From positions 1 to 64,000 of IMG/VR virus record IMGVR_UViG_3300037521_000345: 64,000 nucleotides of DNA. One strand, given 5' to 3'. Source of the stretch: a virus. Below, one piece after another: positions 1 through 64,000 of the stretch. Below the pieces are notes generated by a model. The model saw nothing but the letters and a program-made list of their open reading frames with translations. It was not told the origin of the DNA and did no database searches. The position numbers and the translations under genes were made by a program. Every line of letters begins with the position of its first letter. Position 1 is the stretch's first letter.

Positions 1-589
1 TCTTTAAATAACCACTATTCAACTTTTCATATTTGAAATTATATTTTTTTGCAATTCCTTTAATATAATTTTTAGCATTAAATTTAACTCCAAATTTAGA
101 TTTCATATATTCAACTTTATCTAATAGACATGTTTCTAAAACTGTTGTTCCTTGCTTTCTTTCCATTCCAACAACTCTCATCTTATAAAACATATGTATC
201 ATTTCTTTCTCATCTGGTGTTAAACTATTATGAAAATCTCTTCTTTTTTTCTCAGCTAAAGAAATAACCTTTTTAGGTTTTTTAAGATTTATTTTACTTA
301 AGTTAATACTAACTTTATCAACCTCCACATAACCAAGAATTGAATCTGGTTTATTGATCAGTTTAAAATCTGTAGTAATTTTTACATCAGATTCTTTAAA
401 GAAAACTTTATTAGAAAAATCATAAATTTCACTTATATCTTTTATTCCAACAAATCCAAATGCACTTCCATCCCCTACTTTAAATATATCAGTTACTAAA
501 AGAGTGTTGGAAGATAAACTAATTTCTCTATCATGGGTTTTGGTGATTGCTGGATGCCTCCTGTTTTGCTTCGGTAGGGTTTGTGGCAT
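1..589 (-). CDS. Hypothetical protein, 3' end outside the window
   Basis: This minus-strand reading frame is open from an ATG at 589 to the left edge, 196 codons without a stop. I chose this start because AAGGAGG on the minus strand (605-599) sits nine bases upstream. The start lies inside the end of the neighbouring minus-strand gene, so the two overlap by about 59 bases. The N-terminal half is rich in Gly, Val and Ile (VGDGSAFGFVGIKD near residue 45), and the C-terminal half is Lys-rich and probably helical. I do not recognise the family. Its orientation sets it and its neighbour apart from the rest of the window. Confidence 0.7.
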   Translation of the reverse strand, partial: MPQTLPKQNRRHPAITKTHDREISLSSNTLLVTDIFKVGDGSAFGFVGIKDISEIYDFSNKVFFKESDVKITTDFKLINKPDSILGYVEVDKVSINLSKINLKKPKKVISLAEKKRRDFHNSLTPDEKEMIHMFYKMRVVGMERKQGTTVLETCLLDKVEYMKSKFGVKFNAKNYIKGIAKKYNFKYEKLNSGYLK

Positions 590-1079
590 TCTCTTCTTCC
601 TCCTTGTATTCTTCTAAAAATTTCGCCAGTACAACAACGGATTGTTGAAATAACTTTTTCAAATCTTTCACATTATTCTTCTCTGTTTGACTTATTATTA
701 TGTTCTTTATACTTGATAAAAAATACCCAATATCTTCATCTGATATACTTGGAAGATTTAACTTGGCACTTGGACATGTTTCTCCTGCACGAATAGGTGG
801 ATGAATCATCCCACATTCATCACATACACCTCCCATTGCCACCTGGGTGGTCGTTGTAGGGGGTGAGGTATGTGAAGGTGCAGGTGGTGTATTGACAGTA
901 ATATCAGGATTCACCTCTTTTGCTTTAATTTCTAAATCTCTTAATATCGTTTGTTGCTCTGGAGTCATTCCTGCTGGCGCTTGTCCTTGAGTTCCTTGGT
1001 TCTTCAAATCCAATGGCGGTGTGGTATACGTCTGATCATGTTCAGCATTAAATTGTTTCAATTTTTCGTCTTCGTTCAT
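531..1079 (-). CDS. Hypothetical protein with a small zinc-ribbon-like motif
   Basis: This 182-residue protein starts at 1079 behind an AGGAGG site at 1091-1086. Its N-terminal half is Pro/Thr/Gln-rich and probably disordered. Near residue 85 it has CDECGMIHPPI followed by a further Cys (ETCP), which looks like a small metal-binding knuckle. The C-terminal part is Lys/Glu-rich and helical. It is divergently oriented to the helicase gene at 1223, so the 143-base gap between them carries the promoters. No function can be assigned. Confidence 0.65.
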   Translation of the reverse strand: MNEDEKLKQFNAEHDQTYTTPPLDLKNQGTQGQAPAGMTPEQQTILRDLEIKAKEVNPDITVNTPPAPSHTSPPTTTTQVAMGGVCDECGMIHPPIRAGETCPSAKLNLPSISDEDIGYFLSSIKNIIISQTEKNNVKDLKKLFQQSVVVLAKFLEEYKEEEENATNPTEAKQEASSNHQNP

Positions 1080-1141
1080 AAAATTCCTCCTGAATATATT
1101 CTTTGTATTTTGTTCTTATTAATAGGTTATAGCATCCAAAA

Positions 1142-1157
1142 CTATATATATTAATAA
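1142..1157 (+). promoter_or_regulatory. Promoter-like element, class A (CTATATATATTAATAA)
   Basis: This 16-mer is identical at 1142, 29830, 31093 and 41231. All four copies are intergenic and upstream of a + strand transcription unit. Here it lies between divergent genes, 66 bases before the helicase start. The TATATTAA core resembles a -10 or late-promoter box. The promoter role is inferred from position and conservation. Confidence 0.6.
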
Positions 1158-1185
1158 TAAATGAGATAGTTTCTATAATTAATTT

Positions 1186-1213
1186 TTAGAACAAACACGT
1201 TAACAATCAACAA
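1186..1213 (+). promoter_or_regulatory. Promoter-like element, class B (TTAGAACAAA box)
   Basis: TTAGAACAAA occupies 1186-1195, just upstream of the helicase gene. The downstream TATATT-like box seen 12 bases away at other copies is poor here (CAACAA), so this is the weakest full-box member of the class. Confidence 0.4.
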
Positions 1214-1222
1214 AGGAGATAT

Positions 1223-2485
1223 ATGGGAAAACAACAAGACGATGCAAGACAGAATATATTAGATACTATTAGACATAGTGGAGTTAGTACCACAGCGAGT
1301 TCGATCTTGACTGCTAACTCCTTTGTGACTACTCTGGGTGGGTTTGCTGGAACAGGTAAAACCCACCTTATTAAAGAGTTAAGAAGAGATATCAAAAAAT
1401 ATTTTTTTAGACTGAAAATTGCATTTTGCACTTTCACAGGAAAAGCATCTTCAGTTTTAGCATCGAAATTAAATGAACCCAACCTCCTTGGTCCTAATGA
1501 TTATATTGGAACTATACATAGTCTCATCTATAAACCAAAAGTTAGATATGATAAAAAGCTAAAAATCTATATCAATGTAACTTGGGTTTTGAAAGAGAAA
1601 TATGAGATGTATTATGATCTGATAATAGTTGATGAGGCGTCAATGGTTTCAAAAGATATTTGGGATGATTTAATATCATATGATATTCCAATAATTGCTG
1701 TTGGAGATCATGGACAGTTGGGACCAGTTGCAGATGATTCATTCAATCTTATGAAAAGACCAGATCAAGTTTTAACTGATATACAAAGACAGTTAAAGGG
1801 TTCAGCAATAATTGATCTTTCAATTAAGGCGAGAAGGAGATTACCAATTCCTAACAACACAGTATTTCAAAGTGATCCTCCTGTATTGAAACTACAATGG
1901 AATAGTTCTCAATGTCAAAAAATTTGGAATGGATTAAAATTTGATAGTGAAGTAATGGCAATATGTAACTATAACATATCAAGAAATTATATTAACAGAT
2001 TGGTAAGAAAGAAACTAGAATATAAGAGGGTTGAACCTTATCCTGGTGAAAGAGTAGTGTGTCTTCAAAATAATAAGGATCTTGGAATTATGAATGGTCA
2101 AACAGGAACCGTTTATTTTTTGATGCCTGAAAAATATAAAAACACTTACAGGTTATCATTACAAGTGGATGGACAAGAGAATTATACTGAAGCATTCACT
2201 GATGGAACAACTTTTGATCAGGTCAAATATACAATATATGATGATAAAGAAAGAAGATCAATGTTATATAAATATTCACTTAAACATAATCTCTATGGTA
2301 TAAACTATTTTGATTATGCATATTGTATTTCAGTTCACAAATCACAAGGAAGTGAATGGGAAAAAATTGTATTATTTGATCAAAGAAATTCCTACCAGGA
2401 TGATGAAGCGTATGCTCGTTGGTTATACACAGGAATAACTCGAGCAAAGTCAAAGTTACTTATTGTAACTGATTTTTACTTTTAA
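1223..2485 (+). CDS. dda: Dda/RecD-like superfamily 1 DNA helicase
   Basis: This is a 420-residue ATP-dependent 5'-3' DNA helicase of the SF1B class, similar in size to T4 Dda (about 440 residues). The Walker A motif GGFAGTGKT is at residues 39-47, motif II DEAS at 137-140 and motif III GDHGQLGP at 161-168. Late motifs VHKSQGSEW and GITRAKSKLL lie near the C-terminus. In T4 the Dda protein unwinds early replication forks and remodels recombination intermediates. It opens the replication block and has its own promoters upstream. GGAGAT precedes the ATG at 1223. Family assignment is firm; equivalence to Dda rather than another RecD2-like helicase is inferred. Confidence 0.88.
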   Translation: MGKQQDDARQNILDTIRHSGVSTTASSILTANSFVTTLGGFAGTGKTHLIKELRRDIKKYFFRLKIAFCTFTGKASSVLASKLNEPNLLGPNDYIGTIHSLIYKPKVRYDKKLKIYINVTWVLKEKYEMYYDLIIVDEASMVSKDIWDDLISYDIPIIAVGDHGQLGPVADDSFNLMKRPDQVLTDIQRQLKGSAIIDLSIKARRRLPIPNNTVFQSDPPVLKLQWNSSQCQKIWNGLKFDSEVMAICNYNISRNYINRLVRKKLEYKRVEPYPGERVVCLQNNKDLGIMNGQTGTVYFLMPEKYKNTYRLSLQVDGQENYTEAFTDGTTFDQVKYTIYDDKERRSMLYKYSLKHNLYGINYFDYAYCISVHKSQGSEWEKIVLFDQRNSYQDDEAYARWLYTGITRAKSKLLIVTDFYF

Positions 2486-2507
2486 AAAAGAAAGAGGTGA
2501 ACTGTAA

Positions 2508-2822
2508 ATGGGAACAAATACTTATAAACAAGAGCTTCAAAAGATGATGACTTACTTGATTGAAAATCAATCTGTTCTTATTAGTAAATGTTATAGAAAA
2601 ATTAAGGAAACTGATTTATTTCAACACTGCTCAAGGGCGATGTTAATGGATGAAGTATGTGATCCAGGACCTTTGTGTAGTTGTTATATGAGTCCATATT
2701 CCAAATGGCGACTTGGAGATTGTCCAATGGCAGATAAGTTTTTACAAAAAGAATATGATGCACCAAAAGAAAAAGTAAGAACTGGTCAACAAAAAGGTAA
2801 GAAAAAAAGAGGTCGTCAATAA
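2508..2822 (+). CDS. Hypothetical Cys-rich protein
   Basis: This 104-residue protein has a cluster of cysteines (positions about 41, 51, 57 and 59, and 72 in GDCPM) and a very basic tail ending in KKKRGRQ. The pattern suggests a metal-binding, possibly nucleic-acid-binding small protein. It follows the helicase by 22 bases and its stop overlaps the next start region. No family is recognised. Confidence 0.6.
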   Translation: MGTNTYKQELQKMMTYLIENQSVLISKCYRKIKETDLFQHCSRAMLMDEVCDPGPLCSCYMSPYSKWRLGDCPMADKFLQKEYDAPKEKVRTGQQKGKKKRGRQ

Positions 2823-3007
2823 TGAGCGCACATCCATTACAAACCAACACAGAAAATTATTGTGTTAAGGAATGTAATGGATGTGTATTCTGTATAAAAA
2901 TAATTTGGTCAAAAGGTAATTTTTTTTGCGCAAGATTTTCTCGACCTGACGCTGAATGGTATATTTATCCTCCCTGTACTATGTATGAACATGAACTTAT
3001 AAATTGA
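2822..3007 (+). CDS. Small Cys-rich protein (CxxxCxxCxxC)
   Basis: This 61-residue protein contains CVKECNGCVFC near residues 14-24 and further Cys at about 36 and 52. The arrangement resembles a zinc or iron-sulfur knuckle. A similar small Cys-rich protein is encoded at 53433, with a comparable CDNCSFC motif and length. The ATG overlaps the stop of the preceding gene. Function is unknown. Confidence 0.6.
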   Translation: MSAHPLQTNTENYCVKECNGCVFCIKIIWSKGNFFCARFSRPDAEWYIYPPCTMYEHELIN

Positions 3008-3024
3008 GATATTAATTTAAATAA

Positions 3025-3052
3025 AAGGAACAAAATAATAAATACATATTTT
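3025..3052 (+). promoter_or_regulatory. Promoter-like element, class B (variant AAGGAACAAA)
   Basis: AAGGAACAAA at 3025-3034 is followed after exactly 12 bases by TATTTT. This matches the spacing of the TTAGAACAAA-N12-TATATT motif elsewhere in the window. It lies in the 62-base gap before the gene at 3070. Confidence 0.45.
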
Positions 3053-3069
3053 TATTGGAGGTCTTGTCA

Positions 3070-3471
3070 ATGAGCGAAATTTGCGGATTAATTAAACACA
3101 AATTAAATGAGTATGGATATGAAATATACGAAATAACAGAAACTTCATATAATCGAGAATTTTGTATTATGGCAGAATCGGTAATGATATTTGTCAATGA
3201 ACTTGAAAAGTCTTTAACATTATCGTTTGAATGTACTTTAGAACCAGAGAAAGTAGCACAAAGAATAATGGTTATTAATGAAATTGATGAAGTAAGTTTA
3301 GTTTATATTTCAGAATCCTATATATTTGATAAAGTAACTGAAAAATATATAGTTGGTGATCATGCTAAACAAGTAGCATGTGAAATGGAACAATCCAAAC
3401 TATTAAAGGAGATTACTAGGAAACGACTTTATTGTCATATTTTGAAAACACAGAAATGTCACGAATGTTAG
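3070..3471 (+). CDS. Hypothetical protein
   Basis: This is a 133-residue protein. I place the start at ATG 3070, eight bases after GGAGG at 3057-3061, rather than at the upstream TTG that overlaps this site. The sequence is acidic with alternating beta-type segments, and ends in a basic Cys-containing tail (CHILKTQKCHEC). It sits just before the clamp-loader gene. No family is recognised. Confidence 0.6.
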   Translation: MSEICGLIKHKLNEYGYEIYEITETSYNREFCIMAESVMIFVNELEKSLTLSFECTLEPEKVAQRIMVINEIDEVSLVYISESYIFDKVTEKYIVGDHAKQVACEMEQSKLLKEITRKRLYCHILKTQKCHEC

Positions 3472-3485
3472 AAAGGAGTTTGTGA

Positions 3486-4472
3486 ATGGATGAATTTTTA
3501 GATTCTGTATGGGTAGAAAAATACAGACCAAGAAGATTGAATGATCTAGTTCTTCCTGAACAGTATAGAAGAGACTTTGAAATAATGTTGGGTAAACAGA
3601 AAATTTCAAGTCTTTTATTTTCAGGACCTCCAGGAGGAGGAAAAACCACATTAGCTAGAATCATATGTTCAAAAGAAGGTGTATTACAAAATAGAAAAGA
3701 TAATCTATTAATGGCAAATGGTTCAGCTAAATCCACAAGAAGTATTCACTTCGTAGATTCTGTTATAGAACCATTCCTGAAACATCCACCTTCAAGAGAC
3801 AAATATAAAATTGTATTTATTGATGAAGCAGATAAATTAACTCCAGAAGCTTTTGATTCATTCAGAGGAATCATAGAAAAATATCAAGCAGCTTATGGAA
3901 GATTTATTTGGACTTGTAACTACATCTATAAGATTCCTGATCCAGTTCAAAGTAGATTTACAATTTATAAATTCAAACAGATTTCAAAAGAATTTATTTT
4001 TGATTATTGTAAAAATATATTGACACTGGAGAATATTAAATTTGATGACGAATCAATATACTTGATTATCAATAGTCTCTATCCAGATGTAAGAAAAATT
4101 GTTACAACAGCAGCACAATGTTCATTAGAAGGTTCGTTGAAAGTATCAGAAAAAGATGTTATAACAGCAGAGAAAGTTGCAATCTCACATATCATTGAAA
4201 TAATTAGTTTAATTGAACAAGAGAAAATTACAAGAATTGGAAGAGAAATTAAAAGTTTAAGTGATATATTATCCAAAACTGATTTGGAATATTATAGAGT
4301 TTATAATGAGCTCTTTTTTATGGATAAGATACCAATGCCTGCAAAGATAATGATCAATAGATATTCGCTGGATCATCAATCGTGTTTATCACCACAGATG
4401 CATTTCATGGCAATGGTGTTTGATATTATCAAAACATTAAGAGACTACAAATTAGCAAGGATGAAAAAATGA
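3486..4472 (+). CDS. 44: Sliding-clamp loader ATPase subunit (T4 gp44-like)
   Basis: This 328-residue AAA+ protein matches the clamp-loader small-subunit family. It has the N-terminal WVEKYRPRRLNDLV signature (residues 9-22), Walker A GPPGGGKT (47-54), Walker B DEAD (113-116) and an SRF arginine-finger motif (156-158) in place of the usual SRC. Clamp loaders open the ring-shaped clamp and place it on primed DNA using ATP. T4 gp44 is 319 residues long. The primase start overlaps its stop, and the probable clamp is two short genes further on. No gp62-like partner is recognised in this window. Confidence 0.9.
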   Translation: MDEFLDSVWVEKYRPRRLNDLVLPEQYRRDFEIMLGKQKISSLLFSGPPGGGKTTLARIICSKEGVLQNRKDNLLMANGSAKSTRSIHFVDSVIEPFLKHPPSRDKYKIVFIDEADKLTPEAFDSFRGIIEKYQAAYGRFIWTCNYIYKIPDPVQSRFTIYKFKQISKEFIFDYCKNILTLENIKFDDESIYLIINSLYPDVRKIVTTAAQCSLEGSLKVSEKDVITAEKVAISHIIEIISLIEQEKITRIGREIKSLSDILSKTDLEYYRVYNELFFMDKIPMPAKIMINRYSLDHQSCLSPQMHFMAMVFDIIKTLRDYKLARMKK

Positions 4473-5449
4473 TTGGAATCTATCAAGATAATTTTATAGA
4501 TTATTTAAAAGATAGATTAGGAGATCATATAAAAATAACTGCCAAGAATATTATAGTTCCATGTCCTTGGTGTGAATATCAAAAAGATAAAGATCATTAT
4601 CATTTATATATAGGATTGGATATTCCAATATTCAATTGCTTTGGTCCAGTTTGTAATAAGCATGGTTTTATTGGAAAATTTGTAAGTAAAATAGAAGGAC
4701 ATGATATAACAGATAAATTTGTAAATAAAAATTCATTACAGTTAGCAGCTAAATCAAGAAAAGAATTTAGAAATGATGAACAAATAAAGAAGCTGACAAT
4801 ACCAGAAATCAATTTAGATTCTTTTCCAAATAAACATCTTTATATTCAAAAGAGATTAAAATTTGCAAATATTTCAACTAAATATATTAAAGGTTTAATT
4901 TTTGATGTTCACGAATTTTTGAATATCAATAACATTCCAATTGATGAAACTCTTGGACGATTGAGAAACTATCTACATAGCAATTTTGTTGGGTTTGTTA
5001 CAGAAAAACATTCAATGGTAATCTTTAGAAATATTGATCACTCTCAATCTATGGCGCATTATAAATTACATATACAACTAACAAATTTTTTAGACTACTA
5101 TAAATTATTAGGAAATAAAAAAGACTCTAATCAAATAGTTCTTGCTGAAGGAATATTTGATATTTATACAGAACACATATTTGATTTTCTAAACATTAAA
5201 CATGATGTTGCTTTATATGCTTCAGTTCATTCTTCAAGATATCTCTCTTTGATAAAAAGTATAGTGTTTAATGAACAGATTTTTAGACCTGATGTAGTAA
5301 TATTGTCAGATAATAATATTGATGAAAAGCAATATAAGAATCTGAAAAAATATAATCCACATTTATTTAATTCACTTAAAGTTTATTATAATAAATATGG
5401 TAAAGATTTTAATGAAACACCTGTTATACCAGAAGAGAATATCATCTAA
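4469..5449 (+). CDS. DNA primase, zinc-finger plus TOPRIM type
   Basis: This 326-residue protein has an N-terminal zinc-finger pattern with Cys at 32, 35, 57 and 62, as in DnaG-type primases. A divergent TOPRIM-like core follows, with LAEGIFD at 225-231 and LSDNN at 279-283. Primases of this kind make the RNA primers for lagging-strand synthesis. The ATG overlaps the clamp-loader stop, so the two are translationally coupled. It is shorter than DnaG and lacks an obvious helicase-binding domain. The family is likely; the exact subgroup is uncertain. Confidence 0.7.
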   Translation: MIGIYQDNFIDYLKDRLGDHIKITAKNIIVPCPWCEYQKDKDHYHLYIGLDIPIFNCFGPVCNKHGFIGKFVSKIEGHDITDKFVNKNSLQLAAKSRKEFRNDEQIKKLTIPEINLDSFPNKHLYIQKRLKFANISTKYIKGLIFDVHEFLNINNIPIDETLGRLRNYLHSNFVGFVTEKHSMVIFRNIDHSQSMAHYKLHIQLTNFLDYYKLLGNKKDSNQIVLAEGIFDIYTEHIFDFLNIKHDVALYASVHSSRYLSLIKSIVFNEQIFRPDVVILSDNNIDEKQYKNLKKYNPHLFNSLKVYYNKYGKDFNETPVIPEENII

Positions 5450-5464
5450 AGGAGATAAATAACA

Positions 5465-5854
5465 ATGAGCTATATTCAAGAGAAATTACAGGAAGTCTTT
5501 GAAACCACAATAGAATCAGATCAAGAGTATAACGGACCAATTGATATGATTGATTATTACTCACTTTTTTGTAAAGCAGCTTCTAATGATAATTTATTTA
5601 AATTGATGGGAAATAATTTTTGTATGTTCAAGCATTTTTATGAAAAACAAGATGCAGTTATGATTATGTTTTCAATTCCAATCAATAGTCGAGAAGAAAT
5701 AGTGGGTTCAAAAAATGTGGCAGAAAGAGTTATGGAAGTAGTTGAAGCAACAGAAAAATCTTTTATAACTATTGACAGTATGAAATCTGAAGAAATAAAA
5801 GAAGATAAATTTGTATATGTAACGATGGTTAAGGTTTTGGAAGGAGGTGTTTAA
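5465..5854 (+). CDS. Hypothetical protein
   Basis: This is a 129-residue acidic protein with mixed helix and strand character. It lies between the primase and the probable clamp in the replication operon, behind AAGGAGAT. It contains no motif I recognise. Confidence 0.6.
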   Translation: MSYIQEKLQEVFETTIESDQEYNGPIDMIDYYSLFCKAASNDNLFKLMGNNFCMFKHFYEKQDAVMIMFSIPINSREEIVGSKNVAERVMEVVEATEKSFITIDSMKSEEIKEDKFVYVTMVKVLEGGV

Positions 5855-6082
5855 ATGAATGGAAGGCGAAGTAGGTGGATTGCAAAACTTTTTATTGCTG
5901 CAGATCCAGGTTTGATTCTTTCTATGAACAGTATCTATGGAAAAGATCAGACTAAAATGCAACCAAGAAAATTGCATAGAAGAGCAAAAAGGATGTGGAG
6001 TCAACATGATCCAGCAACAAAAACTTGGGGAAAAATGTCGGACGTAAAACTAAACAAGAAAGGAATGAAAAATGACAGATAG
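5855..6082 (+). CDS. Hypothetical small basic protein
   Basis: This 75-residue protein is strongly basic (RKLHRRAKRMW near the middle, KLNKKGMKNDR at the end), which suggests nucleic-acid binding. The ATG directly follows the previous stop, with GGAGG nine bases upstream, and its 3' end overlaps the next gene by 11 bases. No family is recognised. Confidence 0.6.
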   Translation: MNGRRSRWIAKLFIAADPGLILSMNSIYGKDQTKMQPRKLHRRAKRMWSQHDPATKTWGKMSDVKLNKKGMKNDR

Positions 6083-6848
6083 AGCGTTAGATCTTAATCA
6101 AGAAGAATATGGAAACTTTATTAGATGTTTGAATAATTTAAAAGAGATATGTAATGACATTGATATTCGTGAGGGAATAATTCGTCAAAGAAGTAATGAT
6201 CGTTCTTGTATCTTTGAGTTTGATATGCAGAATATTTTAACAGATGTTACCATGCCCATATCTGATATTAAAAAGAAATTAGATTTATTAAAATCATTTG
6301 TAGGACAAGAAAGTGTTAAAATTGATATTCATAGAGAACAAGAAGAGTCTGAATCTTATTTTATAGTATCAGATGAATATTCATCAATTAAATTCATGTT
6401 TCCTGCAATGCAATTTATTGATAATAGTTTTATGTCACAAGCAGAACTTGATGGTGTTTTGATTGTTAATGAAGATGAACTTCTTTTAGAAACTGTATTA
6501 ACTAATTTGATAACTGATAGAATTAGAATCATCACAGACAACTTCAATTCAACTGCTATACAAGTTATATTTAATGAGGATAGAGCAACAATTCAAACTC
6601 AAACTCAATCGAAAGATCAATATGCAACTTTTATGAGAGACATACCAACTAATATTATACTTGAACCTTGTTCTGTTAATTTAGTAACGATGCTATTTAA
6701 AATGGAGCATGATACAAGGGTTTCTTTTAAAATGTATAAAGATGCTGAAAGACCTATTACAGTAAATAAACTTGAAACAAATGTTGGAGAAATTGAGGTA
6801 AAAATATTTTCAAGGTCTTCAATCATTTCACAGGAAGATGAAGAATAA
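6072..6848 (+). CDS. 45: Probable DNA polymerase sliding clamp (gp45-like)
   Basis: This 258-residue protein is similar in length to T4 gp45 (228 residues). It has the alternating strand/helix pattern and low Cys/Trp content expected of a clamp. Two similar halves each carry a central acidic strand and a helix (for example ISDIKKKLDLLKSF near residue 75). The call rests mainly on context, because it lies between the clamp loader/primase and the FEN-type nuclease, as clamps often do. There is no catalytic motif, in line with a scaffold role. A structure prediction would settle it. Confidence 0.55.
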   Translation: MTDRALDLNQEEYGNFIRCLNNLKEICNDIDIREGIIRQRSNDRSCIFEFDMQNILTDVTMPISDIKKKLDLLKSFVGQESVKIDIHREQEESESYFIVSDEYSSIKFMFPAMQFIDNSFMSQAELDGVLIVNEDELLLETVLTNLITDRIRIITDNFNSTAIQVIFNEDRATIQTQTQSKDQYATFMRDIPTNIILEPCSVNLVTMLFKMEHDTRVSFKMYKDAERPITVNKLETNVGEIEVKIFSRSSIISQEDEE

Positions 6849-7975
6849 TGCATCCATCAAGTCTCTTAAGCTACTATCCAACGTATAATATTTTAGATCA
6901 AATAGTTTCATATAATAGTTATAAAAAACTAAATATTTTTATTGATTTAAAAAATACATTACAAACTACTTATATGGAACATGCGATTGTTAATATAGTT
7001 GAGAATTCAAAAAATACAAGACATCTTGATACGTCAGTTTTTTCATCTGTCATTTCATTTCTAGCATTTCATAAAATGTATGCAATGAAGCGAGGAATTG
7101 ATGTTGAGTTTATTATTTTTTTTGAATCTGGAAAGTCATCTTATCATAAAAACATATCAAAAAAATATAAAATATCTAGAAAGATAGATGACTTATATGG
7201 TCTCGATAGAGTTGATAGAGAATTATTTTTTAATGTTTTAATGGCAAACTTTCGATTAATTGAAAATGCGCTTAATAAGATGCCTTCTATAAAAGTTATT
7301 CGTTTACCAGAATTAGAAGCTGACTTTATTCCTTATTATCTTTTGAGTCGTGGTCATGTTCCTGTTGATGGTTCAGTTGCTAATATAACATACTCTAATG
7401 ACCACGACTTATGGCAATGTGCTGCTGATCATTCTTATATTTATTCCAAGACTGCAAAATATAGAAAGATTATAAAAGCAGGAACTATTATGAATCTTAT
7501 ATTTAAAAAAGAAAATGATATTCCTGATATTTATGCTCCATTAGCTATGGCAGTAATAGGAGATCCAGGAGATGATATTGATGGAATTAATGGAGTTGGA
7601 CCAGTAGGTTGCCTTAAAATCTTTGATCAACTAATCGCTTTAACAGGAAGTATGGGAGATATATATAAAAAACTTCAAAACAATAAAGATCTATTTACAA
7701 CAACTCCTGCTAATGTAGTTAATAAAACATTGAAGAAGGTTGTTGAACAAGAGAATAATACAAAGGTTTTATCAAAAGCTATTAGACTCATATCATTTGA
7801 AATGCTCTCCAGAGCATTGGACGATCCAAATACAACAGAAATGTTAGATAAAAAAAGACTGATTGAAAAGAAAATGAGTGAAAAAGAAATTGCTCCTCTG
7901 GAATCTATGAAAACTGCTTTGATTAAGAATGGAGTCTTTTTAGAAGAGAGTTCAATAGATTTTTTATATATATAA
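6848..7975 (+). CDS. 5'-3' exonuclease / flap endonuclease (T4 RNase H-like)
   Basis: This 375-residue protein has the FEN/5'-nuclease arrangement. It has an N-terminal IFIDLKN strand (29-35) and acidic metal-binding clusters LEAD (156-159), SNDHDL (183-188) and GDPGDD (238-243). These are followed by the helix-hairpin-helix-like GINGVGP (246-252). Enzymes of this family remove RNA primers and trim flaps during Okazaki fragment processing. Its ATG overlaps the stop of the probable clamp gene, and it ends the first operon. Some jumbo phages use the same fold as a general exonuclease. Confidence 0.85.
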   Translation: MHPSSLLSYYPTYNILDQIVSYNSYKKLNIFIDLKNTLQTTYMEHAIVNIVENSKNTRHLDTSVFSSVISFLAFHKMYAMKRGIDVEFIIFFESGKSSYHKNISKKYKISRKIDDLYGLDRVDRELFFNVLMANFRLIENALNKMPSIKVIRLPELEADFIPYYLLSRGHVPVDGSVANITYSNDHDLWQCAADHSYIYSKTAKYRKIIKAGTIMNLIFKKENDIPDIYAPLAMAVIGDPGDDIDGINGVGPVGCLKIFDQLIALTGSMGDIYKKLQNNKDLFTTTPANVVNKTLKKVVEQENNTKVLSKAIRLISFEMLSRALDDPNTTEMLDKKRLIEKKMSEKEIAPLESMKTALIKNGVFLEESSIDFLYI

Positions 7976-7988
7976 CCATAACTTTATT

Positions 7989-8016
7989 TTAGAACAAATT
8001 AAAAATATGGTATATA
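7989..8016 (+). promoter_or_regulatory. Promoter-like element, class B
   Basis: TTAGAACAAA (7989-7998) is followed after 12 bases by TATATA. It occupies the 54-base gap between the nuclease gene and the structural gene at 8030. This is one of the best matches to the class consensus. Confidence 0.6.
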
Positions 8017-8029
8017 TGAGGAAAAATAA

Positions 8030-8749
8030 ATGTTAAATCAATCAGATGTTTTAGATTTTGTTAAATCTAATCTAGGTTTTCCTTTCATGCATCTTGAACT
8101 AGAGGATGATCAAATAATAGATTATATAAACAAAAATACTAGAAAAACGTTCTCATATTATATCCCTCAAAAAGTAATGACCTCGTTAAATACCGTAGTT
8201 GAATCTAATAGAGTTCCCGGAAAAGCAAATGAATATTATATTACAGAACCAGATGGTTTAGAAATATTAAATGTGGTTGATATTTATACAACTTCTGGTG
8301 AACTCTATATGTTTGGTCACCCGCCTTTAGGAGTATTTTCACATGGTGAATTAAAAGAGTGGGCATTAGCTGTAAGTATGGCAATGGACACTAAAATGTT
8401 TTCTTCATTTGATTATACATTTGAATTTAGACATCCAAATATATTAAGAATCTCTCCTGTATCCTCTGCGCTTGGTTGGATTACTGTTGAGTATGAGAGG
8501 ATGCAACCAGAAGATTTAGGAGGTGTTCCAAATGATATTCAAGAAGATTTTAAAAATCTAGCTCTTGCAGATATTATGTTAGTGATTGGAAGAATTAGAA
8601 AAAGATATGGAGGAGGAACTCTTAGAACCCCCTTTGGAGAAATCCCATTAGAGAGTGATATCTTTGATGAGGGAAAAGAGTTGAGGAGGGAAATAATAGA
8701 GAAGTTGGAGAGATTGTTTATTCCCAACGTTAGAATTGATCACGGATAA
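8030..8749 (+). CDS. Probable virion structural protein, neck/connector type
   Basis: This 239-residue protein resembles neck or head-tail connector proteins of large myophages. It has a helical N-terminus with DQIIDYINKNTRKTFSYYIPQ, a central beta-rich part and a C-terminal helix-turn segment around LADIMLVIGRIRKRYGG and TPFGEIPLES. I rely on resemblance in layout rather than on a diagnostic motif. It starts a new transcription unit behind a class B promoter. A tail-terminator-like role is an alternative. Confidence 0.45.
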   Translation: MLNQSDVLDFVKSNLGFPFMHLELEDDQIIDYINKNTRKTFSYYIPQKVMTSLNTVVESNRVPGKANEYYITEPDGLEILNVVDIYTTSGELYMFGHPPLGVFSHGELKEWALAVSMAMDTKMFSSFDYTFEFRHPNILRISPVSSALGWITVEYERMQPEDLGGVPNDIQEDFKNLALADIMLVIGRIRKRYGGGTLRTPFGEIPLESDIFDEGKELRREIIEKLERLFIPNVRIDHG

Positions 8750-8766
8750 TTTAAGGAGAAAGAAAA

Positions 8767-9144
8767 ATGAAAAAAACTGTAATATTATCAGTAATCTTTT
8801 TGTTATTATGTTCACCTGTTTTCGCAACAACGTTTGCATGGGATCAACATACAGATAATTCTGTAATAGGATATTTACTACAATGGTCTGAAACCAATAA
8901 TCCACCAGAAATTTTCAGCATGAACGTTCCTGGCATTACTTCAACTCAAAAAGAAATATCAGATAATCTTTTCAAATTGGACACACAATATGATATTTGG
9001 GTAAAAGCATATAATACTGCCGGTGAGAGTGGTAAATCAAATACAGTGAACGCAACTAGAACAGCATATACACCACCTGCTGATAATATGCCAACTCAAA
9101 CATATGATGCTCCTGGTGCAGTAATGAATTTTACCAATCAATAA
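8767..9144 (+). CDS. Secreted fibronectin type III domain protein
   Basis: This 125-residue protein begins with a clear Sec signal peptide (MKKTVILSVIFLLLCSPVFA, cleavage near residue 20). A single fibronectin type III fold follows, with FAWDQHTDNSVIGYLLQW at the start and YDIWVKAYNTAGESGKSN near the end. The same FN3 type (WDP...GYRIHYG) forms the N-terminus of the metallopeptidase at 24398. FN3 modules commonly mediate carbohydrate or surface binding. A signal peptide is unusual for a virion protein, so it may act in the host envelope. Confidence 0.7.
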   Translation: MKKTVILSVIFLLLCSPVFATTFAWDQHTDNSVIGYLLQWSETNNPPEIFSMNVPGITSTQKEISDNLFKLDTQYDIWVKAYNTAGESGKSNTVNATRTAYTPPADNMPTQTYDAPGAVMNFTNQ

Positions 9145-9184
9145 AGTAATGAATTAGAGAGAAAGAAGAAAAGGATATTAGCTA

Positions 9185-9715
9185 ATGTCGAAAGTAAATC
9201 AAGTTATTAGAGATGAAGAAGAGTGTACAATCGAAAGGAGTTGTATATCAGATCCTAAATTTGTTGGACTTGATCTATCGTATGTTGGAACTGGTGTAAT
9301 CGTTCTTGATAGCAATGGAATAATTTTAGAACAAAAACTTGTAAGCACCAAATCTGAATTTGATACAGAAGAAAGAATAATTCAAATTGAAAATGAAATT
9401 AAATTTATTCCAACTATAGTTGGACTAAAAAGAGTTTGTATTGAAGGTCCTTCTTATTCAAGTGTAGGAAATCAAATGCTTCAAATGGGTGCTTTGAATT
9501 TCTTTGTTCGTATTTTTTTACGTAAAAGAAATATTGATTATAGAGTTATAGCTCCACCAACACTCAAGAAATGGGTTGCAGGAACTGGAAGAGCTGCAAA
9601 GGAAATGATGTTGCTCCACATATATAAAAGGTGGGGAATTGAGTTCAAAAATAATAATTTAGCAGATGCCTACGGATTGGCACGCATTGCAATGGAGGAA
9701 AGTCATAATGAGTAA
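9185..9715 (+). CDS. RuvC-like Holliday junction resolvase
   Basis: This 176-residue protein, the usual length for RuvC, has an RNase H-fold nuclease core with the expected acidic residues. D30 lies in GLDLS, E87 in CIEGPS and D161 in NLADAYGLARIA. A basic, Lys-rich stretch (TLKKWVAGTGRAAKE) precedes the last acidic helix, as in RuvC. These enzymes cut four-way junctions by a two-metal mechanism. The gene lies among structural genes, where a resolvase would help clear branched DNA before packaging. Confidence 0.8.
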   Translation: MSKVNQVIRDEEECTIERSCISDPKFVGLDLSYVGTGVIVLDSNGIILEQKLVSTKSEFDTEERIIQIENEIKFIPTIVGLKRVCIEGPSYSSVGNQMLQMGALNFFVRIFLRKRNIDYRVIAPPTLKKWVAGTGRAAKEMMLLHIYKRWGIEFKNNNLADAYGLARIAMEESHNE

Positions 9716-10415
9716 AATTGATGAAGTATTACAAGAGATTTATCTAGAAATGGAACTAGAAGAGATGGATGAAATTCTAGAACAAGGGGAACTTATTCTT
9801 CAAGAAGCTACAGGGGCAGGTGCAGCTGGAATTGATCCACATATAAAAATTCTTCAAGGAAAAATTCCTCAACTGTTATCAAAACTGAAAGATGCTACTG
9901 GACCAGCTAAGGAAGCTCTTTTAAAACAACTTGCAGCAGCGAAAACTCAACTGGCAAGTCTTAAAACTGCAGCTACTGGAATGGCTAGTAAAGTAGTTTC
10001 AAAAGGTCAAAAGTTAGCAACTAAAGGTCAAGAACTGGTTGCTGGAGCTTCATCAGGACAAAAAATGGCAGTTGCTGGTGCTGCAGTTGCTGTTGCCGCT
10101 GTTGCCGCTGGTGTTGTTATGTATAAAAAGTTCTTCAGTCAAGCAGCTAAAGCTTGTAAAGGTAAAAAAGGTCCTGATAAGAAAAACTGTGTAACTAGCT
10201 TTAAAGTCAAGGGTCTACAAGCAGCTAAAGCTAAAGTTGCTGCTGGAATGGCCAAATGTAAAGATGCAAAATGTAAAGCTAAATTGCAGTCTAAAGTGCA
10301 AGGGTTTGATGCAAAGATCAACTCTATGAAAGGTAGTGTTGCAGAATCTACTATCAATCAATATGTTGGTGATTACGTTTCAGAGTTATTTCTAGAGAAT
10401 TTATCAAAAAACTAA
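9708..10415 (+). CDS. Membrane-spanning structural protein with a Cys-pair module
   Basis: I place the start at ATG 9708, behind GGAGG, giving 235 residues; an upstream ATG lies inside the resolvase gene. The N-terminus is acidic and helical, the middle is Ala/Lys-rich, and a hydrophobic Ala/Val segment near residues 120-135 looks like one membrane span. A module follows with paired cysteines (KACKGKKG, KNCVTSF, KCKDAKCK). The same span-plus-Cys module recurs in the protein at 10827, so the two are paralogues. Proteins of this composition are common in large-phage virions. The role is unknown. Confidence 0.6.
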   Translation: MSKIDEVLQEIYLEMELEEMDEILEQGELILQEATGAGAAGIDPHIKILQGKIPQLLSKLKDATGPAKEALLKQLAAAKTQLASLKTAATGMASKVVSKGQKLATKGQELVAGASSGQKMAVAGAAVAVAAVAAGVVMYKKFFSQAAKACKGKKGPDKKNCVTSFKVKGLQAAKAKVAAGMAKCKDAKCKAKLQSKVQGFDAKINSMKGSVAESTINQYVGDYVSELFLENLSKN

Positions 10416-10453
10416 ACGAGGCAGTCTCATACGAACCTAAGAAGGGTGATACG

Positions 10454-10822
10454 ATGCACTGCCACGTGTGTGGTCGTAAAGCGCACGTTTTGAATAACGG
10501 AAAAGGTCCCCTTATATGCTGTGGCCAACCAATGTCAAAGGTAGCAATTGCTGAGGCAGAAGGTTGGTCCAGCACACCGAAAGGATGGACAAGTGGTAGT
10601 ATTAAAAAGTTTGGACAATCCCTCGTTAAAGGTGGAGCAAAGAAAGAAAAGTTTTTTGAAAAGTGCGTTAAAAAAATGACAGGTAAAGTTGATAACCCAG
10701 AAGGATTTTGCGCTGGATTGAAAGATGAAGTTTCCGGTTCGACTTACTGGCGAGGAAAAGGAAAAACTCCACAACAAGCTGGTAAAGATGTTAAAGCACA
10801 TCAGAATGTTAGGAGGGGATAA
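10454..10822 (+). CDS. Desulforedoxin-like domain fused to a small Cys-containing domain
   Basis: This is a 122-residue protein. Residues 1-30 closely match the desulforedoxin / desulfoferrodoxin N-terminal pattern: CHVCG, then a Gly-containing linker, then CCGQPM. In that family the four Cys bind one rubredoxin-type iron. The C-terminal part (EKCVKKMTGKVDNPEGFC, then STYWRGKG) is a separate small domain that I associate with phage structural proteins. It sits between two paralogous membrane structural proteins. A zinc-binding role for the Cys site cannot be excluded. Confidence 0.7.
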   Translation: MHCHVCGRKAHVLNNGKGPLICCGQPMSKVAIAEAEGWSSTPKGWTSGSIKKFGQSLVKGGAKKEKFFEKCVKKMTGKVDNPEGFCAGLKDEVSGSTYWRGKGKTPQQAGKDVKAHQNVRRG

Positions 10823-10826
10823 TATA

Positions 10827-12059
10827 GTGTATAAATTATTAGATAATAAAGCTTACTTATCTGAATTAAAACAATTAAGTGTTTATGAAAACTTTATTAA
10901 AGAAGATAAAAAAGATGTTATAGATTTATATTTTGATGAAACTGATTATAAAAGTTATGCTAAAAGATTCAAAAAAGCAGTAGAAAAAGGATCAAACGTA
11001 TATAAAGATTTTAAAAAAGATGCAAGTCCACCTTTCACTACTTTAGATAAGGCAATTCAAGATAGAAATAAAAAAGCAGTTAAAAGTTCGATGGGTAAAG
11101 GAATAGCAATTGGAGTTGCTGCTGCTGTAATTATATATGCAGCATATCAAATATATAAGAGATTTTTAAGTAAAGCAGCTAAAGCTTGTAAAGGACAATC
11201 AGATAATGAAAAAACTTTATGTATGTATCAATATAAAATTAAAGCATTAGAAGCTGCTAGAAATGAGTTGACTAAAGGATTATCTAAATGTAAAGATGAT
11301 AAATGTCAAAGTATGGTTAAATCTAAAATAACAGCACACGTTTCTAAAATAAAGAAGTATAAATTAAAGTTGAGAGAAGATCAACCAATGAATTTTGTTG
11401 ATGGTTATTTAGAATATCTCAATGAGGATAGAGGACTTAATCTACCAATTGAAAGAGATGAAAAACCAAACTATATTAGAATGTGTATGATGCAAGAAGA
11501 TGATAGAGTTAAGATTCGTTGTCTTAGAAAAATAAAAGAGTTGACAGCAATGAATCCTTTTTATCAATATCGTATTGATAGATTTGTTGATGCTATTACA
11601 AATACTTATGAAGCAACTACTGAACCTGGATTCAATGAATATAATTTAGAGGAATCATTAAATATTCTTAATGAAACACTATCAACATCAGTTAAGAAAA
11701 AACTATTAAAAAGAAATAAAGTTGAAAAAATATCTTCTAATGAAATAGCAAAAGCTGAAAAAATATTACGAGTTAAATTTCATCCAGATTATAGATGGAT
11801 TGTTGAAAATTTTGGTTTTATTGACGAACCTAATATTGTTATATCTGGTCTTGGTGCACTCGATCAATTTGAAAATATTATTTTTTTAAATATAAAAATA
11901 ATAAAAAGTAAATTACCTCCTGATCATATTGCTATATCATATGAGAATAAATATAAAATGATTTTAGTCTTGAATAATAATAATGGTAAAATAGTTGATC
12001 TTAAAAATACAAAAGTTTTATTTGATAGTTTAAATGATTTGTTGTTGAGGACTTTATAA
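10827..12059 (+). CDS. Membrane structural protein fused to a SUKH (SMI1/KNR4-like) domain
   Basis: I place the start at GTG 10827, eight bases after AGGAGGGG, giving 410 residues; the longer frame upstream lies inside the previous gene. Residues near 90-110 form a hydrophobic span (IGVAAAVIIYAAYQIY). It is followed by the Cys-pair module shared with the protein at 9708 (KACKGQ, KCKDDKC). The last 130 residues look like a SUKH fold: an AEKILRVKFHPDYRWIVENFG opening and a closing IVDLKN with a short helix. SUKH domains often serve as immunity proteins against nuclease toxins. The fusion to a virion-type segment is odd. Confidence 0.6.
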   Translation: MYKLLDNKAYLSELKQLSVYENFIKEDKKDVIDLYFDETDYKSYAKRFKKAVEKGSNVYKDFKKDASPPFTTLDKAIQDRNKKAVKSSMGKGIAIGVAAAVIIYAAYQIYKRFLSKAAKACKGQSDNEKTLCMYQYKIKALEAARNELTKGLSKCKDDKCQSMVKSKITAHVSKIKKYKLKLREDQPMNFVDGYLEYLNEDRGLNLPIERDEKPNYIRMCMMQEDDRVKIRCLRKIKELTAMNPFYQYRIDRFVDAITNTYEATTEPGFNEYNLEESLNILNETLSTSVKKKLLKRNKVEKISSNEIAKAEKILRVKFHPDYRWIVENFGFIDEPNIVISGLGALDQFENIIFLNIKIIKSKLPPDHIAISYENKYKMILVLNNNNGKIVDLKNTKVLFDSLNDLLLRTL

Positions 12060-12595
12060 TGACTAAATCGGAATTTGTCATAATGGAACATAAAGCAAAG
12101 AGAGCAGGTCTACATTTTGACTTACGTTTTAAGATGCCAAAGTCAAATATGTGGGCATCATTTGCAGTTCCTAAAGGAATTCCAACTGAACCTGGTAAGA
12201 AAGTTTTAGCGATACGAACAACAGATCATACAAAAAAGGAAGCTTTATTCACAGGTGTTATTGATGATGGATATGGAGCTGGCAAATTAAATAAATGGGA
12301 TAGTGGTCGATGTGTTATATTGAAATACTCTACAATGCATATAGCAATAGACTTCAAGGGTAATAAAGTTCAAGGGTTATACCATCTTATTTCTACAACT
12401 AGAGCTGGTGATAAAGATAAAAAGAGTTATTTCTTATTTAAAAGTAAACCTGCTGATAAAATATATGAAGCTACTGGAATGATAAGTCGAATTCCATCAG
12501 GAGGAATAGTAGAAGATACTGAGGAGGATATAGGAGAGTTAACAACTCCAGATTTACCTTGGGATAAAACCCCCAGAACAGTGGGAAAGGAGTGA
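12059..12595 (+). CDS. LigD-type 3'-phosphoesterase domain protein
   Basis: This 178-residue stand-alone protein matches the phosphoesterase domain of bacterial DNA ligase D. It has FVIMEHKAKRAGLHFDLR near residues 6-23, WASFAVPKG (32-40), TTDH (54-57) and GVIDDGYGAGKLNKWDSG (66-83). In that family the HxDxR and later His residues bind the metal that removes 3' phosphates or ribonucleotides before end ligation. The ATG overlaps the previous stop, and an HNH nuclease gene follows within five bases. Its substrate here is inferred. Confidence 0.8.
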   Translation: MTKSEFVIMEHKAKRAGLHFDLRFKMPKSNMWASFAVPKGIPTEPGKKVLAIRTTDHTKKEALFTGVIDDGYGAGKLNKWDSGRCVILKYSTMHIAIDFKGNKVQGLYHLISTTRAGDKDKKSYFLFKSKPADKIYEATGMISRIPSGGIVEDTEEDIGELTTPDLPWDKTPRTVGKE

Positions 12596-12599
12596 GATA

Positions 12600-13106
12600 A
12601 TGGAGAGGTGTATTGTGCTCAATGGAGATTTTACATTCTTGAACACAGTGAGTTGGAAAAGAGCAATCTGTTTATTAATCAAAGAAAAAGCTGAAATATT
12701 AAAAGAATCAAATATATGTGTGAGAAATGGAGAAGGTGAAATATTTTGTAATATTCCTTTGGTTATAAAACTTATTAAAGTAATACGACTGATTTACAAG
12801 AATAGAGTTCCATTTAGTAAACGCAATATTATGGTTAGAGATGAATATAAATGTATGTATTGCGGCACATCTACCTCCTTAACAATAGATCATCTTATTC
12901 CAATTTCAAAAGGTGGTAAAAGTAATTTTGAAAATTGTGTTACTTCTTGTCAACCTTGTAATAATAAAAAAGGTAAACATACTCCTTCTGAAGTAAAAAT
13001 GTTTTTAAGAAAACAACCATACGCTCCAACTATATCAGAGTTTATAAGATTGAAAATGAAAAAACTTAAAATTGATGATTTCCTAAAAGAGCTGGGAGTA
13101 TATTAA
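12600..13106 (+). CDS. HNH endonuclease
   Basis: This 168-residue protein has a C-terminal HNH nuclease with zinc-binding CMYC (85-88) and CQPC (117-120). The catalytic DH is at 97-98 and the core is LIPISKGGKSNFENC. Its N-terminal 75 residues resemble the leader found in many stand-alone HNH proteins of bacteria and phages. It may be a free-standing homing enzyme or a host/phage DNA-cutting enzyme. It is tightly spaced between the phosphoesterase and ferritin-like genes, which speaks for long-term membership of the operon. Confidence 0.85.
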   Translation: MERCIVLNGDFTFLNTVSWKRAICLLIKEKAEILKESNICVRNGEGEIFCNIPLVIKLIKVIRLIYKNRVPFSKRNIMVRDEYKCMYCGTSTSLTIDHLIPISKGGKSNFENCVTSCQPCNNKKGKHTPSEVKMFLRKQPYAPTISEFIRLKMKKLKIDDFLKELGVY

Positions 13107-13540
13107 TGAACAAGCAAGATTATATAAATAATTTAAAAAAGACTGACTTACGTCCAGATAAAGTCAGAATTAAAGAACGACAAGAAGTAATTTTAATGGA
13201 AGATAAAACTTTAGTAGAACCAAAGTTACTTCAAGAGCTCTTTATTAAACTAGGTGAAATCACAGCTATGTCAAAAAATCCTAGAAAGGATATGGCAATT
13301 TTAAGATTAGCTGTTGTTGCTGAATATGATGCTGCTAGTTTATATGAACAAATGGCACAGCAAGTTTCCGCTCCTGAAATTAAAAAAGTTTTATTAGAAG
13401 TTGCAAATGAAGAGAAAGCACACATAGGAGAATTTGAATTTCTACTTGAGAAGATAGACCCAGATCATGAGAAACGAGAAAATGAAGGTGAGTCAGAAGC
13501 TATGAATCTGACTGGTTGGGATGAAGCACCAAGTGAATAA
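13106..13540 (+). CDS. Ferritin-like di-iron protein, encapsulated-ferritin/rubrerythrin type
   Basis: In this 144-residue protein, residues 60-120 form a two-helix ferritin-like unit. E73 (AEYDAASLYEQM) is in the first helix, and EEKAHIGEF with E102/E103, H106 and E109 is in the second. The short form resembles the demi-ferritin partners of encapsulins, which dimerise to build the di-iron site and oxidise iron. The N-terminal 40 residues are basic and the C-terminus is acidic. Whether it is packaged in the virion or acts in the cell is unknown. Confidence 0.7.
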   Translation: MNKQDYINNLKKTDLRPDKVRIKERQEVILMEDKTLVEPKLLQELFIKLGEITAMSKNPRKDMAILRLAVVAEYDAASLYEQMAQQVSAPEIKKVLLEVANEEKAHIGEFEFLLEKIDPDHEKRENEGESEAMNLTGWDEAPSE

Positions 13541-13564
13541 AAAGTGAGATAATTTTAGTATTAT

Positions 13565-13592
13565 TTAGAACAAATTAATACTAAAATGAATT
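13565..13592 (+). promoter_or_regulatory. Promoter-like element, class B
   Basis: TTAGAACAAA (13565-13574) is followed after 12 bases by TGAATT. It lies in the 67-base gap before the gene at 13608. Confidence 0.55.
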
Positions 13593-13607
13593 GTAAGGAG
13601 GAATCTA

Positions 13608-14477
13608 GTGCGAATTTATGAAACTGTATTTAACATATCTGAAGAGTTTCTAAAAGAAGGACTACCAGTTTCCATCAATAATCAAGGAATTCAATACACT
13701 GCAAAAAAGATGCTTAGAGAAGGCATCGAAAAATTCCCCATTAAACAAATCACACAAGATCATATCTATCAAGCTGTACTTCAAGAATTTGTTGGTTGCT
13801 CAATAAACTATTGTTATTGGTATGGTACATCAAATATTAGACCATATAAATCTTCTTCCGGTAAAATGTATTCATTAGTAGAGAGTGCGTTTAAAAATTA
13901 TCAACGTGGTGATAATTTTGAGATTTGTATTCATAAATTAATTGAATATCTTTCTATTAATAGATTTCCCTTATTGGAGGAAAGAGAAAAACATTTAAAA
14001 GAGTTAATTACAGATGGTGAAGATTTTTGTATTGATATTTCTAATACTATTTTTTATAAAGATACAGATGATTATTATCCCTTCTTTGAACAATTGATTA
14101 CAACATTTCCAGGATATGCATCAGACATATTCCTTAAAAGAGCATCTCTTTTTTTTCTTCAAATGAATAGGCAATATGATTGGTTTAATTCAGTGAATAA
14201 TGAATTACCTGTTCCAGCAGATTATCAACTTCCCAAGATACTAAAAGAATTTAAATGTATTGAGTATGTTCCATATTTAAATATGTTAATTGAAAATGAA
14301 ATATTAATTCCAAAAGGATCCAAGGAAGAATGCTCTATTAGATCTGCAACAATCATAGCTTGTAAAGAATTACAAAGAGAGACTGGATGGGGAATTGCTG
14401 ATGTTGATGGTTGGTTGTGGTTAAAAAGAAAACAAATAAATACTCCATTCCATCTTACAATTACATCAGATTACTAA
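13608..14477 (+). CDS. Queuosine salvage glycosidase-like protein (DUF2419/Qng1 family)
   Basis: This 289-residue protein starts at GTG 13608 behind AAGGAGG. The layout matches the family that releases queuine from queuosine nucleotides. It has an early VGCSINYCYWYG segment, a central ADYQLPKILKEF, then the ILIPKGSKEECSIRSATI helix, and ends in DVDGWLWLKRK and PFHLTITSDY. That family frees the queuine base for reinsertion into tRNA. A QueD homologue lies at 55323. Either tRNA queuosine management or supply of deazaguanine for DNA modification would fit. The family call is by pattern recognition only. Confidence 0.6.
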   Translation: MRIYETVFNISEEFLKEGLPVSINNQGIQYTAKKMLREGIEKFPIKQITQDHIYQAVLQEFVGCSINYCYWYGTSNIRPYKSSSGKMYSLVESAFKNYQRGDNFEICIHKLIEYLSINRFPLLEEREKHLKELITDGEDFCIDISNTIFYKDTDDYYPFFEQLITTFPGYASDIFLKRASLFFLQMNRQYDWFNSVNNELPVPADYQLPKILKEFKCIEYVPYLNMLIENEILIPKGSKEECSIRSATIIACKELQRETGWGIADVDGWLWLKRKQINTPFHLTITSDY

Positions 14478-14487
14478 GGAGATAAAT

Positions 14488-16299
14488 ATGAAAGAGGTAA
14501 CACTATCGGAAAATGCATTAACTGTTGCAAAAAGTAGATATTTTATGAATGGTGAAGACTGGTTTGAATGTACCAAAAGAGCTGCTAATACTGTTGGAAT
14601 GCCAGAGATAGTTGATAAGAAAAAAACAACAGAATCATTTCATGAAATGATTTACAATAAAGATTTTATTCCAGGAGGTAGAATTTTAAGAAATAGTGCA
14701 AGACCAAGAGGGTCTTTATTCAATTGTTATCATTTACCCATTGGAGATTCTATTGAAGAGATTGGACAATTTTATAAGGATGCTTTAACACTCTGGTCAG
14801 AGGGAGGTGGTGTGGGCGTAAACTTCTCATCTCTTAGACCAAAGAACGATCAAATATTTGGTAAGGGTGGAAAGTCATCAGGTATGGTTAGTTTTATGGG
14901 AGGAGCTGATTTTATATCGAGACTAATTGAAAGCGGTGGAAGTAGACGTGCTGCTGCTATTGGTCATATTGATGTCTCACATCCTGAGTTGTTGGACTTC
15001 ATTGATGCAAAAATATCAAAACCAGATGTGGGCAAATGGTTAAAGGATGGAACCCCAGCAGAAATTCGTGAATATGTTAAGGAGAATGTAGATGTAGGAT
15101 CTCTATCTCATTTTAATATTTCTGTTATGGTGAATCATGAATTTCTTGAAAAAGTTGAAGGAGATAAAGATTGGTCATTTAAATTCAAACAAAAGAATTA
15201 TGGAACTGTTAAAGCAAGAGATATATGGAATAAAATAATTACCAATATGATAAACTGTGCTGAACCAGGATTGATTAATTGGTCAACCTTTTCAAAAAAT
15301 AACTCATATTATTTCGAACCAGTTCTTGGAACAAATCCTTGTGGAGAAACAACTCTTGGACCTTATGGTGTTTGTGATCTTGGTTCATTAGTCCTACCTA
15401 ATTTTATCACTGGTAATGTTAATACAAATTGGAAAAAACTTGAATATGTAATAAAGTTAGCAGTTCGTTTTTTAGATAATGTAATTGAAGTTAATAAATA
15501 TGTATTGAAAGAGATTGATATTAATGCTCATAAATCAAGACGTATTGGGATTGGAGTTATAGGACTTGCTGAATATCTATTTGCAAAAGGAACTAGATAC
15601 GGATCTCAAAAAGCAGTTCGTGAGACTGAAGCATTGATGCAATTTATTCGTAACACTGTTTATCAGGCATCAGTTGAATTGGCAATTGAAAAAGGAGCGT
15701 TTCCTCAATTTGATTCAATGCCATATGGTAAAGCATCATTTATTAGAAAACTACCAGCTCAATTAAGAATGGATATTAAAAAATATGGAGTTCGAAATTG
15801 TACATTAATGGCACTAGCTCCAACTGGAACAATTTCTCTGTTAGCTGATTATACCAGTGCAATAGAACCACTGTTTGCAAAAGCAATGAAACGTAATGAT
15901 AGAGTTAGTAGTAGAGTATATATTCATCCAAGGTATAAAGAGTTTATTGAAAGTAAAGAAGAGATACCTGAATGGTTTGTTGATTCATTTGATCTTGAAC
16001 CTAAAGATCATTTTGAAATGCAAGTAGCATGTCAAAGATATTGTGATGCTTCAGTAAGTAAGACAATCAATTTACCAAGTGATACAAAAGAAGAAGATTT
16101 AAGTGCTTTATTACTTGAATATATTTATGATCTTAAAGGTGTAACTGTATATCGTGATGGATCAAAGACGGGACAGATATTAAATAGAATGAATGAACAT
16201 GCTGTAAGGAACTATTTAACAACAAAAAATGCAAAGAATGTTGAAGTTAATTTAGATGTAGATCAAGTTCAATGTGCAACTGGCACATGCGATTTATAA
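14488..16299 (+). CDS. nrdJ: Class II (adenosylcobalamin-dependent) ribonucleotide reductase
   Basis: This 603-residue enzyme reduces ribonucleotides to deoxyribonucleotides for phage DNA synthesis. C80 (SLFNCYHLP) and the finger-loop NPCGE (283-287) are the catalytic residues. APTGTISLLAD is the phosphate-binding loop near residue 455, and the C-terminal C596/C601 pair (CATGTC) would act in re-reduction. There is no NrdB-type small subunit beside it, in line with the vitamin B12-dependent class that works with or without oxygen. It lies 10 bases downstream of the queuosine-salvage gene. Confidence 0.88.
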   Translation: MKEVTLSENALTVAKSRYFMNGEDWFECTKRAANTVGMPEIVDKKKTTESFHEMIYNKDFIPGGRILRNSARPRGSLFNCYHLPIGDSIEEIGQFYKDALTLWSEGGGVGVNFSSLRPKNDQIFGKGGKSSGMVSFMGGADFISRLIESGGSRRAAAIGHIDVSHPELLDFIDAKISKPDVGKWLKDGTPAEIREYVKENVDVGSLSHFNISVMVNHEFLEKVEGDKDWSFKFKQKNYGTVKARDIWNKIITNMINCAEPGLINWSTFSKNNSYYFEPVLGTNPCGETTLGPYGVCDLGSLVLPNFITGNVNTNWKKLEYVIKLAVRFLDNVIEVNKYVLKEIDINAHKSRRIGIGVIGLAEYLFAKGTRYGSQKAVRETEALMQFIRNTVYQASVELAIEKGAFPQFDSMPYGKASFIRKLPAQLRMDIKKYGVRNCTLMALAPTGTISLLADYTSAIEPLFAKAMKRNDRVSSRVYIHPRYKEFIESKEEIPEWFVDSFDLEPKDHFEMQVACQRYCDASVSKTINLPSDTKEEDLSALLLEYIYDLKGVTVYRDGSKTGQILNRMNEHAVRNYLTTKNAKNVEVNLDVDQVQCATGTCDL

Positions 16300-16309
16300 G
16301 GAGATTATT

Positions 16310-16846
16310 ATGCCTGGTAACACTATTAGAATTAACGAAAGTGATGATTTAGATTGGTATATTGGCGATAGTAAAATGGAAGAATTAATTGAATGGTTGG
16401 ATAAGAATGGAGTTAAAGTTGAAGCTAAAGTATGTAACTGTGGACCAGGTGATGGTTGTGATATATGTGTAAGTGAAAAAACATCTAAAATGTATTCATT
16501 AGATTTATGGATGGAAAAATTAATATATCCAGGTAAAGTTAAATACTTTTTTAAAGAGATTAAAGGATTTATTTCAGATGGACATCTTCATAGGGAATTT
16601 TGTCTTTTTACTGATCAATTTAAATATAGAATATATGCAATAGATAGACCCAATGAGGGAGGTTATTTAGGATGTCAAGTATCTTCTAGAAAAATGAGAG
16701 CAGGTGAAGATTGGTCAAGAGGAAATGATTTATCTGATGGTCCTTTTGTAATAGAGACTTGGTTTAAAATCTTAAATTCTATTGTTAATTATGAATTAGT
16801 GAAATTATCAGAATTCAAACAACCAGATTCTATACCTAGTGAATAA
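16310..16846 (+). CDS. Hypothetical protein with a small Cys cluster
   Basis: This is a 178-residue protein starting at ATG 16310 behind AAGGAG; an earlier in-frame ATG lies inside the reductase gene. Near residue 55 it has a Cys cluster, CNCGPGDGCDIC, that could bind a metal. The rest is an alpha/beta sequence with a WFKILNSIVNYELVKLSEF helix near the end. No family is recognised. It directly follows ribonucleotide reductase, but no link to it is evident. Confidence 0.6.
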   Translation: MPGNTIRINESDDLDWYIGDSKMEELIEWLDKNGVKVEAKVCNCGPGDGCDICVSEKTSKMYSLDLWMEKLIYPGKVKYFFKEIKGFISDGHLHREFCLFTDQFKYRIYAIDRPNEGGYLGCQVSSRKMRAGEDWSRGNDLSDGPFVIETWFKILNSIVNYELVKLSEFKQPDSIPSE

Positions 16847-16871
16847 GAACAAACATAAAAAGGGGTATAAT
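16844..16871 (+). promoter_or_regulatory. Promoter-like element, class B (one mismatch)
   Basis: TAAGAACAAA (16844-16853) overlaps the stop of the preceding gene and is followed after 12 bases by TATAAT. It lies just before the gene at 16874. Confidence 0.5.
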
Positions 16872-16873
16872 TT

Positions 16874-17341
16874 ATGAAAGATGATACTACAGGAATGACT
16901 CAATTTGAAAAAAAGGTTCATGAATTACTTGTTATCTTTGAACATAACAGAACTGCAATTATGGATATGATAGGGGATCTAGAAAAAATGAAAGATAAAC
17001 TAGATACTATCTTTCCAGAAACAACTGATGCTCGTCATATGAGATTTTTTGAAGAGAAGGTTAAAGCTGTTTCAAGTTTTTTTAATGTTTTGCTTGATAT
17101 GAGAAAGGAGATTAATAAAAGTTTAAAAGATGAAATAGATATGAGAAGAAAAACTGAAGGTAAAGAAGATACTATAGATATTGAAAGTTTATTTGATATT
17201 CGTCAAGCAACAAGAACCATTGAGAAATTTAAAAGAAGTGCTGATAAAATCAAAGAAAAAAGATTAACTAATATAAGGGGTATGGAACTTCCAGAAGGAG
17301 TTAAAGTACCAGGAATAAACGCAAGTGAGGAAGGAGTATAA
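16874..17341 (+). CDS. Hypothetical helical protein
   Basis: This 155-residue protein is almost entirely helix-forming and highly charged. It has likely coiled-coil segments around residues 10-50 and 60-130 (KVKAVSSFFNVLLDMRKEI). It is the first gene behind a class B promoter and precedes uvsX by four bases. No family is recognised; a recombination accessory role is a guess from position. Confidence 0.6.
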   Translation: MKDDTTGMTQFEKKVHELLVIFEHNRTAIMDMIGDLEKMKDKLDTIFPETTDARHMRFFEEKVKAVSSFFNVLLDMRKEINKSLKDEIDMRRKTEGKEDTIDIESLFDIRQATRTIEKFKRSADKIKEKRLTNIRGMELPEGVKVPGINASEEGV

Positions 17342-17344
17342 AAT

Positions 17345-18577
17345 ATGGTAGATACAATTCAGGATGAGAATGGAGAAATCGGTGAAGGTACAATTTTAAA
17401 AAATTATACAGAAGAAGCAACAAAAGAAATGTTAGAAAGTGTGAAATTGAAAGAAGGTGGAGAACAAAAAATTGTTGAAAAAGAATCTATCAAGATTATA
17501 AAAGGACATGAAATAGTTGAAGATGTTGTAAAGACACAAGAGTTGTATGCAGACTTTAGTTCTTTTTTAGAAACTAAAGTAGAAATTGTAGCAGACGATG
17601 GACTCAAGGGAACTATTTCAACAGGCATTGATTTAGCAGATGCTATTTTAGGTGGTGGTTTTGCTATTGGTGCATTGAACATTATTGTTGGTCAACCTGG
17701 AAGTGGAAAGACTATGCTAGCTGCACAGACATTGGGCGAAGGACAAAAACAGCATAAAGGAAAATTATTAGGTGGATTTTTAGATTCAGAAGAAGCAACA
17801 ACATCAATGAGATTGGCAGCATTAGGAGTTAAATATCCAACCATCAAACCATATGTTGATATAACAGTTGAGAAAGTTTTTAAATTTCTTGAAGGTTTAT
17901 GTTTATTTAAACAGACTAAAAAAATAGTTGATACACCTTCTGTAGTTGTTTGGGATAGTATTGCAAATACATTATCACAAAAAGAAAGAGAAGCTGAAGA
18001 TGTTAATTCTGTTATTGGATATAAAGCAAGAATGCTTTCTATTTTAATTCCAAAGTATGTGGCGAAATGTGCTCAAAATAATATTTGTTTTATAGCAGTT
18101 AATCAATTAAGAGATGTTATCAAGATTGGTCAATTCGCTCCAGCAAAAGATTTAAAATTTATGACCGCTTCAAAGGATATGCCAGGAGGTAATGTTTTAA
18201 AATTTAATGCATTTCACTTAATAGAGATGAAAGTTAAATCTGTTATTGATCGTGATAAGATGGGGTTTGATGGTGTTGTTGCTAAAATGAAATGTGTTAA
18301 AAATAAACTGTTCGCACCAAATATTGAAATAGAAATAGTTGGTTCATTTACTGGAGGTTTTTCAAACTTTTGGACTAATTACAATTTTATGAATATAAAT
18401 AAAAGACTACAAACAGGTGCATGGAATTATTTAATTTCTTTACCAGATAAGAAATTTAGAACTAAAGATGCTTATACATTATATAAAGATGATGAAGTAT
18501 TTAGAAATGCGTTTGATGTGTCTTCCAAAGAAACAATTCAAACTGAAATAGTTGATAAATATAGTCAAACAATATAA
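17345..18577 (+). CDS. uvsX: UvsX/RecA-like recombinase
   Basis: In this 410-residue protein, residues 85-300 form the RecA ATPase core. This has STGIDLADAILGGG, Walker A GQPGSGKT (116-123), a catalytic acidic strand FLDSEEA, Walker B VVVWDSI and the DNA-binding loop region ending in AVNQLRDV. UvsX coats single-stranded DNA and performs strand exchange for recombination-dependent replication and repair. The N-terminal 80 residues are an acidic extension beyond the usual start. UvsW and gp46/gp47 homologues encoded near 56-62 kb complete the T4-type pathway. Confidence 0.87.
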   Translation: MVDTIQDENGEIGEGTILKNYTEEATKEMLESVKLKEGGEQKIVEKESIKIIKGHEIVEDVVKTQELYADFSSFLETKVEIVADDGLKGTISTGIDLADAILGGGFAIGALNIIVGQPGSGKTMLAAQTLGEGQKQHKGKLLGGFLDSEEATTSMRLAALGVKYPTIKPYVDITVEKVFKFLEGLCLFKQTKKIVDTPSVVVWDSIANTLSQKEREAEDVNSVIGYKARMLSILIPKYVAKCAQNNICFIAVNQLRDVIKIGQFAPAKDLKFMTASKDMPGGNVLKFNAFHLIEMKVKSVIDRDKMGFDGVVAKMKCVKNKLFAPNIEIEIVGSFTGGFSNFWTNYNFMNINKRLQTGAWNYLISLPDKKFRTKDAYTLYKDDEVFRNAFDVSSKETIQTEIVDKYSQTI

Positions 18578-18593
18578 AGATGTGTTCCTGTAT

Positions 18594-18621
18594 TTAGAAC
18601 AAAATATAAAGTTATATATTT
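18594..18621 (+). promoter_or_regulatory. Promoter-like element, class B
   Basis: TTAGAACAAA (18594-18603) is followed after 12 bases by ATATTT. It lies in the 68-base gap between uvsX and the KH-domain gene. Confidence 0.5.
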
Positions 18622-18645
18622 GAAGGATAGAACCGAGAAGGAGAA

Positions 18646-18963
18646 ATGGTTATGGGTGATATGGCAAGACTATTACAAGAACAAGTTGAGAATTTTACAA
18701 AATTAGTTGTTGATTCCCCACGTGAAGTAGAAGTATCAACATCAATATCTACAAAAGCAGTTATTATACAAGTAAGGGTTGAAAAAGAAGATTGTGGAAA
18801 AATCATTGGTAAAAGGGGAAGAACTATTGAGTCTCTCAAAGTTCTTTGTCTAGCAGTAAAAAATACACAGTTTCCAGAAGATTCAAGGAGAGTTTTGCTT
18901 GAGGTTTTGGAAGACGAAAATTCTAGTTTTACATACAGTAGATCTACGAGGGAGGAAGATTAA
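18646..18963 (+). CDS. Single KH-domain RNA-binding protein (KhpA-like)
   Basis: This 105-residue protein has one KH domain with the invariant GKIIGKRG loop at residues 51-58 between helix-forming stretches. It is followed by SLKVLCLAVKN and a beta strand. This size and layout match the bacterial KhpA family, small proteins that bind RNA. A second in-frame ATG at 18652 could be the true start. A KH protein in a phage that also encodes structured RNAs and a Ro60-like protein deserves attention, but no direct link is shown. Confidence 0.75.
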   Translation: MVMGDMARLLQEQVENFTKLVVDSPREVEVSTSISTKAVIIQVRVEKEDCGKIIGKRGRTIESLKVLCLAVKNTQFPEDSRRVLLEVLEDENSSFTYSRSTREED

Positions 18964-18965
18964 AG

Positions 18966-19526
18966 ATGTTAACTAAAGAATCTAAAATAAAAGTTCTTGA
19001 AGGTTTCTATGGAATTGATTATGCTATCTTTGGCAAATCATTAGGAAAGGTACCTAATTGCTGTCCTGTTATTAAAGAAGAATTTGTTTCTATTAAAGGT
19101 GCTCTTCTTTCTGTTTATATTGAGATGCTAAAATTAATGAAACATACACCAGCAGCATTAGAAGAAAAGATTAATATGGTAGCATTAAGAAATAATGCTA
19201 AACAATCTGCTATTTCAGCAAGAGAAGCTTCAAGAAAAGTTGTAACAACTGAAAAAGCAAGAGCTGATATTAAAGCTGAATTGAAAGAAGCATTAGCAGA
19301 GAATAAAAAACTTGATATTACAGTTCTAGTTGAAACCAAGATTAGAGAGAAAGCATTTAGATTAGCAGTTGATAATATTCTAGTAGCGCAAGCATTGCGT
19401 GAGGCACAAGATTTAGATTCTATGAAATCTTGGGAAGGAGAAATCATTGAAGATTCATATAAAATATTAAGAGATAGTTTATGTGAAACAGCAATGATGA
19501 TCCTGGATAATGACCAATCTGAGTAA
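18966..19526 (+). CDS. Hypothetical helical protein
   Basis: This 186-residue, largely helical protein has a central Lys/Glu/Ala-rich region, probably a coiled coil (residues 70-130). It starts two bases after the KH gene stop and its 3' end overlaps the Cas4-like gene by 17 bases. No family is recognised. Confidence 0.6.
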   Translation: MLTKESKIKVLEGFYGIDYAIFGKSLGKVPNCCPVIKEEFVSIKGALLSVYIEMLKLMKHTPAALEEKINMVALRNNAKQSAISAREASRKVVTTEKARADIKAELKEALAENKKLDITVLVETKIREKAFRLAVDNILVAQALREAQDLDSMKSWEGEIIEDSYKILRDSLCETAMMILDNDQSE

Positions 19527-20481
19527 TGAATATGATAAACTCTTATCTTATTTAGATGCAAACTCATTTAAAACGCCTGTTAAGCGTAAGAAAGAAATAA
19601 GTTTTAAAGATAAAAAAGAAGCTGTTAAAAAATCAACTAAAAAATTAATTGAAGAATCTCAAATACATAGTTATATACCGCCATCAGCGGATCCGATTTT
19701 TCAACAGTATAATAAATCAGTTGGTTTTGATGTTATAGCATTTGAAAAAGGAATGAGACAAAAATTAATTGAAGAATATAAGAAAGTACAAACGTATGAA
19801 AGACCTTATATTTCTGTTACAGAGATTTGCAGCTGTATAAGGTCTAATTTTTATAATAGAATGAAGTATAAGATAGATCTAAAAAAGAAATTTAGATTTT
19901 CATATTTATACTTGATACAAAGAATCGGTAATGAAATTCATAACGTTGTTCAGGATCTCTACAACTTTAACGAGACTGAAAAAACAATAGTAAGTGAAAC
20001 GTTTAAAGTTAAAGGAAGAGTTGATGGGATTCGAGAGAGTTATCTATATGAACTCAAAAGTATAGATGAAGACAAATTAAAAGGAAAGCATATAGTAGAA
20101 CATTATCATCAAGGTATAATATATGCTTATATTTTAAATACGGAATATGAATATAAAATTAAAAAAATTGTTATTGTATATTTTATAAGAAATCTAAAGA
20201 AGGTTATTCCTTTTGATTTACCCTTGGATAACTCCCTTGCAAAATCCCTCCTTGAAAGAGCTATTATTCTTAAATCTTCCCTTAATAAAAATGAAGTTCC
20301 GGATCCATTAGGAGCAACTAATGATCAATGCCACTGGTGTTTATTTAAGACATACTGTGAAAGCGATAAGTGTCACCAAGTGCTGCAACCATGGAAAAAA
20401 TCTAAAAAAGTTAAGGAACAGAAGAAAGACAGTCCAACAGAAGTTAAAAGAAATAAAAAAGAGGCAGTCTTCCTTCTATAA
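19510..20481 (+). CDS. Cas4-like PD-(D/E)XK nuclease with an iron-sulfur cluster motif
   Basis: This is a 323-residue protein. The nuclease core has GRVDGI (D172) and YELKS (E181, K183), plus an HYHQGIIYAY helix (199-206), as in RecB/Cas4 nucleases. The Cas4-type cluster ligands are visible: a Cys at about 107-109 (TEICSC) and C274, C277 and C283 in the C-x2-C-x5-C arrangement. These enzymes trim single-stranded DNA ends. With uvsX nearby, a recombination role is likely. There are no CRISPR genes or arrays in the window, so adaptation is not implied. Confidence 0.75.
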   Translation: MTNLSNEYDKLLSYLDANSFKTPVKRKKEISFKDKKEAVKKSTKKLIEESQIHSYIPPSADPIFQQYNKSVGFDVIAFEKGMRQKLIEEYKKVQTYERPYISVTEICSCIRSNFYNRMKYKIDLKKKFRFSYLYLIQRIGNEIHNVVQDLYNFNETEKTIVSETFKVKGRVDGIRESYLYELKSIDEDKLKGKHIVEHYHQGIIYAYILNTEYEYKIKKIVIVYFIRNLKKVIPFDLPLDNSLAKSLLERAIILKSSLNKNEVPDPLGATNDQCHWCLFKTYCESDKCHQVLQPWKKSKKVKEQKKDSPTEVKRNKKEAVFLL

Positions 20482-20496
20482 TTGGAGGAATGATAA

Positions 20497-21801
20497 ATGA
20501 TTGTTGTATACCCAATGATGGTATCAAATGCGGTATCTGAAAATACGCTTCCTGCACTTGGTAAAATGATGGAGCTATATATTTTAATTTATATGCAAGA
20601 TGATGTTTTGGGTTCAATGAATGGTAAGTTTGGAGGACCAAGACCAAAATTGAGATATAAAGTTAAAGGAAAAAAAATAATAGGTGAATCCATTGAGTTG
20701 ACTGAAGCTAATGATGATGATGTATTATATGGAGGTGAAACTCCAGGAACTAAAGGTGAAGACAATATTAATAGACAAGATTATGAAGATGCAAAAAGAG
20801 TAAGAAAAAAAGGGTCAGAAGAGTTTAAAAAAATATATGCAGCAAGAGAAGAATTAAGAAAAGAGAAAGAAGATTTACAAAAAGAAAAAGAAAAATTAGA
20901 AAGAACAGAAGCAGAAGCAAAAAAAATAATTAAAGATTTAAAAGTTGCACAAAATAAAGAAAAAAGAGAAGATGAAAAACTTAGAATAGATCAAGAAAGG
21001 ATGAGACAACAAACAGTTATTAATAAAAGTAGAGAGGAACAAGATAAAAATAAATTAGCTCATCAACAAAATATGGATAAACAAAAATTACTCATCGCAC
21101 AAGCTAAAGAGGAAAGAGAAAAAAGAAAAGAAGCAGAAGAAAGAAAAGATAAAGCTGCTAAAGTTAGAATACAAATGTCAGATAGACAGATTACAATAGA
21201 ACCAACTTGGATGACAGTGGAAACTGATAAATTTGGAAGTCAATTGATTGGAATTAAAGTCGTTCCCTATCGAGTTAAATCAGATGCTAAATTATCTCAT
21301 TTAATAATGCACGATACAAAAATTAAAGGAATTAGTGCATTAACTATTCCACTTGGTAGAAAAATTATAGGAATAATGTTAAGATTAACCCATAAAGGAC
21401 CTGTAACAGGAGATCCTAAAAGAGATATTATTTATAGAACAACATCTCATAGAGCAGAAACATTTGTAGTTCTTGAAAAAAATCATGATGTTGATGAATA
21501 TTTTCTTAACAATACAGGAAAAATAAATAGATTATTTAAATTAGGTTGGGGTAATTTCATTATTGCTGATGATGTACTCCAAATAGCTCATTTCTGTATG
21601 CGAGCACAAAAGGGAATATGTCAAGGAATGAGTTACAGAATGATGTATAAAACGTTAGGTCAATCAGGAATTTATGAAGATCTAGAAGATGTAAGAAAAC
21701 AAAATGCATCATTATTTAAAATGAAAAGAGTTCGATTTACCAAACTGCTGGGAGAATCTAAAGCAGAAGATAAATTAATAAATTACCAGGAGAGGCAATA
21801 A
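20497..21801 (+). CDS. Large coiled-coil protein, probably structural
   Basis: In this 434-residue protein, residues 95-225 are an uninterrupted, very Lys/Glu/Arg/Gln-rich coiled coil. A compact C-terminal domain of about 200 residues starts at IQMSDRQITIEPTWM. The first 60 residues are hydrophobic with many Met. It precedes a two-span membrane-type protein and the baseplate region, so a virion or ejection role is plausible. I do not recognise the C-terminal domain. Confidence 0.6.
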   Translation: MIVVYPMMVSNAVSENTLPALGKMMELYILIYMQDDVLGSMNGKFGGPRPKLRYKVKGKKIIGESIELTEANDDDVLYGGETPGTKGEDNINRQDYEDAKRVRKKGSEEFKKIYAAREELRKEKEDLQKEKEKLERTEAEAKKIIKDLKVAQNKEKREDEKLRIDQERMRQQTVINKSREEQDKNKLAHQQNMDKQKLLIAQAKEEREKRKEAEERKDKAAKVRIQMSDRQITIEPTWMTVETDKFGSQLIGIKVVPYRVKSDAKLSHLIMHDTKIKGISALTIPLGRKIIGIMLRLTHKGPVTGDPKRDIIYRTTSHRAETFVVLEKNHDVDEYFLNNTGKINRLFKLGWGNFIIADDVLQIAHFCMRAQKGICQGMSYRMMYKTLGQSGIYEDLEDVRKQNASLFKMKRVRFTKLLGESKAEDKLINYQERQ

Positions 21802-21802
21802 A

Positions 21803-22474
21803 ATGGAATATGATATCTTAGTTGAGGATTATATTGAAACCTTATATGTATGTGAAGAGTTTCAATATCTTGATGAATCCTTTAAAGAATTTTTTAGTAA
21901 ACTAACACCTCCAAAAATGAAACAAATTTTATCTAAAACTTATGAAAAAGCAGCATCAAAAGATTTACAAGGATTTTTGAACTTAGCAAAAAAGTTTGGA
22001 TTAGATATAAATAAGATTAAACCAAAAGATATAAAAAATGTTGCTAATCAACTTCCAGAGGAAATTCAAAAAGGAGCTGAATTTTCTAGAAGAGTTATTA
22101 GAAATTCAATTCCAAAAGCTTCAAAAAGTGGTGTTAATGCTGCATCTTATTTTGTTGCAGTTTTAGCTAAATATAAGAGTCAAAAAACAGCAAATTATAT
22201 GGGATCTTTAAAAACTGAATTAAAAGGTTTTGTTGGTAAAGTGCAACAATTTTATGAAGAAGCAGAAGAAAAAGCAAGTCAAGCTGGAGAAAGAGTTCTT
22301 CCAGAAGATATAGCAGATATGGCAATTGCAATTGGAACTGTCGTTGCTTTATCAGCACTTACTGTTATGGCTGTACTTGCCACATATGCTATCCTTCAAG
22401 TCGTAGTTTGGTTTGTTATAATTGCTGTTGGAGTTGCTTTAATGAGGTGGGCAATGGCAGCTGGAACATATTAG
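21803..22474 (+). CDS. Hypothetical protein with C-terminal membrane segments
   Basis: This 223-residue protein has a helical, charged N-terminal 170 residues. Two closely spaced hydrophobic segments follow near residues 178-220 (VVALSALTVMAVLATYAIL and VVVWFVIIAVGVALM). It lies one base after the coiled-coil gene. The pattern resembles the membrane-type structural proteins at 9708 and 10827 but lacks their Cys module. Function is unknown. Confidence 0.6.
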   Translation: MEYDILVEDYIETLYVCEEFQYLDESFKEFFSKLTPPKMKQILSKTYEKAASKDLQGFLNLAKKFGLDINKIKPKDIKNVANQLPEEIQKGAEFSRRVIRNSIPKASKSGVNAASYFVAVLAKYKSQKTANYMGSLKTELKGFVGKVQQFYEEAEEKASQAGERVLPEDIADMAIAIGTVVALSALTVMAVLATYAILQVVVWFVIIAVGVALMRWAMAAGTY

Positions 22475-22491
22475 TAATAAGGAATAATAAA

Positions 22492-23103
22492 ATGGAATCA
22501 AAAACAATAAGTTCAAACGTAGAAAAATTAGAACTATATAGTGATGAACATCCATTTAGTTTACGTCTTCGTATAAGAAATTTTGAAAGTGAAACTTTAT
22601 ATAAAAAATTTGTAAAAAATACTGAAATGTTAGTTAGAAGATGTAGTGAATATAAATTATGGACAAGCTATATTAAAGAAGTTTTACAGCAAAATTGCTG
22701 TATGATTACAAATGAAACAAATTTTGAAGTTACTGTTGAAGTTCATCATCATATCCCATCAATGTTCGTTCTCGTTTCAGCATTAGTCAACCAAAAGATT
22801 GAAGAAAATATTGATTTCTGTAGCTTTGACATTGCCTCCGAAGCTATAAAATTACATTTTGAAAATCGTATTGGTTATGTTTGTTTAGTTAAGACAATAC
22901 ATGAGAAATTTCATAATGGATATTTAACAATACCACATGAATTTATTAAAGGAAATTATAGATATTTTGTCGATAACTATACAAGATATTTAGATGAATT
23001 GGATCTTGATGAAATACATCAAAGAATGACAATAAACGAGAGTAATTGTACCTGGAGTAGAGATGAATATCCAATTCAAATTCATGGAGGAATTAATGGA
23101 TAA
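22492..23103 (+). CDS. Hypothetical protein
   Basis: This is a 203-residue protein starting at ATG 22492 behind AAGGA; the longer frame upstream is inside the previous gene. It is an alpha/beta protein with a His pair (VEVHHHIP near residue 82) and KTIHEKFHNGYLTIP near residue 135. Its stop overlaps the next ATG. No family is recognised. Confidence 0.55.
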   Translation: MESKTISSNVEKLELYSDEHPFSLRLRIRNFESETLYKKFVKNTEMLVRRCSEYKLWTSYIKEVLQQNCCMITNETNFEVTVEVHHHIPSMFVLVSALVNQKIEENIDFCSFDIASEAIKLHFENRIGYVCLVKTIHEKFHNGYLTIPHEFIKGNYRYFVDNYTRYLDELDLDEIHQRMTINESNCTWSRDEYPIQIHGGING

Positions 23104-23504
23104 TGCCATTCACTATTGATAAAGAAGCTAGAACTAGAGCGAGAACAGCTATTGACTTTGAAAAGTTGAGTGATCGTCTTAAAACAAATAATAATTATTT
23201 TACGTTTCCTGATCCTAATTTAGAAACTCTTGAAAAAAATATTTATTATCTTTTAAAAAATTCACAGGAAGTTGTTTTTGATAATTCGAGATATAAATAT
23301 AGACCCGACTATGTAAGTTTTGATTATTATGGAACTCCTGCTTTAGATAAGGTATTAATGTTTGTGAATGGAATAACAACAGTTGAAGATTTTGTTAACT
23401 TAACAGTTATTGTTATTCCTAGTTTAACTTCTATTACTTTTATGTTAAAAGATAATTTTGATCCAGGTAAAGATATTGAAGACCTGGAATCAGTGGGGTG
23501 GTAA
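23103..23504 (+). CDS. Possible baseplate wedge protein (gp53-like)
   Basis: This 133-residue protein has a YRPDYVSFDYYGTPALDKVLMFVNGI segment around residues 65-92. That segment resembles the part of gp53-type wedge proteins where a Tyr/Trp-rich strand precedes the LysM-like domain. The similarity is limited to this layout. Its position before the gp5-like hub gene and PAAR spike supports a baseplate role. Confidence 0.4.
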   Translation: MPFTIDKEARTRARTAIDFEKLSDRLKTNNNYFTFPDPNLETLEKNIYYLLKNSQEVVFDNSRYKYRPDYVSFDYYGTPALDKVLMFVNGITTVEDFVNLTVIVIPSLTSITFMLKDNFDPGKDIEDLESVGW

Positions 23505-24401
23505 ATGATAGTAATTAAAGATAACTTTAGATTAGTTAGTAATGTTCCCAATGTAATAAAATTATCTCCCGCTATGATTAAAAATTATACGTATGAGGAA
23601 AATAGTCCGCGTCATATTTTTGCATTTTTGGAGTTGAAGAGAAAGAGTATTCCTCATTTTACAAATAATACAATATTTAAATTAATTTCAAATAAAAAAT
23701 TACGTGAAACGGTACAGGTTGTAGATCTAGAACAATATCCTCTTCACGTTTCATATAATATTCCAACTAAAGGAATGATTACAAATTTAAATCCATTTGG
23801 TGTAAAAGAGATTTCAAGTTTAAGTGCTAATGATTTATACGCTTGTTTGGTATATTCATATGCATTTTCAAAGTTGGTTACAAAAAAATTTAAAATATCT
23901 GAATCCTATTCTAAACATATCATTGACTTTTTACTATCTATGTATGTTCAATTATTTGGAAGAAAGTATGGATTATTAGCAACATATTCATCTGGTATTT
24001 CAAAGTTAAAGTTTTTACTTGCTTGCTATATATATGCTGCTTTCTTTGGATATAAAAATGGAATACAATTATTTAAAACTGCATCCAGAGCAGCTCCATA
24101 TTTATATAATAATGAAATAGATTTATTATTAAAATATGACTTTAGTAAAATTGAAGATTTTGTTAAAGCTTTATCTGAAACAAAAGTTATGCCCGGTATT
24201 AATTTAATAAGATTTACAGCAACAATTCACGCTTTTATGAAGATTGAAATGTTAGCAGCATTGGAAGATGTTTCAAGATTTTTTTCTGTTTTATTGACTT
24301 CTAATATTCCAGGAGCAAGAGTGGTTCCAACATTTATTTCAAAATACAATGAAAGAGCTTATTTTAATATTATAGATATTATGCGAGGGATCTTTAAATG
24401 A
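23505..24401 (+). CDS. Hypothetical structural-region protein
   Basis: This 298-residue protein is mostly helical with many aromatic residues in the middle (AFSKLVTKKF, YIYAAFFGYKNG). It has no signal peptide or clear span. It starts directly after the gp53-like gene, and its stop overlaps the metallopeptidase start (ATGA). A baseplate or tail role is inferred from position only. Confidence 0.55.
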   Translation: MIVIKDNFRLVSNVPNVIKLSPAMIKNYTYEENSPRHIFAFLELKRKSIPHFTNNTIFKLISNKKLRETVQVVDLEQYPLHVSYNIPTKGMITNLNPFGVKEISSLSANDLYACLVYSYAFSKLVTKKFKISESYSKHIIDFLLSMYVQLFGRKYGLLATYSSGISKLKFLLACYIYAAFFGYKNGIQLFKTASRAAPYLYNNEIDLLLKYDFSKIEDFVKALSETKVMPGINLIRFTATIHAFMKIEMLAALEDVSRFFSVLLTSNIPGARVVPTFISKYNERAYFNIIDIMRGIFK

Positions 24402-25471
24402 AAAGTAAAGAATATTTAAAACAGATACAAGAGATTAAATCTGTTAAGGTCGCTTGGGATCCAAACACTGAATCTAATCTTGCTGGATATAGAATTCATT
24501 ATGGAACATCTCCAGGAAAATATAGTCAAACCATTGATGTTGGAAATCCAATTAATAAAGAAAACACATTATGCGAGACAACAATTGATTTAGTTCCAGG
24601 AACTAAATATTTTATATCAATTTCAGCTTATGATACAAACAATAAAGAATCTGCATATTCAAAAGAAATAGTTAAAGAAATTGCTGTTGATACAGCAATC
24701 CTATATGGAGCGGTTGTTGCTACAGTTCTAATTGTAAAAGAGTTAATATTATTTTTTATATTTATAGCTCAAATAGCAGCTCAAACTAAAGTAGATAAAA
24801 GAAGATCAAAACAAATAAATGATATAATTAAAAAAATGGGTGTTAAGAGAATAATTTCAGTTCATATAGTTCCTCATAAAGAACCAAATGCATTTACTCC
24901 TGGAGGAAAGTATATCTATATTACGTCTGGTCTTTTAAAAATGTTAACTGAAAGAGAGTCTATGGCAGTTCTTTTACATGAAGTTTATCATACTATTGAT
25001 CATCATATTATTAAAAGAATGGCAACTGAATTTCCCTTATATTATATAGCAGCTCCGATAGCTATTACAGCAGCTCTATCAGTTGGATCATCAATAATAT
25101 TTATATCAATAACATCTATGATTGTTTTTATTATAACTATGTCATTTTTAAAGATTCCCTTAACACTTTTACTTTATAGAAAGCATGAGTATGATGCTGA
25201 TAATTATGCTATAAAAGCTGGATACGGAAAAGAAATTGCATCCTCATTATCTAAATTAGAAAAAGCATATATTAAAGCAACACAAGGTCATAAGTGTGGA
25301 GTAATTTGTAAAGTTATTAGACGTATTGAAGAAGCAATGGATGAGCATCCGCCAATACGTAAAAGGATTGAACAAGCATTAAAAAATGTAGAGCTTATGA
25401 AAGCTATAGCAAAAGCAAAGATATCATCTATCACTATTATAGTAAAAAACTTTTTTGGTAAAGGAAAATAA
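24398..25471 (+). CDS. FN3 domain fused to a membrane M48-type metallopeptidase
   Basis: In this 357-residue protein, residues 15-95 are a fibronectin type III domain (VAWDPNTESNLAGYRIHYG) and 98-126 a membrane span. Residues 140-345 form an M48 (HtpX/Ste24-like) zinc peptidase. HEVYH (194-198) binds the metal, EYDAD (264-268) supplies the third ligand, and two further hydrophobic segments lie between them. M48 enzymes normally degrade membrane proteins. Fusion to an FN3 domain and placement in a baseplate operon suggest an envelope-directed role, which is inferred. There is no N-terminal signal peptide. Confidence 0.75.
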   Translation: MKSKEYLKQIQEIKSVKVAWDPNTESNLAGYRIHYGTSPGKYSQTIDVGNPINKENTLCETTIDLVPGTKYFISISAYDTNNKESAYSKEIVKEIAVDTAILYGAVVATVLIVKELILFFIFIAQIAAQTKVDKRRSKQINDIIKKMGVKRIISVHIVPHKEPNAFTPGGKYIYITSGLLKMLTERESMAVLLHEVYHTIDHHIIKRMATEFPLYYIAAPIAITAALSVGSSIIFISITSMIVFIITMSFLKIPLTLLLYRKHEYDADNYAIKAGYGKEIASSLSKLEKAYIKATQGHKCGVICKVIRRIEEAMDEHPPIRKRIEQALKNVELMKAIAKAKISSITIIVKNFFGKGK

Positions 25472-26434
25472 ATGGACGATGGTGTTGTTAATAGACTGTA
25501 TGGAAATTATCGTGCTGAAGTTATTGATAATAAAGATACAGAAAAATTTGGGAGAGTTAAAATATGGATTCCCGATTTGATGCCTGAAATAGAAAAACAA
25601 AAAGGACTGTGGGCGAGACCTGCAAATAATCCAATTGGAGGTCGAAATACAGAAGGTGATACTGAAAGTCATTATATGGGAACTTCATATATTCCAAAGA
25701 AAGGTTCATGGGTTTGGATTTTTTTCGAGACGGGTAATATAAATAGACCTTATTATTTTGGAGCTCTTGATTTACAAAATACTAAAGTGTTACCCGAGAA
25801 TCAAGTGGGAACTAACTATGAAGATAAGTGGACAATATTTAAAAGTCATAAGGGACGAACTATCATTATCTCTGATGATCCTTATGATCGAAGAGTTGAA
25901 ATAACAGGTCGTAAAATAAAATTAACTGGTAATGCTCCCACTGGTGGAATAGATTCTGTATATGAAATTGACGCAAATCAAAATACTATTCTATTAGATG
26001 AACGAAAAGATAAAGAAAAGATTTTAATTAGGACGTATAAGGGTGACTTTATTCATATAGATATTGATGAACAAAAACTTCAAATGTATTTTAAAAACGA
26101 TATTATCATAAAGACAGATGGTTCATTATATCTTGAAGCAAAAGAAGATATGCATATCAGAGCAACAACTGGTGATATAAAAGTAGAAGCTAGTTCAAAG
26201 GATGTTAATATTAAAGCTGCTGGAGATCTCAAATCATCTGCTGGAAATAGCATACAAGAGTTATCTGGTAGAGATCATAACGTTCAAGCTTTATATAATA
26301 TAAATAGACAAGCTGGTACTAATATTAATCATGATGCTGGAACTCTTGTTAATGAACAAGCAGGTGCTTCACCACCAGCAGAGCAAGGAGTATCACCGGA
26401 ACCAGCAGATCCGAAAGGAGAAAGGGATACATAA
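25472..26434 (+). CDS. Baseplate central spike/hub protein (gp5/VgrG OB-fold type)
   Basis: In this 320-residue protein, residues 5-110 form the gp5-type OB fold: YRAEVIDNKDTEKFGRVKIW, GTSYIPKKGSWVWIFFE and NRPYYFGAL. Residues 180-300 form a repetitive beta-helix (KEDMHIRATTGDIKVEASSKDVNIKAAGDLK). This is the needle that punctures the outer membrane on tail contraction. There is no lysozyme domain between them, unlike T4 gp5. The cell-wall enzymes are separate genes at 28232 and 29292. The C-terminus is a Pro/Glu-rich tail. Confidence 0.85.
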   Translation: MDDGVVNRLYGNYRAEVIDNKDTEKFGRVKIWIPDLMPEIEKQKGLWARPANNPIGGRNTEGDTESHYMGTSYIPKKGSWVWIFFETGNINRPYYFGALDLQNTKVLPENQVGTNYEDKWTIFKSHKGRTIIISDDPYDRRVEITGRKIKLTGNAPTGGIDSVYEIDANQNTILLDERKDKEKILIRTYKGDFIHIDIDEQKLQMYFKNDIIIKTDGSLYLEAKEDMHIRATTGDIKVEASSKDVNIKAAGDLKSSAGNSIQELSGRDHNVQALYNINRQAGTNINHDAGTLVNEQAGASPPAEQGVSPEPADPKGERDT

Positions 26435-27177
26435 TGGCAATATTACCTGTTGAAAGATCAATGTGTAATAAAATGGTGTTTGATTTTACCGGATTAATTT
26501 CACCATCACAATCAATAGAAAGTATAATAAGAGGTAAATCAAATCAGATCCAAGCTCTTTTAAATGGTTTGATTTCATCCCCACAGTCAGCAATTGATGC
26601 TGCCATATCTAATTTAACAGGCATGGTAGATAATGTAATACCAACTGCTACATTAAGTGATATGAGAGCACTAAAAAGATTTATTGAAGAATGTGAGTAT
26701 CTAAGTGGACTTTCAGCAATTGCAGCAATGTTAGGAGCATTAAACTCAATATATGATAAGATAAATGGATTCTTTGATAATATTGGTGCCACTCTTCCAG
26801 AGTTTGATATTAGTAAAATTGCCAGTATAATAAATGATTTATTAGGCGGAAGAGGAATGAATATCTCAAATCTATTAAAAGATTTAGATAAATTACTCAA
26901 CTGTATTGCATTATATTGTGGTGGAGAATATCCAAATCAATTAACAAATATGACTACTGCACTAAATCAAACTTATTCTAATTTGAATATAACAAGTAAT
27001 CCAGGAAGTTCAAGTTATGGAGATTTTGATTTTAAAACATTATATGATGACGCAGGATTATCATTAACACAGATGGGTCAAATTGATCAAGTTACAGCAG
27101 CAGCTGATGGAGAAAAAGATAGAGCTGAATCAACAATCAAAGATGCGATTGATATTTATAAGGAGAATTTATTATAA
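26434..27177 (+). CDS. Hypothetical baseplate-region protein
   Basis: This 247-residue protein is rich in Ile, Asn, Ser and Leu with many short amphipathic helices (IASIINDLLGGRGMNISNLLKDLDKLL). Low charge and repeated Ile/Asn/Leu spacing fit a structural or elongated protein. It overlaps the stop of the spike gene and is followed by another acidic structural candidate. No family is recognised. Confidence 0.55.
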   Translation: MAILPVERSMCNKMVFDFTGLISPSQSIESIIRGKSNQIQALLNGLISSPQSAIDAAISNLTGMVDNVIPTATLSDMRALKRFIEECEYLSGLSAIAAMLGALNSIYDKINGFFDNIGATLPEFDISKIASIINDLLGGRGMNISNLLKDLDKLLNCIALYCGGEYPNQLTNMTTALNQTYSNLNITSNPGSSSYGDFDFKTLYDDAGLSLTQMGQIDQVTAAADGEKDRAESTIKDAIDIYKENLL

Positions 27178-27740
27178 TGAGTGATGCTAGTGATAAACTA
27201 AGAGAAATGATTGGTGATGCTGAAACTGAATCAGAGAATTTACAAAGTAGCATATCACAAATTGATGATATTAAAGAGGATGTAACAGAACAAATTTCAG
27301 CAATTGAAGATGGTATGTGTACAGTTGCTGCAGATGATTTAACTACATATTTAACAGATGTTAAACTTCCAGAATTTCAGGTAATTCAACCTACTGCTAT
27401 TTTAAGTTTTGGTGGAGATTATGGAAGTATTGATTATGATGATGGAAATATAACAGATTGGGAAATATATTATATGACTATTGTTATACCACCAGCAGTT
27501 TCAGTAAAAGTTGTATTATATGAATATGAAGGAACTGGTTGGGATAATGATGAAGAAATTATTAAATGGGTTGAAGATTATGATTTTGGAAATGATTATT
27601 TAACAAGACCTTTAGACTCTGGTGCAACATATGGTTTGATTCCATATAAAGAAAATTTAGATTCAGCTCTTGATATTTTAAATAATAATAAAGATAAGGT
27701 TGATGATTCAGTAGCAGCTTTAGGAGATTATGCAACATAA
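27177..27740 (+). CDS. Hypothetical acidic structural-region protein
   Basis: This is a 187-residue, strongly acidic protein with a helical first 45 residues and a beta-rich middle (EFQVIQPTAILSFGGDYGSIDYDDG). It ends in a helix. It overlaps the previous gene by one base. No family is recognised; position suggests a baseplate or tail fibre attachment role. Confidence 0.55.
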   Translation: MSDASDKLREMIGDAETESENLQSSISQIDDIKEDVTEQISAIEDGMCTVAADDLTTYLTDVKLPEFQVIQPTAILSFGGDYGSIDYDDGNITDWEIYYMTIVIPPAVSVKVVLYEYEGTGWDNDEEIIKWVEDYDFGNDYLTRPLDSGATYGLIPYKENLDSALDILNNNKDKVDDSVAALGDYAT

Positions 27741-27758
27741 ATATTGGAGTTAAAATAA

Positions 27759-28214
27759 ATGAAAAAATATATTTTTTTAATTTTATTACTAATTATAAGT
27801 TGGAGTTGTTGGGCATGGGCAGAAAGTAAATTATATGTATTTGGAGATGCAGCAGTTCTATCTGGATTTTATGTAATCAATAAAGCAACTGGAGAAAGAA
27901 TAGGTTATATTGCTGTAGGAACGAGTGGTGAATTTGAGATGACAATTGAACTAGAATTAGTTCCAGTTTATATTGCAGATGGTGATAAACCTCCGCCTGA
28001 TCCTACATGGATTCCTAATAAGGAAAATGCTTTTCAAACTAGTTGCAATACTTGTCATAGTCAGGAAACAGAAGATAAATTTGAGTTTGAAAAATGGAAA
28101 ACAAAACTTGTAGATTGGACTAATGATCTTAATGCACCAAATGATGATGGTCATAAAAAGCATATGAAGATAGAGAAACCAGTTGTTTGCACTGCATGCC
28201 ATAGAAGAATTTAA
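27759..28214 (+). CDS. Secreted di-haem c-type cytochrome-like protein
   Basis: This 151-residue protein has a Sec signal peptide (residues 1-21, cleavage after AWA). It has two CxxCH haem-attachment motifs, CNTCH at 96-100 and CTACH at 144-148. Extra His at 132 and 135 could be distal haem ligands. Residues 25-75 form a small beta domain (GFYVINKATGERIGYIAVG). c-type cytochromes carry electrons in the periplasm of respiring bacteria and need the host maturation system. Finding one between baseplate genes is unusual, and it implies a host with c-type cytochromes. Confidence 0.75.
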   Translation: MKKYIFLILLLIISWSCWAWAESKLYVFGDAAVLSGFYVINKATGERIGYIAVGTSGEFEMTIELELVPVYIADGDKPPPDPTWIPNKENAFQTSCNTCHSQETEDKFEFEKWKTKLVDWTNDLNAPNDDGHKKHMKIEKPVVCTACHRRI

Positions 28215-28231
28215 ATAATTAAAGGAGAATT

Positions 28232-29278
28232 ATGCCATACAGTTCTAGATTGACAGATATATGGACAGGTATTTGCTGTTGTCATAAAAATCCTAAATGT
28301 ATATCAATGAGTGGACCTGTAATAACTGGAGCACCCAAGAATAAATCTGGTAGTTTAATACAAGCATTTTTAACTTCAATGACACAAGGAACTTGTGGTC
28401 ATACAGGAAAAATTATAACAGCGAGTGCTACAGTTAAAACAGCATCTCTTGGTAAAGCTAGAGTTGGAGATATTGTAACCGGTTGTAATATGGGTAAAAT
28501 GATTACAGGATTACCAAAGCATAATGTTGAATCAGGCACTTCAAATGTAATCTCAACCAAGATAACATTTCAAGATCAAATTATTGAGTTTACAGAAGTT
28601 GATTATGGAAATGTTGATGATGATGCAGATACAGATGATGGACTAAATATATTTCCTCCAGTTACAACTAGAGCACCAACACAAGAGGAACAAGATAGAT
28701 CGGATGCATTAGATGTATCTCCAATAACAGAAGTAGCAGAAGATGTAACAGCAACTAATACATCCACTCCACCAATACTATGTGATGAAGTTGGCGATGT
28801 TGCTGATCCTGATTTTCAACTATCAGCTAATTATCAATTGAAAGAGTTATCAACAAAAGCTATTATCTCCCATGATTATGTAAGAGCACAACATAGTTTG
28901 AGTGTTGCTGATATTGTTTGTAATCTTCAAGCAGTAGCACAATTTGTACTTGAACCATTGGTAACAGCATATGGAAAAGAGAACTTTATTATAACATCAG
29001 GATTTAGATCTGGAAGTTCAATATCACAACACGAAAGAGGACAAGCTGTTGATATTCAATTTCCATTATATACAAATGAGCAAGTCTATGATGTTGCAAA
29101 TATAATGAAAAATACATATGACTTTGATCAATTCATTTTGGAGTATGGAGGAAATAGACCCTGGATTCACTGCTCATTCAATCGAGCTGGTAATCGAACA
29201 AATATAGCATCTAATAAATTTGGAACTAGAATATCACCAGGTAATTATATCTGGAGATCAATTAAATATATGACTTAA
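28232..29278 (+). CDS. PAAR-like tip domain fused to an M15 peptidoglycan peptidase
   Basis: This is a 348-residue protein. Residues 1-105 have the Cys- and Gly-rich PAAR-like layout (PVITGAPKNKSG, TVKTASLGKARVGDIVTG), the cone that sharpens a contractile spike. A flexible acidic linker follows. Residues 205-345 are an M15 D,D-peptidase with SGFRSGSSISQHERGQAVDIQ and a closing WIHCSFN, which together supply the zinc ligands and catalytic acid. The fusion would deliver a wall-cutting enzyme at the very tip. It lies downstream of the gp5-like spike gene and directly before an amidase. Confidence 0.8.
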   Translation: MPYSSRLTDIWTGICCCHKNPKCISMSGPVITGAPKNKSGSLIQAFLTSMTQGTCGHTGKIITASATVKTASLGKARVGDIVTGCNMGKMITGLPKHNVESGTSNVISTKITFQDQIIEFTEVDYGNVDDDADTDDGLNIFPPVTTRAPTQEEQDRSDALDVSPITEVAEDVTATNTSTPPILCDEVGDVADPDFQLSANYQLKELSTKAIISHDYVRAQHSLSVADIVCNLQAVAQFVLEPLVTAYGKENFIITSGFRSGSSISQHERGQAVDIQFPLYTNEQVYDVANIMKNTYDFDQFILEYGGNRPWIHCSFNRAGNRTNIASNKFGTRISPGNYIWRSIKYMT

Positions 29279-29291
29279 GAGGTAATTAATT

Positions 29292-29810
29292 ATGAGACTG
29301 CCATTTAAAGCAGCATTATTAAATATCAGACGTGGACCAGTAAAGTGGATTATTATTCATCATACAGCAGAATTATATGAAGCTCCTGAGACACGAATTG
29401 ACAATGCTAAATTTCAATTACCCGGTATCACAAATGGTGTCTTAGAAAAATCAGCTCCAGATATAAATTACAACTATATTATTGAAAAAATCAAAGAAGA
29501 TTATATTCCAATCGTGTGTCGTCCTGTTTCAAGTCTATGTGAATGGGACGACATATCTGATGCTATAAATAAACGAGCTGTTCATATTGCATTAATGGGC
29601 AGTTATGACTTCAAAGTTCCTGAGCGAAGACTATATGAAGTTCTCTCCTATCGCTTAATAAGTCCAATGATAAAAATTTATGGACTCTCTCCATCCCGCG
29701 TCAAGTTTCATAGAGACGTATCTAATAATAAACAATTATCTTGTCCTGGAGATTTCGCTGATCGAGGCAAATTAGAATCGACAATTAAACGTTTTATGAT
29801 AACAAGATAA
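29292..29810 (+). CDS. N-acetylmuramoyl-L-alanine amidase (amidase_2 type)
   Basis: In this 172-residue protein, IIHHTAE near residues 21-27 supplies the first zinc His. VKFHRD (H140) and SCPGDF (C151) supply the other two ligands, the usual amidase_2 set. These enzymes cut the bond between the glycan chain and peptide of peptidoglycan. There is no signal peptide, so release would need a holin, or the enzyme is carried by the virion. It ends the structural operon before a 353-base non-coding gap. Confidence 0.85.
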   Translation: MRLPFKAALLNIRRGPVKWIIIHHTAELYEAPETRIDNAKFQLPGITNGVLEKSAPDINYNYIIEKIKEDYIPIVCRPVSSLCEWDDISDAINKRAVHIALMGSYDFKVPERRLYEVLSYRLISPMIKIYGLSPSRVKFHRDVSNNKQLSCPGDFADRGKLESTIKRFMITR

Positions 29811-29829
29811 TTCATTTTTAAAATCACCT

Positions 29830-29845
29830 CTATATATATTAATAA
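29830..29845 (+). promoter_or_regulatory. Promoter-like element, class A (CTATATATATTAATAA)
   Basis: This is an identical copy of the 16-mer at 1142, 31093 and 41231. The first helix of the structured RNA candidate starts six bases downstream at 29851, the distance expected between a -10 box and a transcript start. Confidence 0.65.
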
Positions 29846-29850
29846 CTAAT

Positions 29851-30082
29851 AGAGTGGAACTTCCCTAAAGTAATGAGCGATAGAATAAATAATGATATCT
29901 TGACTGGATGTTATTTTAACTTCTGTCCCTCAAATTCACTCTGTCTTGTGCAGATCAAGTCCTGCTCGGAAAGGCCTCCGGGATCGGAAAGAGGACGTAT
30001 ATGGTGAAAGCAGTAGTTACTCATTTCTGTCTCCGCATAGGTGAGAGAACATCCTGCTTAATCGTCCCACTTGTTCTGCACA
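29851..30082 (+). ncRNA. Structured non-coding RNA candidate of unknown class
   Basis: No sizeable + strand gene occupies the gap 29811-30163, and its base composition is more GC-rich than its surroundings. Two domains can be folded by eye. AGAGTGGAA (29851-29859) pairs with TTCACTCT (29935-29942) with one bulge. TGTGCAGA (29947-29954) pairs with TCTGCACA (30075-30082), continuing after one mismatch as CAAGT/ACTTG (29956-29960 with 30069-30073). Inside the second domain AAGCAG (30008-30013) can pair with CTGCTT (30054-30059). A class A promoter lies just upstream. I do not recognise it as tRNA, tmRNA, 6S, RNase P or SRP RNA. Confidence 0.6.
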
Positions 30083-30109
30083 TTTCTTAATGGAAGTAAT
30101 TTAAGATAA

Positions 30110-30137
30110 AAGGAACAAATACATAATGAGGTATATT
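30110..30137 (+). promoter_or_regulatory. Promoter-like element, class B (variant AAGGAACAAA)
   Basis: AAGGAACAAA (30110-30119) is followed after 12 bases by TATATT. It lies between the structured RNA and the kinase gene at 30164. Confidence 0.5.
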
Positions 30138-30163
30138 AATTTTTTTCTAAACTTTGAAAGGAT

Positions 30164-31090
30164 ATGAAAATGGAATTTAATTTAAAGGGTAAAAATATTC
30201 TTGTAGTTGGGGATATAATGTTAGATCATTATGTGATGGGCGAAGTTGAAAGAATAAGCGCAGAGGCGCCAGTTCCAATAGTTCATGTAGAAAAAGAATA
30301 CTCAACTCTTGGAGGTTGTGGACACGTAGCATCTAGTATAAAAGAATTGGGTGCCAATGTTTTTTGTCTAGCTTCTATTGGTCATGATCAATATGGAAAA
30401 CGAATAGTAGATTTATTGGATGAAATTCAAGCGTTTCCAATGTTAGTTATGGCATCAAAGAATACAATTGTTAAAGAAAGAGTTATTGCAAATCAAAGAA
30501 AAATACAAATGATTCGTATTGATAGAGAAACTATTCAACCAGTTGATTCTTCATTTCCTATTGGTTTTTTAAAAGAATATGATGAAATAACATACGATAT
30601 TATTGTAGTTTCTGATTATGGAAAAGGAATGATTACAAAGGATCTTATGAATTTTCTACACAAATTAGAAATACGAATAATTGTAGATCCTAAACCAAAA
30701 AATTTTAAACTATATAGTGATGTTTTTATGATAACTCCCAATGAAAAAGAATGGGAAGAGATTATTAAAATAACACTTCCAAGATCTCCCAACTCAATGA
30801 ATTATATATTATTAACAGAAGGAAAGAACGGAATGACATTGGTAGATAATCAAGATGAATCTAAAATTAAAATACATTCTGATCCAGTCGAAGTGTATAA
30901 TGTTTCAGGTGCAGGAGATACAGTAGTTTCAATTATGGCAGTCTGTTTATCTATGGGATGGAATGTGATTGATTCTGCTCATATTGCTAATAAATGTGCT
31001 GCATATGTTGTTACTCAAGTTGGAACATCTATAGTTCCAAAAGATTTATTTTTTGAAATTGTTAAAAATTATAAAAAAGGAATAATTTAA
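30164..31090 (+). CDS. PfkB-family sugar kinase, HldE/RfaE kinase-domain type
   Basis: This 308-residue protein has the N-terminal KNILVVGDIMLDHY and GEVERISAEAPVPI signatures of the D-glycero-beta-D-manno-heptose-7-phosphate kinase branch. It also has GGCGHVASSIKELG, VVSDYGKGM and the PfkB catalytic GAGD at 249-252. This kinase makes the bisphosphate precursor of ADP-heptose for lipopolysaccharide core. The adenylyltransferase half of HldE is absent. A role in altering host lipopolysaccharide or in heptose-metabolite signalling is inferred. ATGs at 30164 and 30170 are both possible starts. Confidence 0.78.
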   Translation: MKMEFNLKGKNILVVGDIMLDHYVMGEVERISAEAPVPIVHVEKEYSTLGGCGHVASSIKELGANVFCLASIGHDQYGKRIVDLLDEIQAFPMLVMASKNTIVKERVIANQRKIQMIRIDRETIQPVDSSFPIGFLKEYDEITYDIIVVSDYGKGMITKDLMNFLHKLEIRIIVDPKPKNFKLYSDVFMITPNEKEWEEIIKITLPRSPNSMNYILLTEGKNGMTLVDNQDESKIKIHSDPVEVYNVSGAGDTVVSIMAVCLSMGWNVIDSAHIANKCAAYVVTQVGTSIVPKDLFFEIVKNYKKGII

Positions 31091-31092
31091 TA

Positions 31093-31108
31093 CTATATAT
31101 ATTAATAA
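31093..31108 (+). promoter_or_regulatory. Promoter-like element, class A (CTATATATATTAATAA)
   Basis: This is the third identical copy of the 16-mer, three bases after the kinase stop and 46 bases before the gene at 31155. Confidence 0.6.
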
Positions 31109-31154
31109 TTGAATAGTGATATTTTAACTTTAATCTTGAAAGGAGGAATTTTTA

Positions 31155-32594
31155 TTGCTTAACTTTGAGAAAGTAGCACCTAAACAATGGACATTATCAT
31201 ATGAAGATGAGATAATTCCATTAAAACTTGTAGCATCTACAGTGACAAACAAATATGAGATTGTCACAAATTTTATTTCAAGAGTTGATCAGTTTCATGG
31301 GGAAGAGTTTAGTAATTGGTTTATTACCTTGATAAAGGATTGTCAGGATGTTGACAAGAGAGCTGAAATATTTGTGAATAATATTCATAAGCTCAAAGTA
31401 TATGTGGATGAATATATGGAATCAACCAATGTAGACTACACTAAATTTGTAGATCTAACAAAAGTAAAGAAAAACTCTATATTATTCAGTCCAGATGAGA
31501 TTAAAAATATATTAAGATTATCTTGTTACTTAAAACTTTATTCTGTTATTTCAAATAATGAAGAGATGGCATTTGGCAAAACCCTCCATAAACAAATCTA
31601 TAATAAACTTGCTGATAATGTTATCGAGACAGATATAGCATCAAAATTATTTGATGTTATAAAAACAAAAACATTTAGATATAATTTATCAGATAAGTAT
31701 ATGTGGGATTATATTAAGAAAATTCAATGTAAAGATATTGGTTCCCATATAATCGAGATCTTCAATTTCATAATGAATTATATTATGGTTTTATGTGAAG
31801 ACGATAAAAATCCAATTACTTATTTTGTTGGAGTAATAGATCAAAGTGTAAAATGGATTCTTCGATCTGTCTATAAAGGAACTATTGTTTATGATGATAG
31901 TATATCAACTGAAGATATCCATGGTATCAATATAAATAACTTATTAACTTATTCTTTCAACGATACTCTTGGTAGAATAAAGGCAATAGCATATGAAAAA
32001 ATACATAATCAGTTAGAAAAATCTTCTTCCCTTACAATGGATGAGGAGGTATCAGACAAGGATTTAGTTGATTTTAATAATCGTATTGAACAAATTGAAT
32101 ATATTTCTCCTCTTTGTACATCAATGGTGTTTCCTTTATTATCAAGGATGACTAATATTTCATACGTTCATTTTAAAACTATTTCACCAGATCATGCAAG
32201 CATCTTATCATATTACTTACATAGTCTTTTACAAAAAGCATTTAAAGGAGAATATAGAAATGTATTTCTATTATTACAATATTATCCTTTAAGTCAACCC
32301 TCAATTAATACCACGTATAAGATAAAATCAATTCATGAATATATTAATGTTCAAGATTCTGTTCAAAACTTCTTTGGTTTTAATACCAAAATATTACCCC
32401 ATAAAATTCTTTGTCATTTTATTGGCAGAGTATCTAGAATAAATTTTTGTCATATTCTTACAGGACAGAAATTGTCTGGTATCCCTCTTAGTAAAGTTGA
32501 ATCAGATATGATTAAGTTTTATACTAATCTATTTTCTGGTCAACTAGATGGAAGGATACAACAATTGGTCCGTTTGATGAATCAAGACCTTTAA
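31155..32594 (+). CDS. Hypothetical large helical protein next to RNA polymerase genes
   Basis: This 479-residue protein starts at TTG 31155 behind AGGAGG; no ATG is suitably placed. It is rich in helix-forming, Ile/Lys/Tyr-containing segments and has no recognised motif. It has its own class A promoter and is followed by a terminator. Its size and place upstream of the polymerase genes make a transcription or virion role possible, but nothing in the sequence proves either. Confidence 0.6.
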   Translation: MLNFEKVAPKQWTLSYEDEIIPLKLVASTVTNKYEIVTNFISRVDQFHGEEFSNWFITLIKDCQDVDKRAEIFVNNIHKLKVYVDEYMESTNVDYTKFVDLTKVKKNSILFSPDEIKNILRLSCYLKLYSVISNNEEMAFGKTLHKQIYNKLADNVIETDIASKLFDVIKTKTFRYNLSDKYMWDYIKKIQCKDIGSHIIEIFNFIMNYIMVLCEDDKNPITYFVGVIDQSVKWILRSVYKGTIVYDDSISTEDIHGININNLLTYSFNDTLGRIKAIAYEKIHNQLEKSSSLTMDEEVSDKDLVDFNNRIEQIEYISPLCTSMVFPLLSRMTNISYVHFKTISPDHASILSYYLHSLLQKAFKGEYRNVFLLLQYYPLSQPSINTTYKIKSIHEYINVQDSVQNFFGFNTKILPHKILCHFIGRVSRINFCHILTGQKLSGIPLSKVESDMIKFYTNLFSGQLDGRIQQLVRLMNQDL

Positions 32595-32648
32595 ATTAAA
32601 AAATAAATTTATTCATTTAAATATTATAGATAAATACAAGGAGTCATT

Positions 32649-32699
32649 ATGACTACCACACAATTACTTAAAAAGTCATCGAGAGTGGGGAATTTTTAA
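32649..32699 (+). CDS. Possible 16-residue leader peptide
   Basis: A 16-codon frame (MTTTQLLKKSSRVGNF) starts at 32649 behind AAGGAGT and stops at about 32699 within the loop of a strong terminator hairpin. Its ribosome binding site is as good as that of real genes here. It could be a leader peptide whose translation affects the terminator, or the remnant of a lost gene. Confidence 0.35.
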   Translation: MTTTQLLKKSSRVGNF

Positions 32700-32721
32700 A
32701 TCCCCACTCCAACTTTTTTTT
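32683..32721 (+). terminator. Rho-independent terminator
   Basis: GAGTGGGGA (32683-32691) pairs perfectly with TCCCCACTC (32701-32709) around a nine-base loop, followed by CAAC and a run of eight T. It ends the transcription unit of the gene at 31155. A class B promoter starts 11 bases later. Confidence 0.85.
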
Positions 32722-32731
32722 CATCAGTTTT

Positions 32732-32759
32732 TTAGAACAAATGACAAATAAGGTGATAT
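32732..32759 (+). promoter_or_regulatory. Promoter-like element, class B, for the RNA polymerase operon
   Basis: TTAGAACAAA (32732-32741) is followed after 12 bases by TGATAT. It lies directly after a terminator and 41 bases before the gene at 32782, so it probably drives that gene and both polymerase genes. Confidence 0.6.
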
Positions 32760-32781
32760 CCGATTATCTGGAGGAAATAAA

Positions 32782-33231
32782 ATGTCAACAAAAACAATTC
32801 AAGAACGATTTCAAACATTAAATGAATTAATAAGAACAGTAGCAACAAATCTCGAACCACATGATACAATCAAAGCTCTTCAACAAAAACAATTGAGAGA
32901 TAGATTAAGAGGAAAATATCCAAAGTGTTTTCTTTCTATTAAAGCAATGGGTGGACAAGATCCGGATTTTTTTCCAGTCTGTAATACAGCAGGAATGATA
33001 GATGTTAGAGCAATAGAGATATCTCTAAAAGCAGTTTCAAGATTGATGAACGATACCAGTGGAGCATATGATACTAATGATCTATCCATGATGTTAGCAA
33101 AACTTCAAAGGATGAAAGATGTCTATTCTAAGACTATTCCAAAACCACCCAATCAAGCAGGAAGAAAAGCAGTAGTCACCAGAATGATGAATAATGTTAA
33201 AGATCATTTAAAAGTAACTAGGACTGACTAA
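32782..33231 (+). CDS. Hypothetical protein, first gene of the polymerase operon
   Basis: This 149-residue basic protein has helical ends and a central FLSIKAMGGQDPDFFPVCNTAG segment. The stop overlaps the beta-prime start, so it is translationally coupled to it. It could be a polymerase accessory protein by position only; no family is recognised. Confidence 0.6.
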   Translation: MSTKTIQERFQTLNELIRTVATNLEPHDTIKALQQKQLRDRLRGKYPKCFLSIKAMGGQDPDFFPVCNTAGMIDVRAIEISLKAVSRLMNDTSGAYDTNDLSMMLAKLQRMKDVYSKTIPKPPNQAGRKAVVTRMMNNVKDHLKVTRTD

Positions 33232-36200
33232 TGAAAATAAAATTTCTTGATGTTGATAGATTTGTGAGAGGATTAGATCCTGTTACAACTGCTGAATTTA
33301 GAACTAGATCTGGAGAGTTTCATCCAGATGGTTTATTTAGTGAAAAAATATTTGGTGTTGAAAATTCTAGGGATCGAACCCAGACCTACTCATATATAAA
33401 TCTTAGTACTACAGTTATACATCCTGCTGCATTTATTATCTTTAAAAGAATTGATAAAAAACTAATTAATTTTTTTTCAACTGAAAAACTTTTTACAATT
33501 CAAGATAATGGATTATATTTTGAAACTGAAAAAGGGGTAACAGGAATCAAGGAATTTATTAAAGCATTTCCAAAGTTAGAATTTAAAGCTGGAACACCTG
33601 CAAGAGAAGGATTAATTGAAGTTTTGAAAGAGAATTATAAGAATGGTACATTATTCATTGATAAAATTCCGGTTATACCTCCTGAACTTAGACCAGCATA
33701 TATGGATGAAAAGGGTCAATGGATTATTGATGAGCTCAATCCCGTTTATATTGGTCTTTTAAGAAGAGCAACTCAAATAAAAGGTATTGGTAAATCAGGT
33801 GCATTGTTTGATCTGTTAAATTATAACTTACAATTAGCTGTTAATTCACATGATAAATATATTCGAACAAAGATCTCTAAAAAACATGGACTCATTAGAG
33901 ATAAAATGATGGGAAAAAGAGTTGATTTTTCAGCAAGAGCTGTTATTATTCCTGGACCAAAACTAAAAATTAATGATGTGGGATTACCTTTAAGAATAGG
34001 AATTCTTTTATTTCAACCTTTTATTATACACCATATGCTTTATTCTCAAAGATATCCAAGATATGCTGAATTAGAAAGTGAAATTAAAAATTATACTGAT
34101 TCTGAATTATCAGTCGATACAATAAAAAGAGTAATGAAAGGAATCAAGGATGATGATAAAATTCCTGTGTCCTTATATGAGCTATTTTTTGAAGTATGTG
34201 AAATCGTGATGAAAGATAGGGTTGTTATATTAAAACGCGACCCTGCACTACATGACGGTTCATATAGAGCATTTAACCCTATATTAACAAGAGGTAGTGA
34301 AATAGAATTATCAACAATGCAAGTTGCTTCTTTTAATGCAGATTTTGATGGAGATCAAATGGCAGTTTATCATCCTCTTTCAGATCAAGCTCAACAAGAA
34401 GCTAAAGAAAAAATGATGAGAGGAGTTGGAAGTAAAAGTTCAAATTCTATTATGTATGAGATTTCAAAAGAAATGAGTTTGGGTATTTACTTAATGACCA
34501 AAGCAACTAAATTAAAAAGTTCTCCAATAGCAGTAACAATGGATGATTTGAAAAAAGCAAATAATCCATACATCCCTGTTAGATTTAGAGGTCATAATAC
34601 AACAATGGGAAGAGCTATTTTAAATTCTTCATTTCCTTCTGACTTTAAATGGATTGATGGACAAGTTACAAAAAGTGATGTTAATAAATTAATTCCTGAA
34701 GTTATTGATAAATATGGGGATGAAGCTTCAGCTAATATTTTTACAAGTGTTAAGGATGTAGCATTTAAATTTGCAACGATTGGAGCATCTTCATTAACTT
34801 TAGATATATTAGATATACCTGATAGTATATTAAGATTGAAAGAAAAACTTGTAGGGTCATCTCCAGAAGAAGCTGATAAATTATTGAAAGAGATGGAAGT
34901 ATTATTAAAGAAACATTTAAAAGATACTGGTCTATACGATTTGATTGAATCTGGTTCTGCAAAAGGTTGGAGTCAACCAATGCAGATTCTTGTTGCTAAA
35001 GGTATTATTGCTGATACAAGTGGTAAATTGCTCGAACCTATTAAAGGATCATTTTCAGAAGGGTTAACAAATATAGAATATTTTAATGCAGCAGGTGGTG
35101 CTAGAAAAGGAATGGCAGATCGAGCTTTGAATACTGCTACAACTGGATATTTTACAAGACAACTTGTCTATGTATTATCTCCAGTAGAAGCACATCCTAC
35201 ACTAAAAGATTGTAAAACAAAACGAACTATTCAAATAAGATTAAATAATGATCTTATTAAAAGGATGTCAGGTCGATATATTATTAAAAGTGGTAAAATA
35301 GTTTTATTTAAAAAATCAGATTATAAACCAGGGGATGTTGTTAACTTAAGAACATCTATTTATTGTGAGTCTTATAAATTATGTCATACCTGTTATGGGG
35401 ATTTATTGAAACGTCATAAATCTCCTTATGTTGGAGTTCTAGCAGGAGCATCAATTGGAGAACGTGGAACTCAATTAATTATGAGAACATTTCATACTGG
35501 TGGTGCTGCTAGTATAGTTATTCGTGATGTTTTAGCAGATATTATTGATAATGATCCAATGATTGAAGTAGGTAAAACAAAGTTAGGCGAATATTTACAA
35601 CAGGAAGATGATAAATTAATAGCTAAAAAAGAATGTAATATAAAAATTGATCTGTCAACATATGAAGTAGAAAAATCTTATTTAATTGAAGAAGATAATG
35701 TTTGGTTTAATCACCTTGTTTCGCAAGTAGAATTTAATGATATAATTTTTAATATGGCACTTGATTATCCAGTTCATTTATTAAAACAGAATTTTAAAAA
35801 GGTAGGAAAAGAATCACTAATATTTAAGTATTCAATTGGAGATACGATATTAGAAATTCCTTTACAAACAACAGAGATTAAAGAGCAGGTGAATTATGTT
35901 AATAGATTAATTGGAGGTCGAGTAGTTTATAAGGATCCTTCTCATTTGTTAACAAAAGTTATGAAAGTGTATGGCGGAAGTATATCTGATTTAGACTTAT
36001 GCTATTTTGAAGTCCTATGTTCACAAGTTTTAAGAGATAGAAAGAATCAAGTATTACCTGCAAGACTTGGAAAGACTTGGGATCCTGTAATGATGAACAT
36101 TAAAAGCACAGTTTTTAGTACAAGTTTTATTCAGAGTTTAGCATTTGAAAACATCAATAAAGCTATTGAAACTGGATTGATTTCTAAACAAGATGTGCCT

Positions 36201-36248
36201 GCAACAATATTAGAGAAATTAGTGACAGGAGAGGATTTAAGGAAATAA
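33231..36248 (+). CDS. rpoC: Phage RNA polymerase, beta-prime subunit homologue
   Basis: This 1005-residue catalytic subunit of a multi-subunit RNA polymerase has the invariant NADFDGDQ at 369-376, whose Asp residues bind the catalytic magnesium. Around it lie the KMMGKRVDFSARAVI-like strand near 225 and GLPLRIGILLFQPF (clamp/bridge region). A CHTC-containing Cys group lies near 711-720, followed by GASIGERGTQLIMRTFHTGG, the trigger-loop region. Bacterial beta-prime is about 1400 residues, so this is compact. It is one uninterrupted frame, not split. It precedes beta, the reverse of the usual bacterial rpoB-rpoC order. Confidence 0.93.
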   Translation: MKIKFLDVDRFVRGLDPVTTAEFRTRSGEFHPDGLFSEKIFGVENSRDRTQTYSYINLSTTVIHPAAFIIFKRIDKKLINFFSTEKLFTIQDNGLYFETEKGVTGIKEFIKAFPKLEFKAGTPAREGLIEVLKENYKNGTLFIDKIPVIPPELRPAYMDEKGQWIIDELNPVYIGLLRRATQIKGIGKSGALFDLLNYNLQLAVNSHDKYIRTKISKKHGLIRDKMMGKRVDFSARAVIIPGPKLKINDVGLPLRIGILLFQPFIIHHMLYSQRYPRYAELESEIKNYTDSELSVDTIKRVMKGIKDDDKIPVSLYELFFEVCEIVMKDRVVILKRDPALHDGSYRAFNPILTRGSEIELSTMQVASFNADFDGDQMAVYHPLSDQAQQEAKEKMMRGVGSKSSNSIMYEISKEMSLGIYLMTKATKLKSSPIAVTMDDLKKANNPYIPVRFRGHNTTMGRAILNSSFPSDFKWIDGQVTKSDVNKLIPEVIDKYGDEASANIFTSVKDVAFKFATIGASSLTLDILDIPDSILRLKEKLVGSSPEEADKLLKEMEVLLKKHLKDTGLYDLIESGSAKGWSQPMQILVAKGIIADTSGKLLEPIKGSFSEGLTNIEYFNAAGGARKGMADRALNTATTGYFTRQLVYVLSPVEAHPTLKDCKTKRTIQIRLNNDLIKRMSGRYIIKSGKIVLFKKSDYKPGDVVNLRTSIYCESYKLCHTCYGDLLKRHKSPYVGVLAGASIGERGTQLIMRTFHTGGAASIVIRDVLADIIDNDPMIEVGKTKLGEYLQQEDDKLIAKKECNIKIDLSTYEVEKSYLIEEDNVWFNHLVSQVEFNDIIFNMALDYPVHLLKQNFKKVGKESLIFKYSIGDTILEIPLQTTEIKEQVNYVNRLIGGRVVYKDPSHLLTKVMKVYGGSISDLDLCYFEVLCSQVLRDRKNQVLPARLGKTWDPVMMNIKSTVFSTSFIQSLAFENINKAIETGLISKQDVPATILEKLVTGEDLRK

Positions 36249-36280
36249 CAGTCTGTGGAAGTATTTGGAGATAAACTCAT

Positions 36281-39200
36281 ATGATTAAATTTCAATCTTT
36301 AGTTCAATATTCAAGAGTAGTTGATGGAGTTCGTTTCTTTTCAGATAAGGATAGACCGTTCGTATTATTTTATTTCTCCGAGAATTCAACTCTATATGAA
36401 GATTATCCTAAAATGAATTTAAGAAGAATAGATGCAAGATATATAGTTGTTCCAATAACCCAGATACCTGTCTCTAGATTAACGGGCGATCAAAGAAAAG
36501 TTTATAAATCTTTTGGTTTACTTCCATTTCAATCAAATCAAGTATATCCCTTAAATGCAAATATTATATTCGATACCAGTAAATATGTTTCCTTGATAGA
36601 TAAGATGTATAAACCAACAACATATAGACAAAGAGCAGGTTTTCTTCTAAATAATTTTCTTTATAAATCATTTAATTCGTTTCCTGATAACTATGAAAAA
36701 GTTCTAATTTATACTGTTGATGTTAATAAACCAATCAATTCGTTTATAAATCGAAAGATTTTTCCTATATTAAGAACTATGAAAGGAGATGAAATTTCAT
36801 TTGATCATATGCTTATGGCATTGATTGGAGAGTCGTCAACTAGATATAGACTATTAGTTAAAGACAGAAACTATAAATTTGCAAGAGTTTCTCAATATAT
36901 AAGAAAAGTTAAAATGATTAGTTCAGATGATGAGAAAGAACAAGAAGTTAAAACAGCAACGAACTCATTTGATGAGAAAGATTCTAAAGTTAAAACAGCA
37001 ATTCAAAACTATTTAAATAAAAATGCTAAAGATCTTGAGAAAGTTTCTAATAATGAACTTGATAAAACAGAAAGAGATAGATTAACAATAGCTTCTATCT
37101 TATATAAATTAACAGGAGATTTTCAAAAGTCTCAAAGACTTGCAAAAGCTATTCCTAAAAAAAGTATTAAAACTGCAACTGAAAAGATAAGTCGTTTATA
37201 TAAAGATGACTTATTAACAGGTGAAAAAGCTGTTAGTCTTAGTGAATCATATATTGTTCAGGGAATAAATGTTTCCAGGGTAGTTCAAAATAAAACACCA
37301 GAGCATATATTTGACAAAAGAAGAATTGACTTTCAAACAAATTTAAAAAAGGATATGTCAAATGCTTTTAAAGTTTTAGAAAAAGGAAACGTTCCTATTA
37401 AATTTAATTCATTTAAAATTACTCATAAAAAAGGAAGAGCTGGAGAACTTAAAAAATCAGATGTTTCAATTATAACTGTAAGTATAACAGATGCAGCAGG
37501 AAAGAATCAAACATTTGAGTTTGAAATTCCACAGATTGATCCTGACTCTGGAACATTTAGAGTTAATGGTCAGCGCAAATGTTTAATTAATCAAATAGTG
37601 TTGACTCCAATAAGTTTTCCTAAACCTTATGATTCCAAATTTGAGAGTTCATATGCAAGATTCCATATCTATAGTAAGAAGACAAAGAGATTGTCGTATC
37701 TAGAAGCATACATGGGTTCCTTCCGCCTACCCTTGATGATACTGTTATCATATTGTTTTGGATTTGAAAAAACAGTTAAAAAATTAGGATTACAATATGA
37801 AATTGTAAAAGATAAACCTAATAAGGATGTAGTCTTTACAGAAGTTCCTTCTTCATATATGGTATTTAAAAATTTAGATACTGATTTAAAAAAGGAAATG
37901 GTAACATCATTCACGCACGCTAAAATTAATCAATACAACATTAAAAAAGATTTTTTATCAAAAGATTATTTTGTAGAGTTGATTATACAAATGACTGGAC
38001 GTGTCGATTCAACATATCTGATAAATAATAATATTGATTATATCGTTGATCCAGTTGCAAAACAAATTTTAGTTAATCAATTATTACCATATAAATTAGA
38101 AGATATTATGCATTATATGGCAACTAAATCTGTTGATGGTTATGTTCAAGAAAGAAATGATATTAAATATCAAAGAATTAGAAATTCAGAAATTTTAGTT
38201 CATTTAGCACAAAAACAATTTCTTAGTTCTTATACTGAATATAAAGAACAGTTTTTATCAGGAAATAAAGATGCTAAATTTAATTTTCCTCCAGGAGTTA
38301 TATTAAGTCAATTTACTAACTTAGAGATAGTTCAAAATATGGAGTATGCAAATCCAGTTGAAGAGATGGCAACAATTACAAAGATTTCTCCAGTTGGAAA
38401 AACAGTTGGAGGTATTCCAGATAAGGAAGGATTAAATCTTCAAGCTCGAAATGTTCATAGATCATATTTTGGAAATATTGATCCGGTGGATACAGCAGAA
38501 GGTGGTAACATTGGGGTAACCCAACAGTTGACAGTGGACGCATATTTAACATCCTCCCGTGGATTGTTTGGAATTAAAGATTTAAAAAATGATGAAGGAG
38601 CTGGAATATTATCTACAACACTTTCAATGGTTCCATTTATTGAAAACAATGAAGGTGCAAGAATGATAATGGCAGGTAATCAAGGAAAACAAATGTTACC
38701 TTTAAAAAATCCAGAACCTCCTATAGTTCAAACAGGATATGAGTCATTACTTTCAAATGTTTTGTCTAATAATTTTATCAAGAGATCACCTTGTGCTGGA
38801 AAAGTGACAAAAATTACTGGAGATTTTATTGAAATAGCTTGTAATAAAGGTTCTAAAAAGAAAGTTGTTATCACACCAGTTCAATTAAAATCAGGAGCTG
38901 GAAAAAATACATTGAGCACATTTAAACCATCTGTTGAGGTTGGACAATCAGTTAAAAATAAGCAAGTAATTGCAGAGGGAAGTTGTATTTCTGGCGGAAC
39001 TATTTCATTAGGAAGAAATCTTGCTACTTGTTATATGCCTTATCAAGGATATAATTTTGAAGATGGTCTTGTAATAAATGAACGATTAGTATCTGATGAT
39101 AAATTAACTTCTTTACATGGAATTGATGTTGAGGCAACAGTTGATCGTAAAGATAGAATTTTACATATTATTGATATTGGAGCTAAAACTAAAAAGGGTG

Positions 39201-40345
39201 ACCCTCTAATAAGAAAGACAGCAGGTGAAATTGAAGAACTATTAGGATTTCAAGAAGAAGAGGAAGAAGGAGTTGATGTATATGAGGGTCAAATAATTAC
39301 AAAAAGTCCAGGTGGTCATGTTGTTGATATTGACGTATTTTCTAATATTGATATAGATTCTTTTCCTTCCATTAAAAAGTTAGTTGAAAGAACTAATAAA
39401 AAATATAAAAAACCTACTAAAGAAAAATTTACAACTAGAGGGGTTTCAATTAAAGGGATATTAATTATATTTAGAATTGAACAAGAGTTAAAAATTGGAG
39501 TGGGAGATAAACTCTGTAACCGATATGGAAATAAAGGTATTATATCTTTAGTTCAAAAAGATGAATTAATGCCAAGAACACCTTGGGGTGAAACAGTTGA
39601 TATTATTATGAATCCTCTTGGAGTTACTGGTCGAATGAATATAGGTCAAATATATGAATTGTATTGTGGTCTTATCTCTAAAGAAGTAGCAAATAGAATG
39701 GTTAAATTGAGCAAAGCTCAAGGCATTGCATTGATGAAAGCTGTAATAACAAGACTTGATAATACAAAAAATAAAAAAATTAGTACATCATTGATTGCTA
39801 CAATGACTGCAATGAGCGATGTAAAATATAAAAAGATGTTAGAGCAAATTCAAAAAGATAAGTTTATACCAATAGTTATTCCTCCATTTCAATCTCCTAA
39901 ACATAAAAGTATTTTAGAAGTATTAAAATTATTAAAATTAAAAACAGGATATAAATTAAAACTTCCAGAGTATAATACAAAAACTCAAAATGCGGTTCCA
40001 TTTGGATATGAATATGTTTCTAAATTAGAACATATTTCAGATGCTAAATTACATGCTAGATCAACTGGTCCAACAACTGGAAAAGTTGGTCAACCAACTG
40101 CTGGTAAAAGAAAAGAGGGTGGGCAAAGAATAGGAGAAGGAGATACATGGGCATTAACAAGTTATAATTGTCCTACAATATTATCTGAACTCTTTGGACC
40201 TATGTCTGATGACTTTGTATCTAAAAATGAAATGATGTCAGAAATTATACAAAATGGAAGAACAGATTTTAAAGAAACAAAAATGTCTCCAACTAGAGAT
40301 TTATTAAAAGCATATTTTATTTCTTTAATGCTAGGAGGTCAATAA
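36281..40345 (+). CDS. rpoB: Phage RNA polymerase, beta subunit homologue
   Basis: This 1354-residue subunit has EIPQIDPDSGTFRVNGQRKCLINQ (fork/protrusion region) and ARNVHRSYFGNIDPVDTAEGGNIG, near the rifampicin-pocket equivalent. It also has GYNFEDGLVINERLV and GDKLCNRYGNKGII, the conserved Lys region, and ends in a domain matching the beta C-terminus with GEGDTWAL. Its length is close to bacterial beta (about 1340). It forms the second half of the active cleft. No alpha or omega homologue is seen in the window. Promoter specificity would come from a phage or host factor not identified here. Confidence 0.92.
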   Translation: MIKFQSLVQYSRVVDGVRFFSDKDRPFVLFYFSENSTLYEDYPKMNLRRIDARYIVVPITQIPVSRLTGDQRKVYKSFGLLPFQSNQVYPLNANIIFDTSKYVSLIDKMYKPTTYRQRAGFLLNNFLYKSFNSFPDNYEKVLIYTVDVNKPINSFINRKIFPILRTMKGDEISFDHMLMALIGESSTRYRLLVKDRNYKFARVSQYIRKVKMISSDDEKEQEVKTATNSFDEKDSKVKTAIQNYLNKNAKDLEKVSNNELDKTERDRLTIASILYKLTGDFQKSQRLAKAIPKKSIKTATEKISRLYKDDLLTGEKAVSLSESYIVQGINVSRVVQNKTPEHIFDKRRIDFQTNLKKDMSNAFKVLEKGNVPIKFNSFKITHKKGRAGELKKSDVSIITVSITDAAGKNQTFEFEIPQIDPDSGTFRVNGQRKCLINQIVLTPISFPKPYDSKFESSYARFHIYSKKTKRLSYLEAYMGSFRLPLMILLSYCFGFEKTVKKLGLQYEIVKDKPNKDVVFTEVPSSYMVFKNLDTDLKKEMVTSFTHAKINQYNIKKDFLSKDYFVELIIQMTGRVDSTYLINNNIDYIVDPVAKQILVNQLLPYKLEDIMHYMATKSVDGYVQERNDIKYQRIRNSEILVHLAQKQFLSSYTEYKEQFLSGNKDAKFNFPPGVILSQFTNLEIVQNMEYANPVEEMATITKISPVGKTVGGIPDKEGLNLQARNVHRSYFGNIDPVDTAEGGNIGVTQQLTVDAYLTSSRGLFGIKDLKNDEGAGILSTTLSMVPFIENNEGARMIMAGNQGKQMLPLKNPEPPIVQTGYESLLSNVLSNNFIKRSPCAGKVTKITGDFIEIACNKGSKKKVVITPVQLKSGAGKNTLSTFKPSVEVGQSVKNKQVIAEGSCISGGTISLGRNLATCYMPYQGYNFEDGLVINERLVSDDKLTSLHGIDVEATVDRKDRILHIIDIGAKTKKGDPLIRKTAGEIEELLGFQEEEEEGVDVYEGQIITKSPGGHVVDIDVFSNIDIDSFPSIKKLVERTNKKYKKPTKEKFTTRGVSIKGILIIFRIEQELKIGVGDKLCNRYGNKGIISLVQKDELMPRTPWGETVDIIMNPLGVTGRMNIGQIYELYCGLISKEVANRMVKLSKAQGIALMKAVITRLDNTKNKKISTSLIATMTAMSDVKYKKMLEQIQKDKFIPIVIPPFQSPKHKSILEVLKLLKLKTGYKLKLPEYNTKTQNAVPFGYEYVSKLEHISDAKLHARSTGPTTGKVGQPTAGKRKEGGQRIGEGDTWALTSYNCPTILSELFGPMSDDFVSKNEMMSEIIQNGRTDFKETKMSPTRDLLKAYFISLMLGGQ

Positions 40346-40941
40346 TGAGTGGGTTAGAAGCTTTATGCGGTGATTTAATCATTCCACCTGAAATGGATAA
40401 CTATGAAGAAGATGTTGATAAATATCATGATCTCGCCAGTTTCAGGTATGCTGCTCTTGATATAATAAATGTAGTTGGAAAAATTGACTTTAAAGAACTA
40501 TATATTGTTCAAATGGATACTATTAAAAAACAAACAATGTATGTACAGAGAGTATTTCTTATTGAAATGCTACAAAAGATAAGTGAAATTTATGATTGGG
40601 AATTTCCTGATGAATGGAGTTTAGTTGATACTTCATATCAACAAGAACAATTATATAAGTTTATAGAATTTATTGAATTTGATAATTATAGATTTTTATC
40701 CTACGTTTGGAGATTTTTATTAGATGATACTACTAAACTTATAAGATTCGATATTGATAATTTTTGTAAAAAAAATGTTATGAAGATAATTAAAGAGACA
40801 GAAGAACAGTTAGAAACTCATTTTCAAAGCAAGATGATTACTATTTTTCTTAGAACATATTACAAAGAGAAGTTCATTGAATGGTTTAGTTTAATGAGTA
40901 GGAGATATAAAGTAGAAATAATTTCTGAACTTTATGAATAA
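40345..40941 (+). CDS. Hypothetical protein downstream of RNA polymerase beta
   Basis: This 198-residue acidic, helical protein is rich in Phe and Tyr (IEFIEFDNYRFLSYVWRFLLDD). Its start overlaps the beta stop. No family is recognised. Tight coupling suggests co-expression with polymerase. Confidence 0.6.
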   Translation: MSGLEALCGDLIIPPEMDNYEEDVDKYHDLASFRYAALDIINVVGKIDFKELYIVQMDTIKKQTMYVQRVFLIEMLQKISEIYDWEFPDEWSLVDTSYQQEQLYKFIEFIEFDNYRFLSYVWRFLLDDTTKLIRFDIDNFCKKNVMKIIKETEEQLETHFQSKMITIFLRTYYKEKFIEWFSLMSRRYKVEIISELYE

Positions 40942-40953
40942 AAGGAGAAAAGA

Positions 40954-41211
40954 ATGGGAGAAGCAACAATTACAATTAAAAAGGGAGTGGTTGTCTTAAA
41001 AGCTCCAAAATCTGAATTAATCGAAGTATCTGAAACTCATGACGGTATAGCTTTTAACTTCAAACGTGGACTACAATTGTATCAAGTTGAACAATATATG
41101 CCATCACATATTAAACAACTTATTAAGAATACAACTGATTCATTTGAAGGAAATAATATCATTATAGATTTAGATGATGCAAAGAAACCAATTATGGTTG
41201 ACGCTACTTAA
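40954..41211 (+). CDS. Hypothetical small protein
   Basis: This is an 85-residue protein behind AAGGAG. It has a short beta-rich N-terminus (ATITIKKGVVVLKAP) and a helical middle. It ends the polymerase operon before the RNA array. No family is recognised. Confidence 0.6.
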   Translation: MGEATITIKKGVVVLKAPKSELIEVSETHDGIAFNFKRGLQLYQVEQYMPSHIKQLIKNTTDSFEGNNIIIDLDDAKKPIMVDAT

Positions 41212-41230
41212 TTCATTTTAAAAAATACAT

Positions 41231-41246
41231 CTATATATATTAATAA
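41231..41246 (+). promoter_or_regulatory. Promoter-like element, class A, upstream of the RNA array
   Basis: This is the fourth identical copy of CTATATATATTAATAA. It lies 31 bases before the first structured RNA unit and is the only promoter-like element I see in the 790-base gap, so it probably drives the whole array. Confidence 0.65.
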
Positions 41247-41277
41247 CTGATAAAGAGAAAATTGTTTAGTTTTTAAG

Positions 41278-41384
41278 TTCTAAGAAGACTTTATGTGATT
41301 CCAGAGCTGTGTTGGTACAGCATCATACTATAAATGTGAAGTCAGGGTTCGAGTCCCTCATATTACATTTCTTACTTCTTAGAA
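41278..41384 (+). ncRNA. Y RNA-like unit 1 with tRNA-like module
   Basis: The outer helix is a perfect 10-bp inverted repeat (41278-41287 with 41375-41384). An internal loop follows, with GACTT on the 5' side and TTA before CTT on the 3' side. The inner helix pairs ATGTGAT (41293-41299) with ATTACAT (41362-41368) with one G-T. The distal part is tRNA-like: D-stem GCTG/CAGC (41306-41309, 41318-41321) with GG in the loop, a 5-bp anticodon-like stem with a seven-base CTATAAA loop (41328-41334), and a T-arm with loop TTCGAGT (41348-41354). The acceptor geometry is wrong for a real tRNA. It lies upstream of a Ro60-like gene. Confidence 0.75.
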
Positions 41385-41397
41385 TTTTTATTTTTTA

Positions 41398-41503
41398 TCT
41401 GGAAAGACTTTATGTGATTTCCGAGCTGTGTTGGTACAGCATCTTACTATTAATAAGAAGCAAGGGTTCAACTCCCTGTAACTTACATCTGCTACTTTCC
41501 AGA
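41398..41503 (+). ncRNA. Y RNA-like unit 2 with tRNA-like module
   Basis: The outer helix is a perfect 9-bp pair (41398-41406 with 41495-41503) whose sequence differs from unit 1, yet complementarity is kept. The inner helix is ATGTGA (41412-41417) with TTACAT (41483-41488). The D-arm is identical to that of unit 1. The anticodon-like stem is a perfect 5-bp TCTTA/TAAGA with loop CTATTAA (41447-41453). The T-loop is TTCAACT (41467-41473), which fits the canonical TTCRANY pattern. Conserved GACTT and TACTT flank the internal loop. Confidence 0.75.
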
Positions 41504-41514
41504 CCTATCAAAAT

Positions 41515-41580
41515 TTTCTAAGAAGACTTTGTGTAATTCCAGATCGATGCATCCAAATTACACCTATTACTTCTTAGAAA
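41515..41580 (+). ncRNA. Y RNA-like unit 3, short form
   Basis: The outer helix is 11 bp (41515-41525 with 41570-41580). The inner helix is a perfect 8 bp, GTGTAATT (41531-41538) with AATTACAC (41556-41563). GACTT and TACTT flank the internal loop as in the other units. The distal part is only a 17-base loop starting CCAGA, with no tRNA-like arms. Confidence 0.7.
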
Positions 41581-41590
41581 CACAACTTTC

Positions 41591-41690
41591 AGATGAGAAG
41601 ACTATATGTGGTTTCAGAATACAGAAGCAAGTGTTTAATACACACTTAGTCCTTGTAATACCTTTGTCCTACATAAACTACTTCTCATCT
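41591..41690 (+). ncRNA. Y RNA-like unit 4, long form
   Basis: The outer helix is a perfect 10 bp (41591-41600 with 41681-41690). The inner helix is ATGTGG (41606-41611) with CTACAT (41669-41674). The distal part contains a 6-bp hairpin, AAGTGT/ACACTT, around a seven-base loop TTAATAC, similar in size to an anticodon arm. There is no canonical T-loop. GACT and TACTT flank the internal loop. Confidence 0.65.
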
Positions 41691-41697
41691 CATTTTT

Positions 41698-41762
41698 CCT
41701 GAAAGACTTTTTGTAATTTCAGATTTATTGGAAAATCATCAATTACAATTACTACTTTCAGG
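41698..41762 (+). ncRNA. Y RNA-like unit 5, short form
   Basis: The outer helix is 8 bp (41698-41705 with 41755-41762) and the inner helix a perfect 8 bp, TTGTAATT (41711-41718) with AATTACAA (41741-41748). The inner helix differs from unit 3 by changes on both strands that keep pairing. The distal loop contains a small GATTT/AAATC hairpin. GACTT and TACTT are present. Confidence 0.7.
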
Positions 41763-41770
41763 TTTTACTT

Positions 41771-41837
41771 TGTGGGGTCACTCAGTATAGAAAAAAACCT
41801 ATTCGGGGTTCTAAACCTATACTAATAGTACCCCACA
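41771..41837 (+). ncRNA. Array unit 6, divergent structured RNA
   Basis: A perfect 8-bp helix TGTGGGGT (41771-41778) with ACCCCACA (41830-41837) encloses a 7-bp helix AGTATAG (41784-41790) with CTATACT (41817-41823), itself holding an AACC/GGTT hairpin. ACTT precedes it, as in the other units, but I find no outer helix and no TACTT. It may be a degenerate Y-like unit or a different small RNA. Confidence 0.5.
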
Positions 41838-41845
41838 TCTTTTCT

Positions 41846-41904
41846 AAATGGACTTAATGTGATTTCAGACCTGCATAGTGTTAAGATTACATTTACTTCC
41901 ATTT
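41846..41904 (+). ncRNA. Y RNA-like unit 7, short form
   Basis: The outer helix is AAATGG (41846-41851) with CCATTT (41899-41904). The inner helix is AATGTGAT (41856-41863) with ATTACATT (41886-41893) with one G-T. GACTT and TACTT flank the internal loop, and TTTCAGA follows the 5' inner strand, as in units 4 and 5. The outer helix is shorter than in the other units. Confidence 0.65.
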
Positions 41905-42001
41905 TTTTGAAAGGAAATTGATGAAAGATTCTTTTATTCTAAAACATTGGTTATAATTGCTTTACGTCGTCAGAAACATTTAAAGGGAAAGGAGATCTAA
42001 A

Positions 42002-43513
42002 GTGCCAGGAGAGTTAGGATTAATTGATTCAGGTATATTGCAGTTTGCTCCAAAGGGAGCTTATTATGAAGGAAAAGATGAGCAATATAATGCCATCAAT
42101 AGCATGTGGGAAAGTCTATTTAAATATGATAGAACTTTATTTTCTTTGCTAATGTTGTTAAATGGAACAGGTTTTGCAAAGGGATCAATGTCTCACATCT
42201 TATTATCGAATCCATTAGAGGAATCCAAACTTCCAGTATTAGATAACCTACCTTCCCATTTTGAGAAGGATATTATAAACTATGCTCTTTATAAGGAGAG
42301 AACTCCAAGAGCATTGAAAAATTTATTAATGTTAACAGGAGCAGAAGGGCACAGTAAAGTTAATAATTCTAGAACAAGAAAAATGATTTTAGAATTTATA
42401 TTCAATCGAGATAATAATAATCTTGATAATCTTGCTGTGAATTATAAAGGCAAACTTCAAACGCTGATTACACATGCTCTTGGAAAACAAGATCTAGCAA
42501 AAATTCTTGGTGGTGACAAAAAATCATTTGAAAAATTCATTGGAAAATATAATAGACATTCTTTTCCTGTAGTTCTTCATATATTCAATATGGATATTCC
42601 AACTGTGGGAGCTTACTTTCCAATGATTGAAAAATATTATAAACTTCGAAACGCAGCACAAGAGAAAAATATTACAGAATTTAAAAAATTAATGAAGGGC
42701 ATGCCAGAAAGAACAGTCATGGGTATGAGGAATTTATATAAAGTTAACATTCCTATATCTGAATTAAAAGATGAAACTACCAAATCACAAAAGGATAGAA
42801 TTCAAGGACAGGCAGCAGCTAAAAGAGCTGGAACAAAGATAGATATTGATTATAAAAAACAAGATATCTATGACTTATTTAAATTTCTATATTTTAAAAT
42901 CAAAAACAATGATGGTGAGGATTTTAATAAAATATTATATGCCATTGATCACGTTGCAGGCAAACTTCCTAAAATAGATATTGGAGAATGTGTAGTAGTT
43001 ATGGATGCTTCACATTCAATGATGGGAAGTGATGAAAGACCAATGCATCCATTTCTAACTGGACTATCTATTACTGCAACTCTCAAAAATATAAGAGAGT
43101 ATATATATGTTGGAGGAGAAACAGCTAAAATGGAAGGTAATGATTTTCCAGAAATTGTAGTTCCTTGCAATAGTACAGATTTATGGAGAGGATTGATCAA
43201 AGCTGTTAAAACAGGTGTTGAAAATATAGTTATCATTTCAGATGGTTATGAAAACACCATCAAAGGAATGTTCAAACACGTATATGATCACTTAAAAAAG
43301 AATGGATATAAGTTCAAAGTAACTCATATCAATCCTGTATTTTCAGCTTCATCTGTTAATGGTTCAACAAGAAAATTAGCAGATGATATTAAATCTATGC
43401 CAGTAGGAAACTATAAGTATTTAGAAACAGAAGTTATTTTTTCTAGACTTGTAGAGGATAAGGAAATGGTTAAAAAAATATTAATCTCAAAATATAGAAA
43501 TTTACTTCAATAA
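42002..43513 (+). CDS. TROVE-vWA protein (Ro60/Rsr-like RNA-binding protein)
   Basis: This 503-residue protein starts at GTG 42002 behind GGAGAT. The first 300 residues are helical-repeat-like, with NGTGFAKGSMSHIL, ERTPRALKNLLML and YKGKLQTLITHALGK segments resembling the TROVE ring. From about 328 a von Willebrand A domain follows, with a MIDAS motif DASHS (335-339), a Thr in NSTDLW and ISDGYEN. Ro60 proteins bind Y RNAs on the outer surface and feed misfolded RNA to exonucleases or act in RNA repair. The seven-unit structured RNA array ends about 100 bases upstream, which strongly supports this reading. The TROVE call is by pattern and context. Confidence 0.65.
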   Translation: MPGELGLIDSGILQFAPKGAYYEGKDEQYNAINSMWESLFKYDRTLFSLLMLLNGTGFAKGSMSHILLSNPLEESKLPVLDNLPSHFEKDIINYALYKERTPRALKNLLMLTGAEGHSKVNNSRTRKMILEFIFNRDNNNLDNLAVNYKGKLQTLITHALGKQDLAKILGGDKKSFEKFIGKYNRHSFPVVLHIFNMDIPTVGAYFPMIEKYYKLRNAAQEKNITEFKKLMKGMPERTVMGMRNLYKVNIPISELKDETTKSQKDRIQGQAAAKRAGTKIDIDYKKQDIYDLFKFLYFKIKNNDGEDFNKILYAIDHVAGKLPKIDIGECVVVMDASHSMMGSDERPMHPFLTGLSITATLKNIREYIYVGGETAKMEGNDFPEIVVPCNSTDLWRGLIKAVKTGVENIVIISDGYENTIKGMFKHVYDHLKKNGYKFKVTHINPVFSASSVNGSTRKLADDIKSMPVGNYKYLETEVIFSRLVEDKEMVKKILISKYRNLLQ

Positions 43514-43530
43514 AGGGAGGATCCAAAAAT

Positions 43531-44502
43531 ATGTCAATATTGAAAACATTAGGATTTACAAATCTTAATGCTGGAACCGTTCAAGTTGTGGATGAAATGA
43601 CAGTAGTGCCCTTAATTAGTGAAGATTTAGGACAAGTTGCTGAACCATTTTCATTGAAATTCAGACGAACAAACACTTATGGTTCCATGATTTATGAGAA
43701 TTTAGATAAGGAATCTCCTGCGATCATTCCCAATAATATTATGGTGAGAGGATTGAGTGCACAGGATCACGCAATGGCAGGATCAGGAGTGGTTAAAGCT
43801 GAAAAATCAAAAACATTCAATAATGCTTGCTGTATTGAATCAAGTCAAGGTGGATATCTAGGTGAAGAAAATAATGAATATGATATCTTGCCTGTTCAGC
43901 TTCGTAAGAAACTTATTCCATTAGATATAAGAAATAAAAAAAGTTATGATAAATTATGGCCAGAAATTACAGCATGGTTGAAAGGTACTATTGATGTATC
44001 TCCTCGTTTCTCAAGTGCCCATCTAAGATATTTCTATGATGATCCTGAAATAAAGAAATCTCTTGAAACATTCTCCGCTGAATTTGAACCTGTATTAAAT
44101 CAAATCGGTGCTATTATATTATTTACAGATAACATTGTTGGTATAGAAGTTATGCCAACTCTTTCACATTGGTATTATTACTGGAAATTATTAATTCGTG
44201 GATGTTATGGAGCTGAATTATTAAGACGTAAAAAATTAAATATAATTAAACCAGCTAAATTGAAACTTCCAAAACTTCCAAAAGATATTGATCAGATATC
44301 TTTAGTTGGCGATACTTATACAGATGGTATTCGTCAAAACATTATTAAAAAATTAGACACTATTAATTTGAAAACAACTTCAACTATTATAGAAAAAGTT
44401 GAAGATATTAATATTATATTATTAAACAGTGAATCAGGTGGTAGCGGTGGAGATTTGATTACTCAAAAAGATAAACCAATATATCTTTCTATAGTGATGT
44501 AA
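43531..44502 (+). CDS. ARPP-1-like protein next to TROVE
   Basis: This 323-residue protein has an N-terminal half with VQVVDEMTVVPLI, LKFRRTNTYGSMIYENLD and NACCIESSQGGYLG. It resembles the ARPP-1 domain (ARG and rhodanese-phosphatase-associated protein), which has been linked computationally to RNA repair and conflict systems. The rest is less conserved, with a Gly/Ser stretch near the end. It follows the TROVE gene by 17 bases, so they are co-expressed. The resemblance is moderate and needs a profile search. Confidence 0.45.
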   Translation: MSILKTLGFTNLNAGTVQVVDEMTVVPLISEDLGQVAEPFSLKFRRTNTYGSMIYENLDKESPAIIPNNIMVRGLSAQDHAMAGSGVVKAEKSKTFNNACCIESSQGGYLGEENNEYDILPVQLRKKLIPLDIRNKKSYDKLWPEITAWLKGTIDVSPRFSSAHLRYFYDDPEIKKSLETFSAEFEPVLNQIGAIILFTDNIVGIEVMPTLSHWYYYWKLLIRGCYGAELLRRKKLNIIKPAKLKLPKLPKDIDQISLVGDTYTDGIRQNIIKKLDTINLKTTSTIIEKVEDINIILLNSESGGSGGDLITQKDKPIYLSIVM

Positions 44503-44669
44503 TGGATAATCAAGAACTTGAGAGACTAATCAAAAAAATAAGGAGAAGATTAGTGGCATTTATACAAAGTCCATCTACTGCTCCTAAAATCATCGTCGCT
44601 ATCGCTCAAGCGTGTGGAATAAAAATCCCACTCGAAGTTGAGAAGAAATACGATTCTAAAGAATCCTAA
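44502..44669 (+). CDS. Small basic protein of 55 residues
   Basis: The ATG at 44502 overlaps the last base of the preceding stop. The product is basic and helical (IKKIRRRLVAFIQSPS) with IIVAIAQACGIKIP in the middle. It ends where the hairpin repeats begin. Tight coupling to the ARPP-1-like gene favours a real gene. No family is recognised. Confidence 0.5.
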   Translation: MDNQELERLIKKIRRRLVAFIQSPSTAPKIIVAIAQACGIKIPLEVEKKYDSKES

Positions 44670-44870
44670 AAGAACCACCCTGATTGTTTCGATGATCTGT
44701 GGTATTCGCTTTTAGTCTTTATGGTTCATATGAACCCTAAAAGACGCACCCCTGTCATTTCGGTGACCTGTGGTATTTGCTTTTAGTTATTAATTTTAGT
44801 TATTAATTTAACTATTATTAAGACTATTAGCAAATACCACAGGTCATTGGAATGGCAGGGGTGCTATTTA
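44665..44870. repeat. Two direct and one inverted copy of a ~50-base hairpin repeat
   Basis: Copies A (44665-44715) and B (44736-44786) are direct repeats, each closed by CTAAAAG/CTTTTAG and enclosing a hairpin. Copy C (44824-44870) is nearly the reverse complement of B. B and C could therefore pair over about 40 bases. A perfect 14-base palindrome GGTTCATATGAACC (44723-44736) lies between A and B. The 248-base gap 44670-44917 holds nothing else I can identify. This could be a regulatory RNA, a strong terminator-like barrier or a small mobile repeat. Confidence 0.65.
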
Positions 44871-44917
44871 ATCTTCTGTTTTGTTGTTCTAAATTTTTTT
44901 ACATTGGGAGCTAATTA

Positions 44918-45517
44918 ATGAGTTTATTAAATGATAGATACATGCGAAGAGTTTCAACTGAAAGATATATTGAACAATTAGGAGCAGAGGTTTATCCTGT
45001 TGCACTTATTAAATTTTTATTAAATAAAAGAAGAATTATGAGTTATTTTTTGGAAGCAATAGATCAAAATTTCAATCCAAAGTTTAAATTCGATTTAGAT
45101 ACCGAGAATTGCGAAGGATGTAAAATGAGAAAAGATGAAGGACTACTTTGTCGCCAACATACATCAATTCGTAGAGTGTTGAATGCTAATTCAGTTGCAT
45201 TTGATTTGGATACATATACTTATCTTTATCAAAATGAAATCTATCGAATGATTGAAAATAAATTAGTAATTATTTACTGTCCACATCCTAAATTAATATC
45301 AGGAGACATAACAGATTCAAAAGTAAGAAGGATAAATCCTATAACAGTTGAGGATCCAAAATTACAAAATCTTCCAATATATAATAAAGTTTGTAATTTT
45401 ATATCATCAGAATTATTAGATGTACATATGAGTTGTTGGTTTAATAATGAATTTACAATAGTGACAATACCCGCAGATAGACATGGGCAAAACTGGTGCC
45501 TGTTTCCAAACAGGTAA
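44918..45517 (+). CDS. Hypothetical Cys-containing protein
   Basis: This 199-residue protein has CEGCKMRKDEGLLCRQH near residues 65-81, a compact set of possible metal ligands; further Cys lie at about 121, 158 and 172. It begins the genes after the hairpin repeats, behind GGGAG. The end of the gene contains CCTGTTT/AAACAGG, which can form a hairpin across the stop. No family is recognised. Confidence 0.55.
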   Translation: MSLLNDRYMRRVSTERYIEQLGAEVYPVALIKFLLNKRRIMSYFLEAIDQNFNPKFKFDLDTENCEGCKMRKDEGLLCRQHTSIRRVLNANSVAFDLDTYTYLYQNEIYRMIENKLVIIYCPHPKLISGDITDSKVRRINPITVEDPKLQNLPIYNKVCNFISSELLDVHMSCWFNNEFTIVTIPADRHGQNWCLFPNR

Positions 45518-45541
45518 AACTTAATAGGAGGAAAGAGAACT

Positions 45542-46498
45542 ATGACTGGATTTGAAGAGTATGGAGAATTACAAGGAGTTGGATTTCAAGGACAAACAGA
45601 ATCAATACCACCAGAAGAAGAATTTTTCAAGAGTATTTACATTGCTGGTATTACAAGAAAGAATCATATTAATATAGAAGAAATAGCAGGTAAAATACAA
45701 ATTAGAGGATTGGAATATAATCTAACTGAAGTTAATATGATTATTACTCATACAAAACCAATACTTGTTAGAGAACCAGAGAAAGGAACTAGAGATATGT
45801 TCTCTTGCTTCTCATATAAGAATGGTCCTGCACCATGGTTTGGAACAACTCAACTTGAAGATGGAAGACCAAGACCTTGTCCTGCAACAGCTTCCGAAAG
45901 AGCTCTCGTTGATTTCTGTGCTCCTTGTAGAGGACAAATTCTTGTTGCAGGAGTTTATTGTAATCCTGATGGAACACCAGCTACAGATTCAGAAGGAAAA
46001 CCCACATTTATATTTCTAAGGGGTAAAGGGGTAAAGTATGGAAATATATCAGGTTATCTTGATGAAATGTATAAATTAGAATTATCTCCTATTTTTGAAC
46101 CTGTTACAGATCAGAGTCAAGAATTTGAAAGAGTAGTTGTGAATAATAAACGTCACGTCACTCGAATTACAATGGGACAAACCACTACAAGATATGGTGA
46201 TAAAAATGTTTTTGTATTAGAAAAAGGTCCTAAATTAGATAATCAATCTGTAATGAATGTATTAGACGTTACTAAAAAGACTATGGAAAAGTTTAATGAA
46301 AAATTTGACTGGAGTAAAAAACGAAAACCAGCAAGACCTGATGGTGTTCTAGCAATGGATGCTCCAGAAACGGATCATACAGCTCCTGATGAATCAAATA
46401 CTGCTGATCCAAAATCTACAGAACAACCTGCTGAAACATCTGCTGAAACACCTCCACCTTCAGAAAAAACATTTAGCTTTGATAAAATTGAGTTTTAA
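45542..46498 (+). CDS. Hypothetical protein, possibly a single-stranded DNA-binding protein
   Basis: This is a 318-residue protein. Residues 20-235 are a mixed beta domain with several Cys, including one in MFSCFSY, one in RPRPCPA and an FCAPC pair, that could bind zinc. A Pro/Thr/Glu-rich disordered tail follows, ending in FSFDKIEF. A zinc-containing core and an acidic tail with hydrophobic end are typical of gp32-like single-stranded DNA-binding proteins. I see no specific OB-fold motif, so this is a weak proposal. Confidence 0.45.
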   Translation: MTGFEEYGELQGVGFQGQTESIPPEEEFFKSIYIAGITRKNHINIEEIAGKIQIRGLEYNLTEVNMIITHTKPILVREPEKGTRDMFSCFSYKNGPAPWFGTTQLEDGRPRPCPATASERALVDFCAPCRGQILVAGVYCNPDGTPATDSEGKPTFIFLRGKGVKYGNISGYLDEMYKLELSPIFEPVTDQSQEFERVVVNNKRHVTRITMGQTTTRYGDKNVFVLEKGPKLDNQSVMNVLDVTKKTMEKFNEKFDWSKKRKPARPDGVLAMDAPETDHTAPDESNTADPKSTEQPAETSAETPPPSEKTFSFDKIEF

Positions 46499-46518
46499 AA
46501 TAGAGAGGAATCATTCTA

Positions 46519-46884
46519 ATGAAAACGTTTGAATTAAAATGTGAATGTGGAATGATAATAAAAGAATTAAGTGTTTCAATTATAAAAAAATATAGATCAG
46601 ATTTTATTATACAAGATGGAATTGGTGATAGAAATGCAGATCGTCTTGTCTCTTTATTTGGAAAAAATTCTTTTTTAGATACTTTCCTCTATGAAGAAGG
46701 TAGAGAATATTTTAGTGGAGGAGTAAATAAAATAATGTATAACTGTAAGATCTGTGGCGAAGTTACAATAAATGAACATGATACTCCAAACATAAATGAT
46801 TTTATTAGAGATTCTGAATTTATATTTTTTGGGGATGATATTAAAGAATTTTCATATGGAAAATTAAAAATAAATAAACTTTAA
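46519..46884 (+). CDS. Hypothetical zinc-ribbon-type protein
   Basis: This 121-residue protein has CECGM near residue 9 and CKICGE near residue 77. The two Cys pairs could form one zinc ribbon with a long inserted helix region. It precedes the MoxR gene by 27 bases. No specific family is recognised. Confidence 0.6.
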   Translation: MKTFELKCECGMIIKELSVSIIKKYRSDFIIQDGIGDRNADRLVSLFGKNSFLDTFLYEEGREYFSGGVNKIMYNCKICGEVTINEHDTPNINDFIRDSEFIFFGDDIKEFSYGKLKINKL

Positions 46885-46911
46885 TTAAACTTTGTATCAA
46901 GGAGAGTTTGA

Positions 46912-48132
46912 ATGCCAAGTCAAAATACCCCAGTACAAGAACAAAAATATTATGAAAAACTAAATATTTCGGTCCTCTCTATTAGTCGAATTAAAGAATT
47001 ACTTAAAGATGATATTAAATCAACTCTGATTTGTTGGCAACAAGGAAGAGATGTTGATAGACAATGCTATCGAATTATTGGACCAGCAGGTGTTGGAAAG
47101 ACTCAAATATGCTATCAAATAGTTGAAGAACTATCAGAAGAAGTGGGTATTCCATTTCAACTTATTATGATAAAAGCTCCCGTTCTATCAAGGGATGATT
47201 TTATAATTCCATTTCCTGTTATTAATAATGGAAATGAAAAATTCAAAATGTTGTATTCAGACTTCGTTCCAGAAGGTGATGATACATATGGTTTGTTTGT
47301 CATAGATGAGTGTGGTCGTGGCGATCATGCATTACAACAATTATTATGGCAAGTTCAAAATGAATATTCAATTCATAGATATGACTTTCCAAAACATTGG
47401 TTTGTTATATCAATTGATAATCCAGATGACTCTGAATATTCAATGGATATTATTGAGGATGCTGCAGGTCTTCGTCGAAATCTTCACGTTTATACAGAAG
47501 TAAGTGCTAAAGATTTTCTTGACTATGCTATTAAAAAAGATTTTCATCCATTTGTCATTGAGTATATTCAGACACATCCAGAAAGAGTTTATGATTGGCA
47601 ATCCCAAAAGGTTGGTGCAGTTTATGCTAATCCTGCAAGTTGGGAAAAGATTTCAGATCATCTCTGGAAAATGGAAATAGCACATGGAAAAATAGATTTT
47701 GATAAGTTTGAACCTAAAGCTTCTGGTTTAATTAACACTAATCAAACTCGATTATTTTTAGAATTTGCAAGAGATAAACGAGATATTAATCCAAAAGATA
47801 TTTTCTATAATTTTAATAAAGTAGAAAAACAGATAAAGAATCTTATTAAAAATAACGATAATTCTAAACTTGGTGAACTAATGACAAGTTTTGGAACCTT
47901 TATGGTTACCACAATGCCTTCCTATCAAAGTGATAATCTAAAAAATGTTATTGAATTTCTATTATTAATGCCTGTTGATACAGCAGCATTGTTTATGTCT
48001 CAAATAGATCAATATGAAAGATCATCAAAATCATTTCAATACATGACAAAACTCCACGTAATATTGACTCAAAAATCACATAAATACAAAAGAGAATTCT
48101 ATGATCCACTGGTTGGACTTGGACTAGAATAA
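46912..48132 (+). CDS. MoxR-type AAA+ ATPase
   Basis: This 406-residue protein has Walker A GPAGVGKT (57-64), Walker B LFVIDECGRG near residue 130, and an inserted segment before the sensor ISIDNPDD, matching MoxR-like AAA+ proteins. These work with vWA-domain partners to remodel proteins, often as metal-insertion or assembly chaperones. The next gene encodes a vWA protein, completing the usual pair. The TROVE gene upstream also ends in a vWA domain, so a functional link is possible. Confidence 0.75.
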   Translation: MPSQNTPVQEQKYYEKLNISVLSISRIKELLKDDIKSTLICWQQGRDVDRQCYRIIGPAGVGKTQICYQIVEELSEEVGIPFQLIMIKAPVLSRDDFIIPFPVINNGNEKFKMLYSDFVPEGDDTYGLFVIDECGRGDHALQQLLWQVQNEYSIHRYDFPKHWFVISIDNPDDSEYSMDIIEDAAGLRRNLHVYTEVSAKDFLDYAIKKDFHPFVIEYIQTHPERVYDWQSQKVGAVYANPASWEKISDHLWKMEIAHGKIDFDKFEPKASGLINTNQTRLFLEFARDKRDINPKDIFYNFNKVEKQIKNLIKNNDNSKLGELMTSFGTFMVTTMPSYQSDNLKNVIEFLLLMPVDTAALFMSQIDQYERSSKSFQYMTKLHVILTQKSHKYKREFYDPLVGLGLE

Positions 48133-48153
48133 AACTAATATAAAGGAGTCAGT

Positions 48154-49434
48154 ATGCCAGGTGAACAAACACACCAACGATTTAAAGAGTTATTTGCAAA
48201 ATTTGTTCTCAAGTATAATTACTGGGGGTATTTGTTTTCCAGAATAAGAAGAAAACCATCTGAAAATATTCCATCCATTATGGGAGTAGCTCCTGAAATG
48301 GATGGAACTATAACTTTATGGTATCATCCTAAGTTAGTTGATGGAACAGATGAAAAGAATCTCACAAAAATTCTTGAGCACGAAGGTATGCATTTATTAA
48401 ATAAACATATAGCAAGATTAATAAGAATTATTGCAGATGAAACAGATATAACTAAATTACATATTAAAATAGATTTATGGAATCTAGCAGCTGATGCTGC
48501 CTCTAATCACCAAGCACAATTTGAAGATGATCTTATTGTAGATGGAGAACCTTGGCCACTTATATTTCCAGCAAGTATAGGACTTCCAGAAAATAAAACT
48601 GCTGAATTTTACTATTATGAGTTATTAAAAAAGAATAAAGACGACATGGAAAAATTTGCAAAGGAAATGAAAAAGATATTTAAAATATTAGATAGTCATT
48701 CAGAATGGTCAAAAGGTTTATCAAAAGCTGGTGATCCAAGCACTTTATCAAGAAAGATAGATAGTTTTATTACAGATATTATAAGAGAATCTGTTAAAAG
48801 TTTTTCAAGAGATAAAGGAAATTTGCCAGCACATATACGTGAGTTAGTTGAGCAAGCATTAGGACCTCCAAAGGTTCCATATTATGCTCTTATTAAAAAA
48901 CTTATTAAAGGAAGCAGATTATCTAAATTCAAAAGGTCACATACAAAAGTTAATCGAAAGAGAGGTTATGTATTTGTAATTGGAACAAAGGATGGTATAC
49001 CAGAAATCTCACCTTTTCCAGGAAGAACTAGAGACTTTACATTCAAAATAGGTATCGTGATTGATACATCAGGAAGTATGACAATAGAATGGATTGCAGA
49101 AGGTCTCTCTGGAGTCAAAAATATATTAGAAAAAGATAGACACTGTCATGTTACAGTGATGCAAGTTGATACAGTAGTTGAAAGTGAGTATCAACCCAAG
49201 AAAATTAGAGATATTAGATTTGAAGCAAAAGGAAGAGGTGGAACAGAATTATATCCTGGTTTGAAAAGATGTAGAGAATTAGAAGTTGATGTCTGCCTAG
49301 TATTTACAGATGGACATTGTGAAAATATAAATACAATACCTCGAAAGTTATTACCAAAAAAAATCATTTGGGTTATAACTCCAAGTGGAAGTCCAGATAA
49401 AATTAATAAAACTGGATATGTAATAAGAATTTAA
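48154..49434 (+). CDS. Metallopeptidase-like and vWA domain protein (DUF2201 type)
   Basis: In this 426-residue protein, the N-terminal part has a zincin-like HEGMH at 76-80, as in the putative metallopeptidase half of DUF2201 proteins. The C-terminal part is a vWA domain with MIDAS DTSGS (304-308), GRGGTELYPG and VFTDG. In bacteria this fusion is the usual partner of MoxR ATPases, and here it follows one by 21 bases. The target of the pair is unknown. Confidence 0.78.
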   Translation: MPGEQTHQRFKELFAKFVLKYNYWGYLFSRIRRKPSENIPSIMGVAPEMDGTITLWYHPKLVDGTDEKNLTKILEHEGMHLLNKHIARLIRIIADETDITKLHIKIDLWNLAADAASNHQAQFEDDLIVDGEPWPLIFPASIGLPENKTAEFYYYELLKKNKDDMEKFAKEMKKIFKILDSHSEWSKGLSKAGDPSTLSRKIDSFITDIIRESVKSFSRDKGNLPAHIRELVEQALGPPKVPYYALIKKLIKGSRLSKFKRSHTKVNRKRGYVFVIGTKDGIPEISPFPGRTRDFTFKIGIVIDTSGSMTIEWIAEGLSGVKNILEKDRHCHVTVMQVDTVVESEYQPKKIRDIRFEAKGRGGTELYPGLKRCRELEVDVCLVFTDGHCENINTIPRKLLPKKIIWVITPSGSPDKINKTGYVIRI

Positions 49435-49463
49435 TAATTATTTAACGGGAGGATTTGGATAGA

Positions 49464-51248
49464 ATGTCAAAATCTTACGATTCTAAAGACATTAGAGTTT
49501 TAGAAGAGCTTGAGCATATTAGGTTGAATCCAAGTATGTATATTGGGTCAACCACGGATCCAACTCACCTCGTTGAAGAAGCAATTGACAATGCTCTCGA
49601 CGAAGCATTGGCAGGTTATGCAACAATTATAGCTGTAAATATTAATACTAAAAAACATATTTGCAGTATATTAGATAATGGAAGGGGCATCCCAATAACA
49701 GAGGATGTCCCTATTATTATTTCATCTAAACTATTCTCGGGAGCGAAGTTTCAAGATAAGAAAACTGCATATGAAATAAGTTCAGGTCTTCATGGTGTTG
49801 GTTTAGTAGCTGTTAATGCTTTGAGCAGTCAGTATAAAATTGAAATATATAGAGATGGTAAGCATGCTATATTCAATTTTAAAAAAGCAAAGTTAAAAAG
49901 TAAAGTAATTGAACCAAATGGAGACTCACCATTTTCAACAAAAATTGAATTTATGCCAGATAAAAAATTCTTTGAAACTTTAATTCCGAATATAGATAGA
50001 ATAAGAAAAAGATTAATCACAGCATCTGCTGAATTGGATAAAAAGATAACATTCATACTACAAGTAGATGATGAGAAAGAAATTATTAAATTAAGTTTAG
50101 AACAGCATTTCCTGGAAAATTGTTTATCAACAGGTGTGGCGCAAACAATATTACTTTTAAATTCTGAACACAAACCAGAAAGATTCAGAATAATGATGGC
50201 ATATGAAAATGGAGGTTCAATATCTCCCAAAGTATTATCATCAGTTAACTTGTTACCAGTAGAAGGAGGAGGGAGTCATGTAAATTGTTTCTATGATTTA
50301 CTTAGAGATTTCTTTACAGCTAAAGCAAAAAAGCTAGATTATAAATTTCAACCCAACGATGTATTATATGGATTGAGAGCATATCTAATGTTGAGTTTAG
50401 TTGAACCAAAATTCTCTGGACAAACAAAAGATAAATTAACAAATAGAAGAGTTTATTTTGATAGGTTTATGAGAGATTGTAAATATCAATTAGAAGTATT
50501 TGCAAATAATAACTCATCAAAGATTAATGAATTTTTAGAGAGATTTCAATCTTATAGAAAAAAACTTGATGCTAAAAAACTATCAATGAATGGAACAGGT
50601 GGAAGAAGAGCATCAACAAAATTTACAAAGCTCAGGGATTGTACAAGTAGAAATGGTGAGTTATTTGTTGTTGAAGGTGATTCAGCAGGAGGTTCAATCA
50701 TTCAAAGTCGAAATCCAAATCTACATGCTGTATTACCATTGAGAGGAAAATCAATTCCAAACGTTACAGTTAAAAAGAATATCCTCAAGAATAAAGAAGT
50801 CGGGGAATTAGTCATGGCAATTGGAGCAGGAATTGGTCCTCACTTTGACATATCTAAAATGAGATATAGTAAAATTATATGTGCTACAGATGCAGATCAT
50901 GATGGAGCACATATTGCTTGTCTATTAACAATGGTTATGGGAATATTATTACCTGATGTTATTAAAGAGGGAAGATACTATATAGCACAAACTCCACTAT
51001 TTGCAATCAATGAGAAGAAAGCATTTATTCCATTATGGTCAGAAGAAGAATTAGAAAAAGCAAGAACAGCGGGAAGAACTATTCAAAGATATAAAGGATT
51101 AGGTGAGATGAATCCTGCAGAATTAAAGATAAGTTTATTAGATGAAGCTACAAGAAATCTAACTCGAGTTGAATACAGTCATGATATTGAATCTTTAATT
51201 AAACTATTTTCGAGCGCTGAAGAAAAAAGAAAGTTGGTAACTAGATAA
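49464..51248 (+). CDS. 39: Type II topoisomerase ATPase subunit (GyrB/T4 gp39-like)
   Basis: In this 594-residue protein, GHKL ATPase motifs are EAIDNALDEA, DNGRGIP and LHGVGLVAVNAL. The TOPRIM half has EGDSAGG and DADHDGAHI, followed by QRYKGLGEMNP. Together with the A subunit at 53992 it passes one DNA duplex through another to relieve supercoils. I place the start at ATG 49464; a TTG at 49455 is too close to the GGGAGG site. It is shorter than GyrB, as T4 gp39 is. Confidence 0.9.
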   Translation: MSKSYDSKDIRVLEELEHIRLNPSMYIGSTTDPTHLVEEAIDNALDEALAGYATIIAVNINTKKHICSILDNGRGIPITEDVPIIISSKLFSGAKFQDKKTAYEISSGLHGVGLVAVNALSSQYKIEIYRDGKHAIFNFKKAKLKSKVIEPNGDSPFSTKIEFMPDKKFFETLIPNIDRIRKRLITASAELDKKITFILQVDDEKEIIKLSLEQHFLENCLSTGVAQTILLLNSEHKPERFRIMMAYENGGSISPKVLSSVNLLPVEGGGSHVNCFYDLLRDFFTAKAKKLDYKFQPNDVLYGLRAYLMLSLVEPKFSGQTKDKLTNRRVYFDRFMRDCKYQLEVFANNNSSKINEFLERFQSYRKKLDAKKLSMNGTGGRRASTKFTKLRDCTSRNGELFVVEGDSAGGSIIQSRNPNLHAVLPLRGKSIPNVTVKKNILKNKEVGELVMAIGAGIGPHFDISKMRYSKIICATDADHDGAHIACLLTMVMGILLPDVIKEGRYYIAQTPLFAINEKKAFIPLWSEEELEKARTAGRTIQRYKGLGEMNPAELKISLLDEATRNLTRVEYSHDIESLIKLFSSAEEKRKLVTR

Positions 51249-51269
51249 AACAACAAAGGAGAATAAAAA

Positions 51270-51653
51270 ATGGGTCTTGATATTGAAAAAATTAAAGAGT
51301 CTTCAACATGGATTCCTGATAAAAGAGCAATACAATGGACCGAACAATGGATAGGAAATCAATTAAAAAAATCTGAATGCTTTATATGGGTATCATCTTT
51401 TTTCTCAATTAAATTTTCTACAGACTTAAATTATGCTACTATAACTGATGTAAACTTTCCTATTTATGAACCCTCTGAAAAAACTTTTGAAAATTTAGCA
51501 AGAACAATAAAAATATTAGAAAAATTAAACTATAACGTTGATTCTAATGAAAAAATAGTTGCAAATTTAGGTATAGAAACAAGAGTTATTGATGATCGAA
51601 CTATTGATAAATATATATATATACCCAAGTCAAAATATTCTGATAAAAATTAG
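51270..51653 (+). CDS. Hypothetical protein
   Basis: This 127-residue alpha/beta protein has a Trp-rich N-terminus (STWIPDKRAIQWTEQWIG). It lies between the topoisomerase and methylase genes behind AAGGAG. No family is recognised. Confidence 0.55.
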   Translation: MGLDIEKIKESSTWIPDKRAIQWTEQWIGNQLKKSECFIWVSSFFSIKFSTDLNYATITDVNFPIYEPSEKTFENLARTIKILEKLNYNVDSNEKIVANLGIETRVIDDRTIDKYIYIPKSKYSDKN

Positions 51654-51666
51654 TAAGAGGTAAAAT

Positions 51667-52488
51667 ATGATTTATAGTGTTATATCTAGACAAGGTGGAA
51701 AAAGTAGATTAGTAAGATATATTAGACATATCTTTCCTCGTCAACATAAATTTTATGGAGAAGTTTTTGGTGGTGCTGCTTGGATTCTATTAAATAAAGA
51801 ACCATCTCTAATAGAAATATTCAATGATATTGATGGAAATGTTATAAATTTATTTAGAATCATTAGAGATTTTCCTGGAGAATTTGTAAATAGATTTAGA
51901 TATGATATTATAGCAAGAGAAACATTTGATGAATATAAAGATATAGATTTACATCTTCTTGATCCATTTGATCGTGCAGTAAAATATTATTATGTTTATT
52001 GTAATTCGTTTGCCGCAGATATGAATACATTTATTAAGAGAGATAAGAGTACAAATCCAAATAGATTTCATGCAAGATTACCTGATATTGTTGAAAAATT
52101 TACAAACAGGATGCAGAATGTTGTTATAGAAAATTTGGATTTTAGAGAATTTTTTAATAAATACAATGGCAAGGAATGGTTATTTTATTTAGATCCACCC
52201 TATTATGGAGTTGAAGGATATGAAGAACCATTTAATGAACAAGAGCATAAAGATTTAGCATATATTCTCTCTAATAAATTTGAAGGAAAATTTATACTTT
52301 CTTATAATGATACTCCAGAAATTAGAAATTTGTACTCACAATTTAAAATTAGAAATTTAGATATAATATATCAAGCAGCAAATCGACCTCAAGTTAATAA
52401 AGATTTATCTGGACAGAAATCAGAACTTATCATTGCTAATTTTAAAGCTAATTTTGAATTTATTCGCGAAAAACATTTAGATTTTTGA
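51667..52488 (+). CDS. DNA adenine N6-methyltransferase, D12 (Dam-like) class
   Basis: This 273-residue protein has an N-terminal RQGGKSRLVRYI (AdoMet-binding region), FYGEVFGGAAW and NDIDGNVINLFR. The catalytic DPPY near residues 175-178 matches the D12 class, which methylates adenine at N6 in short palindromes such as GATC. Phages use such enzymes to protect DNA from host restriction. A restriction-endonuclease-like gene follows 13 bases later, so the two may form a modification/cleavage pair. The target site cannot be read from the sequence. Confidence 0.85.
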   Translation: MIYSVISRQGGKSRLVRYIRHIFPRQHKFYGEVFGGAAWILLNKEPSLIEIFNDIDGNVINLFRIIRDFPGEFVNRFRYDIIARETFDEYKDIDLHLLDPFDRAVKYYYVYCNSFAADMNTFIKRDKSTNPNRFHARLPDIVEKFTNRMQNVVIENLDFREFFNKYNGKEWLFYLDPPYYGVEGYEEPFNEQEHKDLAYILSNKFEGKFILSYNDTPEIRNLYSQFKIRNLDIIYQAANRPQVNKDLSGQKSELIIANFKANFEFIREKHLDF

Positions 52489-52500
52489 AAGGAAAAAATA

Positions 52501-53436
52501 ATGAAGGGAAAAGTAATTCAAATTATACGAACATTTCCACATGGTAATAAATTGTATAGACGTTCAGAAGGTCATCCAGAAGAAAAACCATTATTACAAC
52601 AACTAAAATCAGCTTATATAATTTGGAAAAATAGTTGTCTCAAAGTTACTATCACTAATGAAAATGACTTAAAACAAATTATTCAATATACAAATAATTA
52701 TATAGATTTCTGGCATCAAGAAATATTTGATAAGATAAGAAACAATGGACAAAGTCAATTATATCCTTCAGTTCTTGAGGAAACAATGTACTATCTTTTT
52801 AATACTATTGTTAAACCACCTTTAGTCTGTGGAACTCGTACAATTTGTATTAGTTCATATATAAAACCATATAATGAACTTAATTTTAATGCCTTTTATG
52901 AAGACAATTTGTGTTTTGAAACAATGGATGCAGATTTTGTTATTGGTATGTTAATAGATTCTATGATTACTAAAAAGAAAGAAATTATTCCATTTGTAAT
53001 TATAGAAAATAAAAAATATGCTGATAAAACTATGCGAGGGAGAGGGGAAGATATAAAATTAAAACTAAAAAGATTTTCTACAGACTGTTTATATGCATTT
53101 GTAGTAGATATATTAAGAGGTGGTTCAATTTCAAAAGACTTCAATCCAAACCTATGCACAATAGATCAAATTTATGGTGTAAGAGAATGGAACGATGATA
53201 GCAAAAATGAACTAAAAGAAAATGTAGTTTTTACATTATTTTCAGATGTAGTATATCACTTACATAAAATTAAAAAAGAGAGTATATCTATGGAAGAAAG
53301 ATTTAATAGGGGATTTATGATGGATCGATATACACCACCCCTACCTGAAGTGTTTCAGATTGTAGAAGAGTTTCAAAAAATTAAACCTATCACCGAACAA
53401 CCAATAATAATGTTTAATAAGGAAAATATCACATGA
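52501..53436 (+). CDS. Possible PD-(D/E)XK restriction endonuclease (Bpu10I-like)
   Basis: In this 311-residue protein, YPSVLEETMYYLF, MDADFVIG and FVIIENKKYADKTM, followed by KLKRFSTDCLYAFVVDIL, fit a PD-(D/E)XK nuclease core similar to type II enzymes of the Bpu10I kind. Directly upstream is a D12 adenine methylase, the expected partner. The putative ENKK active site differs slightly from the usual E-x-K. If it is a nuclease, it could destroy unmethylated competing DNA. The call is tentative. Confidence 0.45.
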   Translation: MKGKVIQIIRTFPHGNKLYRRSEGHPEEKPLLQQLKSAYIIWKNSCLKVTITNENDLKQIIQYTNNYIDFWHQEIFDKIRNNGQSQLYPSVLEETMYYLFNTIVKPPLVCGTRTICISSYIKPYNELNFNAFYEDNLCFETMDADFVIGMLIDSMITKKKEIIPFVIIENKKYADKTMRGRGEDIKLKLKRFSTDCLYAFVVDILRGGSISKDFNPNLCTIDQIYGVREWNDDSKNELKENVVFTLFSDVVYHLHKIKKESISMEERFNRGFMMDRYTPPLPEVFQIVEEFQKIKPITEQPIIMFNKENIT

Positions 53437-53597
53437 GGCAAAAAACCTTAACAAAACAGTGTGACAACTGTAGCTTCTGTATAATGAATGATAAAAACCA
53501 ATTATGTTGTGGTTGGGGTAATAGTAAAAGTATTAAAATATTGAATACTCCAAAAAGAAAAAAAGGTTATCCAGAATGTAATCTTATCAAGAGTTAA
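53433..53597 (+). CDS. Small Cys-rich protein (CDNCSFC)
   Basis: This is a 54-residue protein whose ATG overlaps the preceding stop (ATGA). It has CDNCSFC at 10-16, then a CC pair (25-26) and a last Cys near 49, similar in layout to the 61-residue protein at 2822. It is basic in the second half. The shared pattern suggests two members of one small metal-binding family. Confidence 0.55.
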   Translation: MRQKTLTKQCDNCSFCIMNDKNQLCCGWGNSKSIKILNTPKRKKGYPECNLIKS

Positions 53598-53618
53598 CAT
53601 TTAAATAGGAGTTTAATA

Positions 53619-54068
53619 ATGGGAACAAGAGCAGATTTCTATATTGATAATAAGGGAGATATGACGTGGATGGGTAGTATATATAATGATGGTGAACCCT
53701 GGCATATGCCAATCACGTTGTTAGCACAAATTAACCCTGTAATGTTTGCAGAACAATTGAGTGAATTTCTTGAAAAGATTAGACATACAGATCAAATGTG
53801 GCCATGGACATGGGAAGATAGTCGTTCAACAGATTACTCATATATTCTTGATTGTGAAAGGGGCAGAGTAGTTGGATTTTCTTCATCAGATAAAATGATC
53901 TTTGATCCATTGAGAGTAACAGTTGGAGAGGATTTAAACTCATCAAAGATTGCAAATGCTATACCAAATTTTCCAAAACTAGGAGATGGAAATGGATCGA
54001 AATCTTCCAAACCTTTACAGAGAATACGGGACATATTCAAATTACAGAAATTTCCCTTTAGATCTTGA
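53619..54068 (+). CDS. Hypothetical phage protein
   Basis: This 149-residue protein begins MGTRADFYIDNKGDMTWMGSI, a type of start I recognise from conserved phage hypotheticals. Trp- and Asp-rich segments follow (MWPWTWEDSRSTDYSYI). Its last 77 bases overlap the topoisomerase A gene in another frame. Function is unknown. Confidence 0.6.
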   Translation: MGTRADFYIDNKGDMTWMGSIYNDGEPWHMPITLLAQINPVMFAEQLSEFLEKIRHTDQMWPWTWEDSRSTDYSYILDCERGRVVGFSSSDKMIFDPLRVTVGEDLNSSKIANAIPNFPKLGDGNGSKSSKPLQRIRDIFKLQKFPFRS

Positions 54069-55308
54069 TGGATTAAAACCCGTTGAGAGAAGAGTTTTAT
54101 TATCAGCATTTAAAATTGCAAGAACTAAATTTGCTAAATGCAGACAAGTTGACACTTATACTTGTGGTCATTATCATCCACACGGAGAATGCTATGGAAC
54201 AATAGTTCAATTAGTTAAACAAGGATTCTTAACAGGTCAAGGAAATTTTGGTACAAACGTTGGAATTGAAACTGTTGGACCAGCAGCTCCAAGATATACA
54301 GAATGTAAAATAAATGACTATACATTAAACCTGGCATTTAAGCTGGTCAAATATGTTCCATGGATTCAAACGGAACTTGATGATAAAGAACCAGCTTATC
54401 TTCCAACAATGTTTCCAGTATGTTTGATGGGAAAAGAATACACTCAAGGTATTGGATTTGGATATAAAACATTTATTCCTTGTTATGAAGTTAAAGATTT
54501 ATATAAAAGATTATTATGGTTACTAAATAAACGAAAAACAAAACCCACAATTAAACCAATTACCGACTGTGTAATATTATCAGGTAATGATACATTAGAA
54601 CAATTGTTGACAACTGGAAAAGCAAAAATTGATGTGAGGGGAATAATTCAAGAAGAACCCACAAGAAATAAAGCTATATTAAAATCGTGGCCACCTGGAA
54701 AGAGATTTGAAACAATTTTAAATAGACTTTCAAAACATTTTGAAAACGCTGATATTGGATTTACAGATTTATCAGTAACAGATACACAAATTGTATTTCA
54801 AGTTTTGAAAAATAGAAATAGAGATATAATGTATCGAAGATTTGTAAAAGATTTAAAAGAATCAGTTAATGGTTCAATTTCATTTGAAACTATAACAGTT
54901 AATACAAATGAAAATCAAAGAGTAGTACATAAATCAATAGATCAATTATTATTAGATACATATTCTGCTTATTGTAAAACAACAGAAATAATGATCAGGC
55001 AAGAAATTGAAAGACATGCTCAACTTATTAAAGAATATGAAGCATTGAGAAAAATTAGACCAGTTATCGCAAGTGGAGTTTCGAATAAATTATCACAAGA
55101 AAATATATTAGATGAAATTAAAAGATTAACAGATGTATCTAAAAAAATTGCTAAAGAATTAATGAATAAATATAAAATAAGTAAGTTATTAACATTAGAT
55201 ATAGATACAAATGAAATAAACAATCAAATGAATCAACTAAATCGACTAATCAAACAAATAGTTCCATACGTATTAAAGGGATATGATGATTTCCTTAAGT
55301 TAAAATAA
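53992..55308 (+). CDS. 52: Type II topoisomerase cleavage subunit (GyrA/T4 gp52-like)
   Basis: In this 438-residue protein, Y102 in PAAPRYTECK is the nucleophile that forms the covalent DNA link. HYHPHGECYG and QGNFGTN are the conserved DNA-gate segments. The C-terminal DNA-wrapping domain of gyrase is absent, so it is T4 gp52-like and not expected to supercoil. I place the start at ATG 53992, six bases after AGGAG. It overlaps the upstream gene by 77 bases. Its partner is encoded at 49464, five genes earlier. Confidence 0.9.
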   Translation: MDRNLPNLYREYGTYSNYRNFPLDLDGLKPVERRVLLSAFKIARTKFAKCRQVDTYTCGHYHPHGECYGTIVQLVKQGFLTGQGNFGTNVGIETVGPAAPRYTECKINDYTLNLAFKLVKYVPWIQTELDDKEPAYLPTMFPVCLMGKEYTQGIGFGYKTFIPCYEVKDLYKRLLWLLNKRKTKPTIKPITDCVILSGNDTLEQLLTTGKAKIDVRGIIQEEPTRNKAILKSWPPGKRFETILNRLSKHFENADIGFTDLSVTDTQIVFQVLKNRNRDIMYRRFVKDLKESVNGSISFETITVNTNENQRVVHKSIDQLLLDTYSAYCKTTEIMIRQEIERHAQLIKEYEALRKIRPVIASGVSNKLSQENILDEIKRLTDVSKKIAKELMNKYKISKLLTLDIDTNEINNQMNQLNRLIKQIVPYVLKGYDDFLKLK

Positions 55309-55322
55309 TGGAGGATATTAAT

Positions 55323-55757
55323 ATGTTTCGTATTGAAAAAAGATTTACAATACCCATTGGACATAGATTGAGCAAACATAAAGGAAGATGTTCATCAATT
55401 CATGGTCATAATTTTACAATCCTTGTTGGAATAGCAAATTTTGAGTTAGATGAGAATGATATGCTCATTGATTTTTCAGAATTAAAATCATTGGTAAATA
55501 ATATAATTGATTCCTATGATCATGCATTATTAGTCAATAAAACTGATTTAGAATGGTTAGGACCATTAACAGAAAAATTAAATCTTCGAGCACATAAGTT
55601 TGATAATAAAAATTATGATCCAACAGCTGAAAGACTATCAGAACAATTATTTTTAAAATTAAAAGCTATTTTTACACCATATAGTTTTAGACTTGATTAT
55701 GTAACAGTTTATGAAAATGAAAATTCTAAAGCAACTTACTCTGAGGAATGGTCATGA
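55323..55757 (+). CDS. queD: 6-carboxy-tetrahydropterin synthase homologue (QueD)
   Basis: This 144-residue protein starts at ATG 55323, eight bases after GGAGG; the upstream ATG at 55308 includes that site. H14, H27 and H29 (SSIHGHNF) bind zinc, C23 is the catalytic Cys, and YDHALL and VYENENS complete the QueD active site. QueD makes a precursor of 7-deazaguanine for queuosine in tRNA, or for deazaguanine DNA modification in phages. A queuosine-salvage-like protein is encoded at 13608. No QueC or FolE is seen in this window. Confidence 0.85.
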   Translation: MFRIEKRFTIPIGHRLSKHKGRCSSIHGHNFTILVGIANFELDENDMLIDFSELKSLVNNIIDSYDHALLVNKTDLEWLGPLTEKLNLRAHKFDNKNYDPTAERLSEQLFLKLKAIFTPYSFRLDYVTVYENENSKATYSEEWS

Positions 55758-56236
55758 ATACTTCTCAATATGGATTGTTTAGAATATTAAAAAAAATGGA
55801 TGACATTAGAGAAAGAAAAAAAATTATTTCCTATGATAAACTAGTAAAATTTTGTGAGCAGTATCTTCTAACTATAGAAAATTCAATTATATTTACTGGT
55901 ATGTATGATGGTTGTTGGAATTTCAAAACTAATACTAGTTATAAAAATTATAGATATAATTTTTATTCATTATCAAGATACATTGATGATGAAATTATGA
56001 AAAAGAAAGATGTAGAATCAATATTTAATCTCTATGATAAAAAAATGGAGTATATTTTAAATCTTACTATTATAGAAAATAAAATTTTATATGATAAATT
56101 TAATGAATTAAGAGAAAAATATCTTAAAGAAGATGATATTTTTAATTTCGATTCATTACAAAAACCAGATTCAGGAATAAAAGTAAAACAAATAGTTAAA
56201 TATAAATTTGATCCAACAAATTTATTGACAGCATGA
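55754..56236 (+). CDS. Hypothetical protein
   Basis: This is a 160-residue basic, helical, Lys/Tyr-rich protein starting at ATG 55754, which overlaps the queD stop. It has no recognised motif. It lies between queD and uvsW. Confidence 0.55.
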   Translation: MNTSQYGLFRILKKMDDIRERKKIISYDKLVKFCEQYLLTIENSIIFTGMYDGCWNFKTNTSYKNYRYNFYSLSRYIDDEIMKKKDVESIFNLYDKKMEYILNLTIIENKILYDKFNELREKYLKEDDIFNFDSLQKPDSGIKVKQIVKYKFDPTNLLTA

Positions 56237-56246
56237 GGAGAAAGGT

Positions 56247-57650
56247 ATGAATATTATTAAAAGATCTGGTTTACTCATTCCAAAAAAATATAAACAACAT
56301 CAATTTTATCGAATGATTGTAAACCATCTTATAAGAAGAATAAAGAATTTTCAAAATTCTACCTATGATACAAATATTTTTTATTTAGAATCAGATGACT
56401 ATTTAATGATACCAAGATGTTTTCCTATCAAAGATTATATATCTAATATTCAAATAGAGGATATAAGACATGAGGGAGCAGATATTAAAATTGAACATAA
56501 CATTGTTCCAAGAAGTGAAGCACAAAAAAGAGCAATGGCACAAATGCTAAATTCTGAAAATTGTATTCTTCAATTATCTCCTGGTGTTGGTAAAACTGTT
56601 GTTTCAATCCATACTATTGCAGTCAGAAAAAAGAAAAGTTTTATTTTAGTTCATAGAGATGCATTAGCAGAACAATGGCAAAAAAGAATAAAATCATTTA
56701 CTAATCTTGAAGATGAAGAAGTTGCAAGACTAACATCAGCAACCTTTGAAAAAGATTTAGATAAATCAATAATTGTTGCTACAACACAAACATTTATATC
56801 TCTTTTAAAAAGAAATAGAACTAAATTTTTAACAGCACTGAATGAAGCAAATATTGGAATCTTTATTGCTGATGAGGTTCATACATCAGTTGGAGCTCCA
56901 ACATTTTCAGAATGTTCTATCCATATGCCATCAAAATATGCATATGGATTAAGTGCTACTCCATATAGATATGATGGTAATGGAGATATAATTGAATATC
57001 ACTTGGGAGAAATCTTTTCTGATGATGATATAGAAGGGACTATGGGCGCAAAAGTAACTGCTATACTACTTGATTATCAAATTGATACTCCCAAAAGATA
57101 TACTTATATTAGATGGGGTGGTGATTTTCAAAGAGCAAGATATTTTAATTTAATGAAAAAATCTGAAACATTTATGAGAGTTATAAAAGGATTATTAATA
57201 AAATTAAAAGAAAATAGAGATTTAATATGTATCTCGGAACGAATTAAATTGATTGAAGAACTTTATAACTGGTTACCATCAGAAAGTAAATCAAAATTTT
57301 GTGGATCAGCTAAATTAGATCAGTTAGAATATAAAATGACATTTGCAACACCAGGTAAGTGTAGAGATGGCATTGATGTTCCACAAAAAGATTGTGTTAT
57401 TATGACTTCACCAATTACAAATATTGAGCAATTGACTGGCAGAGTTACCAGAAATCATCCAAATAAAAAGACTCCAATAATAATTGATATGATAGATTAT
57501 GGTTGTAGAGAAATGTCAAGGACAATGCACAATCGAATTAAATTTTATGATAAAAAGGGGTGGCCAGTTCAATTTCTTCTAGCAACAAAGGATAAAATAA
57601 TTCAACTAGATCAAGAACGTGCATATGAAATTATCAATGGAAAAGTATAA
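56247..57650 (+). CDS. uvsW: UvsW-like superfamily 2 DNA helicase
   Basis: In this 467-residue protein, SEAQKRAMAQML precedes Walker A SPGVGKT. DEVH is motif II, SATPYR is motif III and ERIKLIEELYNWLP opens the second RecA-like domain, ending in QLTGRVTRNHPNK (motif VI). T4 UvsW (about 500 residues) unwinds branched intermediates and R-loops and helps switch from origin- to recombination-dependent replication. UvsX and gp46/gp47 homologues are also present. Its stop overlaps the next start. Confidence 0.85.
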   Translation: MNIIKRSGLLIPKKYKQHQFYRMIVNHLIRRIKNFQNSTYDTNIFYLESDDYLMIPRCFPIKDYISNIQIEDIRHEGADIKIEHNIVPRSEAQKRAMAQMLNSENCILQLSPGVGKTVVSIHTIAVRKKKSFILVHRDALAEQWQKRIKSFTNLEDEEVARLTSATFEKDLDKSIIVATTQTFISLLKRNRTKFLTALNEANIGIFIADEVHTSVGAPTFSECSIHMPSKYAYGLSATPYRYDGNGDIIEYHLGEIFSDDDIEGTMGAKVTAILLDYQIDTPKRYTYIRWGGDFQRARYFNLMKKSETFMRVIKGLLIKLKENRDLICISERIKLIEELYNWLPSESKSKFCGSAKLDQLEYKMTFATPGKCRDGIDVPQKDCVIMTSPITNIEQLTGRVTRNHPNKKTPIIIDMIDYGCREMSRTMHNRIKFYDKKGWPVQFLLATKDKIIQLDQERAYEIINGKV

Positions 57651-57949
57651 TGAGAATCAAAATAGATTTTACAACCAATAGTTCATCAGCTTCTTTTATG
57701 ATACCAAAGTCATGTTTAACTGAACAACAGATGATGATGATAAGAGATCATATTGAAACAGCTCTTTATCTGATGAAAAAGGATGACTCATATAAGTTTA
57801 GTTATGTTAATGAACGTACAGGATGGACAATATTTGAATCAAAGCATTCAATTCAGGGTTCAACGTCAATGGATAATTTTGATATGTTTGAATTTTTAAT
57901 TGCTATAGGAGTGGAGGGTCCAGAGATTCATTATGAAAAATGCGGTTGA
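57650..57949 (+). CDS. Small hypothetical protein with N-terminal TNSSSASF motif
   Basis: This 99-residue protein begins KIDFTTNSSSASF, a form of the DFVTNSSSSSF leader that I recognise at the start of many small phage and bacterial proteins of unknown role. The rest is an alpha/beta sequence. The start overlaps the uvsW stop and the 3' end overlaps the next gene. Confidence 0.6.
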   Translation: MRIKIDFTTNSSSASFMIPKSCLTEQQMMMIRDHIETALYLMKKDDSYKFSYVNERTGWTIFESKHSIQGSTSMDNFDMFEFLIAIGVEGPEIHYEKCG

Positions 57950-58124
57950 TATAGAGAAAGGACCAATACAATACATTTATTATATGACTCAATTAGAAGA
58001 TAGTCCTTGTCAAATATGTTTAGTTCAAGCATTATGTTCTAAATCATTTCTTGACAATAGCGCATGTGATTTATTTACTGAATTTATTGAAAAGAAAGAA
58101 AAAGACGTAATGGAGAAAGAATGA
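57933..58124 (+). CDS. Small Cys protein, tandem paralogue 1
   Basis: This 63-residue protein contains SPCQICLVQALCSKS and a further Cys in SACDLF. Its neighbour at 58121 repeats the same layout, so the pair arose by tandem duplication. The Cys spacing (CxxC, then CSK, then C) could bind metal. Its stop overlaps the paralogue's start (ATGA). Confidence 0.55.
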   Translation: MKNAVDIEKGPIQYIYYMTQLEDSPCQICLVQALCSKSFLDNSACDLFTEFIEKKEKDVMEKE

Positions 58125-58345
58125 AATTAACCGATGAAGGACCAATACAATTTATCCGTGAAAAACAATCAATGTATTTTTACTATTATATGACAAAGCT
58201 AACCGATAGTCCTTGTCAGATATGTATTGTTCAACTAATGTGTTCTAAATCAGTTTTTAAAGATACCGCATGTAATTTATTTGTAGAATTTATCAACAAG
58301 AAAGAAAAGGAAGTAGAAAAAGAGGGTATATGGATTTATACATGA
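58121..58345 (+). CDS. Small Cys protein, tandem paralogue 2
   Basis: This 74-residue protein contains SPCQICIVQLMCSKS and TACNLF in the same order and spacing as the 63-residue gene before it. Both start with a similar GPIQ segment. The N-terminus is longer by about ten residues. Function is unknown. Confidence 0.55.
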   Translation: MKLTDEGPIQFIREKQSMYFYYYMTKLTDSPCQICIVQLMCSKSVFKDTACNLFVEFINKKEKEVEKEGIWIYT

Positions 58346-58366
58346 GAAAGAAAAAATGGAGGAAAA

Positions 58367-58708
58367 ATGAGTAGTCATGCAATAACATATACAGTTTGTA
58401 TTCCTCATAATTTTCATCCTAGTCGTGGAGAAGCAATACAAATAAATAATGATACATCGTTTCATGATATAGGAATTTCAAATAAAGAACTCTTTCCAAA
58501 GATGCTTGAATATATAAAAATTCTGAAGGAGGGAGGTCATATTTGGTATTATGGAGAACATGGTATCAATCCACAATTATTTCATATTATAGTTAAGATA
58601 TGTTATCGCTATAAATATATTTTATCAGAGATAGACAATGGAGGAACTGATATTATACAAGGAGTATTACCCAAAGTTTTAAAGAGAATATTAGAAGAGG
58701 AGATATAA
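58367..58708 (+). CDS. Hypothetical protein
   Basis: This is a 113-residue protein behind GGAGG. It has IPHNFHPSRGEAIQ near the start and GGHIWYYGEHGINPQL near the middle, rich in His and aromatic residues. It stops directly before the gp47-like start. No family is recognised. Confidence 0.55.
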   Translation: MSSHAITYTVCIPHNFHPSRGEAIQINNDTSFHDIGISNKELFPKMLEYIKILKEGGHIWYYGEHGINPQLFHIIVKICYRYKYILSEIDNGGTDIIQGVLPKVLKRILEEEI

Positions 58709-59728
58709 ATGAAATTTGCAATTACAGCAGATATACATCTATCAAGATATGGGCAAGATCCAATTAATCACGAATCAGGTCTACCAGAAAGACTACACGG
58801 AATAGTTCATGCTTTAGATTCAATGGTTACGCATTGTTTAGAAAATGATATTTCTACTTTAGTAATTGGTGGTGATATACTTCACGGTAAGTCAATCATT
58901 TATGCATTAGCTCAAAATATAATGCTTGAGTTTTTTAATGAATATAAAAATATGAATTTTTGGGTTATTGATGGAAACCATGATTTATCTGGAAAGGGCG
59001 ATGACGCTGTTTCTGCATTAAGATCATTGAAAAGTGTTCCAAATGTTGAATGGGTAACTAAAGAACCAAAGAGACAAGACAATATATTATTTATTCCTTA
59101 TTCTACAAAGGTTGCTGATCAAGTTAAACATCGTTCAGCAGATATTTTAATATCTCATTTTGGACTTAGTGAAGGCATATTAAATTCAGGAATAAGTATT
59201 GTTTCAAAGATTAATATGACTGATTTAAGATCGAGATACAAACTTGCTCTATTGGGTCATTATCATAAACCACAAGAAATAATTGAAAAAGATGTTTCAA
59301 TGTATTATGTAGGATCACCAACTCAATTAGATTGGGGAGAGAAAGGAGATAAAAAAAGATTTTTAATCGTTGATACAGATACATTAAAAGTAGAATCAGT
59401 TTTAACAAAAGGTTATAAAAAATTTATTGAAGTCGAATTGACATCTAAAAATAAAGAAGAAGCTATGAAGATGGCAAAGGATGCATATGATAGAGGAGAT
59501 TATATTAAAGTTTTACAAACAGAAAAGGTTGATATTTCAGGATTTGAAGATTATAATGTTATTGATAAAACTGAAACTGATGTGACTGATAGGGGCATTA
59601 CAAGTACAATGTCTCAAAAAGAAAAATTAGAAAGATATCTTGAAATAAAAGAAATTCCAGAAAATCAAATACAAGAATATTTAGAAATAGGACTTCAAAT
59701 AATTGATGCTTGTGAGGTGAATCAATGA
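58709..59728 (+). CDS. 47: Recombination nuclease subunit, SbcD/gp47-like
   Basis: This 339-residue calcineurin-like phosphoesterase has the Mre11/SbcD metal motifs in order: TADIHL, GGDILHG, IDGNHD and LLGHYHKP. With gp46 it resects DNA ends for recombination-dependent replication. T4 gp47 is also 339 residues. Its stop overlaps the gp46 start (ATGA). Confidence 0.92.
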   Translation: MKFAITADIHLSRYGQDPINHESGLPERLHGIVHALDSMVTHCLENDISTLVIGGDILHGKSIIYALAQNIMLEFFNEYKNMNFWVIDGNHDLSGKGDDAVSALRSLKSVPNVEWVTKEPKRQDNILFIPYSTKVADQVKHRSADILISHFGLSEGILNSGISIVSKINMTDLRSRYKLALLGHYHKPQEIIEKDVSMYYVGSPTQLDWGEKGDKKRFLIVDTDTLKVESVLTKGYKKFIEVELTSKNKEEAMKMAKDAYDRGDYIKVLQTEKVDISGFEDYNVIDKTETDVTDRGITSTMSQKEKLERYLEIKEIPENQIQEYLEIGLQIIDACEVNQ

Positions 59729-61920
59729 GAGAAATAGACCTTTATGAAGTTGGAATGGAGAATTATGGACCATATATTGATCCAATGATTCTACCATTTA
59801 AAAATGATAACATTACATTATTAACAGGACCCAATGGTGTTGGTAAAACAATGGCACTAGATGCAATACCTTTTACATTATTTGGAATAACTAGCAAGGG
59901 ATTAAAAGGAGATGACGTTATTAATAACGTTGTTGAAAAAAATTGTTATACTTGGGTTAAGTTTATTCTTAATAGTGATAAATACTTTGTTAAAAGATAC
60001 CAAGGATATTCAAAATTTGGAGGTAATAATGTTGTATTGAATAAAAATGGTATTGATATTAAATCAGGTTCTAAAGAAGTTATTCCAGAAATTGAAAGAC
60101 TGTGGTGCTCTCAAAGAAGTTTTATGAATACTTTGATGTTTGGACAGAAAGTAAAAGACTTCTTTACAGATTTAACTGACTCAAAACAAAAAGAGATATT
60201 TAGAAAGCTACTGGGTCTTGATAATTATGTTGACTATTATAAACAAGCAGACTCTGTGATGAAGATAATATTTAAAGCTCTTCAAGACTGGATCCAAGAG
60301 ATTGCAATTAATCAAGGATTAATTGGAGAAACAAATGATAGAATAGAAGAATTGAAAAAAGTAAAAATTCAATATGAAGTTGATAAATTAAATAGAATGA
60401 AAGAGCTTGATAGATCGCTTGCACAGTGTAATCGTATTATTAGAGTCTGGAAAGATAATATATCCAAACTAAAATTAAAGGAATTTGATTCATCTACAAT
60501 TCAAATAAAAATAGCTAGTTTACAAAAATCTTTTGATAACACTCAAAAAGAAAAAGAACGTGAAGAAGGTGAATTAAAAACTAAAAAAGAACTTAAAAAA
60601 TATGAGTTATCGAGTCAAGCATCTAAAAAAAATAAAGAATTTATTGATGAATATAATAAATTGAAAGACGAAAAAGCAGTTAAGTGGAGAAAAGATGAAA
60701 CAAAAATAGATAAATATATTAAATTATTAATAGAAGATAAACATAGACTTCAATTAAATACCCAAGTAGTTGAAGGAAGTAAAAATCAAGTTTTAACATT
60801 TATTGATAAAATTAATAAAAGTGTATTTGAAGCAGAAATATCATCTTGTCCAGTTTGTCTTCAAGAAATCACAGAGGATGTTAAAACGCATCTTGAAGGT
60901 GAAATTAAAAAATGTAAAACTGATATAGCAGACCGTAATGAAAGTATAAAGATATTAAATAATGATGTTTTATTATTAGATTTAAAAATAACTGATGAAC
61001 GAAAAAAGAAAAATACTATTAATATTACTTATGATGTTGAATTTAAAGCATTGAAGAAAACGTATGAAGAATACATTGAAAATATAAAGAACAGACTTGA
61101 AGATGTTCTTAAAAAAGTTGAAAATGCTGCAACTGAACAATTAAAAATTCTTCAAACTAAAACAGCTGAACATATTGAACAGTTGACTAAAACTATAAAG
61201 GAATGTCAAGAGAAAAAATTAGAGATTGATGAAGTTAAAGAAGAAATTGATTCAGCTGAAGAATCATTAAAAGGAGCAGAAAATGGAGAGGTATTTGTTT
61301 TAAGAGAAATAAAACAATTAGAAGAGGATGAATATGATGAAACGCAATTAAATGGTTATAAGGGTAGAGTAATTGAATTTCAAAAAGAAATTGATTCAAT
61401 TATTAAGATATCTTCAGAAGCAAAAAGAAGATATGATATTAATGAATTTTGGAAAGCAGCTTATTCACCAACTGGTATTCCATCAACATTGATTGATGAA
61501 GCTATACCATTTATGAATAAAAGAGTGGGTGAGTATTTAGATCAAATGTCAAATGGTCGATACATTGTTTCATTTGATACACAGGATACAATTAAGTCAG
61601 GAGAAATGAGAGATAAAATTTCAGTCAGAGTTTTAGATACTCACACAAGAGCAAATAAAAGAAAACAATTATCAGGTGGTCAAACAAGATTGGTTGATAT
61701 TGCAACAGTATTAACTCTTGGTGATTTACAATCAAAGAATTTAGGAATGAAAGTAAATCTATTAATATTTGATGAAATCTTTGATAGTTTGGATATTCAG
61801 AATATTGATTATGTTTCTAAAGTATTGACAAGATTGAAAAAAGGAAAATCAATATATTTAATTTCTCATACCCATCAAGATCAATTAGAAGCAGATGAAG
61901 TGCTTGAGTTTAAAGCATAA
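59725..61920 (+). CDS. 46: Recombination ATPase subunit, SbcC/Rad50/gp46-like
   Basis: This 731-residue protein has an N-terminal Walker A GPNGVGKT near residues 35-42. A long coiled coil is broken by a CPVC zinc hook near residue 375, and the C-terminal signature LSGGQTRLVDIATVL and Walker B LLIFDEIFDSLD follow. The coiled-coil arms tether two DNA ends while the gp47 subunit cuts. It is longer than T4 gp46 (560 residues) because of longer arms. Confidence 0.92.
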   Translation: MREIDLYEVGMENYGPYIDPMILPFKNDNITLLTGPNGVGKTMALDAIPFTLFGITSKGLKGDDVINNVVEKNCYTWVKFILNSDKYFVKRYQGYSKFGGNNVVLNKNGIDIKSGSKEVIPEIERLWCSQRSFMNTLMFGQKVKDFFTDLTDSKQKEIFRKLLGLDNYVDYYKQADSVMKIIFKALQDWIQEIAINQGLIGETNDRIEELKKVKIQYEVDKLNRMKELDRSLAQCNRIIRVWKDNISKLKLKEFDSSTIQIKIASLQKSFDNTQKEKEREEGELKTKKELKKYELSSQASKKNKEFIDEYNKLKDEKAVKWRKDETKIDKYIKLLIEDKHRLQLNTQVVEGSKNQVLTFIDKINKSVFEAEISSCPVCLQEITEDVKTHLEGEIKKCKTDIADRNESIKILNNDVLLLDLKITDERKKKNTINITYDVEFKALKKTYEEYIENIKNRLEDVLKKVENAATEQLKILQTKTAEHIEQLTKTIKECQEKKLEIDEVKEEIDSAEESLKGAENGEVFVLREIKQLEEDEYDETQLNGYKGRVIEFQKEIDSIIKISSEAKRRYDINEFWKAAYSPTGIPSTLIDEAIPFMNKRVGEYLDQMSNGRYIVSFDTQDTIKSGEMRDKISVRVLDTHTRANKRKQLSGGQTRLVDIATVLTLGDLQSKNLGMKVNLLIFDEIFDSLDIQNIDYVSKVLTRLKKGKSIYLISHTHQDQLEADEVLEFKA

Positions 61921-61929
61921 GGAGGTTAA

Positions 61930-62952
61930 ATGATAAGACTAGTAAATTGGCTGCTCACTCGTAGATGTAATCTCAAATGTGAGTATTGCTCAATTACAAA
62001 AAATTATTCTGACATACCAAAAGAATATCCCAATATGGATCATTATATAAAAAATGAAATGACCACAGAGTATGTTTTAAAAGGATTGGAAAGACTTAAT
62101 AAACATAATCCAGATTGTTTTCATATCTTTTATGGAGGTGAACCACTTTTAAGAAAAGATTTATCACAAATTATTAATTACTGTAATGAAAATGATATTC
62201 ACTACACAATAATATCAAACAATACAGATCAGATTCGTCCACTAATTGATAAATTATTTGAAGAAGTTGATTATATTCAAGGATTTACTGCATCTGTTGA
62301 TCCATCCTTTAATGAGAAAAATACAGATGATAGAATAGTTAAAAGTGCAGCAGGATTTGTAAATCTATTAAGATTAAAAGATCGTGTTAAAGATCTTGTT
62401 GCTGAAATAACTGTTATGAAACATAATGTAAAATATTTATATGAACTTGTTGGGGCATTAACAGTAAGTGGTATAAGTAGTGATATAACATTTATTGATA
62501 TAGCAAAAAGTCCATATTATGATTTCTCGAATATGAGTGATAAAAATTTATTAGTTGAACAGAGTGATGAAGTATCTAAAATATTTCAACGATTGATTAA
62601 TAGTGATTTTGATATTCATATGAAAAATGTTCTACTTCCAATGATTTATAAAATACTTCCATCGAATTTAGATTGTGAATTAGAAAAAGGAGTTCATAAT
62701 ATTACCGTTGATGCAGATGGAACTATTAGATTATGTTTGAGAATAAGAGGTACTCATGCTCCAAAGTTAGTTAAGATACCAAATTTGATTAATGATAATG
62801 ATAAGGTATCATTTATTGCTGAAAAGGCAATTGCAAAAGATAAAGAGATTTATTGTTTGGGATGTAATCATACATGCTTATTAATGAGTATGTATATTGA
62901 TAAAACAGATCGAGGAAGTGAGGATTTAATTCACGTCAATAGGAGGGAATAA
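61930..62952 (+). CDS. Radical SAM enzyme
   Basis: In this 340-residue protein, the CxxxCxxC cluster motif is CNLKCEYC (C13, C17, C20). FYGGEPLLR and later SAM-binding strands follow, with a C-terminal Cys group CLGCNHTC that could bind an auxiliary cluster. This layout fits radical SAM enzymes acting on peptides or other substrates rather than QueE. It sits between gp46 and a small SH3-fold-type protein. The substrate is unknown. Confidence 0.78.
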   Translation: MIRLVNWLLTRRCNLKCEYCSITKNYSDIPKEYPNMDHYIKNEMTTEYVLKGLERLNKHNPDCFHIFYGGEPLLRKDLSQIINYCNENDIHYTIISNNTDQIRPLIDKLFEEVDYIQGFTASVDPSFNEKNTDDRIVKSAAGFVNLLRLKDRVKDLVAEITVMKHNVKYLYELVGALTVSGISSDITFIDIAKSPYYDFSNMSDKNLLVEQSDEVSKIFQRLINSDFDIHMKNVLLPMIYKILPSNLDCELEKGVHNITVDADGTIRLCLRIRGTHAPKLVKIPNLINDNDKVSFIAEKAIAKDKEIYCLGCNHTCLLMSMYIDKTDRGSEDLIHVNRRE

Positions 62953-62954
62953 AA

Positions 62955-63278
62955 ATGGCAGTAGAAGAACTTATTAGAAATGCTGTAAAATTTTGGGAGA
63001 CTTTATATGATGCTGGAGAAGCTACAGTTAGATTTACTAAAAAAAGTGGTGAAGCAAGAAATATGAAATGCACTTTAGATTTTAATAAAATTCCACAGAG
63101 ACATCATCCTAAGACTGTTAATCTGCCAAAAATATTAAAACTGATGCAGAAGAGCGGAATAATCCATGTTTATGATTTAGATAAAGAAGATTGGAGATCA
63201 GTTCCTTTTGAAAGAGTTGATTGGATAGAGACACCAGATCAAAGATTTAAAGTCGTACCATTCAAAAATAGGAGTTAG
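62955..63278 (+). CDS. Small SH3-like beta-barrel phage protein
   Basis: In this 107-residue protein, FTKKSGEARNMKCTLDFNKIP and VYDLDKEDWRSVPFERV match the pattern of a common phage protein annotated as an SH3 beta-barrel fold protein (DUF2693-like). Its role is unknown. GGAGG overlaps the end of the radical SAM gene. Confidence 0.6.
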   Translation: MAVEELIRNAVKFWETLYDAGEATVRFTKKSGEARNMKCTLDFNKIPQRHHPKTVNLPKILKLMQKSGIIHVYDLDKEDWRSVPFERVDWIETPDQRFKVVPFKNRS

Positions 63279-63280
63279 AT

Positions 63281-63661
63281 ATGGGAGAAATTATAGAAGA
63301 ACTTTTAAAAAAAATTCCATCAAATGAAATTCTTGTACAGATTAGAGAAATCTGTAAAGAAATTTGGGAAGAAGAAAAAGAAGCAATTGAATATCATCAG
63401 GCATTACCAAAAGGAGCTAATATATTTCTTGCGATAAGAGTACCTTCTAAACATATAGGAGATATATCATTTCTAACAATTGAAAGAGATCCAATGGAAG
63501 AATATGTCTCAAGTTATTACTCAATCAAAATAAAGTATATTGAAAATATAGATCATCCTCAAATGCCAAGAAAATATCAATCTCATAAACTTGAAGGAAG
63601 ATCCGCAATAAAAATCTTAAGTGAATTTGCGAAACTTGTAAAATTTTATAGAGGGGAATAA
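63281..63661 (+). CDS. Hypothetical protein
   Basis: This is a 126-residue acidic alpha/beta protein with a helical start and LAIRVPSKHIGDISFLTIERD in the middle. It follows the SH3-like gene by two bases. No family is recognised. Confidence 0.55.
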   Translation: MGEIIEELLKKIPSNEILVQIREICKEIWEEEKEAIEYHQALPKGANIFLAIRVPSKHIGDISFLTIERDPMEEYVSSYYSIKIKYIENIDHPQMPRKYQSHKLEGRSAIKILSEFAKLVKFYRGE

Positions 63662-63663
63662 TT

Positions 63664-64000
63664 ATGCAGCGTGTTAAAGATGATTTTGAAGATTATGATA
63701 TTCGTATAAATAGTAGTTTTGCTTCTTTATTACTTTCAAATTTACAAGAAATAGACTCAACAAAAGATCATAAAAAAGCAACACCAGTAAGACGACTAAA
63801 AGTATTACCAACAGAAGAATATCTTAAAAAATATTCAAAGCTAACATCATATGCTTCAACGATTCTCCCTCCTGGATGTAGATATGTTGAACCTCTTCCA
63901 AATGGTGGTAAAATATTTATTATTGAAGAACAACCACAATTTAGAACAATTGCAATGAATATAAAATTTGATATTATGTATGAAGAGATCAAAGCACAGA
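63664..64000 (+). CDS. Hypothetical protein, 3' end outside the window
   Basis: This + strand frame begins at ATG 63664 behind AGGGGAA and is open to the right edge (112 codons). It is basic in the middle (KKATPVRRLKVLP) with STILPPGCRYVEPLPNGGKIF further on. No family is recognised from this part. Confidence 0.6.
   Translation, partial: MQRVKDDFEDYDIRINSSFASLLLSNLQEIDSTKDHKKATPVRRLKVLPTEEYLKKYSKLTSYASTILPPGCRYVEPLPNGGKIFIIEEQPQFRTIAMNIKFDIMYEEIKAQ

What the first reader, a model, noticed from the sequence alone, without database searches (positions are those of the whole stretch)
27759..28214. Phage-encoded di-haem c-type cytochrome in the baseplate region
A signal peptide and two CxxCH motifs are clear. 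c-type cytochromes are rare in phage genomes. Its place between baseplate and spike genes raises the possibility of a virion-associated or periplasmic electron-transfer or host-recognition role, for example mimicry of host outer-surface cytochromes.
Basis: partly seen in the sequence, partly recalled or inferred. Interest (0 to 1): 0.7.

Follow-up and report, generated by a model that had tools for sequence, protein, structure and literature searches.

The report
Exported two-haem cytochrome gene in phage
A tailed phage from a metagenome carries, inserted as a single extra gene among its tail genes, a small exported protein with two haem-attachment sites, probably made to act in the envelope of the infected bacterium rather than to be part of the virus particle.

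Summary
ORF 27759-28214(+) encodes 151 aa with a signal peptide (predicted cut AWA|ES) and two CxxCH motifs (C96-H100, C144-H148). The only other His residues (H132, H135; HxxH) could be the two distal haem ligands, giving a minimal bis-His di-haem c-type cytochrome. Shuffling gives two CxxCH in 2 of 200,000 trials.

It is a true phage gene: a clean 483-bp single-gene insertion (27741-28223, own ribosome-binding site) between two tail genes that abut (8-12 bp) in five relatives. Codon use is phage-like. Twelve related records (1.5 Mb) hold no other ORF with two CxxCH. The only other copy found is in a 99.985%-identical record.

No homologue was found. Weak Pfam/NCBIfam hits are mostly reproduced by shuffled sequences that keep the CxxCH motifs, so no family beyond 'exported CxxCH protein' is shown.

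The virion-associated role is not favoured: the protein is exported, the gene optional. I favour an accessory gene whose product is matured by the host's Ccm and carries electrons in the envelope late in infection. Main rival: superinfection exclusion by receptor blocking or mimicry; a surface cytochrome (OmcA) is a known phage requirement. Haem attachment and host are untested.

The parts
27759..28214 (+). Exported di-haem c-type cytochrome-like protein, 151 aa (mature part ~130 aa, ~14.6 kDa without haem, pI 5.3)
27759..27821 (+). Sec signal peptide (residues 1-21), predicted signal peptidase I cut AWA|ES; C17 is preceded by SWS and does not fit the lipobox rule
   Evidence: read from the sequence; lipobox rule from memory
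27822..28013 (+). N-terminal part of the mature protein (about residues 22-85), predicted beta-rich at low confidence, no family match
28044..28058 (+). First haem-attachment motif CNTCH (residues 96-100)
28152..28163 (+). HKKH (residues 132-135), candidate distal haem ligands
   Evidence: ligand role is inference
28188..28202 (+). Second haem-attachment motif CTACH (residues 144-148)
27741..28223 (+). 483-bp insertion relative to the closest relative (record G004 / L006): ribosome-binding site + gene, between TAA of one tail gene and GGAG of the next
27177..27740 (+). Upstream flank: 187-aa conserved tail-cluster protein, long helical hairpin (AF2 pLDDT 91), no structural match
28232..29278 (+). 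Downstream flank: PAAR spike-tip domain fused to M15 peptidase/endolysin domain
25472..26434 (+). gp5/VgrG-like central spike protein
29292..29810 (+). N-acetylmuramoyl-L-alanine amidase

Best explanation
The gene is an accessory (moron-type) gene acquired by this phage lineage into its tail/lysis gene cluster. It is probably transcribed with the late genes (inferred). The product is exported by Sec; the host's cytochrome c maturation system attaches two haems at CNTCH and CTACH in the periplasm, and H132/H135 supply the distal ligands (inferred from the residues). With both haems bis-His ligated there is no open site for catalysis, so the protein most likely works as a small electron carrier in the envelope of the infected cell. 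It would keep respiratory or extracellular electron flow going, or act as a redox buffer, late in infection. Shown: sequence anatomy, phage location, insertion, rarity. Inferred: haem attachment, timing, periplasmic location, electron-carrier role.
For: Signal peptide, two CxxCH and one HxxH in a 151-aa protein. Chance occurrence negligible. A clean insertion of one gene with its own ribosome-binding site between genes that abut in five relatives. Codon use rank 66 of 97 and GC3 0.146 against a mean of 0.166: a gene adapted to the phage, not assembly chimerism. Present in two records. A PfkB-type heptose-7-phosphate kinase (E=2e-79) points to an LPS-bearing, Gram-negative host, the kind in which c-type cytochromes mature in the periplasm. 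Precedent: cyanophages carry an exported electron carrier, plastocyanin, in 70 of 153 genomes (PMC10452541).
Against: No homologue of known function and no host known, so no partner for electron transfer can be named. Only one lineage has the gene, so selection on the haem ligands cannot be tested. No other redox or haem gene lies beside it. The family hits that would name it a multihaem electron carrier are mostly reproduced by motif-preserving shuffles. The N-terminal half (residues 22-85) is unexplained by a simple electron carrier.
Confidence: 0.45

Rival explanations
1. Superinfection exclusion or receptor decoy: the exported protein binds or mimics an envelope protein that the phage uses as receptor (possibly a surface cytochrome or its porin partner), so that the infected cell, or released debris, no longer binds further particles.
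For: Position among spike/baseplate genes resembles that of T5 llp, a small exported exclusion protein encoded next to the receptor-binding protein gene (PMC9586334). An outer-membrane cytochrome, OmcA, is needed for infection by a Shewanella phage (Grenfell 2023, cited in PMC12977616). An unexplained N-terminal domain could be the binding part. The closest profile is the MtrC/MtrF surface-cytochrome domain, at sub-threshold score. Relatives L008, L051 and L054 carry other small exported or lipoprotein genes close to this region.
Against: No lipobox that fits the rule, whereas Llp/Cor are lipoproteins; two haem sites are not needed for blocking; no receptor is known; the similarity to MtrC/MtrF is below cut-off and only modestly above shuffles (20 bits against at most 15.6 in ten).
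Confidence: 0.22
2. Virion-associated cytochrome: it is part of the baseplate or spike and touches the host surface or its electron carriers on contact.
For: Its gene lies directly between tail genes, next to the PAAR spike tip.
Against: The signal peptide sends it out of the cytoplasm where tails assemble; relatives with 54-88% identical spikes lack it; the insertion is clean and adds nothing to the flanking genes.
Confidence: 0.07
3. Not a cytochrome in practice: the Cys/His pairs bind another metal (zinc) or form disulphides, and the exported protein has a structural or binding role.
For: No family-level match to a cytochrome survives the shuffle control; AF2 model uninformative (pLDDT 35).
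Against: Two exact CxxCH motifs and an HxxH in an exported protein are the standard pattern for c-type haem attachment; in a host with Ccm, exported CxxCH usually receives haem (established knowledge); zinc-finger profiles score no better than for shuffles.
Confidence: 0.13
4. Misassembly or host contamination rather than a phage gene.
For: Only one lineage carries it.
Against: Flanked on both sides by conserved phage genes in order; same in two records that differ by 11 substitutions over 73 kb; codon use matches the phage.
Confidence: 0.02

Closest known systems
Class III / cytochrome c7-type multihaem modules (Pfam PF14537, PF14522)
   Same: CxxCH with preceding HxxH supplying distal ligands; small, exported
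   Different: Only two haem sites; scores 15-16 bits against 25-bit cut-offs, and motif-preserving shuffles reach 19-20 bits; extra N-terminal domain
Outer-membrane MtrC/MtrF domain II/IV (PF22113)
   Same: Best profile hit (20 bits, E=5e-4) over the di-haem part; the known proteins also combine beta-rich and haem domains
   Different: Below the 30-bit cut-off; 2 haems, not 10; no lipobox; shuffles reach 15.6 bits
Cyanophage plastocyanin (PetE) and other phage electron-carrier genes
   Same: Phage-borne gene for a small exported electron carrier (PMC10452541)
   Different: Copper protein of photosynthetic hosts, unrelated sequence
Borg-encoded multihaem cytochromes
   Same: c-type cytochromes on extrachromosomal elements (207 reported, PMC11208441)
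   Different: Archaeal elements, at least 3 CxxCH by definition there, not a tailed phage with baseplate genes; the two real cytochromes met here in other viral contigs (L134, L227) also look archaeal
T5 Llp / T1 Cor superinfection-exclusion proteins
   Same: Small exported phage protein encoded beside tail-tip/receptor-binding genes (PMC9586334)
   Different: Lipoproteins without haem motifs; target FhuA; sequence resemblance not tested

Membership tests
c-type cytochrome (general) | CxxCH haem-attachment motif(s) | tested here: met
   CNTCH 96-100 and CTACH 144-148
c-type cytochrome (general) | Export to the compartment where haem is attached | tested here: met
   N-terminal signal peptide read from sequence; no experimental proof
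c-type cytochrome (general) | Covalently bound haem | not testable with these tools
   Needs haem stain or mass spectrometry
c-type cytochrome (general) | Candidate distal (sixth) ligands | tested here: met
   H132 and H135, the only other histidines; their role is inference
Cytochrome c3/c7 families (PF14537, PF14522) | Profile score over curated cut-off and over motif-preserving shuffles | tested here: not met
   15.9 and 15.3 bits against cut-offs 25 and 24.8; shuffles reach 20.1 and 19.3
MtrC/MtrF domain II/IV (PF22113) | Profile score over curated cut-off | tested here: not met
   20 bits against 30; best of ten shuffles 15.6
RC-type or non-photosynthetic cytochrome (PF02276, NF033196) | Profile score over curated cut-off | tested here: not met
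   11.7 against 22.4 and 15.7 against 70; a shuffle reaches 14.1 for NF033196
Phage auxiliary metabolic gene | On a phage genome, not needed for the virion, of metabolic function | tested here: inconclusive
   Phage location and optional insertion shown; metabolic function and host origin not shown
Llp/Cor-type superinfection-exclusion lipoprotein | Lipobox | tested here: not met
   ISWSC17: Trp at -2 does not fit the PROSITE lipobox rule as recalled; signal peptidase I site present instead
Virion structural protein | Conserved in the tail cluster of related phages | tested here: not met
   Absent from all relatives with the locus

The most novel reading that the evidence does not exclude
The phage uses a host surface cytochrome complex as its receptor and encodes an exported two-haem mimic of it, beside its spike genes, that occupies the receptor system from inside or soaks up particles: a haem-bearing superinfection-exclusion protein.
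Probability: 0.12. Interest if true: 0.8.

Novelty: new variant of a known kind. Interest (0 to 1): 0.5.

Why it matters
Phage genes for electron carriers are known mainly from cyanophages, and c-type cytochromes on mobile elements mainly from archaeal Borgs. A small exported di-haem cytochrome gene in the late cluster of a tailed phage would show that phages of respiring, cytochrome-rich bacteria also act on the envelope electron chain, or on surface cytochromes used as receptors. Both ideas can be tested with one small protein that is easy to express and stain for haem.

Tried and rejected
Close homologues were sought by 8-mer scans of viral and genome contigs, tblastn of INPHARED phages and PLSDB plasmids, and scans with a degenerate alignment A5 whose second and third rows I made up purely to widen the search patterns; they are not data. 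Only the near-identical record was found. A motif scan for CxxCH-x~31-HxxH-x~8-CxxCH in IMG/VR, limited to two of four codon choices at the last Cys-His, gave 54 stretches, of which only this gene is a plausible cytochrome. Weak Pfam/NCBIfam names (c3, c7, paired CXXCH, NrfB, RC cytochrome) were rejected as family assignments after shuffles keeping the motifs scored comparably. The idea that the N-terminal half is an fn3 domain like those at 8767 and 24398 got no support. AF2 of the single sequence was useless (pLDDT 35). The upstream neighbour folds well but matches nothing. Host could not be inferred: no bacterial genome handle was available and no paper names the metagenomes.

Full report
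What is there. ORF 27759-28214(+) is exactly as described: 151 aa, an N-terminal signal peptide and two CxxCH motifs, C96-H100 and C144-H148. The protein has only four histidines: the two in the motifs and H132 and H135 (HKKH), eight residues before the second motif. That is the usual layout of a bis-His haem module (HxxH followed by CxxCH). Two CxxCH appear in 2 of 200,000 shuffles of this protein, and no other ORF of the 99-kb record has two (0.0 expected). The ATG is preceded by GGAG at 9 nt. C17 is inside the signal peptide and its context (SWSC) does not fit the lipobox rule as I recall it, so cleavage at AWA|ES is the better prediction.

Where it sits. The window is part of a 99,003-base virus record. 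Upstream are a gp5/VgrG-like spike (25472) and a 187-aa conserved helical protein; downstream a PAAR + M15 peptidase protein and an amidase. A search with the spike protein gave related phages with 46-88% identity. In L004, L006, L008, L054 and L066 the 187-aa gene and the PAAR gene abut with 8-12 bases between them. Against the closest relative the window carries a clean 483-base insertion, 27741-28223, between the stop codon of one gene and the ribosome-binding site of the next. Twelve related records, 1.52 Mb in all, hold no exported ORF with CxxCH and none with two CxxCH. The gene is therefore an optional addition, most simply a gain in this lineage. Codon use and GC3 match the phage. The only other copy is in a record 99.985% identical over 73 kb, with 11 substitutions, none inside this gene.

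What it is related to. Nothing close was found among phages, plasmids, IMG/VR, or 84,980 genomes, within the limits of each scan. Profile hits over the last 58 residues name many multihaem families, the best being MtrC/MtrF domain II/IV at 20 bits (cut-off 30). As a control I shuffled the residues while keeping the CxxCH positions: the shuffled sequences hit c3, c7, paired-CXXCH, NrfB and NrfH profiles at comparable or better scores. Only the MtrC/MtrF score exceeds all ten shuffles (15.6 at most), which is suggestive and no more. So the protein can be called an exported CxxCH/HxxH protein, most likely a di-haem c-type cytochrome, but it cannot be filed in any named cytochrome family. The N-terminal half has no match at all. 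A scan of IMG/VR for this haem spacing found this gene and no other credible one, though it covered only two of four codon choices. Two real multihaem cytochromes found on other viral contigs with a looser pattern lie on archaeal-looking elements: one has a PGF-CTERM tail beside a replication factor C gene. This fits the published multihaem cytochromes of Borgs (PMC11208441).

How it probably works. An exported protein meets the host's cytochrome c maturation machinery, not the tail assembly site in the cytoplasm. That, and its absence from the tail cluster of every relative, argue against a virion part. Four His and four motif Cys suffice for two low-spin bis-His haems, which carry electrons but leave no open site. 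I therefore favour an accessory electron carrier or redox buffer in the host envelope during late infection, similar in kind to the exported plastocyanin of cyanophages (PMC10452541). The main rival is superinfection exclusion: T5 encodes its exported Llp next to its receptor-binding protein (PMC9586334), and the surface cytochrome OmcA is needed by a Shewanella phage (reference 32 of PMC12977616; I could not read that paper itself). The evidence does not separate these two; haem attachment, timing, location and host are all inferred.

Limits. The host is unknown. A heptose-7-phosphate kinase gene suggests a Gram-negative host. No other diverged copy exists in reach, so neither selection nor a reliable structure could be computed (AF2 pLDDT 35).

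Noticed in passing
33231-40345 (window) and 70938-77282 of the 99-kb record (in L010): Two separate sets of large beta' and beta RNA polymerase genes (1005 + 1354 aa and 894 + 1009 aa) in one phage with a T4-type terminase; for the first beta' the best matches in cultured phages are only about 25-30% identical.
   Followed up: partly
29812-30163: 352-nt non-coding stretch between the amidase and heptose-kinase genes, GC-richer than its surroundings, folds far better than shuffles (-90.9 against -70.8 kcal/mol, z -4.7), no Rfam match; partly alignable to L006:12520-13012. Candidate structured RNA.
   Followed up: partly
30164-31090: D-glycero-beta-D-manno-heptose-7-phosphate kinase-like protein (HldE/RfaE domain I, E=2e-79), with apparent counterparts in relatives L004, L006 and L054: possible LPS modification by the phage.
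   Followed up: partly
24398-25471: Fibronectin III domain fused to a membrane-bound HtpX-like M48 metalloprotease, encoded directly before the spike; other relatives have a membrane protein in this place apparently without fn3.
   Followed up: partly
8767-9144: Second exported protein of this phage: signal peptide plus one fibronectin III domain, 125 aa.
   Followed up: no
61930-62952 and 55308-55757: Radical SAM protein (weak hits to PapB and to prokaryotic viperins, below cut-offs) and a QueD-like 6-carboxytetrahydropterin synthase.
   Followed up: no
41416-41485: tRNA-like match just over the Rfam gathering score (29.9 against 29 bits) that ARAGORN does not call.
   Followed up: no
L054:10267-13859: A relative (248 kb) carries four lipoprotein or exported-protein genes between the amidase and heptose-kinase genes, so this tail/lysis region may be a favoured site for exported cargo.
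   Followed up: partly
L134:1762-3786 and L227:7978-9096: Multihaem cytochromes (5 + 5 and 8 CxxCH) on contigs filed as viral; L227 has a PGF-CTERM anchor and a replication factor C gene, so an archaeal element is likely.
   Followed up: partly
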